Shown here piece by piece: positions 1-40,794 of a stretch of 40,794 bases of DNA (position 1 is the stretch's first letter; every line of letters begins with the position of its first letter). The stretch is from Candidatus Omnitrophota bacterium. GTDB lineage: Bacteria; Omnitrophota; Gorgyraeia; Gygaellales; Profunditerraquicolaceae. A program made the translations under genes and the position numbers. A model generated the notes under the pieces. The model had not been told where the DNA came from, searched no databases, and saw only the letters and a program-made list of their open reading frames with translations. The DNA lies in NCBI GenBank assembly GCA_026387315.1, contig JAPLLY010000001.1:1-40794 (forward strand). Direction: 5' to 3'.

Positions 1-1472
1 AACCAGATTTAAAAGAGTTTCTAAAATTAAGCAAAAAAGGTAATCTCATCCCAGTCTACAAAGAAATTGATGCTGATCTGGATACTCCGGTTTCTGTTTT
101 TTTAAAGATTAAGCAAGGTGATTATTCCTTTCTTTTGGAATCTGTTGAAGGCCAGGAAAAGATTGCCCGCTATTCATTTCTCGGTACAAATCCTGGCCTG
201 ATTTTTATAAGCCGGGGTAAAAATATAGAAATTATTTATCCACAGAATAATAAGCGCAAGAGTTTTATTACTCGCAGCACGCCTTTAGCTGAGATTAAAA
301 AAATAATGCGGGATTTTCGTAGTGTCCAGGTCGCGGACCTGCCGCGTTTTTATGGCGGCCTGGTAGGCTATATCGGGTATGATACAGTAAGGTTCTTTGA
401 GAATATTCCGGATAAGAATAAGGACCAGCTTGGAATTCCGGATACAGTTTTAGTCTTAACGGATACGCTTTTAATTTTTGATCGGCTTAACCATACAATT
501 AAAATTTTAAGTAATGTTTTTTTACCAAGAAATTCTAACCTGGCTGAAAAAAAACAGCTTTACCAAAAGGCAATAAGTAAGATTGAAGCAATTCATTGTA
601 ATTTTAATAACTCCATTATTCCGCAAGATAACATAAGCAAATTTGGCCAGTTGCCGGTTACTAGTAATCTTAAGAAGTCAGAGTTTGTCCGGATGGTTAA
701 AAAAGCTAAGGGCTACATAAAGCAGGGTGATGTTATCCAAGTAGTTTTATCGCAGCGTTTTAAAGTTAAGACACAAAAAAATGATTTTGCGATCTATCGG
801 GCCTTGCGCCGCCTTAATCCTTCACCCTATATGTATTACTTAAAATTTAAGGATTTTTCTATTGTCGGTTCCAGCCCGGAAATGCTCGTGCGCAGCGAAA
901 ATGGTTTAGTTCAGACGCGTCCGATTGCCGGCACGCGTTGGCGTGGAAAGAATCAAAAGCAGGATTGTGCTTTGGAAAAAGAGCTTTTGTCGGATGAAAA
1001 AGAGAGAGCTGAGCATCTGATGTTAGTAGATTTAGGTAGGAACGATTTGGGACGGATTAGTAAACTCGGCCAGGTTAAAGTGGATGCTTTTATGCGCGTA
1101 GAAAAGTATTCTCATGTTATGCACCTGGTTAGCGAGGTAAGTGCCGTACTTGACAAAAAAAGGTTTGATATCTATGATGTATTCAAAGCAGCATTTCCGG
1201 CTGGCACGGTTTCCGGAAGCCCGAAGATCCGTGCGATGCAAATTATTGATGAGCTGGAGAATTTAAGGCGTTCGTTGTATGCCGGGGCAATTGGTTATTT
1301 TAGTTTTTCGCATAATTTGGATACTTGCATTGCCATTCGCACAATAGTACTTAAGGATGGTTTTGCTTATGTGCAGGCCGGCTCAGGGATTGTCGCTGAC
1401 TCTGTTCCGGAAAAAGAATATCAGGAATCAGTGAATAAAGCTAAGGCTTTGCTGGAAGCAATTAGAAGTTAA
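1..1472 (+). CDS. trpE: Anthranilate synthase component I (TrpE), 5' end cut by window edge
   Basis: Converts chorismate plus glutamine-derived ammonia to anthranilate, the first step of tryptophan synthesis; it normally works with a TrpG amidotransferase, not seen here. The frame is open from base 3 and already reads like the TrpE N-terminus (PVYKEIDADLDTP), so the gene begins just outside the window; the TTG at 135 is not the start. The LLES motif at nt 130-141, the tryptophan feedback site, is intact. The chorismate-binding domain follows, with GDVIQVVLSQRF, EHLMLVDLGRNDLGR, GTVSGSPKIRAM and the end AGSGIVADSVPEKEYQES. LLES and this C-terminus favour TrpE over PabB. A promoter-like sequence lies inside the gene at 1150-1178, probably serving rpsP. 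Confidence 0.95.
   Translation, partial: PDLKEFLKLSKKGNLIPVYKEIDADLDTPVSVFLKIKQGDYSFLLESVEGQEKIARYSFLGTNPGLIFISRGKNIEIIYPQNNKRKSFITRSTPLAEIKKIMRDFRSVQVADLPRFYGGLVGYIGYDTVRFFENIPDKNKDQLGIPDTVLVLTDTLLIFDRLNHTIKILSNVFLPRNSNLAEKKQLYQKAISKIEAIHCNFNNSIIPQDNISKFGQLPVTSNLKKSEFVRMVKKAKGYIKQGDVIQVVLSQRFKVKTQKNDFAIYRALRRLNPSPYMYYLKFKDFSIVGSSPEMLVRSENGLVQTRPIAGTRWRGKNQKQDCALEKELLSDEKERAEHLMLVDLGRNDLGRISKLGQVKVDAFMRVEKYSHVMHLVSEVSAVLDKKRFDIYDVFKAAFPAGTVSGSPKIRAMQIIDELENLRRSLYAGAIGYFSFSHNLDTCIAIRTIVLKDGFAYVQAGSGIVADSVPEKEYQESVNKAKALLEAIRS
1150..1178 (+). promoter_or_regulatory. Putative sigma70-type promoter inside trpE, upstream of rpsP
   Basis: A consensus -35 TTGACA (1150-1155) is followed by exactly 17 bases and a -10 TATGAT (1173-1178, 5 of 6 consensus). 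Transcription would begin near 1185, about 330 nt before rpsP. It lies in coding sequence, so chance is possible, but both boxes and the spacing are near ideal. It would separate the rpsP-yajC-secDF group from trpE control. Confidence 0.45.
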
Positions 1473-1473
1473 T

Positions 1474-1497
1474 CCAGCTCTTGCACGCAAGGGCTGG
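1474..1497. repeat. Hairpin between trpE and rpsP
   Basis: CCAGCTCTTGC and GCAAGGGCTGG form an 11-bp stem (one G-U pair) separated by two bases. It begins two bases after the trpE stop codon and ends shortly before the rpsP ribosome-binding site. No T-run follows, so it is not a classical terminator; it may be a stem that stabilises mRNA ends or a dispersed repeat. Confidence 0.5.
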
Positions 1498-1518
1498 GTT
1501 AAGAGAGGAGTTAATACC

Positions 1519-1767
1519 ATGGCAGTGCATATTCGTTTAAGAAGAATCGGTAAAAATCCTAAGGGTAAACCGCATTTTCGGGTTACTGTTTTTGATGAGC
1601 GGATGGGCAGGGATAGCCGGATAATTGAAGAGTTGGGTTACTATAAACCGATAACCGGGGCCGCGGTGCTTAAAAAAGAGCGGATTGCCGAGTGGATAAA
1701 GAACGGCGCGCAACTATCCGTGACCGTAAAAAGTTTATTAAAGAAATCAAATAAAGAGATTCTATGA
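1519..1767 (+). CDS. rpsP: 30S ribosomal protein S16
   Basis: Small-subunit protein that binds 16S rRNA and stabilises the central pseudoknot during assembly. The 82-residue product has the family length and the typical start MAVHIRLRRIGKNPKGKPHFRVTVFDERMGRDSR split over residues 1-34. The ATG is preceded by a strong GAGGAG at good spacing. In most bacteria rpsP is followed by rimM, trmD and rplS; here the next gene is yajC, so that processing cassette is not linked. A likely promoter lies in the trpE 3' end. Confidence 0.97.
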   Translation: MAVHIRLRRIGKNPKGKPHFRVTVFDERMGRDSRIIEELGYYKPITGAAVLKKERIAEWIKNGAQLSVTVKSLLKKSNKEIL

Positions 1768-1772
1768 TTGAT

Positions 1773-1838
1773 CTTCCCCCTCGCGGAGCTCGGGGTCATT
1801 TTTCCCCAAGCGCCGGAGGCTGGGGAAAAATGAGGAGC
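1773..1838. repeat. Palindromic repeat family P3 (copy 1), carries an SD-like GAGGAG
   Basis: Contains CTCGCGGAGCTCGGGG followed by a TTTTTCCCC...GGGGAAAAA hairpin and then TGAGGAGC just before the yajC ATG. The same unit occurs twice in tandem before rpsC (28601-28718). The GAGGAG just after the right stem is the only plausible ribosome-binding site for yajC, so the repeat seems to have supplied or overlapped the translation signal. Confidence 0.7.
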
Positions 1839-1843
1839 CTAAT

Positions 1844-2122
1844 ATGTTACAGTCCAGCGCAGCTAATCCATTGGTCCAGTTTTTCCCGTTAGTCTTAATT
1901 TTTATTATTTTTTATTTTCTGTTAATCCGGCCGCAAAAACAGAAGGAGAAAGAGCATCAGAAGATGCTGGCGGGTATTGATAAAAATGATGAGGTGGTAA
2001 CTTTAGGCGGTATACATGGCACCATCGTTAACGTAAAAGAGAAGACTTTAATTTTACGCATTGATGAAAATGTAAAGATGGAGATTGAAAAAAACAGCGT
2101 TGCTTATATTAAGAAGCCTTAA
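1844..2122 (+). CDS. yajC: Preprotein translocase accessory subunit YajC
   Basis: Small inner-membrane protein that associates with SecDF to help protein export. The 92-residue product has one transmembrane helix (about residues 12-28, LVLIFIIFYFLLI) followed by the family signature RPQKQKEKEHQKML and a soluble domain with EVVTLGGIHGTIV. It sits directly upstream of the secDF fusion, the usual context, although a 177-bp spacer containing a repeat separates the two. The SD GAGGAG lies at the end of the upstream repeat. Confidence 0.95.
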   Translation: MLQSSAANPLVQFFPLVLIFIIFYFLLIRPQKQKEKEHQKMLAGIDKNDEVVTLGGIHGTIVNVKEKTLILRIDENVKMEIEKNSVAYIKKP

Positions 2123-2129
2123 AACGCGT

Positions 2130-2237
2130 GTCATTGCGAACCCCGAAGGGGTGAAGCAATCTCGTTTTAGATTGCTTCGGGCTAAAGTCCTCGCAACCTT
2201 CGGGATTGCCGCGTCGCCTGCGGCTCCTCGCAATGAC
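2130..2237. repeat. Dispersed multi-hairpin repeat with TCATTGCGA ends (family P4)
   Basis: Outer inverted arms GTCATTGCGA (2130-2139) and TCGCAATGAC (2228-2237) enclose a CCCC-GAA-GGGG hairpin, a GAAGCAATC...GATTGCTTC hairpin and a GC-rich segment. I know this type (TCATTGCGA...GCAATGAC) as a common noncoding repeat of several bacterial genomes. It fills most of the yajC-secDF spacer and shows no coding signal. Confidence 0.75.
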
Positions 2238-2299
2238 GGCAAATGGGGAAATTAGTTTTTCAGTGACAACTAATTAGAATTAAACAGGAGTTTTAAATA

Positions 2300-4504
2300 A
2301 TGGAAAGAAAGCTGATTTATAAAATATTGCTGATCTTGGGGGTGTTGGGGTTATGTGTTTATTATACCTTTCCTTTAGATAAGCGTATTAACCTGGGCCT
2401 GGATTTGCAAGGCGGGATGCATCTTTTACTTAAAGTTGACACTAGCCATCTAGAGGGCCAGGCTAAACTGGATGCCTGTGACCGGGCAGTCGAGGTAATT
2501 CGCAACCGCATTGATGAGTTTGGGGTCAGGGAAACTTCCATTCAAAAACAAGGCGAAGATGAGATTGTGGTGCAGCTTCCCGGGGTTACTGACCGTGAGC
2601 GCGCCATTGAGTTAATTGGCAAAACCGCGATGCTGGAGTTTAAAGTTGTTTCTAATGATGCCCAAAAGCTTAAAATAGCAATTGACGGAACAGTTCCCGA
2701 GGGGTTTGAGTTAAAATATACTCCGGATGAGAATGAGCCGTTGTTACTACAGAAACAGGCGGTATTAGTGGGGGATGCCTTAACGAATGCCATGGTGCGT
2801 TTTGATCAGAGCCAGTTTAATGAGCCGATTGTCGCTTTGCAGTTTAATGCCGCCGGAGCTAAGAAATTCGCCCAAGTAACTGCGGATAATGTGGGAAAGC
2901 GGCTGGCCATTGTCTTAGACGGTAAAGTGCAGTCAGCCCCGCGAATCAGGGAGGCAATTCCTTCAGGTGAGGCAGTGATTACCGGCAGGTTTGACGCGCA
3001 AGTCGCGCAAGATTTAGCGCTTGTCTTAAGGGTCGGGGCATTACCTGCTCCGATGTATGTGGAAGAGGAGAGGACTGTTGGCCCGCTTTTAGGCCAGGAT
3101 TCTATAAATAAAGGAGTTAAGGCTTGTTTAATCGGTTGTGCTTTAGTTTTTATTTTTATGGCAGGTTATTATCTTCTGGCCGGGCTGATCAGTGATTTCG
3201 CGCTTTTTTTAAACTTGATCATGATTCTCGGAGGTTTAGGTTTATTGCCATTGCTTTTTCCCGGGATATCAGCGACTTTAACCCTACCGGGCATTGCCGG
3301 TATTGCCTTATCTCTAGGTATGGCGGTAGATGCTAACGTTTTGATTAATGAGCGGATTAGAGAGGAGATTGCTGCCGGCAGGAATTTGCGCGCGGCCATT
3401 GGCAATGGTTATGGCCGTGCCTTTAGCGCGATATTTGATTCCAACCTTACCACTTTAATCGCGGCATTTTTATTGTTTCAGTTTGGTACAGGGCCGATTC
3501 GTGGTTTCGCGGTTACGCTGACCATTGGTTTGATTTCCAGCATGTTTACCGCAATTGTGGTTACGCGGGTAATCTTTGAGCTCTTGCTTAATTTGGGCTG
3601 GATTAAGAACTCTTTGCCTATGCTTAAATTAATCGGAGAAACTAAACTGGATTTTATCGGCAAGAGAAAAATATTTTATGCCGTATCGATCATTGTAATT
3701 ACGATTGGCCTTTTTTCATATTTTAAGAAAGGTTCCTCAGCTTACGGGATTGATTTTGCCGGCGGGCAGCTTCAGGAGTATAGTTTTAGGAATCCTCCGG
3801 CAATGGATAAAGTACGTCAAGTGCTAAAAGATATAAATTTGGCGGACGCGAGTATCCAGCAGTTTAAAGATAACCCCAAGGTGGTTTTAATTAGAACTTC
3901 AGAGGATAAAAATCAAGTATTAACCAATAAGCTCAAAGCAGCGTTTCCGGGCGAGGATATCCAGATATTAAGAATTGAGCGAGTGGGGCCGGTCGCCGGT
4001 AAACATCTTAAAACTAGGGCGGTGCTAGCTTTGATCTGGTCATTGGTGGGGATTCTAATTTACGTGGGTTTCAGGTTTAAACATATAAACTTCGCGGCGG
4101 CAGGCGTAATCGCCCTTATTCATGACGTGCTGGTGGCCTTGGGATTTTTAGTGGTGACTTCCCGCCAGATTGATCTCTTAAGTATTACTGCTTTTTTGAC
4201 TATCGCCGGTTATTCGATTAATGATACCATTGTTATTTATGACCGCGTGCGTGAAAATGCGCGCCTTTACCGAAAACTTTCTTTAGGAGAACTGATTAAC
4301 TTGAGCGTAAATCAAACTCTGGGCCGGACACTGCTTACTTCCGGGGTTACGCTTTTGGTGGTTATTTCTTTTTTGTTTTACGGCGGCGAGGTCTTAAGCA
4401 ATTTTTCTTTTGCTCTATTTGTGGGATTTATTTCTGGCGTGTATTCCACAATTTTTATTGCTTCTCCGTTGGTGCTTGCCTGGAGCCGTAAGAATATTAA
4501 ATAA
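2300..4504 (+). CDS. secDF: Fused protein-export membrane protein SecD-SecF
   Basis: Proton-driven membrane factor that pulls translocated proteins out of SecYEG on the outer face of the inner membrane. One 734-residue chain contains a SecD part (about 1-440: N-terminal membrane anchor, LGLDLQGGMHLLL, a large periplasmic domain, then membrane helices with GMAVDANVLINERIREE) and a SecF part (about 441-734: FAGGQLQEY, and SINDTIVIYDRVRE). The proton-relay aspartates D344 and D642 are both present. Many bacteria encode SecD and SecF separately; fusion is known in other lineages. The ATG follows a good AGGAG. Confidence 0.96.
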   Translation: MERKLIYKILLILGVLGLCVYYTFPLDKRINLGLDLQGGMHLLLKVDTSHLEGQAKLDACDRAVEVIRNRIDEFGVRETSIQKQGEDEIVVQLPGVTDRERAIELIGKTAMLEFKVVSNDAQKLKIAIDGTVPEGFELKYTPDENEPLLLQKQAVLVGDALTNAMVRFDQSQFNEPIVALQFNAAGAKKFAQVTADNVGKRLAIVLDGKVQSAPRIREAIPSGEAVITGRFDAQVAQDLALVLRVGALPAPMYVEEERTVGPLLGQDSINKGVKACLIGCALVFIFMAGYYLLAGLISDFALFLNLIMILGGLGLLPLLFPGISATLTLPGIAGIALSLGMAVDANVLINERIREEIAAGRNLRAAIGNGYGRAFSAIFDSNLTTLIAAFLLFQFGTGPIRGFAVTLTIGLISSMFTAIVVTRVIFELLLNLGWIKNSLPMLKLIGETKLDFIGKRKIFYAVSIIVITIGLFSYFKKGSSAYGIDFAGGQLQEYSFRNPPAMDKVRQVLKDINLADASIQQFKDNPKVVLIRTSEDKNQVLTNKLKAAFPGEDIQILRIERVGPVAGKHLKTRAVLALIWSLVGILIYVGFRFKHINFAAAGVIALIHDVLVALGFLVVTSRQIDLLSITAFLTIAGYSINDTIVIYDRVRENARLYRKLSLGELINLSVNQTLGRTLLTSGVTLLVVISFLFYGGEVLSNFSFALFVGFISGVYSTIFIASPLVLAWSRKNIK

Positions 4505-4513
4505 AAAAACGAG

Positions 4514-4621
4514 GACGTTTGCCTGCCGGCAGGGTTCTATTTTTCTAAAGAATCACGGGGACGGTTCTCTTAAAAAAGAGAACCGTCCCCTAGTTTTTCG
4601 AAGTAAAATAGAACCGTCCCT
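4514..4621. repeat. GGGGACGGTTCT palindromic repeat (REP-like family P1), nested
   Basis: A perfect hairpin GGGGACGGTTCTCTT / AAGAGAACCGTCCCC occupies 4557-4590 and a further half-site AATAGAACCGTCCC ends near 4620. To the left, GAGGACG...GGTTCTATTTTT appears to be a half-site interrupted by a palindrome containing CCTGCCGGCAGG (4522-4533). The cluster occupies the whole gap between secDF and the truncated mfd, only about 10 bases before the mfd start. Confidence 0.8.
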
Positions 4622-4631
4622 ATGATTTTAT

Positions 4632-6566
4632 ATGCTATTTAGATCGCTTAAACTATATCTTAATCAGGAGCTCAATTTAGAAGCTTTCTTGGCTGCTTTG
4701 ATTGATTTTGGTTACCAGCGGCAGGATTTGGTTTCTGCTGAAGGTGATTTTAGTTGCCGGGGAGGAATTATCGATATCTTTCCGGTATCTTTCCAGCTGC
4801 CTATTCGCATCGACACTTCGACTTTGCTCAGTGTCGATAATGAAAAAGTCTCTTCGATTAAAACGTTTGACCCTGGTAATGGCCAGGGGCTTTGGCAGCA
4901 CAATATTGTGATTATCCTGCCCTTTAAAAAATCCTCAAGCATCCGCAGCATCGCATTTAACGAAGAGTTCCCTTTAAAAAATTTTCTGGATTTAAATATC
5001 GGTGATTTTGTAGTGCATAGCCGGCATGGCATAGGAAAATTCCAGGGCCTGCAAAAGGTTAAATTAAAAGGCGTGCTTAAAGATCATTTGGTGATTGAGT
5101 ATGACCACAATGAAAAACTTTATGTGCCGATTGATGCTATGCATTTGGTGCAAAAGTATATTGCTTTTCATACGCGTAAGCCCAAGCTATATCGGCTGGG
5201 TAATCAACAGTGGCAAAGAATTAAAGAGCGCGCTCGTAAAGGCATTCAAAAATTAGCCTGGGAGCTGTTAAGTTTGCAAGCGCTGCGTTTGGCCAGTAGC
5301 GGATTTAAGTTTTCCGCGGATACCCAGTGGCAGGCGGATTTTGAGAAAACATTTCCCTACCTGGAAACTCCGGATCAGATTAAAACTATGGCAGAGGTTA
5401 AGCTGGATATGGAGTCGGCCAAGCCTATGGATCGGCTGCTTTGCGGAGATGTGGGGTATGGGAAAACCGAGGTAGCCATGCGCGCGGCTTTTAAGGCGGT
5501 GATGGATAATAAGCAGGTGGCTTATCTGGTTCCCACTACGATTCTGGCTGAGCAGCATTATAAAAATTTTACCGCGCGCTTGGCAAATTTTCCCGTAAAT
5601 GTGCAGATGCTTTCCCGTTTTAGGACTAAGCGCCAGCAGAATGAAATCATAAAAAACATACGCCAGGGGAGCGTGGATATCGTTATTGGCACGCATCGGT
5701 TGCTTTCACCGGATGTAAGTTTTAAGGACCTGGGTTTAGTGATTGTTGATGAAGAGCAGCGTTTTGGCGTTAAGGCCAAGGAACAATTAAAAAAACTTAA
5801 AAACACTATTGATCTTTTGGTTTTGACCGCTACGCCTATTCCGCGTACTTTATATATGAGCCTGATGGGGGCAAAAGATTTTTCGGTGATTAATACTTCT
5901 CCTTTAAATAGGTTGCCTATCAAAACGGTTGTGGTAGAATATGATAAAGATTTGGTAACTCAGGCAATTAAGCGCGAGCTGGCACGCCAGGGACAGGTAT
6001 TTTTTCTGCATAACCGCATCCTGGATTTAGAAAAGATTAAGGATAAGCTTACCAGGAATTTGCCTTCCGGCGCGCGCATCGGGATTGCTCACGGGCAAAT
6101 GCCGGCAAAGCTTTTGGAACAAATAATGTCGGATTTTATTTCCGGGCAAATCGACATCTTGGTTTCTACGATGATTATTGAATCCGGAATTGATATACCT
6201 AATGCCAACACGATTATTATAAATAACGCGCAGATGTTTGGATTAAGCGATTTGCATCAGCTGCGCGGCAGGGTAGGCAGATTTAATCGCTCCGCCTACG
6301 CTTATTTTATGATTCCTAACCAGCATAGCGCGGTTTTAGAAATTGACGCCGCAAAGAGGCTGCAGGCGATCCAGGAGCATAGTGATTTGGGTTCAGGTTT
6401 TAATATCGCTATGGATGACCTGGAGATTCGCGGTGCCGGTAATCTTCTGGGCCAGGAGCAGCACGGATTTATCGCGGCCGTTGGGTTTGATCTTTATTGC
6501 CGTTTATTAAAAGAAGCAATTGCTAATTTCAAGAAAGCAGGTGTTTTTGATCAAACGCATAATTAA
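4632..6566 (+). CDS. mfd: Shortened transcription-repair coupling factor Mfd (RNAP-interaction and translocase core)
   Basis: Full Mfd displaces RNA polymerase stalled at DNA lesions and recruits UvrA. This product is 644 residues against roughly 1,100 usual. It starts at a UvrB-like motif (GEFSxRGG-type, here [14 protein letters not shown], about residues 38-52), goes almost directly to the RNA-polymerase-interaction domain (from about 117, [11 protein letters not shown]), then the helicase core: Walker A GDVGYGKT (272-279), DEEQ (373-376), ATPIPRT and QLRGRVGR. The N-terminal UvrB-like part and D3 are largely missing and the C-terminal regulatory domain is absent. No Shine-Dalgarno precedes the ATG, and a stop lies three codons upstream. 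A repeat sits against the 5' end. It is either a real minimal form or a truncated remnant. Confidence 0.85.
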
Positions 6567-7482
6567 CTTCATAATTCTTTTCACCTTGGTTTTTTTACCT
6601 ACTTACTACCTACTATCTGCTAACTACTGCCTTTACGCTCAGGATAAAGTAATCGCGGTAGTTAATAATGAGATAATTACGCAAAAAGATCTGGCTGATT
6701 TTTTGAATTTTATACGCCTGCAGTATTCCCGGCAGTTTCAAGGAAAAGCTTTAGAGGAAAAGGTGGATTCGATGAAAAAAGATTTATTGCAACGTTTAAT
6801 CGAAGACCGTCTTATACTTGCGCAGGCTAAGCTGGATAAGATAACAATGGAGCCATCCAGGGTTAAGGCTAAAATTGATGAGGTTAAGAAGCGCTACGGC
6901 TCGGAGTCAGATTTCGAGCTGGATTTAGCCAAACAGGGGCTGGTCCGGGCAGACTTAGAGAAAAAGATTGGCGAGCAGCTGCTGATGTATAATCTTGTTG
7001 AGCAGAAGGTGCGCAGTAAAGTAATGATCCGGCCTGATGAAATTACTTCTTTTTACGCCCAGAATAAGAGGCAGTTTCTAAAACCCGAAGAGCGGGTTTT
7101 AACTTTGATTATTTCGCAGGATGAGGCGATAGCCAAAACAGTAAGTTATCAGCTGCGGCTGGGGACAAAATTAGAGCTCTTGGCGGCAAAATACGCCTTT
7201 ACTACGGATAAGCTTTCCGCATTGGCAGGCCAAGAGTTACGCCCGGAGATTGAAGATACCGTGTTTAAATTAGGCCTAGGTGAAGTATCTAATCCGGTTA
7301 AGATCGGCGCGCAATATTTTATTTTTAAATTAGATGATATTATGGGAAGCCAACAGTTAAGCCTCAGTCAGGCACAGGATAAGATTAAGGAGTATTTATT
7401 TGAAAAGAAAATGCAGGAAGAACTGGCGAAGTGGTTAGATGAGCTTAAAAAACAATCCTACATCAAAATCCTCGAAAATTAG
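6541..7482 (+). CDS. SurA-like periplasmic peptidyl-prolyl isomerase/chaperone
   Basis: Predicted exported folding factor for outer-membrane proteins. The GTG at 6541, overlapping the mfd 3' end, gives [19 protein letters not shown], a good signal peptide with likely cleavage near LYA-QD. The mature part begins [16 protein letters not shown], the SurA/PpiC N-terminal signature, followed by a helical chaperone domain (to about residue 180) and one degenerate parvulin-like region ending in [14 protein letters not shown] and IFKLDDI. Length is 313 residues from this start; a TTG at 6520 is the alternative. The 3' end overlaps pdxA. An mfd-surA order is common, which supports the identity. Confidence 0.85.
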
Positions 7483-8431
7483 AGTTGGTTTAACGATCGG
7501 GGACCCCGCGGGCATCGGCCCGGCCATCACTTTAGGGGCGCTTAAAATACTAAAAGGTAAAGCGGATTTTACGGTTATCGGTGATAGCTTGGTATTAGCT
7601 AAAGCTGCTAAACTCTTAAAGATTGCTCCAGAGCCTGTAAAATTAATTGATTTAAATAATGTTGGAGAAAAAAATTTTAATTTTGGCAGCTTAAACGCGC
7701 AAAACGGCACTGCTTGCCTGGAGTATCTGGATGTTGCCTTGGAGTTACTTAAAAATAATAAAATCGATTGTTTAGTAACCTGTCCGATTTCAAAAGAAGC
7801 GATTAATCTGGCGGGCGCCAGGTTTTCCGGGCACACCGAATATTTGGCCAAGCAAACCGGCCGTCAGGATGCCGTAATGATGTTGATTAATGATAAATTA
7901 AAATTTAGCTTGGTGACCCGGCATATCCGGCTGCGCGATGTTTCTAGAATGTTGACGCGGGAATTATTAGAAAATAATATTTTAAATACCGTCAAAGGCC
8001 TAAAGAGTTTATTTTTAATCAAAAAACCAAGGTTGGTAGTTTGCGGGGTTAATCCTCATGCTTCGGATAATGGGGTAATTGGCACGGAGGAGCAAGAAAT
8101 AATTATTCCGGTAATTAAAAGTTTAAATAGAAAATTAAACAGTGTTGCTATAAGCGGAGTACTGGGCGCTGACGTGGCTATATCTGAGGCAGCTAAAGGG
8201 AAATTTGATTGTGTAATTGCCGCCTATCATGACCAGGCTTTAATCGCTTTAAAATTGACAGGTTTCGATAGCGGGGTAAATCTTACCCTAGGGTTACCTT
8301 TCCTGCGTACTTCTCCGTTACACGGCGTGGCTTTTGATATTGCCCGTAAACCAGCTTTGGCAGACCCTAGTTCTCTGATTGCGGCGATAAAACTTGCCAT
8401 AAAATGTACATTAAACCAAAAAAAAGCTTAG
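7439..8431 (+). CDS. pdxA: 4-hydroxythreonine-4-phosphate dehydrogenase PdxA
   Basis: NAD-dependent, metal-requiring enzyme of the DXP-independent-of-PLP-synthase route to vitamin B6: it oxidises 4-phosphohydroxy-threonine to the precursor used by PdxJ. The 330-residue chain has the family length. Visible signatures are GDPAGIGPAI near the N-terminus and three metal-ligand histidines in GHTEYLA (H132), AAYHDQALI and SPLHGVAFDIA. The ATG lies inside the 3' end of the upstream isomerase gene (44-nt overlap), and the 3' end overlaps rsmA by 28 nt, a tightly packed transcription unit matching the surA-pdxA-ksgA order of many Gram-negative bacteria. Confidence 0.96.
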   Translation: MSLKNNPTSKSSKIRVGLTIGDPAGIGPAITLGALKILKGKADFTVIGDSLVLAKAAKLLKIAPEPVKLIDLNNVGEKNFNFGSLNAQNGTACLEYLDVALELLKNNKIDCLVTCPISKEAINLAGARFSGHTEYLAKQTGRQDAVMMLINDKLKFSLVTRHIRLRDVSRMLTRELLENNILNTVKGLKSLFLIKKPRLVVCGVNPHASDNGVIGTEEQEIIIPVIKSLNRKLNSVAISGVLGADVAISEAAKGKFDCVIAAYHDQALIALKLTGFDSGVNLTLGLPFLRTSPLHGVAFDIARKPALADPSSLIAAIKLAIKCTLNQKKA

Positions 8432-9201
8432 GCCAGAATTTTCTTATCGATAAAAATATTCAAAAGAAAATAATTCGCGCTTGCAATTTATCTAAAGAAG
8501 ATATTGTTTTGGAGATTGGGGCCGGCAGGGGGGATTTAACGGCGCCGCTTGCTGGAAGCGCGAAGAAAGTTTACGCATTAGAGATTGACCAGCGCCTCTA
8601 TCCGCTTCTTGAACTGGCTTTAGGTGTTTATAGTAATTGTGAGATTATTAAGAGTGATATATTAAAATTCAATATAAACAAATTTTTACAAGATAATAAG
8701 ATAAGGCAGAAAATAAAAGTAATTGGCAATATTCCTTATTATATTTCCAGCCCGATTATCGAACATCTTATCGGGTATCGTCAAGCAATCAGCGCGGCTT
8801 TTATAACCGTACAAAAAGAGTTTGGCCGCAGGGCCAGGGCTGTCCCGGGATCAAAAGAATATGGGTCTTTTAGTTGTTTTGCGCAGTATTACTGCGAATG
8901 TGAGATTCTTTTTGAGATTAAAAAAAATAGTTTTAAACCCGCGCCGAATGTTGACTCATGTTTTTTATGCCTGAAGTTTAGAGAAAAGCCACTGGTATTA
9001 GTTCAGGATGAAGGGATGTTTTTTAAATTAATCCGTACCGCCTTTAATCAAAGAAGGAAGACCTTGAGGAATAGCCTGGATGGTTTGGTGGCCCAAGATA
9101 GGCTGGAAAATTATCTTCAGAGGGCTGGTATTGATGAGAATGTACGTCCAGAGGGTCTTTCTTTAGAGCAATTTGCTGACTTGAGTAATTACCTAAAATA
9201 A
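8404..9201 (+). CDS. rsmA: 16S rRNA (adenine1518/1519-N6)-dimethyltransferase RsmA/KsgA
   Basis: Dimethylates two adjacent adenines in the 3' terminal hairpin of 16S rRNA late in 30S assembly; its loss classically gives kasugamycin resistance. The 265 residues carry KSLGQNFLID, the SAM-binding EIGAGRGDLT, catalytic NIPYYISS (109-115) and FKPAPNVDS. The ATG lies within the pdxA 3' end, so the two are translationally coupled. A GGGGACGGTTCT repeat follows the stop codon at once, and a separate promoter for the tRNA/ribosomal cluster lies beyond it, so this is probably the last gene of its operon. Confidence 0.97.
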   Translation: MYIKPKKSLGQNFLIDKNIQKKIIRACNLSKEDIVLEIGAGRGDLTAPLAGSAKKVYALEIDQRLYPLLELALGVYSNCEIIKSDILKFNINKFLQDNKIRQKIKVIGNIPYYISSPIIEHLIGYRQAISAAFITVQKEFGRRARAVPGSKEYGSFSCFAQYYCECEILFEIKKNSFKPAPNVDSCFLCLKFREKPLVLVQDEGMFFKLIRTAFNQRRKTLRNSLDGLVAQDRLENYLQRAGIDENVRPEGLSLEQFADLSNYLK

Positions 9202-9202
9202 A

Positions 9203-9275
9203 GGGGACGGTTCTGTTTTTCCCGAAAAACAAGGGGACGGTTCTGTTTTTTATATATAAAAACAGAACCGTCCCC
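9203..9275. repeat. GGGGACGGTTCT palindromic repeat after rsmA (family P1)
   Basis: One half-site (9203-9220) is followed by a full hairpin, GGGGACGGTTCTGTTTTT (9233-9250) against AAAAACAGAACCGTCCCC (9258-9275), an 18-bp stem with a short AT loop. It starts just after the rsmA stop and ends before the next promoter. The stem could act as an RNA 3' end protector or terminator, but there is no T-run on its 3' side. Confidence 0.8.
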
Positions 9276-9312
9276 TAGATTCTAAAAAAGACAACAAAAG
9301 TTAAAAAATACC

Positions 9313-9339
9313 TTGACAAACGCCTGATCTTGGTATAAA
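9313..9339 (+). promoter_or_regulatory. Putative promoter of the tRNA-Thr/rpmG/rpoBC cluster
   Basis: A perfect -35 TTGACA (9313-9318) and a -10 TATAAA (9334-9339) preceded by TG at the extended -10 position; the spacer is short at 15 nt. It lies in the only gene-free gap of the area, after the rsmA repeat and about 120 nt before tRNA-Thr. The rest of the gap (9340-9464) is an AT-rich leader with no ORF that I can support. Confidence 0.6.
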
Positions 9340-9464
9340 CTCCTTTACTTATACAAATTTCTAGTGGTTCAGCACTAAAACTAAAATATTAGAAAGAGTT
9401 TTGAATAATTTCTTAGGGGTTGTTTTTTGTTTTATGGCTTGACCGACAAAGCGAACCCTTTATT

Positions 9465-9537
9465 GCTGGAGTAGCTCAGTTGGTAGAGCACGTCCTTGGT
9501 AAGGACGGGGTCACGAGCTCGATTCTCGTCTCCAGCT
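9465..9537 (+). tRNA. tRNA-Thr (anticodon GGT)
   Basis: Cloverleaf read by eye: acceptor GCTGGAG (9465-9471) with CTCCAGC (9530-9536); D arm GCTCAGTTGGTAGAGC; anticodon stem CGTCC/GGACG with loop TTGGTAA, anticodon GGT at 9498-9500; T stem ACGAG/CTCGT and discriminator T. It decodes ACC/ACU. Position 54 of the T loop reads C (loop CTCGATT) where T is almost universal. CCA is not encoded. A tRNA-Thr ahead of rpmG/secE/nusG/rplK is a common bacterial order. Confidence 0.95.
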
Positions 9538-9549
9538 TACTAAAAAAAT

Positions 9550-9699
9550 ATGCGTGAAACAATAACTTTAGAATGCACGGTTTGTAAAAATAGAAATTAT
9601 ACGACGACCAAAAATAAAAAGTTGCATCAGGATAGGCTGGAGCTTAGTAAGTTCTGTAATTCCTGTTACAAGCATACCCCGCATAAAGAGATTAAATGA
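9550..9699 (+). CDS. rpmG: 50S ribosomal protein L33, zinc-binding type
   Basis: A 49-residue large-subunit protein located near the E site. It begins [17 protein letters not shown] and holds two CxxC knuckles (C9/C12 and C36/C39), the zinc-containing form. The ATG is only 12 nt after tRNA-Thr and tRNA-Trp begins 21 nt after the stop, so the mRNA has to be cut from between two tRNAs. The stretch before the ATG (TACTAAAAAAAT) has no Shine-Dalgarno, so translation may rely on a near-leaderless 5' end after tRNA 3' processing (inference). Confidence 0.95.
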
Positions 9700-9720
9700 T
9701 CAAGAATATAGAGCAAATTT

Positions 9721-9791
9721 AGGGGCGTCGGTTAATGGCAAACCAACGGTCTCCAAAACCGTGACTGCAGGTTCAAGTCCTGCCGCTCCTG
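9721..9791 (+). tRNA. tRNA-Trp (anticodon CCA)
   Basis: Acceptor AGGGGCG (9721-9727) pairs with CGCTCCT (9784-9790) with one G-T wobble. The anticodon stem ACGGT/ACCGT holds loop CTCCAAA with anticodon CCA at 9753-9755. T arm GCAGG-TTCAAGT-CCTGC; discriminator G. CCA is not encoded. It reads UGG. Location between rpmG and secE is the usual bacterial position. Its last 18 nt recur 126 bp downstream. Confidence 0.95.
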
Positions 9792-9932
9792 TGGTTTTAA
9801 AAAAAGAGCGGCATAAATATGATGTGCAGGTTTCCCGCTGATTAATTTTAAGAAGCAAGCGGGATCCCGTTTCCAAAATAAACAAATAGGGAAACGGGAC
9901 AAGTCCTGCCGCTCCTGTAGTTTTACAGGAGC
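9774..9932. repeat. Direct repeat of the tRNA-Trp 3' end enclosing two hairpins
   Basis: A 26-nt stretch starting CAAGTCCTGCCGCTCCTGT at 9774 (T-loop to past the discriminator) recurs at 9900 with one mismatch, 126 bp away. Between the copies are two stems: TCCCGCT...AGCGGGA and TCCCGTTTCC...GGAAACGGGA. The second copy also forms GCTCCTGTA-gttt-TACAGGAGC (9911-9932). This resembles the scar of an element that used the tRNA 3' end as attachment site, or a local duplication. No integrase or ORF is present. Confidence 0.65.
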
Positions 9933-9959
9933 AGAGAAGTAAAAGAAAGACTTAAGAAA

Positions 9960-10223
9960 GTGGATTTTATATTTGGAAATTCCAAAACAATAATTTTAGT
10001 CGCAATTGCAGTTGTGGTATTGGTTTTGGTAATCACGAATTACCAGAAGATACGAGGTTTTTTATTAGAAGTAAAGTTAGAATTAAGCAAGGTTTCCTGG
10101 TCAACGCGAAAAGAATTGTTGGCTTCTACGGTTTTAGTCATTACGGTTACAGGAATTTTGACAGTTTTTATTGGGATAGTGGATCTGGGTTTATCCAGGT
10201 TTCTAAGCGTGGTTTTTAAATGA
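9960..10223 (+). CDS. secE: Preprotein translocase subunit SecE
   Basis: Essential clamp subunit of SecYEG. The 87-residue product starts at a GTG after AAGAAAG and has two hydrophobic segments: an N-terminal one (about 9-26, IILVAIAVVVLVLVI) and the conserved C-terminal helix (about 58-83). Between them is the amphipathic SecE signature EVKLELSKVSWSTRKEL. Many bacterial SecE have a single helix, so the extra N-terminal one is worth noting. It lies upstream of nusG, as nearly always. Confidence 0.93.
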   Translation: MDFIFGNSKTIILVAIAVVVLVLVITNYQKIRGFLLEVKLELSKVSWSTRKELLASTVLVITVTGILTVFIGIVDLGLSRFLSVVFK

Positions 10224-10228
10224 AAATC

Positions 10229-10332
10229 CAGGGGACGGTTATATTTTTTCAGAAAAACAAGGGGACGGTTCTATTTTTTATATATAAAAAATAGAACCGT
10301 CCCCTGGATTCTAATGAAAATAGAACCGTCTA
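10229..10332. repeat. GGGGACGGTTCT palindromic repeat between secE and nusG (family P1)
   Basis: A half-site at 10231-10247, a full hairpin at 10261-10303 (GGGGACGGTTCTATTTTTT against its complement across TATATA), and a reverse half-site ATAGAACCGTC ending near 10330. It occupies most of the secE-nusG gap. Confidence 0.8.
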
Positions 10333-10388
10333 CTTAGAAGAGTTGAATATTAAGTAGGCGTTGTAATGAATAAGGGAGAAGTTTCAAG

Positions 10389-10916
10389 GTGAAGAATTGG
10401 TACGTTGTCCATACACAAACCGGAATTGAAGAAAAAGTAAAAACATCGCTGGATAAGCGGGTTTTGGCGGCAAGTTTGCAGGATTTGATTTCCAAGGTGA
10501 TTATTCCTACCGAGCAGGTTTCTGAAGTACGTTCCGGCAAAAAGAAGATTACGCTGAGGAAGTTTTTTCCGGGATATTTATTAGTGGAGATGGATCTAAA
10601 TGAGCAGACCTATCTTTTTGTTAAGAATTCTCCGGGGGTTACCGGTTTTATCGGATTAGGCAGGAAACCGGTGCCGCTTCCTCAGGAAGAAGTTGATAGC
10701 ATACTTAAGCGCACTAAAGAAACCGCGGCTAAGCCTTCGCCTAAAATAGTTTTCCAAAAGGATGAACAGGTTAGAGTTAATGAAGGCCCATTCTTGAATT
10801 TTAACGGAACAATTGAAGAAGTATATCCTGAAAAAGGAAAAGTTAAGGTAAGTGTTTCTATTTTTGGCCGTTCTACGCCGGTAGAGCTAGAGTACTGGCA
10901 GGTGGAGAAGGTATAA
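10389..10916 (+). CDS. nusG: Transcription termination/antitermination factor NusG
   Basis: Binds the RNA polymerase clamp, suppresses pausing, and couples transcription to Rho or to ribosomes. The 175-residue chain has an NGN domain ([17 protein letters not shown] to about residue 105, with [10 protein letters not shown]) and a C-terminal KOW domain (about 118-175, [16 protein letters not shown]). The GTG start follows CAAG and gives the canonical N-terminus. It lies two nt upstream of rplK. Confidence 0.97.
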
Positions 10917-10918
10917 GT

Positions 10919-11344
10919 ATGGCAAAGGCAATCAAGGCGCAAATTAAATTACACGTTCCGGCGGCACAGGCCAATCCGGCTCCTCCGGTGGGCCCGGCAT
11001 TGGGCCAGCATGGCGTAAACATTATGCAGTTCTGCAAGCAGTTTAATGAGCAGACTAAAGGCAGGGATGGGTTAATCCTGCCGGTAGTGATCAGTGTTTT
11101 TGAAGATCGGTCCTTTACCTTTATTATTAAGAGCCCGCCGTCATCTATTTTATTAAAGAGAGCGGCGAATTTGGCTAAAGCTTCAGGTATTAGCGGCAAA
11201 GAGACTATTGGTACGGTAACTAAAAAGCAGGTCCAGGAGATTGCCAAACTTAAACTGCCGGATTTAAATACTAATAGTATGGAGCAGGCAATCAAGACTA
11301 TTTCAGGCACTGCCCGCAGTATGGGTATTGCCATTGAAGGATAG
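10919..11344 (+). CDS. rplK: 50S ribosomal protein L11
   Basis: Forms the GTPase-associated centre with 23S rRNA helices 43-44. The 141-residue product has the family length, the proline-rich N-terminal [19 protein letters not shown] (thiostrepton-site region) and a C-terminal RNA-binding domain containing GTARSMGI. The ATG comes two nt after nusG. A palindrome that also contains the rplA start begins right after its stop codon. Confidence 0.98.
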
Positions 11345-11453
11345 TCCCGCACCTTCAAGAAGGTGCGGGATAAAAATTCAATATGTTCGGGGTGTGGAAT
11401 ATTTAAAGGCGTAGAGGATTAAAACGAAAGAATAACCAAGAAGGTGCGGGATG
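11345..11453 (+). promoter_or_regulatory. Three-arm palindromic leader of rplA (family P2, CCCGCACCTTC)
   Basis: The 5' arm TCCCGCACCTTC (11345-11356) starts next to the rplK stop. Its complement GAAGGTGCGGGA occurs twice: immediately after (11359-11370) and at the rplA start (11440-11451), where it contains the SD-like AAGGTG and the A of the ATG. The 5' arm can pair with either one, leaving the rplA start free in one fold and buried in the other. No experimental evidence; the base pairing is seen directly. Confidence 0.65.
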
Positions 11454-12131
11454 AAAACACTCAGCAAGAGGTACAAAGAATCCGCTAAACAGGTTACGCC
11501 GGATAAGTTCTATCAATTAAAGGAAGCAGTAACGATATTGAAAAAACTGCCTAAACCTAAATTTGACGGTTCAGTTGATCTGCATTTTGATTTAAGCGTG
11601 GATACTAAAAAAAGTGATCAGATGATTCGTGGCACGGTTGTACTGCCCCATGGCACAGGGAAAAAAGTGCGGGTAGCGGTATTCTGCAAGGGTGAACATG
11701 AACGCCAGGCGAAAGATGCCAAAGCAGATTATGTGGGTGGCACGGAGTTAATGGATAAGGTTGCCGCCGGATTCCTGGATTTTGATTGCGCTATCGCTAC
11801 CCCTGAAATGATGAAAGACTTAAGTAAATTAGGCAAAGTATTGGGCCCGCGCGGGTTAATGCCTAGCCCTAAAACCGGTACCGTGACTAATGATATCTCA
11901 AAAGCTATCGAAGATGTAAGAAGAGGAAAAGTTGAGTTTCGCGTGGATAAGCAGGGCGGGATGCATTTATCTGTGGGTAAAATTTCATTTGACGAGGATC
12001 AGATAAATGATAACGCCTCTAAAGTTATTGAAGCGATTAATGAGTCTAGGCCGGCTTCCGTAAAAGGCAAGTTCGTTAAAGGTTTAAGTATAACTACTTC
12101 CATGAATCCAGGATTAAGGATTATCTGTTAG
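11451..12131 (+). CDS. rplA: 50S ribosomal protein L1
   Basis: L1-stalk protein that helps release deacylated tRNA; in several bacteria it represses its own mRNA. The 226-residue product carries SVDLHFDL, the signature GLMPSPKTGTV and the C-terminal SVKGKFVKGLSITTSMNPG. The start codon directly follows AAGAAGGTGCGGG, the 3' arm of a palindrome. The next gene, rplJ, begins at the base after the stop. Confidence 0.98.
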   Translation: MKTLSKRYKESAKQVTPDKFYQLKEAVTILKKLPKPKFDGSVDLHFDLSVDTKKSDQMIRGTVVLPHGTGKKVRVAVFCKGEHERQAKDAKADYVGGTELMDKVAAGFLDFDCAIATPEMMKDLSKLGKVLGPRGLMPSPKTGTVTNDISKAIEDVRRGKVEFRVDKQGGMHLSVGKISFDEDQINDNASKVIEAINESRPASVKGKFVKGLSITTSMNPGLRIIC

Positions 12132-12665
12132 ATGAAAAAAATTGGCCAATTAGTTAAGGAAACTTCAGAGAGCCGGATCAAGGATAGTTTTAAAGCGTCT
12201 GGAGGTTTAATTATCGTAAAGTACTCCGGAGTATCCAGTCCGGATATGAGCGCTTTGAGAAAGACACTCAAGGGTTCTGGGGCGGATCTTTTTGTAGTTA
12301 AAAATAGCATCGCCCGAAGGGCAATGAAGGAACTGAGCCTAGAGGGTTTAATACCATCTATCCAGTCGCCTTGCGGGATGATTTTTTTCAAGGACGAACC
12401 AGTAGATATCTCCAGGATATTATGCGCTTTTCGTAAAGAACATGAAAAGTTGGTCTTAGGGGGTGGATTATTAGAGGACAAGTTATTAACTCTAAAAGAT
12501 ATTGAACTGATGAGCACATTGCCTTCTAAGGATGCGCTGAGGGGCAAATTGGTTGTGGTATTGAATGCTCCGATTTCAAAGTTAGTGATTGTTTTGAATC
12601 GATCCTTAAAGAAGTTTGTATATTGTTTAGATCAAATTAAACAGAATAAACAAAAGTCAAATTAA
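12132..12665 (+). CDS. rplJ: 50S ribosomal protein L10
   Basis: Anchors L7/L12 dimers to the ribosome and forms the stalk base. The 177 residues include [16 protein letters not shown] and [13 protein letters not shown] in the RNA-binding domain and a C-terminal helix that would hold L7/L12. It begins directly after the rplA stop (TAGATG), so translation is coupled. I see no separate L10 leader of the E. coli kind in front of it. Confidence 0.97.
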
Positions 12666-12679
12666 CAAGGGGGGAACTG

Positions 12680-13063
12680 ATGGCAACCGCAAAAATGGAA
12701 GATTTAATTAAATCTATTGAGACGATGAGCGTGCTGGAATTGGCTGATCTAGTTAAAGCTTTGGAAGAGAAATTCGGGGTCAGCGCGAACATACCGATGA
12801 TGGCTGCTCCTGCTGCAGCCGGTGGCGCCGCGCCTGAGGCGGCTGAAGAGAAAAGTACCTTTACGGTAATGTTGGTTAGTTGCGGCGCGAATAAAATCGC
12901 GGTAATTAAAGAGGTGCGTACAATCACTAGTTTAGGTTTGAAAGAAGCCAAAGATTTAGTGGATGCTGCTCCTAAGGCGATTAAAGAAGGCGTCAATAAA
13001 GAGGAAGCTGCTGAAATGAAAAAGAAATTAGAAGCAGTGGGCGCAACCGTAGAATTAAAGTAA
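12680..13063 (+). CDS. rplL: 50S ribosomal protein L7/L12
   Basis: Multicopy stalk protein that recruits translational GTPases. The 127 residues show the N-terminal dimerisation domain (to about 35), an alanine-rich hinge ([18 protein letters not shown], about 41-58) and the globular domain with [19 protein letters not shown] and GATVELK. An AAGGGGGGA Shine-Dalgarno precedes the ATG, in line with the need for several copies per ribosome. Confidence 0.98.
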
Positions 13064-13105
13064 GTTTAATTAAATTAAAAAAGGCTGAGTTTAGCCATAA
13101 AGGAT

Positions 13106-16100
13106 ATGATTAAACGAAAAAATTTTGCTAAGATCAAGGAAGTTTATGAGTTGCCCGACCTTTTAGATGTTCAGCTGGATACTTATCGTGAATTCCTACA
13201 GATAGATGCACCAGCGCAAGAAAAAAAGAACCAGGGGTTACAGGAAGTTTTTGATGAAATCTTTCCGATAGAAAATTCTGATCGCTCAGTAAAACTGGAG
13301 TTTATCAGCTATTCTTTAGGCAAGCCTAAATATACCATGGGCGAATGTAAGAATCGTTCATTAACTTATGCCGCTGCATTAAAAGTAAAATTTCGCTTAA
13401 CTACTCCTCATGAAACAAAAGAGCAGGATGCTTATTTTGGCGAAATTCCTTTAATGACCGAAACCGGGACGTTTATTGTTAATGGTGATGAACGTGTTGT
13501 GGTTAGTCAGCTGCAGCGTTCTCCGGGGGTATCTTTTGAAGAAGAACTGCATCCTACCGGAAAGAAAATATTTTATGGCCGGGTTATTCCTTACCGGGGC
13601 GCCTGGTTGGAATTTAAATATGACCTTACTGAAACAGTTACCGCATATGTTGATCGGCGCAGAAATTTCCCCGCGACGCAGATTTTAAGGATCCTGGGTT
13701 TCTCCGAAGATAGCCAGATATTCGCGGCTTTTGGTAAAGAGCACCCTGAAATCGTCAATACCTTAAAAAAAGATTATACTAAAAATAAAGAGGAAGCCTA
13801 TCTTGATTTTTACCGTAAAATGCGCCCTACTGAGCCGGTAACCAAAGAGGCAGCCGAAGGCCTGTTTTATAGGTTATTTTTTGATCCGGCTAGATATGAT
13901 TTAGAGAGAGCGGGGCGTTTTATTTTAAATCGTAAATTAGGTATGGATGTATCTTTAGAGAAGAGGATACTGGATTCAGATACCGTGATTAAGGTGATTG
14001 AGTATTTGATTAAGTTAAATGCCGGCACGGGCAAAATTGATGACATTGACCATTTAGGAAATCGCCGCGTAAAGAGTGTCGGGGAATTAGTGCAAAATCA
14101 GGTGCGCATCGGCCTTTCCCGGGTTGAACGTTCAATCAAAGAAAGATTAAGTATTCTCGGTGAGTTTGATAATTTAAATGTGCATTATTTGATTAATTCC
14201 AAACTGCTGAGTAATCAGATCCGCGATTTCTTCGGGCGCAGCCAGTTATCTCAGTTTATGGATCAGATTAATCCTTTGGCGGAAATGACGCATAAACGCC
14301 GTTTGAGCGCTTTAGGCCCCGGAGGGCTCTCACGCGAAAGAGCAGGGTTTGAAGTTAGAGATATCCACCCTTCACATTATGGAAGAGTATGTCCTATTGA
14401 GACGCCGGAAGGGCCGAATATCGGCTTAATTGCATCATTGAGCTGTTTTGCGCGTATCAACGCTTTAGGTTTAATCGAAACTCCCTATCGCAAAGTCGAA
14501 GATGGCCGGGTAACTAAAAAGTTTGAATATTTAACTGCCGATATTGAAGAGGATAAATTTATCGCGCAGGCTGATGTTCCGCTGGATAGTGAGGGCCGTT
14601 TTATAGATAAATTTGTTACCTGCCGCTATAAAAATGATTTCCCCAAGGTACCGGGTAAAGATGTGCAATATATGGATGTTTCCGCCAAACAGCTGGTTTC
14701 GGTTGCTGCTTCTTTAATTCCTTTTTTAGAGCATGATGATGCCAATCGCGCTTTGATGGGCTCAAACATGCAAAGACAGGCTGTGCCGTTGATGATTACG
14801 GAAGCGCCCTTAGTCGGCACGGACATGGAAGCCAAAGTTGCCCAGGATTCCGGAACAGTGGTTATGGCTCAGGCGAGTGGAAAAGTAACTAGTGTGGATG
14901 CTGCCGCGATTACTATTGGCAAGAAAATTTATCATTTGAAGAAATTCCTGCGTACCAATGCCGATACCTCAATCAACCAAAGGCCGTTAGTAAAATTAGG
15001 GGATCATGTGGAAGCCAATCAGCCGATTGCTGATGGCATTGCCACTAAAGATGGTGAACTGGCTTTGGGTAAGAATGTTCTGGTGGCTTTAATGCCTTGG
15101 AGAGGTTATAACTTCGAAGATGCTATTTTGATTAGTGAAAGATTAGTCAAGATTGATACTTTTACTTCTATCCATATTGAAGAATTTGATATTGAAGCTG
15201 CCGAAACCAGGTTAGGAAACGAAGAAATTACCCGCGATATTCCCAATGTCAGCGAGGATGCTTTAAGGAACCTGGATGAAGAAGGGATTATTCGGACGGG
15301 AGCGGAGGTAGCTGCCGGAGATATTTTAGTCGGTAAAATCACGCCCAAAACTGATTCTGAGCCAAGCCCTGAAGAAAGATTGTTGCGGGCGATATTTGGC
15401 GAAAAGGCCGGTGATGTGCGTGATACTTCTTTGATTGTTCCCCCGGGAGTTGAAGGGGTGGTCATTGATGTGCATGTTTTCGCGCGCAAAGACCGTGGGC
15501 GTAAGACCAAAGAAGAAAAAACTAAAGAGTTGGCTAAAATTCGCGAGCTCAAAGCTTATTATAAGCAGGAGGTTGAGTTTTTACAGACTGAAAAAACTTT
15601 ACGTTTATCTCAAGTTTTAGGGTGTGATAAGAAAAAAGTAGAGAAGTTTAATTTTAGTGAGAATGAAGAGGCAAAGATCTTAGCGGCTTCTTTTGATGAG
15701 CAAATGCAGGAGCTCTTGGCTGAAGAGGAGCAGGAGATTGAGAAGGTGCGCCGGGGAGATGAATTACCTACCGGCATTTTAAAAAGAGTGGTGGTTTATG
15801 TGGCCACTAAGCGTAAACTTTCTGAAGGTGATAAGCTTGCCGGCCGCCATGGTAATAAGGGTGTAGTGGCCAGGATTATCCCCGAAGAAAATATGCCTTA
15901 TATGCCTGATGGCACGCCGGTAGATGTGGTTTTGAACCCTTTAGGCGTGCCTTCGCGTATGAATGTCGGCCAGATTTTGGAATGCCATTTAGGCTGGGCA
16001 GCTAATGCCTTGGGTATAAATGTCAGCTGTCCGGTGTTTGACGGGGCTAAAGAAGGGGAGATTAAAGAGTTACTTAAAAAAGCCGGTCTTCCCGAAGACG

Positions 16101-16510
16101 GAAAAATTACCCTTTACGATGGTTATAGCGGTGAACCTTTTGATCAGAGGGTAACCGTAGGGTATATGTATATTTTAAAACTCATCCATTTAGTGGATGA
16201 GAAGATTCATGCCCGCTCTATCGGGCCCTATTCCTTAGTTACTCAACAGCCGTTAGGCGGTAAAGCGCAATTTGGCGGGCAGAGATTAGGTGAAATGGAA
16301 GTCTGGGCGCTGGAAGCTTACGGAGCGGCATTTACTTTACAGGAGATGCTCACGGTTAAGAGTGATGATGTCAGTGGAAGAACGCGTATTTATGAAGCGA
16401 TTGTTAAGGGCGAACAGCGCCTAACGCATGGAACTCCAGAGTCATTTAATGTTTTAATCAAAGAGTTACAAGGCTTATGCCTTGATATCCGGACAGAAAA
16501 GGCTCACTAA
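13106..16510 (+). CDS. rpoB: DNA-directed RNA polymerase subunit beta
   Basis: Catalytic core subunit of RNA polymerase. The 1,134 residues are on the short side (E. coli 1,342), lacking large lineage insertions. The rifampicin region (about 377-403) reads [20 protein letters not shown] then [11 protein letters not shown]386, H396 and S401, the counterparts of E. coli D516, H526 and S531, are the sensitive residues. Also visible are [13 protein letters not shown], a GRHGNKGV loop and the C-terminal [24 protein letters not shown]. The ATG follows AAAGGAT; rpoC starts one nt after the stop. Confidence 0.99.
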
Positions 16511-16511
16511 A

Positions 16512-19500
16512 ATGGAAGAGATCGTATCGTTTGATAGTATTTCAATTAAGATTGCCAGCCCACAGGTAATTAAATCCTGGTCTAAAGGTGATGTCAAAAA
16601 AGCCGAAACCATTAATTACCGCACGCTCAAGCCGGAAAAAGATGGTTTGTTTTGTGAAAAAATCTTTGGGCCGGTGCGGGATTGGGAGTGTAACTGCGGT
16701 AAATATAAAGGAATAAAATTTAAAGGTATTACCTGCGACCGCTGCGGAGTTACCGTTGACCGCTCAAGCGTCCGGCGTGAGCGCATGGGGCATATTGATT
16801 TAGCCACGCCGGTTACGCATATTTGGTTTTTTAAGGCTGTGCCCAGCCGGATGAGCGCGCTTTTAGATATTGGTTTAAGAGACCTAGAGAGGATTATTTA
16901 TTACGAGGAGTATGTGATTACGGATCCCGGGACTACGCCGCTAAAGAAAAAAGAGCTGCTTACTGATGAACAGTATCAGGAGGCCCTGAGCAAATACGGA
17001 ACAAATTTTAAGGCTAAGATCGGGGCTGAGGCAATCAGCGAACTTTTAAAAGAGTTAGATTTGGATGTAGTTTGCCGTAAATTCAGGAAAGATTTGGAAA
17101 AATCCAAAGATGTTTTAAATAATCGCAAAGCGATTAAAAACCTGAAGATTGTCGAGGATTTTAAGAAAAGCGGGAATAAACCGGCATGGATGATCTTAGA
17201 AATCGTGCCGGTAATTCCTCCGGATCTGCGCCCCTTAGTTCCGCTAGAGGGCGGGAGGTTTGCTACCAGCGACCTTAATGATTTGTACCGCCGGGTAATT
17301 AACCGTAACAACCGCCTAAAGAAGCTGATGGAGCTAAGCGCCCCTGAGATTATTATCCGTAATGAGAAGCGCATGCTTCAGGAGGCAGTGGACGCGCTCC
17401 TGGATAATGGCCGTCATGGCAAACCGGTAAATGGCGCCAATAATCGTCCGTTAAAATCTCTTTCCGATATGCTTAAGGGAAAGCAAGGCCGTTTCCGTCA
17501 GAATCTTCTGGGTAAACGTGTCGATTATTCCGGCCGTTCAGTGATTGTGGTGGGCCCGGAACTTAAATTGCATGAATGCGGCCTTCCTAAGCAGATGGCT
17601 TTAGAGTTATTTGAGCCGTTTATTATTAAGAAATTAAGAGAAAAAGGTTTTGTGCATACCATTAAAGGCGCTCGCCGCATGGTCGAGCGCGGTAAGATTG
17701 AAGTTTGGGATATTCTGGATGAAGTGATTAAAGACCATCCGATTATGCTTAACCGCGCGCCAACTCTGCACCGCTTGGGTATTCAGGCATTTCAACCGTT
17801 ATTAATTGAAGGAAAATCCATCAAGATCCATCCGCTAGTTTGTACTGCTTTTAACGCCGACTTTGACGGTGATCAGATGGCGGTGCATGTGCCGTTATCC
17901 CTGGAATCGCAGCTAGAGACTAAGGTCCTGATTATGGCTATTAATAATATATTTTCTCCGGCTGACGGCCGTCCGGTAATTTCTCCTACTCAAGATATAG
18001 TTTTAGGCGTGGCATATTTAAGCCGGGAAAAAGCCGGCGCGCTGGGAGAGGGGATGATTTTTTCCGGCGCCGATGAACTCCTGATCGCTTACGATGATAA
18101 AGCGGTAGAGTTACACGCTAAAATTAAAATTCGCGTCAGCGGCTTGTATGATTTCGACCAGAAAAAACCAATCAACCAAAATCAATTGATTACCACTACT
18201 GTCGGCCGAGTAATCTTTAATCAGGTCCTGCCCGCGGAGTTTGGATTTGTTAATTGCGATTTAAAGAAAAGCAAGGTGAGCGATATTGTGGTTAGCTGCT
18301 ATAAAAGATTCGGCCACGCCGCGACCATTAAATTGCTTGATGATATTAAAAGATTAGGTTTTGAGATGGGTACTTTAGGCGGTATTTCTATCGGTATCGA
18401 TGATATGACTGTGCCGGTGGCTAAGGGGCAAGTTTTGAAAGAATCTAAAGAAGAGGTGGCTAAGGTTGAAGATCAATACCGTAAAGGTATCATTACTAAT
18501 AGTGAACGTAAATCTAAGGTAATTGATATTTGGACGCATGCCACGGATACCATTTCGGACCTGTTGTTTAAAGGAATGGATTCATTTAATCCTATTTTTA
18601 TGATGGCCGACAGCGGGGCGCGTGGTTCACGTTTACAGGTTAGGCAGTTGGCGGGTATGCGCGGCCTGATGGCTAAACCCAGCGGCGAAATCATTGAAAA
18701 CCCGATTACCGCTAATTTCCGTGAAGGGTTAAATGTTTTAGAGTATTTTATTTCTACTCACGGCGCGCGTAAAGGTTTGGCCGATACCGCGCTTAAGACC
18801 GCCGACGCCGGTTACCTGACTCGAAGGCTGGTAGATGTTGCCCAGGAGGTAATTGTTTGCGAAGATGATTGCGGCACACTCAATGGTATTACGGTGGCGG
18901 CGATTGTTGAAGGTGACGAAGAAGTGGTCGGTTTGAAGGACCGGATTATCGGAAGAGTGGCTCTAGATAATGTTGTGGATATCATCACTGACGAGGTGAT
19001 TATTGAACAGGGCTGCGAAATAACTGAAGAAAAAACTGACAGAATAGAAAAACTGGGAATTGAGAAAATTCGTATTCGTAGTGTTTTGACCTGTGAGAGC
19101 GGAAGAGGAGTTTGTGCTAAATGTTATGGCCGCAATCTTTCTACCGGCAGGTTAATTGAGTTAGGAGAAGCAGTGGGCGTGGTGGCTGCTCAGAGTATCG
19201 GAGAGCCCGGTACTCAGCTGACCATGAGAACTTTCCATATCGGAGGTACAGCCTCCAGAACCATTGAGCAGTCATTTATTAAGGCTAAAAATGAAGGTTT
19301 TATTAAGTACCATAACTTAAGAGTTACGCTGAAAAATAAGGAAAACGTTGTTTTAAATAGAAACGGAGCAATTAGTATTAATGACGCGCAAGGCCGGGAG
19401 TTTGAGCGTTATTCGCTTCCCCAGGGCGCCTTTATTACTTTTGCTGACGGGCAGGAAGTTAAAAAGGGAGTGTCCTTAGTGCATTGGGATCCGTATACCT

Positions 19501-20546
19501 TGCCCGTACTTACTGAAGTTGGCGGATTAGTGCGTTTTGAAGATTTACGCGAGAATATTACTATGCGCGAGGAGGTTAATCCGGTTACAAAATTAACGGA
19601 GCGCGTAGTAGTCGAGCATAAGCCGGAATATCATCCGCAGGTAGTTATTTTGGATGAGAAAAAAGAAGTTTTAGGTATTTATCCTATCCCGATTGGCGCG
19701 CACATTATTGTGCGAGACGGCGAGCAAATAGGAGGAGGAGATCTCTTGGCAAAAATTCCGCGGATGGTGGTTAAGACCCGCGATATTACCGGCGGCTTGC
19801 CTCGCGTGGCTGAACTTTTTGAAGCCAGGCGCCCGAAGGATCCGGCGGTGATTAGTGAGATAGATGGATTCGTGGAGTTTGGCGAAACCAAGAAAAATCA
19901 GCGCCTGATTATTGTTAAATCTGCCACGGGTATGGCCAGGGAATATATTATTCCGCATGGTAAACATCCGAATGTTTATAAAGGAGATAAAGTTACTGCC
20001 GGCCAGCAGCTTACCGATGGGCCGGTAGTTTTACAGGATATTTTGAGTGTTTGCGGCGATAAGGTCTTACAGGAGTACCTGGTGAATGAGGTGCAGGAGG
20101 TTTATCGTTTGCAGGGCGTGCGGATTAATGATAAACATATTGAGGTAATTATCCGCCAGATGCTTAAAAAAGTAAGAGTAGAGGATCCGGGCGATACGGA
20201 ATTTTTGGCCACGCAGCAGGTGGATAAATGGGTTTTTCAGAAAGAAAACACCCGGGTGATTAAAAAAGGCGGCAAGCCAGCTCAGGCCACACCCCTACTT
20301 TTAGGGATAACCAAGGCTTCGCTTACTACTGAGAGCTTTATTTCTGCCGCTAGTTTTCAGGAGACGACCCGGGTTTTAACGGAAGCCGCGACCAGTGGCA
20401 AGCGAGATGAATTATTCGGTTTAAAAGAAAATGTTATCGTGGGGCACTTGATTCCGGCTGGTACCGGATTTAGGGCGCATCGCGATATTGAAGTGGTTAA
20501 AATAACCGCTCAAGACAGTGTTGAAAAGAAAGAAAAAAAGGAATAA
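16512..20546 (+). CDS. rpoC: DNA-directed RNA polymerase subunit beta'
   Basis: Holds the polymerase active site. I start it at the ATG at 16512, giving [17 protein letters not shown] and 1,344 residues, because that is the conserved N-terminus; the in-frame ATG at 16482 lies inside rpoB. The first zinc site is C60, C62, C75, C78. The Mg-binding motif [12 protein letters not shown] has D450, D452 and D454. The second zinc site is C788, C861, C868, C871. The trigger-loop region [16 protein letters not shown] is present. rpsL follows after 3 nt. Confidence 0.99.
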
Positions 20547-20549
20547 CCT

Positions 20550-20930
20550 ATGCCCACAATTTCTCAGTTAATCAGATTCGGCAGGATTTCCAAGAAAAAG
20601 AAAAGTAAGTCTCCGGCTTTAAAAGCTTGCCCTCAGAGAAGAGGTGTATGCCTCCAGGTGCGTACGATGACACCTAAAAAACCAAACTCAGCTTTGAGAA
20701 AAATTGCCAGGGTCAGGTTGACTACGGGTTTAGAAGTTACGGCTTATATTCCCGGAGAGGGGCATAATCTTCAGGAACACTCAATTGTTTTAGTCAGGGG
20801 TGGCAGGGTTAAAGATTTGCCGGGTGTGCGTTATCATATTGTGAGAGGCTCATTAGATGCTTCAGGGGTTAATGCCCGTAGAAGAAGCCGTTCTAAATAT
20901 GGAGCTAAAAGGCCAAAGGAAGGGAAATAA
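20550..20930 (+). CDS. rpsL: 30S ribosomal protein S12
   Basis: Decoding-centre protein. The 126-residue product carries the two universally conserved loops: [11 protein letters not shown] and [12 protein letters not shown], with lysines at the positions that give streptomycin sensitivity. Short spacing from rpoC continues the rpoBC-str operon. A GGGGACGGTTCT repeat separates it from rpsG. Confidence 0.98.
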
Positions 20931-20939
20931 TAAGAATCA

Positions 20940-21014
20940 TGGGGACGGTTCTATTTTTCCCGAAAAACAAGGGGACGGTTCTGTTTTTTCTAAAAGAAAA
21001 ACAGAACCGTCCCC
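20940..21014. repeat. GGGGACGGTTCT palindromic repeat between rpsL and rpsG (family P1)
   Basis: Half-site 20941-20957 plus a full hairpin 20971-21014 (GGGGACGGTTCTGTTTTT against AAAAACAGAACCGTCCCC). The repeat starts within about 10 nt of the rpsL stop and is followed by a clean GGGAG Shine-Dalgarno for rpsG. Confidence 0.8.
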
Positions 21015-21049
21015 TGGATTCTAAAGTTAAATAAAGGGAGTGTCGAAAG

Positions 21050-21520
21050 ATGAGAAGAAGAAAAGCGCAGGAAAAAGTTATTTTAGCCGATCCTAAATAT
21101 AATAGCAAAATAATCGCTAAGTTTATGAATATGGTGATGTACGATGGTAAAAAAGCGATCGCGGAAAAATTGGTTTATAGCGCTTTTGATATTGTGTTGA
21201 AGAATTTAAATGAGCAGGATATTTTAAAAGTATTTTATAAGGCATTGGATAATGTGCGGCCGCGCTTAGAGGTAAAACCGCGCAGGGTTGGCGGAGCTAC
21301 TTATCAGGTACCGATAGAAGTCAGGCAGGAGCGTGGTACTTCCATTGCCCTGCGCTGGATCAGGGATTTTGCCCAAAATAGAAAAGGTAAGCCCATGCAG
21401 GAAAAGTTAGCTGATGAAATTATTGCCGCTTATAAAGGTGAAGGTTCGGCAATTAAAAAGAGGGATGATACGCATAAGATGGCTGAGTCTAATAAAGCCT
21501 ATGCGCATTTTAGGTGGTAG
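21050..21520 (+). CDS. rpsG: 30S ribosomal protein S7
   Basis: Primary assembly protein of the 30S head, near the E-site tRNA. 156 residues with [16 protein letters not shown] and the C-terminal [20 protein letters not shown], all typical. The ATG follows AGGGAG. The C-terminal codons hold the AGGTGG that serves as Shine-Dalgarno for fusA, which begins one nt after the stop codon. Confidence 0.98.
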
Positions 21521-21521
21521 A

Positions 21522-23618
21522 TTGAGAAAGATACCGTTAGAAAAAATACGAAATATCGGGATTATTGCCCATATCGACGCCGGGAAAACTACGACTAGCG
21601 AGCGCGTTTTGTTTTATACGGGTAAAAATTATAAGTTAGGTGAAGTCCACGATGGCGCCGCCACCATGGATTGGATGGTTCAGGAGCAGGAAAGAGGGAT
21701 TACGATTACCGCTGCTGCCACTACTTGTATCTGGAAGGATATCTCGATTAATTTGATTGATACTCCGGGCCACGTGGATTTTACGATTGAAGTGGAAAGG
21801 TCATTAAAAGTATTAGACGGAGCAGTGGTTGTTTTCTGCGGGGTAGGCGGAGTTGAGCCGCAATCAGAAACTGTATGGCGCCAGGCAGACCGTTATAATG
21901 TTCCGCGCATTGCTTTTGTGAATAAGATGGACCGTACCGGCTCAGATTTCTTGGCGGTAGTAGCTCAAATACATGAAAGATTAGGGGCTAATGTCGCGGC
22001 GATTCAGCTTCCGGTGGGCCATGAAAGTGGTTTTAGCGGGGTCCTGGACCTGGTGGAGGAAAAGTTAATTCATTATGAAGATGACCTGGGGAAAGAATTC
22101 CAAGTAAAGGAAATTCCGGAAGATATGGCGGCGGAGTTTAAAAAATATCGCCTGATTCTGGTGGAGAAGGTCGCCGAGGCGGATGATGCGGTTATGGAAG
22201 ATTATCTAGCGGGTAGAACGGTGGCTAATGAGAAATTGAAAGCAGCAATCCGCCGGGGGTGTATTGCCAATAAATTTGTCCCGGTGCTTTGCGGTTCAGC
22301 TTTTAAGAATAAGGGCGTACAGATGGTTTTAGACGCGGTAAAAGATTACCTTCCTTCTCCGCTTGATGTGCCTGGCGTAAAAGGCACTAATCCGGATACC
22401 GGTGAATTCCAAGAGGTTATCGCGGATGATGCAGCTCCTTTTACTGCCTTGTGTTTTAAGGTAGCCACCGATCCTTTTGTCGGGAAAATCTATTTTACCA
22501 GGATGTATTCCGGGACGCTTGTTTCCGGAACCTATATTTATAATGCCACCAAACGAGAGAGAGAGCGGGTAACTAAAATTGTTAAAATGCACGCTAACCA
22601 TCAGGAAGTAACCGAGAGCATTGCTACGGGTGATATCGCCGCGTTGGTAGGCTTAAAGGATACCAAGACCGGTGATACTCTGTGTATGGAAAAAAACCCT
22701 ATTCTTATTGAAGCGATGCGTTTTCCGGATCCGGTTATTCAGCAGGCTATTGAGCCTAAGAGCAAGGATGCCCAGGAAAAATTAGGCATGGCGATGCATA
22801 AATTAGAAGACGAGGATCCGTCATTCAGGGTTACTTATAATCAGGAAACTGGACAGACCTTGATTGCCGGAATGGGGCAGCTGCATTTGGAAATTATCGT
22901 GGACAGAATTCTGCGTGAGTTTAATGTTGAAGCTACGGTGGGGGCTCCTCAGGTTGCCTATCGTGAAACAATTAGAAAAAGCGTTTCGAGCGTGGGTAAA
23001 TTTATTTCCCAATCCGGCGGACGCGGACAATATGGCCATTGTGTTATTGAGATGAGCCCGCAAGAGGTTCCCGGAACAGGTATTACTTTTGAAGATAAAA
23101 TTAGAAGTGGTTCTATCCCGCGGGAATTTATTCCCGCGGTAAAACAGGGAATCATGGGCGCGGCCAAGAATGGCGTTTTGGCCGGCTATCCGGTTACCGA
23201 CGTAAAAGTTGTCCTGGTTGATGGATCATTTCATGAAGTTGATTCTTCGGAACTGGCCTTTAAAATGGCAGGTTCTATTGCTTTTCAAGATGGTATGAAA
23301 AAAGCGCATCCGGTTTTATTAGAACCGATTATGGATATCGAGGTAGTTGTGCCGGAAGAGTTTATGGGGCAGATTATCGGGGACTTAAGCTCACGCCGCG
23401 CGAAAATAATTGCTCTTGGCCAGAGATTAAATTTACGCACGATCCGAGCTCATGTTCCGCTGTCGGAAGTTTTTAATTACGCAACCATAACAAGATCCTT
23501 GACACAAGGCCGCGCATCGTATACAATGGAACCTTCCTTCTACAGCGAAGTTCCCGCGCATGTAGCGGAAAAAGTGGTTTCGGGGTCAGTAAATGCAAAC
23601 GCAAGAAAGACTTTTTAA
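21522..23618 (+). CDS. fusA: Elongation factor G
   Basis: GTPase that drives translocation and, with RRF, ribosome recycling. I choose the TTG at 21522 ([19 protein letters not shown]), one nt after the rpsG stop and four nt after AGGTGG; 698 residues, the usual size. Upstream in-frame codons lie inside rpsG. Visible: P-loop AHIDAGKT (16-23), EQERGITI switch region, [14 protein letters not shown], and domain IV-V motifs GGRGQYGHC and [12 protein letters not shown] promoter-like sequence for tuf overlaps the last codons. Confidence 0.98.
23499..23527 (+). promoter_or_regulatory. Putative strong internal promoter in fusA driving tuf
   Basis: TTGACA (23499-23504), a 17-nt spacer and TACAAT (23522-23527). 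Both boxes are close to consensus and the spacing is optimal. It lies about 200 nt before tuf, in the region where internal tuf promoters are known in enterobacteria. It overlaps conserved EF-G residues ([11 protein letters not shown]), so part of the match is constrained by coding. Confidence 0.55.
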
Positions 23619-23645
23619 AAAAAGTAACACCCCGCGTTAAGAAGT

Positions 23646-23710
23646 CACCCGGCGCTTATTTGAATTGCGCCGGTGTCCCCTAATGGGGAGCACGGGTGTG
23701 CCCTTCTGGG
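23646..23710 (+). promoter_or_regulatory. Structured tuf leader (short hairpin array)
   Basis: The fusA-tuf gap holds a row of short stems: CACCCGGCGC against GCGCCGGTG (one bulge), CCCC-taat-GGGG, GCAC-gggt-GTGC and CCC-ttct-GGG, then a strong AGGAGG Shine-Dalgarno. No ORF is evident. It could be a regulatory or stabilising leader for the abundant tuf mRNA; function is not known. Confidence 0.4.
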
Positions 23711-23727
23711 CTAGGAGGATAAAAGAA

Positions 23728-24930
23728 ATGGCTAAAGAGAAATTTGTAAGGAGTAAACCGCACGTAAATATTGGAACCATTGGGCATATTGATCATGGTA
23801 AAACCACGCTTACTGCTGCCATTTGTAATGTTTTATCAAAACTCGGTCAAGCTACAGCCAGGGATTACGCGGATATTGCTAAAGGTGGTACGGTTAGAGA
23901 CGAAACAAAAGTGGTTACGATTTCCGTTGCGCATGTTGAATATGAAACAGGCGCGCGTCACTACGCGCATATAGATTGCCCTGGCCACGCCGATTACATT
24001 AAGAATATGATCACTGGTGCCGCTCAAATGGACGGAGCAATTTTGGTAGTTTCCGCTGCTGACGGCCCGATGCCTCAAACCAGAGAGCATATTCTTCTGG
24101 CGCGTCAGGTGAACGTACCAAGTATGGTTGTATTTATGAATAAGGTGGATTTGGTGGATGATAAAGAGCTCCTGGATTTAGTGGAGATGGAAATCAGGGA
24201 ACTTTTAACTAAGTATGGATACCCGGGAGACAAGACGCCGATTATCCGCGGCAGTGCTAATAAAGCTTATAAGGCAACCGATGCCAATGGAGCGGATGCT
24301 AAGTGTATTATGGATTTAATGAAAGCCGTTGATGAGTTTATTCCGCTTCCTCCCAGAGAGCTGGATAAGACTTTACTGATGGCGGTTGAAGATGTCTTTA
24401 GTATTGAAGGCAGGGGTACGGTGGCTACCGGAAGAATTGAACGGGGTAAGGTAAAAGTGGGAGAAGAAGTTGAAATTATCGGTTTAAGGCCGGAAGCCAA
24501 GAAATCCGTAGTTACCGGAATTGAAATGTTTCGTAAACTGTTGGATGAAGGCCAGGCTGGAGACAATGTCGGCCTGCTCTTAAGAGGCGTGGAAAAGAAT
24601 GATATCGAGCGCGGAATGGTTATTGCCGCGCCTAAATCTATTCTACCGCATACGAAATTTAAGGCCCAAGTGTATATTTTGACTAAAGAAGAAGGCGGCA
24701 GGCACACTCCATTTTTTAAAGGTTATCGGCCGCAGTTCTATTTTCGTACCACTGACGTTACCGGCGCGGCTACTCTTCCTACGGGCGTAGAAATGGTTAT
24801 GCCTGGTGATAATGTGTCTTTGGAAGTGGAGTTGATTACTCCGATTGCCATCGAGAAAGAATCTCGTTTTGCTATTCGTGAAGGCGGCCATACCGTGGGC
24901 GCGGGAGTAGTTACTGAGGTTATTGCCTAA
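23728..24930 (+). CDS. tuf: Elongation factor Tu
   Basis: Delivers aminoacyl-tRNA to the ribosome. The ATG at 23728, 7-8 nt after AGGAGG, gives [20 protein letters not shown] and 400 residues; the in-frame upstream start would add unconserved residues. P-loop GHIDHGKT (19-26), [13 protein letters not shown], and domain 2/3 motifs ([26 protein letters not shown]) are intact. It closes the str operon and is followed by a tandem palindromic leader before rpsJ. Confidence 0.99.
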
Positions 24931-24933
24931 TAG

Positions 24934-25111
24934 ATGAACCCCGCACCTTCTGGATATTCAAGGTATAATTAAATAAGGTGCGGAGACAGAGAATAATAAA
25001 GGGTTTAAAGAATTAAATAAGGAGAAGGTGCAAAAGGGGTGAACCCCGCACCTTCTTACCATTCAAGTATTAAAGAATTATAGTTTAAATAAAAGGAGAA
25101 GGTGCGGGGTG
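24934..25111 (+). promoter_or_regulatory. Tandem palindromic leader of rpsJ (family P2) with two micro-ORFs
   Basis: Two copies of the element in tandem. Copy 1 has 5' arm CCCCGCACCTTC (24939-24950) with partial 3' arms AAGGTGCGG (24975-24983) and GAAGGTGC-aaaa-GGGGT. Copy 2 has a perfect 14-nt pair: ACCCCGCACCTTCT (25043-25056) and AGAAGGTGCGGGGT (25097-25110). The second arm contains the SD-like AAGGTG and GT of the rpsJ GTG start. Each 5' arm lies in a short ORF: ATG at 24934 encodes MNPAPSGYSRYN, GTG at 25039 encodes [14 protein letters not shown]. Confidence 0.65.
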
Positions 25112-25414
25112 AATACGCAAAAGATTCGGATTAAATTAAAAGCCTATGATCACCGGTTACTAGATCAGGCAGTAATTGAAATTGTGGAAACCGTTAAGCG
25201 CACCGGGGCCAAGATTTCCGGCCCCGTACCGCTTCCCACAAAAAGGGAAATTTACACGGTATTACGTTCTCCGCATGTTGATAAAAAATCGCGGGAACAG
25301 TTTGATTTATCTACCCATAAGCGCCTTATTGACATCTTTGAACCTACAGCTAAGACCATCGATTCATTAAGGAAATTAAACCTGCCCGCGGGAGTGGACG
25401 TAGAGATCAAGTAA
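25109..25414 (+). CDS. rpsJ: 30S ribosomal protein S10
   Basis: 30S head protein and, with NusB, part of antitermination complexes. 101 residues with [43 protein letters not shown] (split over residues 39-65) and a C-terminal PAGVDVEIK. The GTG start lies inside the 3' arm of a perfect inverted repeat. First gene of the S10 cluster, next to tuf as in many bacteria. Confidence 0.98.
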
Positions 25415-25436
25415 CAAATCAAATCGGATAAATTAA

Positions 25437-26057
25437 ATGATTGGACTGATTGGGAAAAAAATTGGAATGACTCAAGTATTTGCCCCAGACAATAGCCAGT
25501 TAGGGGTTACTGCTATTGTAGCCGGGCCCTGTCCGATTCTGATGGTTATGGATAAGAATATTCAATTAGGATTTGATGCCGTCAAAGAAAAAAGTTTAAA
25601 GAAAGCGCAGTTGGGGCTTTATAAGAAATTAAATATTACTCCCCGCAAGGTAATTAAGGACCTCTCCAAAGAGGCCAATGTTGAATATAAGGTAGGCGAT
25701 GAGCTTAAGGTTGACCTTTTTTGCGAAGGTGATTTCGTAGATGTAAGCGGAATTTCTATTGGCAAGGGGTTTGCCGGCGGTATGAAGCGCTGGCATTGGA
25801 AGGGCGGGCCCCGGACGCACGGTTCAACTTCGCATCGTAGAGTCGGCTCCATTGGTTCCAGCACTACTCCCGGAAGAGTTTTTAGGGGGCATCATATGCC
25901 AGGGCATATGGGCGCGAAAAACGCGACTGTACAAAATTTAAAAATTATTAAGGTGGATTTAGCCAATAACCTCCTGTTGGTTGAAGGAGGGGTTCCCGGG
26001 CATAAGAATGGTTACTTAGTGGTTACTAAAGCCATCAAGAAAAGAGTTAAGAAATAA
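25437..26057 (+). CDS. rplC: 50S ribosomal protein L3
   Basis: Early-assembly protein whose loop reaches the peptidyl transferase centre. 206 residues beginning [15 protein letters not shown] and containing the signature [20 protein letters not shown] and a [12 protein letters not shown] segment. Next gene rplD begins one nt after the stop. Confidence 0.98.
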
Positions 26058-26058
26058 T

Positions 26059-26706
26059 ATGTTCACTTTACCTGTGTATAATAGTGAAGGCAAAGAAGTT
26101 GATACGCTAAAACTTAACCCCGCGATTTTTGATGGCAGTCAGAATCTTGATTGCCTTCACCAGGCGGTTATTGGTTATCAGGCTAATCAGAGAAAAGGGT
26201 TAGCTTCGACTAAGACGCGGGGTGAGGTTTCCGGAGGCGGCAAGAAGCCCTGGAAACAGAAGGGGACTGGCCGAGCGCGCGTAGGGAGCACCCGTTCTCC
26301 TCTTTGGAGGCATGGTGGTGTAGTTTTTGGGCCTCACCCACGTGATTTCTCTTATGAGGTTCCCCAGAAGATCAAGGCGCTGGCTTTAAAAACAAGTTTA
26401 AATGTTAAATTAAATGAAAATAATTTTATTATTTTAGATGAATTTAATCTCGCCGCGCCTAAGACTAAACAAGCAGTAGAAGTGTTTTCTAATCTGAAAT
26501 TATTTTCTGCTAAAGATAAAAAACCAAAGAAAGTTTTATTTCTGACGCATAAATTAGGCGCGCAATTAAAGAGAGCTTTAAAAAATATAAGTTTCTTGAC
26601 TGTAAATTTAGCTTCTGATTGCCACGCTTACCAGGTAATGCAGAATCAAAAATTGCTGATTAGTAAAGCCGGTTTAGCTCTTCTGACGCAAAGGCTAAAG
26701 CCATGA
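26059..26706 (+). CDS. rplD: 50S ribosomal protein L4
   Basis: Lines the exit tunnel and in E. coli autoregulates the S10 operon. 215 residues with the tunnel-loop region KTRGEVSGGGKKPWKQKGTG and RARVGSTRSPLWRHGG. The E. coli type S10 leader hairpin cannot be recognised upstream; instead the operon begins with P2 palindromes. The 3' end overlaps rplW by 4 nt (ATGA). Confidence 0.97.
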   Translation: MFTLPVYNSEGKEVDTLKLNPAIFDGSQNLDCLHQAVIGYQANQRKGLASTKTRGEVSGGGKKPWKQKGTGRARVGSTRSPLWRHGGVVFGPHPRDFSYEVPQKIKALALKTSLNVKLNENNFIILDEFNLAAPKTKQAVEVFSNLKLFSAKDKKPKKVLFLTHKLGAQLKRALKNISFLTVNLASDCHAYQVMQNQKLLISKAGLALLTQRLKP

Positions 26707-26987
26707 GCCAGATCGCGCTGATCATCAAAGCCTTATTACAGACGGAAAAATCCAGCAGCTATTTAGCGGAGGGTAAATATCTTTTTTTAGTAAATAATGC
26801 TGCTAATAAAATTCAGATTAAACGGGCAGTCCAGCAGGCTTATAAAGTAAAGGTAAAGAATGTTAATACTTTTATTTCCAGGGGAAAACTTAAAAGAGTC
26901 AGGCATCAATTAGGCCGTACAGTGGATACTAAAAAGGCGGTAGTTACTTTAGCCGCCGGTCAAAAAATAAGTGAGGCCACAACTTAG
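26703..26987 (+). CDS. rplW: 50S ribosomal protein L23
   Basis: Tunnel-exit protein that docks trigger factor and SRP. 94 residues with LQTEKSSSYLAEGKYLFLV and KVKNVNTFISRGKLKRVR. ATGA overlap with rplD indicates coupled translation. Its stop codon TAG falls inside the hairpin of the following composite repeat (AACTTAGC). Confidence 0.95.
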   Translation: MSQIALIIKALLQTEKSSSYLAEGKYLFLVNNAANKIQIKRAVQQAYKVKVKNVNTFISRGKLKRVRHQLGRTVDTKKAVVTLAAGQKISEATT

Positions 26988-27078
26988 CGAGCGATAGCGA
27001 AGCTAAGTTGTTTGGCCGAACTTATCCCGCACCAATTGAAGCGCAGCTTAAAGCTAAATATACAATTGGTGCGGGATT
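26975..27078 (+). promoter_or_regulatory. Composite palindromic element upstream of rplB (family P5, copy 1)
   Basis: Module 1 is a hairpin: GGCCA-CAACTTAGC (26975-26988) with GCTAAGTTG-tt-TGGCC (27002-27017). Module 2 starts CGAACTTATCCC and forms CCCGCACCAATTG...CAATTGGTGCGGG with an AGCTTAAAGCT core. A second copy precedes rpsK (38519-38623); module 2 is nearly identical there while module 1 differs by compensatory pairs. The rest of the gap (27079-27134) has no Shine-Dalgarno that I can point to with confidence. Confidence 0.7.
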
Positions 27079-27134
27079 AATTCGCGCATTAATTTACTCA
27101 CACTGCGTGTTCGTAAGTTAAGCGCTCATTAAAG

Positions 27135-27971
27135 ATGGGTATTATTAAATTTAAACCTACAACACCTAGCCGCAGGCATATGAGCGGGCCGGATTTTAAA
27201 GAGATTACTAAACACAAGCCTGAACGTTCATTGCTGCTTCCGCTTAAAAAAACGGGCGGAAGGAACGCGTATGGCCGTATAACTACCAGGCATATTGGCG
27301 GCGGGCATAAGCGCATGTTACGGATAATTGATTTTAAACGTAACCTACTTGATCAGCCGGCAAAGGTTATCGGTATTGAATATGATCCTAACCGTTCTGC
27401 CAGGATTGCTTTGGTGGAATATCCGGACAAAGAGAAGCGGTATATTATTGCTCCCTTAGGTCTTAACGCCGGAGATACTATTATTGCCAGTAATCAAAAA
27501 GAAATCGAAATTAAGCAGGGTAATTGCCTGCTGTTACGCAACATTCCTTCCGGAACTCTGATTCATAATATTGAATTATCCATGGGTAAAGGCGGCCAGA
27601 TCGTCCGTGGCGCGGGAACCAGCGCTCAGATTATGGCCAAAGAAGGAGATTTGGCGCATGTTAGATTACCTTCCGGAGAGGTAAGATTAGTAAGTTTAGA
27701 TTGTCATGCGACCATTGGCCAGATCGGTAATGTTGATCATGACGCGATTGTTCTAGGTAAAGCCGGAAAAAGCCGCTGGTTAGGGATTAAGCCTTCAGTT
27801 AGAGGCGTAGTGATGAATCCTTTTGACCATCCGCACGGTGGAGGTGAAGGTAAAAGTGGGCAGGGTAATCCGCATCCGGTTACTCCTTGGGGGAAACCCA
27901 CTAAAGGATATCGCACGAGGAATCGTAAAAAGTACTCAAATAAGTTTATTGTCAAAAGAAGGAAGCCATAA
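27135..27971 (+). CDS. rplB: 50S ribosomal protein L2
   Basis: Highly conserved protein near the peptidyl transferase centre. 278 residues, with [19 protein letters not shown], and the C-terminal signature [18 protein letters not shown]. The ATG at 27135 follows an AT-rich stretch with AAAG. The 3' end is two nt before rpsS. Confidence 0.98.
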
Positions 27972-27973
27972 TT

Positions 27974-28261
27974 ATGCCACGCTCACTGAAAAAAGGCCCA
28001 TACGTAGAGGAGAGTTTATTAAAGAAGATTCAAAAACAGACTAAAGCCGGGTTACGCCAGGCAATTAAAACCTGGAGCCGGCGCTCAACGATTATTCCGG
28101 ATTTTGTGGGTTTAACTTTCGCGGTGCATGATGGTAAAAAGCATATCCCGGTTTTTGTTACCGAGAATATGGTCGGGCATAAATTAGGGGAGTTTGCTCC
28201 TTCCAGGATTTTTAGGAAACACGGCGGTATTAAGGCTAAGAAGGGGTTGGAGAAGACTTAA
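27974..28261 (+). CDS. rpsS: 30S ribosomal protein S19
   Basis: 30S head protein that contacts S13 and 23S rRNA bridges. 95 residues starting [19 protein letters not shown], with the signature [12 protein letters not shown]. The stop codon TAA overlaps the rplV ATG (TAATG). Confidence 0.98.
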
Positions 28262-28593
28262 TGATAGCCAAGGCTGAAGGAAAATTTTTAAGGATTTCAC
28301 CGAGTAAAGTGCGCTTAGTATTAGATCTTATTCGCGGCAAGGATGCCGCCGTCGCGCAAAGCATTTTGCTGCATTTGAATAAAAGGCCAAAAGAATATCT
28401 GATAAAAATATTAAAATCCGCGATTGCTAATGCCAAGGTCAAGGGTTTCGCGGCGGATAAATTGTATGTTTCTAAGGCCCTTTGTAACCCCGGCCCGATG
28501 TGGAAAAGATTTAAGGCCGCGGCTTTTGGCAGGGCTTCGTCTATCGTTAAACGTACCGTACATATTAAGTTAGAGTTGGATTTAAAATCATAA
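28261..28593 (+). CDS. rplV: 50S ribosomal protein L22
   Basis: Exit-tunnel protein with a long beta-hairpin. 110 residues: FLRISPSKVRLVLDLIRG at the N-terminus and the hairpin segment GPMWKRFKAAAFGRASSI. Translationally coupled to rpsS by TAATG. The 140-nt gap after it is filled by two P3 repeats. Confidence 0.97.
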   Translation: MIAKAEGKFLRISPSKVRLVLDLIRGKDAAVAQSILLHLNKRPKEYLIKILKSAIANAKVKGFAADKLYVSKALCNPGPMWKRFKAAAFGRASSIVKRTVHIKLELDLKS

Positions 28594-28600
28594 AGTAATG

Positions 28601-28733
28601 TTCCCCCTCGCGGGAGCTCGGGGTCATTTTTCCCCAAGCGCCGGAGGCAGGGGAAAAACTCTCCCCCTCGCGGGAGCTCGGGGTCATTTTTCCCCAAGCG
28701 CCGGAGGCAGGGGAAAAATGAGGAGCATAATTT
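28601..28733. repeat. Tandem 60-bp P3 repeats upstream of rpsC, ending in an SD
   Basis: Two nearly identical units with a 60-bp period (starting 28602 and 28662), each CCCCCTCGCGGGAGCTCGGG followed by a TTTTTCCCC...GGGGAAAAA hairpin. After the second unit comes TGAGGAGC, the Shine-Dalgarno of rpsC. The layout copies that in front of yajC (1773-1838), including the GAGGAG. Confidence 0.8.
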
Positions 28734-29435
28734 ATGGGGCATAAGGTAAGTCCTTTATTGTTACGGATTGGTTTTATTAGGCAGTGGCACTCACGTTGGT
28801 TTGCTAAGCCTAAAGATTTCCCTCTGTTTATTCAACAGGATTATAAGATTAGAAAATTTATTAAGAATAAATTTAAGCAAGCCGCGATTTCCAAAATCGT
28901 TATCGAGAGATTGGGTGAAAGAATTAAAATTCGTATTTTTTCCGCGCGTCCGGGAATCATCATCGGCCGGCACGGTTCAGATATCGAGCGGCTGCGCTCA
29001 GACTTAAATGGCTTAGTGAAGAATGAGCTCTCTATTGATATTCAGGAGATAAATAATCCTACTTGGGACGCGCAGTTGGTTGCCGAGAATATTGCTTTGC
29101 AGCAGGAAAAGAGAATTGCTTTTCGGCGGGCCGTAAAAAGAGCGATGGAACAATCTATCCAGTCCGGGGTAAAAGGTATCCGAGTTAGTTGTTCCGGCCG
29201 TCTTAATGGCGCGGAAATGGGGCGTAAAGAAACTTATAAAATGGGTAAGGTTCCTTTACAAACTTTGCGCGCGGATATTGATTATGGTTTTGCCGAAGCC
29301 CTGACCACCTATGGTTTAATCGGAGTTAAGGTTTGGATTTATAAGGGCGATATTTTGGGAAAACAATTTATACAGGAAGAGACTAAAAGCGCGGGCCAGC
29401 AGTTTAAAGAACGGCCTGCGGGACATCCGCGTTAA
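28734..29435 (+). CDS. rpsC: 30S ribosomal protein S3
   Basis: mRNA-entry-site protein with helicase activity together with S4 and S5. 233 residues: MGHKVSPLLLRIG, KH-domain GRHGSDIERLR, and the C-terminal domain with GVKGIRVSCSGRLNGAEMGR. Its Shine-Dalgarno is at the edge of the upstream repeat. Confidence 0.98.
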   Translation: MGHKVSPLLLRIGFIRQWHSRWFAKPKDFPLFIQQDYKIRKFIKNKFKQAAISKIVIERLGERIKIRIFSARPGIIIGRHGSDIERLRSDLNGLVKNELSIDIQEINNPTWDAQLVAENIALQQEKRIAFRRAVKRAMEQSIQSGVKGIRVSCSGRLNGAEMGRKETYKMGKVPLQTLRADIDYGFAEALTTYGLIGVKVWIYKGDILGKQFIQEETKSAGQQFKERPAGHPR

Positions 29436-29456
29436 CTTCGAACTTGAGGTGTTTGA

Positions 29457-29873
29457 ATGGCTTTAATGCCTAAAAGGGTTAAATATCGTAAATTGCAGAA
29501 AGGCCAGAGGCGCGGGATAGCCACTAGCGGCTCAACTGTTTCTTTTGGAGAATTTGGTTTAAAATGTTTGGAGAACGGATGGATTAAAAACACGCAGATT
29601 GAAGCTGTGCGCGTTATTTTAGCGCGCCAACTGCATAAGGGTGGAAAATTATGGATCAGAATTTTCCCGGATAAATCGATAACCAAGAAACCGGCTGAAG
29701 TACGTATGGGTAAAGGTAAGGGGGATCTTGATCATTGGGTTTGCGTAATCAAAAGAGGGCGTGTGCTTTTTGAATTAGGGGGAGTTCCCCAGGAATATGC
29801 CAAGGCCTGTTTTCGTCTGGCAGCCTATAAAATACCGCTGCGCACTAAATTTGTAACCCGGGTGCATAAATAA
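29457..29873 (+). CDS. rplP: 50S ribosomal protein L16
   Basis: Contacts A-site tRNA and is needed for peptidyl transfer. 138 residues beginning [20 protein letters not shown], with [18 protein letters not shown]. It is separated from rpmC by a P2 palindromic leader that starts two nt after its stop. Confidence 0.98.
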
Positions 29874-29874
29874 G

Positions 29875-30005
29875 ATGAACCCCGCACCTTCTAATTATTC
29901 ATCATTTTTTAAAACATAAATATTTAAAGGCATGAGTATAAGCAGAATACTGAATCCCGCACCTTTAATAAGGTGCGGGATGAATACGAAAGAAGGTGCG
30001 GGGTG
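29875..30005 (+). promoter_or_regulatory. Nested palindromic leader of rpmC (family P2) with a micro-ORF
   Basis: Outer perfect 14-nt arms ACCCCGCACCTTCT (29879-29892) and AGAAGGTGCGGGGT (29991-30004); the second runs into the rpmC GTG at 30003. Nested inside is ATCCCGCACCTT-taat-AAGGTGCGGGAT (29954-29981). Inner and outer arms can exchange partners. The 5' arm is in a micro-ORF, ATG at 29875, [14 protein letters not shown]. Confidence 0.65.
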
Positions 30006-30263
30006 AAGCCGCTTGAGCTAAGAAATTTATCTAAAGATGAGTTGTTAGAGAAAGAAAAAGGGCTGTATGCTGAATTAGCCAAGTTAAATACACAGCGTTA
30101 TACTGGTAGTGTAGAGAAGCCGCATAAGTTCGCGCTGGTCAAAAGGGATATCGCGCGGATTAGGACAATCTTAAACCCCGTTAGAGGCAGGACGCCAGAG
30201 GCGTCCGACGGTTGCCTTCGGCAACCTGCCTCTAACGGGGTAAACCAAAAGAAAGATAAATAA
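30003..30263 (+). CDS. rpmC: 50S ribosomal protein L29 with repeat-derived C-terminal tail
   Basis: Tunnel-exit protein near L23. The GTG at 30003 gives MKPLELRNLSKDELLEKEKG, the normal L29 N-terminus; an upstream in-frame GTG at 29973 lies in the palindrome and adds unconserved residues. L29 homology ends at ARIRTIL (about residue 57), close to the usual 60-70 residues. The remaining 29 residues (NPVRGRTPEASDGCLRQPAS then NGVNQKKDK) come from a three-way-junction palindrome (30175-30241). The total is 86 residues. Confidence 0.93.
   Translation: MKPLELRNLSKDELLEKEKGLYAELAKLNTQRYTGSVEKPHKFALVKRDIARIRTILNPVRGRTPEASDGCLRQPASNGVNQKKDK
30175..30241. repeat. Three-way-junction palindrome inside the rpmC 3' end (family P6)
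   Basis: Outer arms ACCCCGTTAGAGGCAGG (30175-30191) and CCTGCCTCTAACGGGGT (30225-30241) are perfect 17-nt complements. Inside are two 7-bp hairpins: GGACGCC-aga-GGCGTCC (30190-30206) and GGTTGCC-ttc-GGCAACC (30210-30226). The stop codon lies after it, so the repeat is translated. Confidence 0.8.
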
Positions 30264-30264
30264 G

Positions 30265-30546
30265 ATGGGTAAGCAAAAAGAATTTACGGGGGTAGTGATT
30301 AGCGATAAAATGCAGAAAACCGTAGTGGTAAAAACCATGCATTTAACCCGGCATGCTAAATATTCTAAAACGGTTAAGCTTTATAATAAATTTAAGGCGC
30401 ATGATGAGAAGGGGATGGCTAAACTTGGGGATACGGTAAGCATCGTGGAAACACGCCCTTTGTCTAAGGATAAACATTTTATCGTTAAAAAGGTACTTAA
30501 AAAGGCTCAAAGCTTGCAGGCCGCTAATCCTGAGGAGATTGTATAA
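30265..30546 (+). CDS. rpsQ: 30S ribosomal protein S17
   Basis: Primary 16S rRNA-binding protein of the 30S body. 93 residues with FTGVVISDKMQKTVVVKT, a HLTRHAKYSKTVKLYNKF segment and GDTVSIVETRPLSKDKHF. The ATG is one nt after the rpmC stop. Confidence 0.97.
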   Translation: MGKQKEFTGVVISDKMQKTVVVKTMHLTRHAKYSKTVKLYNKFKAHDEKGMAKLGDTVSIVETRPLSKDKHFIVKKVLKKAQSLQAANPEEIV

Positions 30547-30915
30547 ATGCTGCAATTGCGTAGTATTTTAGATGTCGCGGATAATACTGGAGCCCGCAGA
30601 GCTTCGTTAATCTGCGTATTAGGTAAAATGGGCAGTTTTAATGCCGATATCGGAAATGTTGTGAGGGTTAATATCAAGGAGTCTATCCCGGGCGCAACGG
30701 TGAAAAAGGGCGAGATGGCCCGGGGAGTAGTTGTGCGCACCAGACATGATATCAGAAGAGCGGACGGTTCTGTATTGCGTTTTGACCGCAATGCCATAGT
30801 GATTATTGACGAGAAAGATAATCCCAGAGGTACGCGTGTATTCGGGCCGGTTGCCCGTGAGTTAAGGGATAAGAATTTTAGCAAAATAATTTCTTTAGCG
30901 CCTGAGGTAATTTAA
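30547..30915 (+). CDS. rplN: 50S ribosomal protein L14
   Basis: Subunit-interface protein contacting 16S rRNA. 122 residues with [20 protein letters not shown] and the C-terminal [20 protein letters not shown], full family length. Stop codon overlaps the rplX ATG. Confidence 0.98.
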
Positions 30916-31226
30916 TGCAGAAAATCAAGAAGAACGATATTGTTCAGATAACCAAAGGTAAGGATAAAGGAAAGCATGGCAAGGTTATTAGGATTATTGA
31001 AGATGGAGCTAGAGCGATAGTCGAAGGCCTGAATTTATCCAAGAAACACAAGCGTCAGAGCCGCCAGGATCAGAAAGGCGGGATAATTTCAATTGAGATG
31101 CCGCTTAGTATCTCTAATCTTATGATTTTCTGTAAACATTGTTCAAAACCTTCCCGCGTAGGATCAATGATATTAAAAGACGGGACAAAGGCTAGATTTT
31201 GTAAGGCTTGCAAAGAGGCGCTATAA
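30915..31226 (+). CDS. rplX: 50S ribosomal protein L24 with C-terminal zinc knuckles
   Basis: Assembly initiator protein of the large subunit. 103 residues with a KOW domain (KKNDIVQITKGKDKGKHGKV). The C-terminal part carries two CxxC knuckles (CKHC about residue 75 and CKAC near residue 98), a zinc-ribbon form present in some lineages but missing in E. coli. Start overlaps rplN (TAATG). Confidence 0.96.
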   Translation: MQKIKKNDIVQITKGKDKGKHGKVIRIIEDGARAIVEGLNLSKKHKRQSRQDQKGGIISIEMPLSISNLMIFCKHCSKPSRVGSMILKDGTKARFCKACKEAL

Positions 31227-31227
31227 T

Positions 31228-31791
31228 ATGGTACCCAGACAGTTAGAAAAATATCGCAATGAAATTGTTCCTAAACTCATGGCTGATTTTAAACTAAAAA
31301 ATAAAATGGCTGTTCCCGTGGTTGATAAAATTGTGGTGAATATGGGTATTGGTGAGGGTGCTCAGGATGTCAAGATGTTGGAGAAATCGGTTGAGGAGTT
31401 GGGGAGTATCACCGGACAGAAACCCCTTATTCGCCGGGCAAAAAAAGCGATTGCTAATTTTAAAGTTAGGCAAGGCCAGGCGGTGGGCGCTAAGGTTACT
31501 TTAAGAAGAGCGATGATGTATGAGTTTATGGACCGCTTACTGAATATTGCCTTACCCCGTATCCGTGATTTTCGCGGTGTTTCCCGGGATTCTTTTGATC
31601 AGGGCAACAATTATACTCTGGGCTTAAGTGAGCAGATTATTTTTCCGGAGATTGAATACGACAGAATTACCCGTACTCAGGGTATGGATATTACTTTTGT
31701 AATTAAAAATGCCAAGAATGCTGATCAGTCAAGGGCTTTGTTAAAATATTTTGGAATGCCTTTTAAAGAAAAAGAAAAGGACGAAAAATAA
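31228..31791 (+). CDS. rplE: 50S ribosomal protein L5
   Basis: 5S rRNA-binding protein of the central protuberance. 187 residues: VPVVDKIVVNMGIGEGAQD, TGQKPLIRRAKKAIANFKVR, and LPRIRDFRGVSRDSFD, the family signatures. The ATG is one nt after rplX. Confidence 0.98.
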   Translation: MVPRQLEKYRNEIVPKLMADFKLKNKMAVPVVDKIVVNMGIGEGAQDVKMLEKSVEELGSITGQKPLIRRAKKAIANFKVRQGQAVGAKVTLRRAMMYEFMDRLLNIALPRIRDFRGVSRDSFDQGNNYTLGLSEQIIFPEIEYDRITRTQGMDITFVIKNAKNADQSRALLKYFGMPFKEKEKDEK

Positions 31792-31794
31792 AAA

Positions 31795-31980
31795 ATGGCC
31801 AAGAATTCGCAGATTGCAAGATGGAAGAGGGCGCCGAAGTTTTCTACCCGCAAATATAACCGTTGTTCAATTTGCGGCAGAAGCGGGGGGTATTTAAGAA
31901 GATTTCAACTTTGTCGTATTTGTTTTAGGGAGCTGGTTTGGCAGGGGCTTATCCCTGGCGTTAAGAAGGCCAGCTGGTGA
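31795..31980 (+). CDS. rpsN: 30S ribosomal protein S14, zinc-binding (type Z)
   Basis: 30S head protein. 61 residues with [20 protein letters not shown], the four-cysteine zinc site of the short type, and end [11 protein letters not shown]. The upstream rplE gene ends three nt before. A repeat follows the stop. Confidence 0.98.
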
Positions 31981-31986
31981 AAATAA

Positions 31987-32085
31987 CGGGGACGGTTCTA
32001 TTTTTCCCCGGGTTTAATTCTAGAAAAACAGAACCGTCCCCTTGTTTTTCGGCTTCGATTCGCTGAATCAATGGCGGATTCATTA
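31987..32085. repeat. GGGGACGGTTCT repeat and ATTC hairpins upstream of rpsH (family P1 plus other)
   Basis: GGGGACGGTTCTATTTTT (31988-32005) and AAAAACAGAACCGTCCCC (32024-32041) form a hairpin with one mismatch. Then GATTC-gct-GAATC and TGAATC...GATTCA are overlapping small stems (about 32055-32083) that cannot form at the same time. CTGAATCAATGGCGG here is the complement of CCGCCATTGATTCAG at 39676-39690 before rpoA. AGGAG follows for rpsH. Confidence 0.7.
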
Positions 32086-32100
32086 AATTAGGAGAATCAA

Positions 32101-32496
32101 ATGTCTAGGACAGATTTGATTGCCGATGTTTTTACGATTATTCGTAATGCTATTAAGATTAAAAAAGATACCGTGGACCTTCCGGCTTCCGGTAACATAA
32201 AATCAATCATGGCCATTCTTAAAAAGAATGAATATATTGATAATTTTAAACTGATTGAAGATAAAAAACAGGGAGTAGTCAGGGTTTATTTAAAATATAT
32301 CGCGGGTAAATCCGCGATTCGTAATATTAAGCGAATTTCTAAGCCTGGTTTGAGGGTTTATGTCAGAGGGAAAAAGGTTCCTACGGTTTTACGCGGCAGG
32401 GGACTAGCGATTATTTCTACTTCTAAGGGTGTAATTACCGATAAAGAAGCCAGAGAATTAGGCGTGGGTGGCGAAGTTATTGGTTATATTTGGTAA
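32101..32496 (+). CDS. rpsH: 30S ribosomal protein S8
   Basis: Primary 16S rRNA-binding protein and, in E. coli, repressor of the spc operon. 131 residues with DLIADVFTIIRNAIK and C-terminal GLAIISTSKGVITDKEAREL. AGGAG precedes the ATG. Confidence 0.98.
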   Translation: MSRTDLIADVFTIIRNAIKIKKDTVDLPASGNIKSIMAILKKNEYIDNFKLIEDKKQGVVRVYLKYIAGKSAIRNIKRISKPGLRVYVRGKKVPTVLRGRGLAIISTSKGVITDKEARELGVGGEVIGYIW

Positions 32497-32523
32497 GCGA
32501 TAGATTTAAATGGGAGCAAATTA

Positions 32524-33069
32524 ATGTCTAGGATTGGAAAGAAACTAGTAGCGATACCTAAAGATGTGAAAATTGAAGTTAAGGATGGTATCGTATGGGT
32601 AGAGGGGCCAAAAGGGAAGCTTACGCGTAAACTATCCGACCGGATCAGTATAGAGATTAAAGACGGCCAGCTTTTGGTAAAAAGAGCAGCTGATACTAAG
32701 ATTGATAAATCCCTGCATGGATTGTTTCGCGCGCTTATTGTAAATATGATTGTGGGGGTAACCCAGGGGTATCTTAAGGAATTGGAGATTATCGGGGTAG
32801 GATTTAAGGCAGCGGTAGCCGGGGATAAATTGAATATGGCTTTAGGATTTTCGCATCCGGTAAATTACGTAATTCCCGCGGGTATTAAAATCGAAACTCC
32901 TAAGCCGACCCAGCTAATAATCAAGGGAATTGATAAAGAGTTGATTGGAAAAGTAGCAACTGAGATTCGCGCGTATTATCCTCCTGAACCTTACAAAGGC
33001 AAAGGGATCCGTTTTGTAGGAGAGCAGGTAAAGAAGAAGATAGGAAAGGCGCAAGCAACCGGTAAATAA
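32524..33069 (+). CDS. rplF: 50S ribosomal protein L6
   Basis: Binds 23S rRNA near the sarcin-ricin loop. 181 residues with SRIGKKLVAIPKDVKIE and the C-terminal signature PPEPYKGKGIRF. Preceded by GGGAGC. A degenerate repeat half-site and a long palindrome follow. Confidence 0.98.
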   Translation: MSRIGKKLVAIPKDVKIEVKDGIVWVEGPKGKLTRKLSDRISIEIKDGQLLVKRAADTKIDKSLHGLFRALIVNMIVGVTQGYLKELEIIGVGFKAAVAGDKLNMALGFSHPVNYVIPAGIKIETPKPTQLIIKGIDKELIGKVATEIRAYYPPEPYKGKGIRFVGEQVKKKIGKAQATGK

Positions 33070-33101
33070 GGGAATGGTTCTATTTTTCCTTGATTTACCT
33101 G

Positions 33102-33147
33102 TGTAGACCTACGCGGTCTACATATATGTAGACCGCGTAGGTCTACA
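33102..33147. repeat. 46-nt perfect palindrome upstream of rplR
   Basis: Left arm TGTAGACCTACGCGGTCTAC plus AT, a central AT, and its exact complement on the right. Each arm is itself a small hairpin (GTAGACC...GGTCTAC), so the DNA could form a cruciform and the RNA either one long stem or two short ones. A degenerate GGTTCTATTTTT half-site (33075-33089) lies to its left. Confidence 0.8.
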
Positions 33148-33168
33148 TGGGTCGCGAGATTTTAAGAA

Positions 33169-33183
33169 AGAAGGTGCGGGGTG
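33169..33183 (+). promoter_or_regulatory. Solo P2 3' arm acting as ribosome-binding site and start of rplR
   Basis: AGAAGGTGCGGGGT (33169-33182) is identical to the P2 3' arm at rpsJ, rpmC and rplO and runs into the GTG start, but no matching ACCCCGCACCTTCT arm occurs anywhere in the rplF-rplR gap. This is the only copy of the start cassette here without a local partner. Confidence 0.65.
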
Positions 33184-33540
33184 AGAAAAAAGGAAGAGTT
33201 AAGGCTAAAGAGGCATAAAAGAATAAAGATGAGGATGCTGGGCACTCAAGAGAAGCCGCGCTTGGTTGTGCACCGCTCCTTAAAGAATATTTCGGCGCAG
33301 GTATTAGATGACACCGTGGGCAAAGTTTTATTTTCTCTTTCTACTAAAGATAAGGCAATAAAGCAAAAGTTTACCAGCGCGGGAAATCTTAAATCAGCGG
33401 TACTTTTTGGTGAATTATTCGCTAAAGAAGCCAAGGAAAAAGGTGTAAGCAAAATAATTTTTGACCGAGCGGGATATCTTTACCACGGCAGGATTAAATC
33501 TTTTGCCGAGGCATTAAGAAAAGGTGGAATGGAGTTTTAA
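33181..33540 (+). CDS. rplR: 50S ribosomal protein L18
   Basis: Binds 5S rRNA with L5 in the central protuberance. 119 residues with GTQEKPRLVVHRSLKNISAQ, and ending DRAGYLYHGRIKSFAEALRK. The GTG start forms the end of the AGAAGGTGCGGG cassette. Confidence 0.97.
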   Translation: MRKKEELRLKRHKRIKMRMLGTQEKPRLVVHRSLKNISAQVLDDTVGKVLFSLSTKDKAIKQKFTSAGNLKSAVLFGELFAKEAKEKGVSKIIFDRAGYLYHGRIKSFAEALRKGGMEF

Positions 33541-33556
33541 TTTGGAGGCTTAAGTA

Positions 33557-34009
33557 ATGCGTGAATTAAACATTGGGCAGCAATCAGATTTAATTGAAAA
33601 AGTTATCAGTATAAATCGCGTTACCAAGGTAACTAAGGGCGGGAAGAAATTACACTTTAGCGCTTTGGTGGTTGTCGGTGATACTCGGGGCAGGGTAGGT
33701 TTTGCCCTGGATAAAGCTAATGAAGTTGCTGAAGCTATTCGTAAATCTTTAACTAAGGCCAAGAAAAGCCTGTTTAAGATTCCTTTGGAGGGCTCGACTA
33801 TTCCTCACGAAATAATCGGTAAATTTGGAGCGGCGCAGGTTTTGCTTAAGCCGGCAAGCGAAGGTACGGGCGTTATCGCGGCAGGCCCGGTGCGCGCAAT
33901 CTGTGAAGCCGCCGGGATTAAAGATATACTTACTAAATGTTTAAAATCAAATAATCCGATTAACGTGATTAAGGCTACGATGCAGGGCCTAATGAATCTT
34001 AAGGCATAA
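33557..34009 (+). CDS. rpsE: 30S ribosomal protein S5
   Basis: mRNA-entry protein important for fidelity. 150 residues (E. coli 166; the N-terminus is shorter here). [33 protein letters not shown] and the spectinomycin-loop region are visible. ATG follows TTGGAGG. Its stop codon TAA overlaps the first base of the P2 palindrome before rplO. rpmD (L30), usually next, is missing. Confidence 0.97.
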
Positions 34010-34087
34010 CCCCGCACCTTCTTGGTATTCATAGATTAAGAAGCGTGGGGGTTAAATAATAGTAAATAAGGAAGAAGGTGCGGGGTG
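34009..34087 (+). promoter_or_regulatory. Palindromic leader of rplO (family P2), spanning stop to start
   Basis: Perfect 15-nt arms: ACCCCGCACCTTCTT (34009-34023) and AAGAAGGTGCGGGGT (34072-34086). The first base of the 5' arm is the last base of the rpsE stop codon and the last two bases of the 3' arm are GT of the rplO GTG start. The element fills the whole gap. The frame of the 5' arm reads NPAPSWYS then stop, but lacks a start codon here. Confidence 0.7.
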
Positions 34088-34693
34088 GAAGAGAAGAAAC
34101 CTAAAATAAAACACAAAGCCAAAGAATCCTTAATCAGGAAGGTTTCCGCCGCAGGTGGATCCGCCTCCGGCGGAAAAAAACCAGCAGCTAAGAAGGGTAT
34201 TAAAAGGGCAGCCTATAAGCGGATTCAGGAGAAAATTCCGGTAAGTTTGGTTTCTTTGCATAATCTTAAATCGCCATTTGGTTCGCGTAAGAAAAGAAAA
34301 CTCTTGGGCCGCGGTTCCAGTTCCGGGCATGGTAAGACTTCTACCCGGGGAAGTAAGGGGCAGACCTCCCGTGCCGGCCGGCATTTTTATTTAGGTTTTG
34401 AAGGAGGACAGTCTCCGCTGATCCGTAGAATGCCCAAGCGCGGATTTGTAAGTAATTTTAAGAAAGTTTATCAGATTGTCAATCTTGGCGATCTGAATTC
34501 AATTAAAGAAACTACTATTACTCCTCTTCTTTTAAAAGCAAATGGATTAATCCGTGATCAGTCTGCCTTAATTAAAATATTGGGAAATGGTTCGATTAAG
34601 AACGCGGTGGTTATTCAGGCGCACGCGTTTTCAAAACGCGCGTCTGTGGGAATTGCCAGTGCCGGCGGAAAAGTAGAGATTATTCAGACATAG
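34085..34693 (+). CDS. rplO: 50S ribosomal protein L15 with N-terminal extension
   Basis: Large-subunit assembly protein. Classic L15 homology begins at SLHNLKSPFGSRKKRKLLGR (about residue 56), where L15 usually starts at residue 1-2, and continues through GHGKTSTRGSKGQ and RRMPKRGF. Some 55 basic residues precede it, partly encoded by a palindrome (34143-34176, KVSAAGGSASGGKK). The GTG start is in the P2 cassette. No strong alternative start with a Shine-Dalgarno is seen closer to the L15 core. Total 202 residues. Confidence 0.93.
   Translation: MEEKKPKIKHKAKESLIRKVSAAGGSASGGKKPAAKKGIKRAAYKRIQEKIPVSLVSLHNLKSPFGSRKKRKLLGRGSSSGHGKTSTRGSKGQTSRAGRHFYLGFEGGQSPLIRRMPKRGFVSNFKKVYQIVNLGDLNSIKETTITPLLLKANGLIRDQSALIKILGNGSIKNAVVIQAHAFSKRASVGIASAGGKVEIIQT
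34143..34176. repeat. Palindrome inside the rplO 5' coding region
   Basis: TTTCCGCCGCAGGTGG (34143-34158) and CCGCCTCCGGCGGAAA (34161-34176) pair with one mismatch and one G-T wobble around a central GGATCC. It is translated as part of the atypical L15 extension (SAAGGSASGG). Confidence 0.65.
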
Positions 34694-34720
34694 ATCCATA
34701 GATCCCTCGCTTAACCACTT

Positions 34721-34782
34721 GTACTTTTCTTTAAAAAAGTACTGCGTAAGCTCGGGATAAATTCGCCCCGCCAACGGCGGGG
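34721..34782 (+). promoter_or_regulatory. Hairpin pair upstream of secY
   Basis: GTACTTTT/AAAAGTAC (34721-34742) and CCCCGCC-aac-GGCGGGG (34766-34782) precede the secY ATG at 34791. Between them is GGGATAAATTCG (34754-34765), the reverse complement, with one mismatch, of the CGAACTTATCCC linker found before rplB, rpsK and rpoA. No good Shine-Dalgarno is apparent besides GGCGGGG in the stem. Confidence 0.5.
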
Positions 34783-34790
34783 CTCATTTA

Positions 34791-36137
34791 ATGTTTAATG
34801 CGCTGGCTAATGTTTTTAAGATTCCGGATTTAAAAAGGCGATTAATTATTACCGGCGCCCTGATTGCGGTTTATCGCGTAGGTTGCTATATCCCTACCCC
34901 CGGCATTGATGGGGCGGCCTTGGCGGATTTTTTCAATCGTATTGCTAAAACTCAAGGTGGTACGCTCTTTGGCATAATTAACATGTTTTCCGGTGGCGCT
35001 ATGGAACGCTTAACCATCTTTGCTCTGGGTATAATGCCCTATATCTCATCCTCGATTATCATGCAGTTACTCACGGCAGTTATACCGGCTTTTGAAAAAA
35101 TGGCCAAAGAGGGTAAATCCGGATACGAGAAGATTAACCAAATTACGCGTTACGGGACAGTTTTACTTTCGGTTGTGCAATCCTATTTTATCGCGCTTTG
35201 GCTTGAAAATCCGGCGCGTTTTGAGGGGCTGCAGATTGTCATGCATCCGGGGTGGGGATTTCGGACCTTAACGGTTTTAACGCTGACTACCGGAACGATC
35301 TTTATTATGTGGCTGGGTGAGCAGATTCAGGAGCGGGGTATCGGTAACGGTATTTCTTTGGTAATTACCGCCGGTATTATTTCGCGGATTCCCACAGCGT
35401 TTAATCAGCTTTTTGTTTTAATTTCACCTTTTGCCGCCAGCCGCAGGCAGATTCAGCCGGTTACCTTATTAATTATGGCTGTCTTTTTAGTGGGCGTAGT
35501 TTTCTCGGTAATTTTGATTACGCAGGGAGTAAGAAAAATACCTGTGCAATATGCCCGGCGCATCGTGGGGCGTAAGATTTATGGCGGCCAAAGCACTTAT
35601 ATCCCGCTTAAGGTTGATACCTCCGGAGTTATCGCCATTATCTTTGCCCAGTCAATTATTTTGTTTCCGGCAACTTTGGCATCTTTTATTCCTAATCCGG
35701 GTTTTCAACGTTTTGCTCAGAGTTTAATCCGGGGACAGGTTCTTTATTCGGTAGTCTACGCTCTTTTGATAATTTTCTTCTGTTATTTTTATACGGCTAT
35801 TGTTTTTAATCCGAATGATTTAGCGGAAAATATGAAGAAGTACGGGGGCTTTATTCCCGGGATTCGGCCCGGGGCGCACACGGCGGAATTTCTGGATTTT
35901 GTAATGACCAGGATTACTTTGGCCGGCGCGAGTTTTATTGCCGTGATTGCTATTTTTCCGGATTTTATTATGGCTTGGTTAAAGGTACCATATCTGGTGG
36001 CTTCATTTTTCGGAGGTACCGGGGTTTTGATTATTGTGGGCGTGATGCTGGATACTTTAAAACAGATTGAATCGCATTTGTTGACACACCATTATGAAGG
36101 TTTTATCAAAAGCGGCCAGATTAGGGGGAGAAGATAA
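34791..36137 (+). CDS. secY: Preprotein translocase subunit SecY
   Basis: Channel-forming subunit of the Sec translocon. 448 residues, with about ten hydrophobic helices. Signatures: GTLFGIINMFSGGAMERLTI, PYISSSIIMQLL, EQIQERGIGNGISLVI, and the cytosolic ARRIVGRKIYGGQSTYIPLK loop. Stop overlaps the adk ATG (TAATG). Its gene follows rplO as in most spc operons. Confidence 0.98.
   Translation: MFNALANVFKIPDLKRRLIITGALIAVYRVGCYIPTPGIDGAALADFFNRIAKTQGGTLFGIINMFSGGAMERLTIFALGIMPYISSSIIMQLLTAVIPAFEKMAKEGKSGYEKINQITRYGTVLLSVVQSYFIALWLENPARFEGLQIVMHPGWGFRTLTVLTLTTGTIFIMWLGEQIQERGIGNGISLVITAGIISRIPTAFNQLFVLISPFAASRRQIQPVTLLIMAVFLVGVVFSVILITQGVRKIPVQYARRIVGRKIYGGQSTYIPLKVDTSGVIAIIFAQSIILFPATLASFIPNPGFQRFAQSLIRGQVLYSVVYALLIIFFCYFYTAIVFNPNDLAENMKKYGGFIPGIRPGAHTAEFLDFVMTRITLAGASFIAVIAIFPDFIMAWLKVPYLVASFFGGTGVLIIVGVMLDTLKQIESHLLTHHYEGFIKSGQIRGRR
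36081..36109 (+). promoter_or_regulatory. Possible internal promoter in secY 3' end, upstream of adk
   Basis: TTGACA (36081-36086), 17 nt, TATCAA (36104-36109). The -10 matches 4 of 6 consensus bases. It lies 28 nt before the adk ATG. Because the segment codes for conserved SecY C-terminal residues (LLTHHYEGF), chance is quite possible. Confidence 0.3.
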
Positions 36138-36790
36138 TGTATTTGGTGCTTTTAGGCCCTCCGGGGGCAGGTAAGGGAACCCAGGCAAAAAGGCTGGCAG
36201 AAAAATTAGGGCTGCCGCATATCTCAACCGGGGATATCTTAAGGCAGAATGTTTTGCTGGATACGGATTTGGGCAGACAGGCCAAAGATATTATGGAACA
36301 AGGACTATTGGTGCCGGATGATTTAGTCGCCAAAATGCTTGATGGGCGTTTCAATAATCCGGATATAAAAAAAGGTTTTATTTTAGATGGTTATCCCAGG
36401 ACCTTGTCTCAGGCCTATTCTTTAGATGAAATTTTGGCGTCCAAGGGCTTAGCTGTGGACTTGGTTGTTTATTTGGACAGCAGTGACCAGGTAATTATCA
36501 AGCGGCTTACGGGAAGATTAACCTGTTCTAAGTGCGGAGCAAATTTTCATACCATTAACATGCCCCCTAAAGTAAAAGGCTTATGCGATAGCTGCCAGGG
36601 GCCCTTGTATCAGCGTTCAGATGATGTTGAAATAACGGTGTGTAAACGCCTGGAAGTTTATAAACAACAAGTTACTTCTTTGATAGAGTATTATAAAAAA
36701 GCAAAAAAACTACATAGCTTGAACGCGGATTTAGGAGCCCAAGTGGTTTTGAATCAAATTATTGAGTTACTGGTAAGCGTCAAAGCTTAA
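36137..36790 (+). CDS. adk: Adenylate kinase, zinc-LID type
   Basis: Catalyses ATP + AMP = 2 ADP. 217 residues: P-loop GPPGAGKGT (7-15), AMP-binding STGDILRQ, DGYPRT, and a LID domain with four cysteines C130, C133, C150 and C153, the zinc-stabilised form. Coupled to secY by TAATG; map starts directly after its stop. Confidence 0.97.
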   Translation: MYLVLLGPPGAGKGTQAKRLAEKLGLPHISTGDILRQNVLLDTDLGRQAKDIMEQGLLVPDDLVAKMLDGRFNNPDIKKGFILDGYPRTLSQAYSLDEILASKGLAVDLVVYLDSSDQVIIKRLTGRLTCSKCGANFHTINMPPKVKGLCDSCQGPLYQRSDDVEITVCKRLEVYKQQVTSLIEYYKKAKKLHSLNADLGAQVVLNQIIELLVSVKA

Positions 36791-37461
36791 ATGATTCCCC
36801 TGAAGTCGCCAAAAGATTTAATAATGCTTAAGCGCTCAGGAGTAATTTTGGCTTCTGTTATGCAAAAATTGCAAGCTAGCCTGCGGCCAGGAATGACCAC
36901 TCTGGAGATTGATCTTTTGAGTGAAGAGTTAATTCGCAAGGAGAAGGCGTTGGCAGCTTTTAAGGGCTATAAAGGTTTTCCGGGGACAGTTTGTGTTTCC
37001 GTAAACGAAGAGATTGTTCATGGTATCCCCGGTTCAAGAGTAATTTTAGAAGGGGATATCGTAAGCCTGGCTTTAGGTATAAATTACGAGGGTTTTTTTT
37101 CGGATATGGCAGTGACTTTACCGGTGGGTAAAGTAGAAGCCGATAGATTAAAGTTAATTGCCGCAGCCAAGCAGTCTTTAGATATCGGAATTAAACAGGC
37201 GCAAGTTGGAAATTATTTAACTGATATTTCTCATAGCATTCAAAGTTTTGTAGAGGCAGAGGGTTTTTCAGTAGTCCGGCAGTTTGTGGGGCATGGTATT
37301 GGAACGGCGCTATTGAGCCAATGATTAATCTTGGTAGTTGGGAGTGCAAGATTATTGAAAATAACTGGACAGCGGTGACGGCGGATGGCTCACCCTCAGC
37401 GCATTTTGAACACACGGTAGCGGTCACGGATAAGGGGCCGGTAATTTTGACTAAGGTATAG
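36791..37461 (+). pseudogene. map: Methionine aminopeptidase, frameshifted and missing an active-site segment
   Basis: Type I MetAP removes the initiator methionine. The first frame (to 37324, 177 residues) matches well up to GHGIG (H168), then stops after TALLSQ. The C-terminal part continues in another frame from 37309: [32 protein letters not shown], stop at 37461. About 26 residues normally between GHGIG and IEPM are missing, with loss of frame. Separately, the first metal-ligand Asp (E. coli D97) is Ala94 in GDIVSLALG. D105 and H77 remain. Two independent lesions suggest real decay, though an assembly error cannot be excluded for the frameshift. Confidence 0.85.
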
Positions 37462-37465
37462 GTAA

Positions 37466-37565
37466 ACCCCGCTCCCCGTGCTAAAGCACGGGGCTTTGGG
37501 GAAAACATAACTACACTAACCTTACATCCCCGCTCTAAAGAGCGGGGCTTTACGGGGAGCGGGGT
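37466..37565 (+). promoter_or_regulatory. Three-way-junction leader of infA (family P6)
   Basis: Outer arms ACCCCGCTCCCCGT (37466-37479) and ACGGGGAGCGGGGT (37552-37565) are perfect 14-nt complements. Inside are CCCCGTG-ctaaag-CACGGGG (37474-37493) and CCCCGCT-ctaaag-AGCGGGG (37529-37547), both with CTAAAG loops. The 3' arm contains GGGGAG, the likely Shine-Dalgarno of infA, and ends two nt before the ATG. Confidence 0.7.
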
Positions 37566-37567
37566 AA

Positions 37568-37786
37568 ATGCCCAAAGAAGAATTAATTGAGACAGAAGGA
37601 AAAATTATTGAAGCGCTGCCTAATGCCATGTTTAAGGTTCAACTTGAAAATGGGCATGTAGTGTTGGCGCATGTTTCAGGAAAGATGCGCATGAATTTTA
37701 TCAGGATTATTCCGGGTGATAAGGTTAAATTAGAACTTTCTCCTTATGATCTAAGCCGGGGGAGAATTACTTTTCGGGTGAGATAG
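37568..37786 (+). CDS. infA: Translation initiation factor IF-1
   Basis: OB-fold factor that blocks the A site during initiation. 72 residues, the exact family length: [40 protein letters not shown], ending [13 protein letters not shown]. Ribosome binding would have to use GGGGAGCGGGG, buried in the 3' arm of the leader element. Confidence 0.98.
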
Positions 37787-37799
37787 AATGGAAAATAAA

Positions 37800-37873
37800 G
37801 GGGACGGTTCTGTTTTTTATATATAAAAAACAGAACCGTCCCCTGGATTCTAAAGAAAAACAGAACCGTCCCC
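37800..37873. repeat. GGGGACGGTTCT palindromic repeat after infA (family P1)
   Basis: Full hairpin 37800-37842 (GGGGACGGTTCTGTTTTTT against its complement across TATATA) and an extra reverse half-site ACAGAACCGTCCCC (37860-37873). The segment CTGGATTCTAA following each 3' arm also occurs after copies at 10305 and 21015, so it belongs to the repeat. Confidence 0.8.
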
Positions 37874-37885
37874 TGGATTCTAAGA

Positions 37886-37977
37886 AAGAAGGTGCCGGGT
37901 GAACCCCGCACCTTCCAATTATTCAACTATTAAAGTCTTATGGTTTAAATGAATTAATAACAGGAAGGTGCGGGATG
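37886..37977 (+). promoter_or_regulatory. Palindromic leader of rpmJ (family P2) with a micro-ORF
   Basis: 5' arm CCCGCACCTTCC (37905-37916) and 3' arm GGAAGGTGCGGG (37963-37974) are perfect complements; the rpmJ ATG follows immediately. A preceding degenerate 3' arm AGAAGGTGCCGGGTG (37887-37901) provides the SD and GTG of a micro-ORF at 37899, [17 protein letters not shown], stop at 37950-37952. Confidence 0.65.
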
Positions 37978-38088
37978 AAGGTTAAAGCTTCGATACGTAA
38001 AATTTGCGATAAATGTAAAATAATAAAAAGAAGAGGGGTGGTGCGGGTTATTTGCGCCACCGCTAAACATAAACAGAGGCAAGGATAA
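37975..38088 (+). CDS. rpmJ: 50S ribosomal protein L36, zinc-binding type
   Basis: Smallest ribosomal protein. 37 residues, [20 protein letters not shown] then [18 protein letters not shown]11, C14, C27 and H32 make the zinc site. ATG directly after GGAAGGTGCGGG. Position between infA and rpsM is canonical. Confidence 0.96.
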
Positions 38089-38106
38089 TTTACCAGGAGT
38101 AAAAAG

Positions 38107-38514
38107 ATGCCCAGAATTATCGGTGTGGATATACCTAAAGAGAAAAGAATTGAGATTGCGCTTACTTATTTATATGGGATAGGCCGAGCCCTTTCTAATG
38201 TTGTACTTAAAGAGGCCGGGATTAACCCGGATAAGCGGGCCAAAGATCTAAGCGAAGAAGAAGTTTCGCGGATTACTCAAATCCTGCAAAAAGGGCCTTT
38301 GAGGGTTGAAGGTGACCTGCGGCGGGATATATCTCAAAATATCAAGCGTCTGATGGACATCGGTTCCTGGAGAGGGATGCGGCATAAAAAAGGCCTGCCG
38401 GTCAGAGGGCAGCGCACACGCACAAACGCGCGCACCAGAAAAGGAAAGAAGAGGACTAATCAGGCGCCAATCAAAAAAGCGGAGCCTTCAAAAGCTAAGG
38501 CTCCGGCAAAATAA
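38107..38514 (+). CDS. rpsM: 30S ribosomal protein S13 with basic tail
   Basis: 30S head protein that bridges to 50S and contacts tRNA. 135 residues: [40 protein letters not shown], then a Lys/Ala/Pro-rich tail of about 20 residues, part of it encoded by a palindrome (38480-38505). E. coli S13 is 118. Preceded by CAGGAG. Confidence 0.97.
38480..38505. repeat. Hairpin in the 3' coding end of rpsM
   Basis: CGGAGCCTT (38480-38488) and AAGGCTCCG (38497-38505) form a 9-bp stem with an 8-nt loop inside the codons for the non-conserved S13 tail. There is no T-run after it. Confidence 0.6.
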
Positions 38515-38518
38515 GTGA

Positions 38519-38623
38519 GGGCATAATTTACGGAGTGCGAAGCACGACGTAAGTTATCTGCCCGAACTTATCCCGCACCAATTGAAGCATAGCTTAAAGC
38601 TAAAGATACAATTGGCGCGGGAT
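38519..38623 (+). promoter_or_regulatory. Composite palindromic element upstream of rpsK (family P5, copy 2)
   Basis: Module 1: GGGCA-TAATTTACG (38519-38532) pairs with CGTAAGTTA-tc-TGCCC (38548-38563), capped by GTGC-gaa-GCAC. Module 2: CGAACTTATCCCGCACCAAT onward, nearly identical over about 60 nt to the copy before rplB, including AGCTTAAAGCT. AGTGGAG before the rpsK start could serve as Shine-Dalgarno. Confidence 0.7.
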
Positions 38624-38645
38624 CAATAAGTGGAGTAAAAATAAA

Positions 38646-39035
38646 ATGGCGACAAAAGAAAAGGCAAAAAAGAAAAAAATCGCTCGGGGTGTAACCAGCG
38701 GAATCGCGCATATTCAGGCAAGTTTTAATAATACGATCATTACGATAACCGATAAACAGGGTAATGTGTTAGCCTGGAGCGCTCCGGGAACCGTCGGTTA
38801 CAGTGGTTCTAAAAAATCCACTCCTTTTGCCGCTCAGGTGGCTGCTACTGATGCCGCGCGTAAGGCTAAAGAGGTGGGGGTTAAAGAATTGGAAGTTTAT
38901 GTCAAGGGCCCGGGTTTTGGCAGAGAGTCAGCAATCCGCGCGCTTCAGGCAGCGGGTTTGGTGGTAACTTTAATTAAGGATGTAACGCCTATTCCTCATA
39001 ACGGCTGCCGTCCTAAGAAGAAAAGGAGAGTTTAA
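38646..39035 (+). CDS. rpsK: 30S ribosomal protein S11
   Basis: Platform protein near the mRNA exit. 129 residues with [38 protein letters not shown] and ending [18 protein letters not shown], the canonical C-terminus. rpsD follows after 3 nt. Confidence 0.98.
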
Positions 39036-39038
39036 TTT

Positions 39039-39668
39039 ATGGGCCGCTATATTGGTGCAGTTTGCAGGTTATGCCGCAGACAGGGCGAGAAACTGTTTTT
39101 GAAAGGGACGAGATGCCAGACTGAAAAATGCGCTGCGGCTAAAAGAGCGTATCCGCCGGGCCAGCATGGACAAGGCCGCAGGCAGAAGCTGTCTAATTAC
39201 GGAGTGCAGCTGAAAGAAAAACAAAAGGTTAAAAGAATTTACGGGGTATTGGAAAGACAGTTTCGTAAATATTTCAAAGTTGCCTCTAAGACTAAAGGGG
39301 TAACCGGTAAGGTGCTTTTGCAATTATTAGAGCGCCGCCTGGATAATGTGGTTTTTCGTATGGGGCTGGGTATCTCACGTTCACAGGCACGCCAGATTGT
39401 CAGGCATAATTTTATCGTGGTTAATTCCCGCCGGGTTAATATTCCATCATATTTAGTGGATAAAGATGATCTGGTTGAAATTAAGGCTAAGGATAAGGCT
39501 AAGGTTAAGATTAAGGATAATTTGGAGCTCTCTAAGGATAGGACTGTCCCGAGTTGGCTGGAATTTAGCGCCGCCCAGATGAAGGCAAAGGTCTTAAGGC
39601 TTCCGGAGAAAACCGATATTCAGCAACCGATACAAGAGCAGTTGATCGTTGAGTTGTATTCTAAGTAA
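39039..39668 (+). CDS. rpsD: 30S ribosomal protein S4, zinc-binding type
   Basis: Primary 16S-binding protein and, in E. coli, repressor of the alpha operon. 209 residues. The N-terminus has C9, C12, C26 and C31, the zinc form; the S4 RNA-binding domain contains RRLDNVVFRMGLGISRSQAR. Followed by a dense palindrome cluster before rpoA. Confidence 0.98.
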   Translation: MGRYIGAVCRLCRRQGEKLFLKGTRCQTEKCAAAKRAYPPGQHGQGRRQKLSNYGVQLKEKQKVKRIYGVLERQFRKYFKVASKTKGVTGKVLLQLLERRLDNVVFRMGLGISRSQARQIVRHNFIVVNSRRVNIPSYLVDKDDLVEIKAKDKAKVKIKDNLELSKDRTVPSWLEFSAAQMKAKVLRLPEKTDIQQPIQEQLIVELYSK

Positions 39669-39799
39669 GTTCGTCCGCCATTGATTCAGTGGCGGACGAA
39701 CTTATCCCCGCGTAAGCGGGGATCTAAAAGAGATCTCCACTTGCGTGGGGACAAGGATTCCCGCTGGAGTTTACCCCCGTGAAAACGGGGGCGGGAATG
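39669..39799. repeat. Palindrome cluster between rpsD and rpoA
   Basis: Directly after the rpsD stop: GTTCGTCCGCC (39669-39679) with GGCGGACGAAC (39691-39701), then TCCCCGC-gtaa-GCGGGGA (39705-39722), CCAC-ttgc-GTGG, and ATTCCCGC...CCCCCGT-gaaa-ACGGGGG-CGGGAAT (39758-39797). The junction CGAACTTATCCC (39698-39709) equals that in the P5 elements. AGGAGG for rpoA lies beyond the cluster. Confidence 0.75.
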
Positions 39800-39821
39800 A
39801 CACAATAGGAGGAACAATCAG

Positions 39822-40794
39822 ATGGGAATAAAATGGAGAGATTTTCAGTTTCCTAAAAAGCTTGAATGTGACGAGTCAACTTATACCGATACTTACGGAA
39901 AGTTTCAGGCGGCTCCTTTTGAAAGAGGATATGGCGTAACTTTGGGTAATTCTTTAAGAAGGGTCCTGCTTTCTTCTATAGAGGGCAGCGCGGTTACGGC
40001 GATTAAAATTGCCGGAATTTTTCATGAATTCTCGACTATTCCCGGTGTCCTGGAGGATGTCCCGGAAATTATTTTGAATATCAAAAGCATAGTTTTAAAT
40101 TCTCATTCCAAGATTCCTAAAACAATTTATTTAAAAGCGGATAAGAAAGGCGCAGTTAAAGCTAAAGATATCCAGGCAGATGAGACAATTGAGATTATCA
40201 ATCCCCAATTGCATATTGCCACGCTTACCAAGGATAGCAAACTGAATATCGAGATGGAGGTATCGCGCGGCCGGGGTTATGTCGCTGGCGAGTTGAATAA
40301 AAGAGAAGATAAAACTACCGGTTTCATCGCCATCGATTCAATATTTACTCCGATTAAAAAGATTAATTATTTTGTGGAGAATACCCGTGTAGGCCAGCGC
40401 ACGGATTATGACAAGTTGATTCTTGAAATTTGGACTAATGGCAGCATTAATCCTAAAGATGCTCTGCTTTATGGCTCTAATATTTTACAAAGGCATTTAG
40501 ATATTTTTGTAAGTTTTGGCCAGTTGCCGGAAGATATTGCTGAAGAGGAGCCGGAAATGACCAAGGAAGATACCGCCTTATATGAAAAATTAAGGTTACC
40601 GATTTCGGAGCTTGAGCTTTCCGTGAGAAGCGCTAATTGTTTAAGAGAAGCAGGGATTAAGACGATTGCCGATTTAGTTAAGAGAAGCGAAGATGAGATG
40701 CTTAACTTTAAGAACTTTGGTAAGAAATCTCTTACTGAGATTCAAGAGCTCTTGGTAGGTATGGGAGTTACTTTAGGGATGCAGGTTGATCCTA
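39822..40794 (+). CDS. rpoA: DNA-directed RNA polymerase subunit alpha, 3' end cut by window
   Basis: Assembly platform of RNA polymerase and contact for activators and UP elements. 324 codons visible, open to the last base. N-terminal domain with FERGYGVTLGNSLRRVLLSS, PGVLEDV and a GRGYV segment; C-terminal domain with ELSVRSANCLREAGIKTIAD and NFGKKSLTEI. Most bacterial RpoA are about 315-340 residues, so little is missing. Start follows AGGAGG. Confidence 0.98.
   Translation, partial: MGIKWRDFQFPKKLECDESTYTDTYGKFQAAPFERGYGVTLGNSLRRVLLSSIEGSAVTAIKIAGIFHEFSTIPGVLEDVPEIILNIKSIVLNSHSKIPKTIYLKADKKGAVKAKDIQADETIEIINPQLHIATLTKDSKLNIEMEVSRGRGYVAGELNKREDKTTGFIAIDSIFTPIKKINYFVENTRVGQRTDYDKLILEIWTNGSINPKDALLYGSNILQRHLDIFVSFGQLPEDIAEEEPEMTKEDTALYEKLRLPISELELSVRSANCLREAGIKTIADLVKRSEDEMLNFKNFGKKSLTEIQELLVGMGVTLGMQVDP

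Follow-up and report, generated by a model that had tools for sequence, protein, structure and literature searches.

The window analysed here, a stretch of 40,794 nucleotides from the 1.80 Mb genome of a Candidatus Omnitrophota bacterium, raises the question of why micro-ORFs with a common beginning stand before several ribosomal protein genes and overlap there the 5' arm of a palindrome. The original prediction described four of them, at 24934 (ATG, MNPAPSGYSRYN followed by a stop), 25039 (GTG), 29875 and 37899 (GTG), and all four are present as described, with frames open past the 5' arm. The genes downstream of the palindromes are indeed rpsJ, rpmC, rplO and rpmJ, encoding S10, L29, L15 and L36 (the last identified from its sequence), and the rplO copy has the frame NPAPSWYS without a start codon. 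As judged from sequence, the micro-ORFs are the left half of a larger inserted element and their starts are displaced native gene starts. The DNA encoding NPAPS is one terminal repeat of this element and the "start-burying" 3' arm is the other; the suspicion that the shared beginning reflects only the DNA arm was right for these residues. It is highly probable that the micro-ORFs are the upstream half of a MITE-like family of palindromic elements which occupies start codons and would be "transparent" to translation by coupling a stop to a restart.

Insertions at the ribosomal protein gene starts

The elements, micro-ORFs and genes of the window whose coordinates follow in this section lie on the + strand. 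In about 22 congeners rpsJ carries no element and starts with ATGAATACGCAAAAG or a close variant, a few bases past the tuf stop or past an ordinary spacer, and the step from this empty site to the occupied one can be written as ATGAATACG becoming ATGAA, element, TGAATACG. The tuf-rpsJ junction of the window holds two elements in tandem and reads TAATAGATGAA, element 1, TGAA, element 2, TGAATACGCAAAAG. Element 1 (24939-25039), recognised by its terminal repeats and by TGAA on both sides, has a degenerate right end, GAAGGTGCaaaagGGG; to its left the ancestral rpsJ ATG (24934-24936) now opens micro-ORF 1 (24934-24972), as the window sequence and the congeners indicate. Element 2 (25044-25109) lies in the GTGAA end of element 1, between TGAA copies at 25040-25043 and 25110-25113, and its final G opens the GTG of rpsJ (25109-25414; Pfam PF00338, E=1.1e-38), the start of which was changed from ATG to GTG by the insertion. 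Micro-ORF 2 (25039-25083; window sequence and frame survey) begins with GTG. The right terminal repeat, GAAGGTGCGGGGTG (25098-25111), is the putative ribosome-binding site with start codon; the predicted fold joins it in a stem to the left terminal repeat.

The gene rpmC begins directly with ATGAAG or ATGAAA in relatives without the element. In the window its ancestral start opens a micro-ORF (29875-29919), and a frameshifted element of the 92-nt subfamily (29880-30003, TGAA at 29876-29879 and 30004-30007) supplies the GTG of rpmC (30003-30263), as the identification of the downstream gene and the relatives indicate. Nested in this element is a mini-palindrome of 26 bp, TCCCGCACCTTTAATAAGGTGCGGGA (29955-29980), which amounts to a 30-bp in-frame insertion when its TGAA duplication is counted. 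Such a miniature, made of the two element ends alone, also moves: it sits in a TGAA of the copy at locus L018, and locus L048 is the empty site. The rplR start retains only the right end of an element (33158-33181), the left part having been lost to other palindromic insertions, and complete copies with a TGAG duplication occupy the same start at loci L220 and L221. A palindrome, GTAGACCTACGCGGTCTACATATATGTAGACCGCGTAGGTCTAC, is found nested in or beside elements at 33105-33147 of the window and near 2560-2600 of locus L040.

The rplO element (34010-34085), assigned by sequence comparison, has ATAA as its left flank and no start codon there; its empty-site relation in relatives was seen in part. 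The rpmJ element (37904-37975) belongs to a 70-nt subfamily, as comparison with relatives indicates, and was received by the right end of an earlier element (37881-37899); its last base, A, gives the rpmJ ATG, and its micro-ORF (37899-37952; window sequence and frame survey) starts with GTG. The rplA element (11345-11451) carries a mini-palindrome at its left end, finishes on the A of the rplA ATG and has a related copy upstream of a 226-aa ORF at locus L093. Elements are found at rpmC, rplR and rpmJ in the genomes G000, G014 and G021, and other relatives have clean ATGA starts at these genes; G014 and G021 carry elements at the same gene starts, with a TGAG duplication where rplR starts with ATGAGA. 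The empty sites and flank duplications imply that the micro-ORFs at 24934 and 29875 begin with the former start codons of rpsJ and rpmC, and the insertion into an earlier element implies that the micro-ORF starts at 25039 and 37899 are GTG starts made by that earlier element.

On both sides of each copy stands a duplicated 4-bp target, in most cases TGAA. When the left and right flanks of 137 copies are compared position by position, identity is found in 26 copies, then in 118, 114, 126 and 130, then in 23, so the duplication is sharply 4 bp wide. The flanking tetranucleotides are identical in 106 of the 137 copies, compared with at most 86 in 10,000 shuffles, and where the right tetranucleotide is unusual, that is, other than TGAA, it is matched on the left in 20 of 26 cases (TGAG, TAAA, TTGA, TGGA, TTAA, TTTA, TGAT, TGCG). 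These comparisons demonstrate, on the level of the sequence, that a palindromic element inserted within NTGA(A) at the gene start, duplicating 4 bp and splitting the start region.

A dispersed family and its position in the genome

The element, CCCCGCACCTTC...GAAGGTGCGGGG, is mostly 64-101 nt long and is present in about 50-60 copies in the source genome. Its terminal arms recur far beyond chance: AACCCCGCACCTTC with at most one mismatch has 95 matches in 1.8 Mb and the exact arm CCCGCACCTT has 133 (65 + 68), compared with 0 for the reversed control pattern in both cases. Beyond the window, copies were studied within stretches of sequence surrounding such matches. Being short and dispersed, with terminal inverted repeats, a 4-bp target site duplication and empty sites, the element has the marks of a MITE. 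Strict pairs of its ends occur in 15 of 58 related genomes, with 1 to 28 per genome, a patchy distribution that fits mobility. The named matches are Omnitrophota in all cases but one (L134, "bacterium"); the search that gave them required GGGGTGA at the right end, so this copy set is biased toward start codons, and the sets from G014 and from the source genome itself are free of that bias. Rfam covariance models gave no match in positions 24000-40794 of the window, the sole match being an FMN riboswitch elsewhere in locus L015.

A mobilising enzyme was sought among DDE_Tnp_1 and Y1_Tnp transposases. The genome has no DDE_Tnp_1 gene and eight Y1_Tnp genes, and no element ends were found near the eight loci at close match. 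The Y1_Tnp loci were set aside as full-length autonomous copies of the element, for they carry the GGGGACGGTTC repeat and not its ends. Two other candidates for a full-length autonomous element were likewise dismissed: the arm pair at locus L044, 3.8 kb apart, encloses only housekeeping genes, and the same is true of locus L025.

Several other repeats were noticed. A second family of palindromes, GGGGACGGTTCTGTTTTT...AAAAACAGAACCGTCCCC, is located at ordinary places between genes of the window (9191-9286, 10219-10314, 20929-21024, 31980-32052 and 37792-37883), and a complete inverted pair of it lies near two of the eight Y1_Tnp loci (L246 and L247), within the stretch examined. Two palindromes that are 85% identical and share CCCGCACC (CTTATCCCGCACCAATTG...CAATTGGTGCGGGATTAA) lie off start codons upstream of two ribosomal protein operon genes (27004-27092 and 38550-38638). 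A third repeat, CTCGGGGTCATTTTTCCCCAAGCGCCGGAGGC (1772-1843 and 28600-28731, once in tandem), ends just before the gene starts at 1844 and 28734 (ATGAGGAGCATAAT). An unrelated repeat, CCCGTTCGACTTCGCTCAGGGTCATCCTGAGC...GTGTCGAAGG, is found in the rpmC start codon of G016 (L208) and G006 (L209) with an apparent ATGA duplication; start-codon residence may hence extend beyond one family.

The right ends of 116 of the 137 copies open an ORF of at least 50 codons (GTG 102, ATG 13, TTG 1), and no copy of the 137 has a gene start at both ends. Among the right ends without such an ORF, several belong to the 37-codon rpmJ or are inner ends of nested copies. When loci of G014 were picked by the arm pattern alone, with no reference to the flanks, 20 of 20 were at gene starts. 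The exceptions that were looked at are also close to gene starts. In tmk (L031 and L032) codon 4 holds the element, flanked by a TAAA duplication, and the terminal repeat in L032 contains an in-frame GTG at which the gene can be restarted; the element in def (L034) brings its own ATG, and the one in L027 lies just upstream of the gene start (both gene names were read from the translated N terminus). The tmk copies, near 2500-2640 of the two loci and in one of them tandem, form a 62-nt subfamily with its own internal GGAGG. One copy, near 1500 of locus L061, lies between divergent genes, and reading frames are opened by both of its ends. The downstream genes that were tested are unrelated housekeeping genes such as pgsA, xerD, murE, aroK, nadD and rpiB, not all of which score above curated cut-offs.

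Translation through the element

The arrangement of the copies points to a mechanism by which such insertions could be borne. In the sequence, the left side keeps the old start codon with its ribosome-binding site, from which a frame leads into the element, and the last base of the right end together with the duplicated TG forms the new GTG or ATG of the gene. In intact copies the frame from the old start spans the element and closes with a TGA that shares bases with the new start. A ribosome entering there would translate through the element, melting the hairpin in which the new SD and start are buried, would terminate at the GTGA overlap and would restart on the gene with AAGGTG and GTG in place. 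Such stop-restart translation would make the insertion tolerable even in essential genes; the peptide would be incidental, and the selected property would be a stop-free frame of the right length.

The right end of the element does provide an SD-like AAGGTG and the G of the new GTG start. In the predicted fold, the left arm forms a stem with the SD and start on the right at -32 to -58 kcal/mol (z -2.9 to -8.7), in agreement with the original prediction that the 5' arm buries them. The canonical anti-SD, CACCTCC at the real 16S 3' end of congener G012, contains a CACCT to which AGGTG is complementary. An altered anti-SD matching GAAGGTG was considered and rejected, since the TGGATCACCTTCTTT matches in G014 and G010 are not 16S. 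As a separate observation, the 16S helix 45 region (L232 190, G012) is GGAAGGTGCGGCTGGATCACCTCC, of which GAAGGTGCGG is the same as 10 nt of the right terminal repeat, either by chance or through origin or mimicry.

An in-register NTG is present at the left of 98 copies, and 54 of these read the whole element to the TGA at +1 of the gene start, the GTGA overlap, with typical products MNPAPSKYSIVKVIWFNELNKKEGAG in the 71-nt class and MSPAPSNYSSFFKALRFKGISMSRILNTKEGVG in the 92-nt class, each followed by the stop. None of the 98 has a stop between -16 and 0. In the other 44, all in-register copies of the window among them, the frame closes 17-71 nt short of the gene, so full coupling can be dispensed with; these copies still pass the left arm, and partial opening of the hairpin may therefore be possible. 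The window copies are shortened or frameshifted relatives of the full-frame copies, which is why only 12-17 codons are visible from the window alone.

The comparison of synonymous with nonsynonymous change, suggested with the original prediction, was made on 28 distinct 71-nt copies (232 pairs, which are not independent, so that the figures are ratios and not P values). The synonymous ratio was 1.02 and the nonsynonymous 1.07, both at the neutral rate, and this rules out conserved-peptide coding. Changes to stop amounted to 0.17 of expectation in the micro-ORF frame; the mirror frame of the opposite strand gave 0.21, and the remaining four frames 0.79-2.04. Fifty copies with unrelated interiors have lengths that split 31:11:8 by remainder modulo 3. 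In the 31 interiors of coupling length there are 19 stops where 58.3 are expected (none of 400 shuffles fell as low) and, in the mirror frame, 16 against 35, whereas the 19 interiors of the other length classes contain 46 against 39.6. The neutral ratios, together with a stop depletion limited to the coupling length, indicate that it is a stop-free passage of the required length, and not a peptide, that the elements have preserved. The avoidance of stops in the micro-ORF frame across the family also means that translation through the arm probably matters; the idea that a ribosome on the micro-ORF opens the arm is upheld to this extent, without the regulatory leader role attached to it. The mirror-frame depletion suggests that the element was used in both orientations while spreading. 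Related interiors have the same orientation relative to the gene in 254 pairs and the opposite in 3 (L152 flipped). Selection on settled sense-orientation copies alone would not be expected to deplete the mirror frame, and the depletion may reflect a history as a mobile unit.

One would argue that an ordinary MITE lands at TGAA-like sites anywhere and survives only at start codons in dense operons, its terminal repeat happening to serve as a ribosome-binding site, its micro-ORF being a by-product and its openness going back to a few master copies. The gaps between operon genes are indeed no longer than a few bases, the terminal repeat makes a passable SD, half of the copies lack a fully open frame, and the different repeat at the rpmC start in G006 and G016 implies that start positions may simply be tolerant. 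However, the window offers 56 TGAA or TTCA sites between genes, and of its 46 genes only 5 have an NTGAA start; landing at random between genes would thus seldom produce the start-codon pattern, yet nearly all copies are at starts. The palindrome family GGGGACGGTTC at ordinary intergenic positions implies that other places tolerate insertions, and master copies fit poorly with a stop depletion that runs across 31 unrelated interiors in the coupling length class only. We therefore consider such a survivor bias unlikely.

The erm-like control to which the original prediction likened the micro-ORFs, or an attenuator-type control, in which the micro-peptide or ribosome stalling would sense something and control a regulon, draws on the short ORF that overlaps an SD-burying hairpin, but it has become very improbable: no amino acids are conserved beyond the DNA terminal repeat, the genes downstream bear no relation to one another, the frame of intact copies extends to the gene start, and congeners do without the element at the same genes. 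Least credible of all is a -1 slippage on GGGG before the TGA that would fuse the micro-ORF to the gene product. On GCG GGG TGA the Gly tRNA can re-pair exactly, and the gene lies in the -1 frame, but the copies ending in GGGATG (13 of 116) break the slippery run and the early-stop copies could not use it.

We thus favour passage by stop and restart. Whether the element also seeks its positions is a more tentative matter: it is conceivable, though short of an even chance, that it actively targets translation starts as a mobile element transparent to translation in both orientations, with ends that are ribosome-binding sites, a duplication that rebuilds start and stop, and a body free of stops in the coupling and mirror frames. 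The stop-restart bridge of the duplicated target would show how DNA can enter the start codons of ribosomal protein and other essential genes without loss. Sites that are empty, singly occupied, tandem or nested form natural series for the study of translational coupling and of what uORFs cost bacteria. Gene callers applied to such genomes will put starts in the wrong place or report spurious MNPAPS micro-genes.

Relation to known systems

The element resembles bacterial MITEs (RUP, NEMIS/Correia, ERIC, Nezha and others) in its small size, terminal inverted repeats, target duplication, hairpin RNA and lack of a transposase gene. We know of no bacterial MITE that sits systematically in start codons and remakes the ribosome-binding site and start, and a literature search for start-codon MITEs returned nothing relevant. 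For an insertion element that resides in start codons and is transparent to translation there is no close precedent in the literature searched.

The small palindromes and the eight Y1_Tnp genes of the genome recall the REP/RAYT system. REP elements have GTAG or CGTC as a tetranucleotide at one of their ends and are found mainly downstream of genes, and their ends can give a TAG stop to neighbouring ORFs (PMC3733652). The Omnitrophota element differs in its variable 4-bp duplication and start-codon position and has no GTAG or CGTC foot. The Rickettsia palindromic elements are short protein-coding palindromes with an open frame that are tolerated in housekeeping genes (PMC10969869), and they share with our element the short palindromic repeat with an open frame in coding space of such genes. 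However, they lie in frame inside an ORF as part of the protein and their peptides are reported as conserved, whereas the Omnitrophota element sits at the start codon and its peptide is not conserved. Element and duplication together amount to 77 nt in the main class, and the frame closes at a TGA that overlaps the new gene start, so the element is neither in the frame of the gene nor fused to the host protein.

With erm-type leader peptides the element shares a micro-ORF overlapping an SD-sequestering hairpin, but here the micro-ORF has no conserved peptide, stands at many unrelated genes and was born by insertion. The introner elements of eukaryotes are also mobile and insert in genes, where a duplicated target keeps expression unharmed. 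Introners, however, are spliced out, whereas in the Omnitrophota element translation itself would stop and restart.

Follow-up and report, generated by a model that had tools for sequence, protein, structure and literature searches.

The window analysed here is the whole stretch of 40,794 nucleotides, contig C13 of a 1.8 Mb source genome of Omnitrophota, and it contains, in front of the ribosomal protein genes rpsK and rplB, two composite hairpins whose stems differ in sequence yet remain paired. The question raised by this locus is whether such a structure acts as an RNA signal of the ribosomal protein operon or represents a dispersed DNA element. The element is one member of a family of mobile palindromic repeats not described before, and it is not a regulator of the ribosomal operon.

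In the gap between rpsM and rpsK (Pfam S13 and S11), a 59-nt hairpin (module 1) is followed by a 52-nt palindrome (module 2). The gap between rplW and rplB (L23 and L2) contains the same two modules and then a third one, which is missing from the rpsK copy. The features are as follows:

38512-38570, forward strand: module 1 of the rpsK copy (E 3e-23), folding in the order outer 5-bp stem, GA/GA loop, GGGCA/TGCCC, TC bulge, 9-bp stem, GA/GA loop and apical stem
38512-38516 with 38566-38570: outer stem of this module, TAAGT with ACTTA, with GA inside each arm; the 5' arm starts with the rpsM stop codon TAA (38512-38514)
38519-38523 with 38559-38563: its inner stem, GGGCA with TGCCC
38524-38532 with 38548-38556: its 9-bp stem, TAATTTACG with CGTAAGTTA, the TC bulge lying 3' of CGTAAGTTA
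Between TAATTTACG and CGTAAGTTA: its apical part, GA-GTGCGAAGCAC-GA
38571-38622, forward strand: module 2 palindrome of the rpsK copy, TCCCGCACCAATTG...CAATTGGCGCGGGA, common to the four composites of the source genome
26968-27024, forward strand: module 1 of the rplB copy (E 2e-26), from which rplW (L23) takes its final codons and its stop
27025-27076, forward strand: palindromic module 2 at rplB
27077-27132, reverse strand: module 3 of the rplB copy, module 1 inverted, TTAATTCGCGC...GCGCTCATTAA, ending 2 nt 5' of the rplB start (E 1e-8)
34758-34790, reverse strand: short hairpin relative immediately upstream of secY, with an outer stem, a TC/TC loop and a GCCCC stem; a weak match (E 3e-5)
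38510-38517, forward strand: left copy of the direct repeat AATAAGTG, including the rpsM (S13) stop TAA
38625-38632, forward strand: right copy of AATAAGTG, running into the rpsK SD (GTGGAG)

Module 1 of the rplB copy has the same layout as that of rpsK, with GGCCA/TGGCC, CAACTTAGC/GCTAAGTTG and a TT bulge at the equivalent place. The original prediction, that these stems differ between the copies and still pair around a 2-nt bulge, is borne out, as both hairpins fold with z of about -5 to -7.5 (-5.2 and -6.9 as single-stranded DNA, -7.4 and -7.6 as RNA, each equalled by 0/200 shuffles). The second stem is likewise paired in both copies, with 8 of the 9 pairs Watson-Crick and one T.G in the rpsK copy. 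The outer 5-bp stem, the GA/GA internal loops and module 3 at rplB (27077-27132) had been missed.

Module 2, described as near-identical, shows 92% identity between the rpsK and rplB copies, and it is fixed within the source genome only. Across the four composites of this genome the identity is 87-92% for module 2, 62-82% for module 1 and 86-93% for module 3. In other genomes the hairpin adjoining module 1 is quite different in sequence from species to species. The proposed arrangement of a variable recognition stem beside a fixed module is thus reversed: across Omnitrophota, module 1 is conserved and module 2 is species-specific. The constants of module 1 throughout the phylum are the GA/GA loops, the side of the bulge and the AACTTA core. 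The conserved unit consists of: (i) an outer 5-bp stem, overlapping the host stop codon or adjoining the SD; (ii) a GA/GA internal loop; (iii) a stem of 4-5 bp; (iv) a bulge of 1-2 nt; (v) an AACTTA-type stem, usually with a second GA loop. The whole element is a mosaic of hairpin 1, a spacer palindrome and an optional inverted hairpin. Inverted dimers with a spacer are found in the rplB copy and at loci L003, L004 and L114, and many copies are single. In genomes G018 and G002, the second hairpins of two elements flanking rpmG (L396, L393) resemble each other more than their orthologues elsewhere, a similarity suggesting that recent copying or concerted change may have taken place.

Four copies were used to build a covariance model of module 1, which detects 12 copies in the source genome (E<=0.01) and matches in 29/39 genomes of the order, with a maximum of 47 copies in one; the stretches around the matches were used for examining the copies. 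A strict sequence pattern, fixing only the innermost stem, the ATGA foot and the closing GA, occurs in 138/384 Omnitrophota genomes of several classes. The reversed pattern, serving as a control, occurs in 0/384 of these genomes, and the strict pattern in 0/40 genomes of other phyla. Among 2.9 million viral contigs a single match has been obtained; its inner stem is unpaired, and it is taken as chance. A search of Rfam with the window and the copies returned only tRNAs, plus two sub-threshold chance matches outside the element, and no description of such repeats in Omnitrophota was found in the literature searched. As in REP/BIME families, the hairpin is imperfect, present in many copies and mostly extragenic. 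The hairpin before rpsK and rplB is probably a non-autonomous, dispersed palindromic DNA repeat of REP/BIME-like character, specific to Omnitrophota as far as tested.

Covariation of the stems has been evaluated in three sets of copies. In the first, comprising 91 copies anchored on the AACTTA/TAAGTT core and found with a structure model, hence biased towards pairing, the outer stem is perfect in 72/91 (at most 26 in 2000 partner shuffles) and the 4-bp inner stem in 70/91 (at most 23). The second set, 105 copies from 39 genomes, was collected by a pattern search in which pairing of the tested stem was not demanded. Here 380/420 inner-stem pairs form, against a shuffled mean of 220 and a maximum of 251; the 4-bp arms, of which 27 distinct 5' versions exist, match perfectly in 83/105 copies (at most 17 in 5000 shuffles), and the pair adjoining the AACTTA stem forms in 101/105 (at most 65 shuffled). 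In the third set, position 2 of the outer stem, the most variable one, is paired in 121/128 copies against 48 expected. The shuffles ignore relatedness among copies, while the effect is very large and covers 39 genomes and a wide variety of arm types.

At one orthologous site, downstream of rpmG, compensatory differences between species can be seen as well: the outer stem alternates as TAAGT/ACTTA and TAAAT/ATTTA, the inner stem as AGACA/TGTCT, GGCCA/TGGCC and GGCTA/TAGCC, and a further stem as AATTT/AAATT and AGCTT/AAGCT. These pairs were compared arm by arm, as MAFFT misplaced a gap for the purpose of pair counting. The covariation in further copies, far beyond chance, strongly supports a maintained structure with compensatory changes. 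Departures from pairing in module 1, which would have spoken against it, concern about 8-9% of base pairs and the loss of module 1 in genomes G009 and G021, a minority.

The irregularities of the stem are conserved as well. When 51 hairpins were selected by their stems alone, with the loops unconstrained, the outer internal loop was GA/GA in 24 and TC/TC, its other strand, in 21 (45/51 together), the bulge was always on the 3' side of the GA strand, and the apical loop was mostly GA/GA or GA/AA. This bears on the possibility that the structure is under no selection at all and that its arms remain complementary through template switching, in which a quasi-palindrome has one arm rewritten from the other. 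Palindromes readily undergo correction of this kind, and the hairpin deletions in G009 and G021 agree with it, but the same process would also mend the GA/GA loops and the bulge, features that about 90% of copies retain, so this origin of the pairing is very improbable. Because quasi-palindrome correction would erase them, the GA/GA mismatches and the bulge are probably recognised. By analogy, the E. coli TnpAREP requires the bulge of its REP, and repair of the bulge abolishes activity (PMC8266576).

Whether the structure is maintained in RNA or in DNA has been approached through orientation and placement. An mRNA structure located between cistrons and selected as RNA for its control of translation, mRNA stability or processing in ribosomal and other operons would agree with the compensatory changes, the stable RNA folds, the location of copies inside operons starting at the stop codon, and the presence of paired copies at one site in nine species. 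In codirectional gaps, however, the GA strand lies in the sense of transcription in 19 copies and in reverse in 23 (a crude count based on simple ORF calls). With equal orientations, half of the mRNAs would carry GA/GA and half UC/UC of the same strictly conserved loop, and this balance argues against a reading of the conserved GA motif at the mRNA level. The rpsK and rplB copies are, moreover, not conserved in close relatives, and the element has no match in Rfam. The orthologous positions and single orientation of a ribosomal-protein leader or other cis-regulatory RNA are not observed, and a role as an mRNA element is considered unlikely. Of the two forms of structure originally proposed, selected RNA or DNA cruciform, the former is disfavoured; copies in both orientations, together with the occupied, empty and decayed states of the gaps, favour a DNA-level element. 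GA-sense copies have their outer foot over the stop codon, and reverse copies have it next to the SD. Purifying selection would suffice to explain this sharp placement, because gene gaps in the empty state measure only about 10-25 nt. Some copies may have gained a function, as nine species retain a copy at one site.

The dispersed DNA repeat is further characterised by its presence and absence at orthologous gaps. The rplW-rplB copy is missing from the three nearest genomes having that gap. In G006 and G016 the gap is empty (CAAAAAATAGAGGTAGTTTAAGATG) and L23 ends in GQKIEVV*, as opposed to GQKISEATT* in the source genome, where the insertion replaced the C-terminus; the sister genome G009 has different hairpins at this place. 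The rpsM-rpsK gap is empty in five genus members (G001, G004, G007, G011 and G014), is occupied by an unrelated hairpin in G006 and G016, and in the distant L114 carries a full composite of independent origin. In G009 it lacks the element and the usual TAA stop is lost; this gap may be a deletion product and not the original empty site. The gap between rpmG and tRNA-Trp is full in nine species of the genus, empty in five, and has lost module 1 in G009 and G021, with the second hairpin kept. The window itself carries a related sequence, which is the probable footprint of a lost copy:

9693-9699, forward strand: TAAATGA 3' of rpmG, followed by the same right flank as in G009

In the gaps after tRNA-Thr and rpmG (L383 in G009, L387 in G021), module 1 has been cleanly deleted in three cases while the second hairpin (TAAGTGACTTATCCC...) stays; this is repeated loss of the hairpin near equal points. 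On a nusG tree, in which several nodes are weak, occupied and empty genomes are intermingled. Since the same gaps are occupied, empty or decayed across this tree, the elements come and go.

The rplB copy and L114 are each bounded by modules in inverted orientation, and AATAAGTG is repeated on either side of the rpsK copy; these features could point to a MITE moved by a DDE transposase, whose terminal inverted repeats would be modules 1 and 3 and whose insertion would duplicate a short target. The statistics of the duplications are weak: p is about 0.03 against shuffles for the exact 8-nt repeat at rpsK, and about 0.03-0.06 for AAATTAA(A) at three rpmG copies. The other copies tested show none, and no duplication is clean or consistent. 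Most copies consist of a single hairpin, no transposase lies between the paired matches in the one pair examined (L188), and simple TIRs would not be expected to show covariation or conserved mismatches, all of which makes a MITE quite unlikely. The same pair, inverted matches 1.46 kb apart, was considered by eye as an autonomous version and rejected: it encloses only a short DNA methyltransferase-like ORF and a PilT-type ATPase. An integron attC site was likewise rejected by eye, as the flank misfits RYYYAAC.

Rickettsia palindromic elements, ERIC and BOX are likewise palindromic and modular and lie in intergenic regions or at gene ends, a likeness drawn by description. Closest by behaviour to the REP-like repeat described here are REP dimers (BIMEs), which are likewise found beside gene ends, may contribute a stop codon and enclose a structured spacer (PMC3733652). 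Both are short imperfect hairpins in gene gaps, often immediately 3' of a stop codon, which they may themselves provide, with inverted pairs around structured spacers and a conserved stem mismatch or bulge. In both, a dedicated transposase may be missing, as in CGTC-type REPs, in contrast to GTAG REPs, which need a linked RAYT (PMC3733652). The Omnitrophota element differs from REPs in several respects: (i) the foot, located inside the outer stem, is ATGA or GTGA (RTGA), the GTAG or CGTC tag being absent there; (ii) the hairpin is longer and three-stemmed, with two GA/GA loops and a bulge; (iii) the outer stem pairs with the host flank; (iv) the copies do not adjoin Y1 transposase genes and are so far found only in Omnitrophota.

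The mobilising enzyme was sought among Y1_Tnp genes, of which eight are present in the source genome and 59 more in relatives. No significant model match lies within about 1.5 kb of these 67 loci (214 kb, 27 genomes), the best being a weak one of 14.8 bits (E 0.03) at L011, and Y1_Tnp itself has no match in G025 and several other copy-rich genomes. The element has not been filed as a GTAG or CGTC REP because neither the tag nor RAYT linkage was found. As a positive control, the GGGACGGTTC family flanks a transposase gene on both sides at L144, L146, L147 and L354. The AGGGGACGGTTCT repeats resemble the rpsK/rplB family in being inverted palindromic repeats of the same genomes and the same type of gap, and differ from it in flanking RAYT-type genes on both sides at these loci.

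IS200/IS605 ends and TnpAREP substrates (PMC8266576) are similar to the element in being folded single-stranded DNA with stem irregularities and in the interaction of a short flank sequence with an internal one. In the Omnitrophota hairpins the host flank pairs continuously with the internal arm of the outer stem, on the 3' side of the hairpin, whereas known guides are situated 5' of it, and a linked Y1 transposase is absent (67 loci). TAA(AT) is already present in the empty sites of extant relatives. The resemblance to IS200/IS605 guide-target pairing is a lead, not a finding. If the inner arm were a guide, the insertion site of a single-stranded DNA repeat would be found by a predicted enzyme through pairing with host sequence, typically a stop codon or an SD edge, with GA/GA separating guide and hairpin and the guide changing with its target throughout the phylum; such guiding is judged improbable.

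For the REP-like DNA repeat, the following sequence of events may be proposed. The GA strand would fold when single-stranded, on the lagging-strand template or in a cruciform, and the fold would be read by an ssDNA-processing enzyme, with the GA/GA loops, the bulge and the RTGA foot as putative recognition features. The enzyme would insert copies at a TAA-like sequence, and selection would remove all insertions except those that fall downstream of a stop codon and ahead of the next SD or tRNA end. The copies would then persist with compensatory changes or decay through hairpin deletion, and any effect on mRNA would be secondary.

The family brings a deep, uncultured phylum into the known range of REP-like repeats, and its architecture is very distinct. 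Its folded shape, kept across many genera, provides a large natural alignment for studying selection on single-stranded DNA hairpins, and the covariation of the outer stem with host sequence, including stop codons, poses a testable question on site choice. For annotators, hairpins in the ribosomal-protein operons of Omnitrophota genomes should be regarded mostly as insertions and not as leader regulators. The search for the mobilising enzyme is now possible with a defined substrate.

Other repeats have been identified in the window. The second family (AGGGGACGGTTCT..AGAACCGTCCCCT) is located at 4528-4630, 9195-9285, 10219-10320, 20929-21024, 31980-32051 and 37792-37883, with 16 GGGACGGTTC-type matches in the window, and occurs close to two Y1 transposase genes of the source genome (L009, L010); its GGGGACGG is one base from the GGGGWSAS motif of TIR-flanked transposases (PMC3733652). 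The third family (CCCGCACCTTC..GAAGGTGCGGG) lies in gaps of the ribosomal-protein operon at 24932-25112, 29873-30006, 33158-33184, 34003-34088 and 37897-37986. The fourth, a hairpin family (TCATTTTTCCCCAAGCGCCGGAGGCTGGGGAAAAATGA) positioned directly 5' of the SD, is present at 1772-1843 and 28600-28731 and at loci L063, L064 and L034, and in two close relatives, G006 and G016, it fills the gap between rpsM and rpsK. The methionine aminopeptidase gene (map, 36791-37440) appears to be disrupted, through an internal deletion or a frameshift: its ORF stops at 37324, and the sequence for the C-terminal part runs on in a different frame as far as about 37460.
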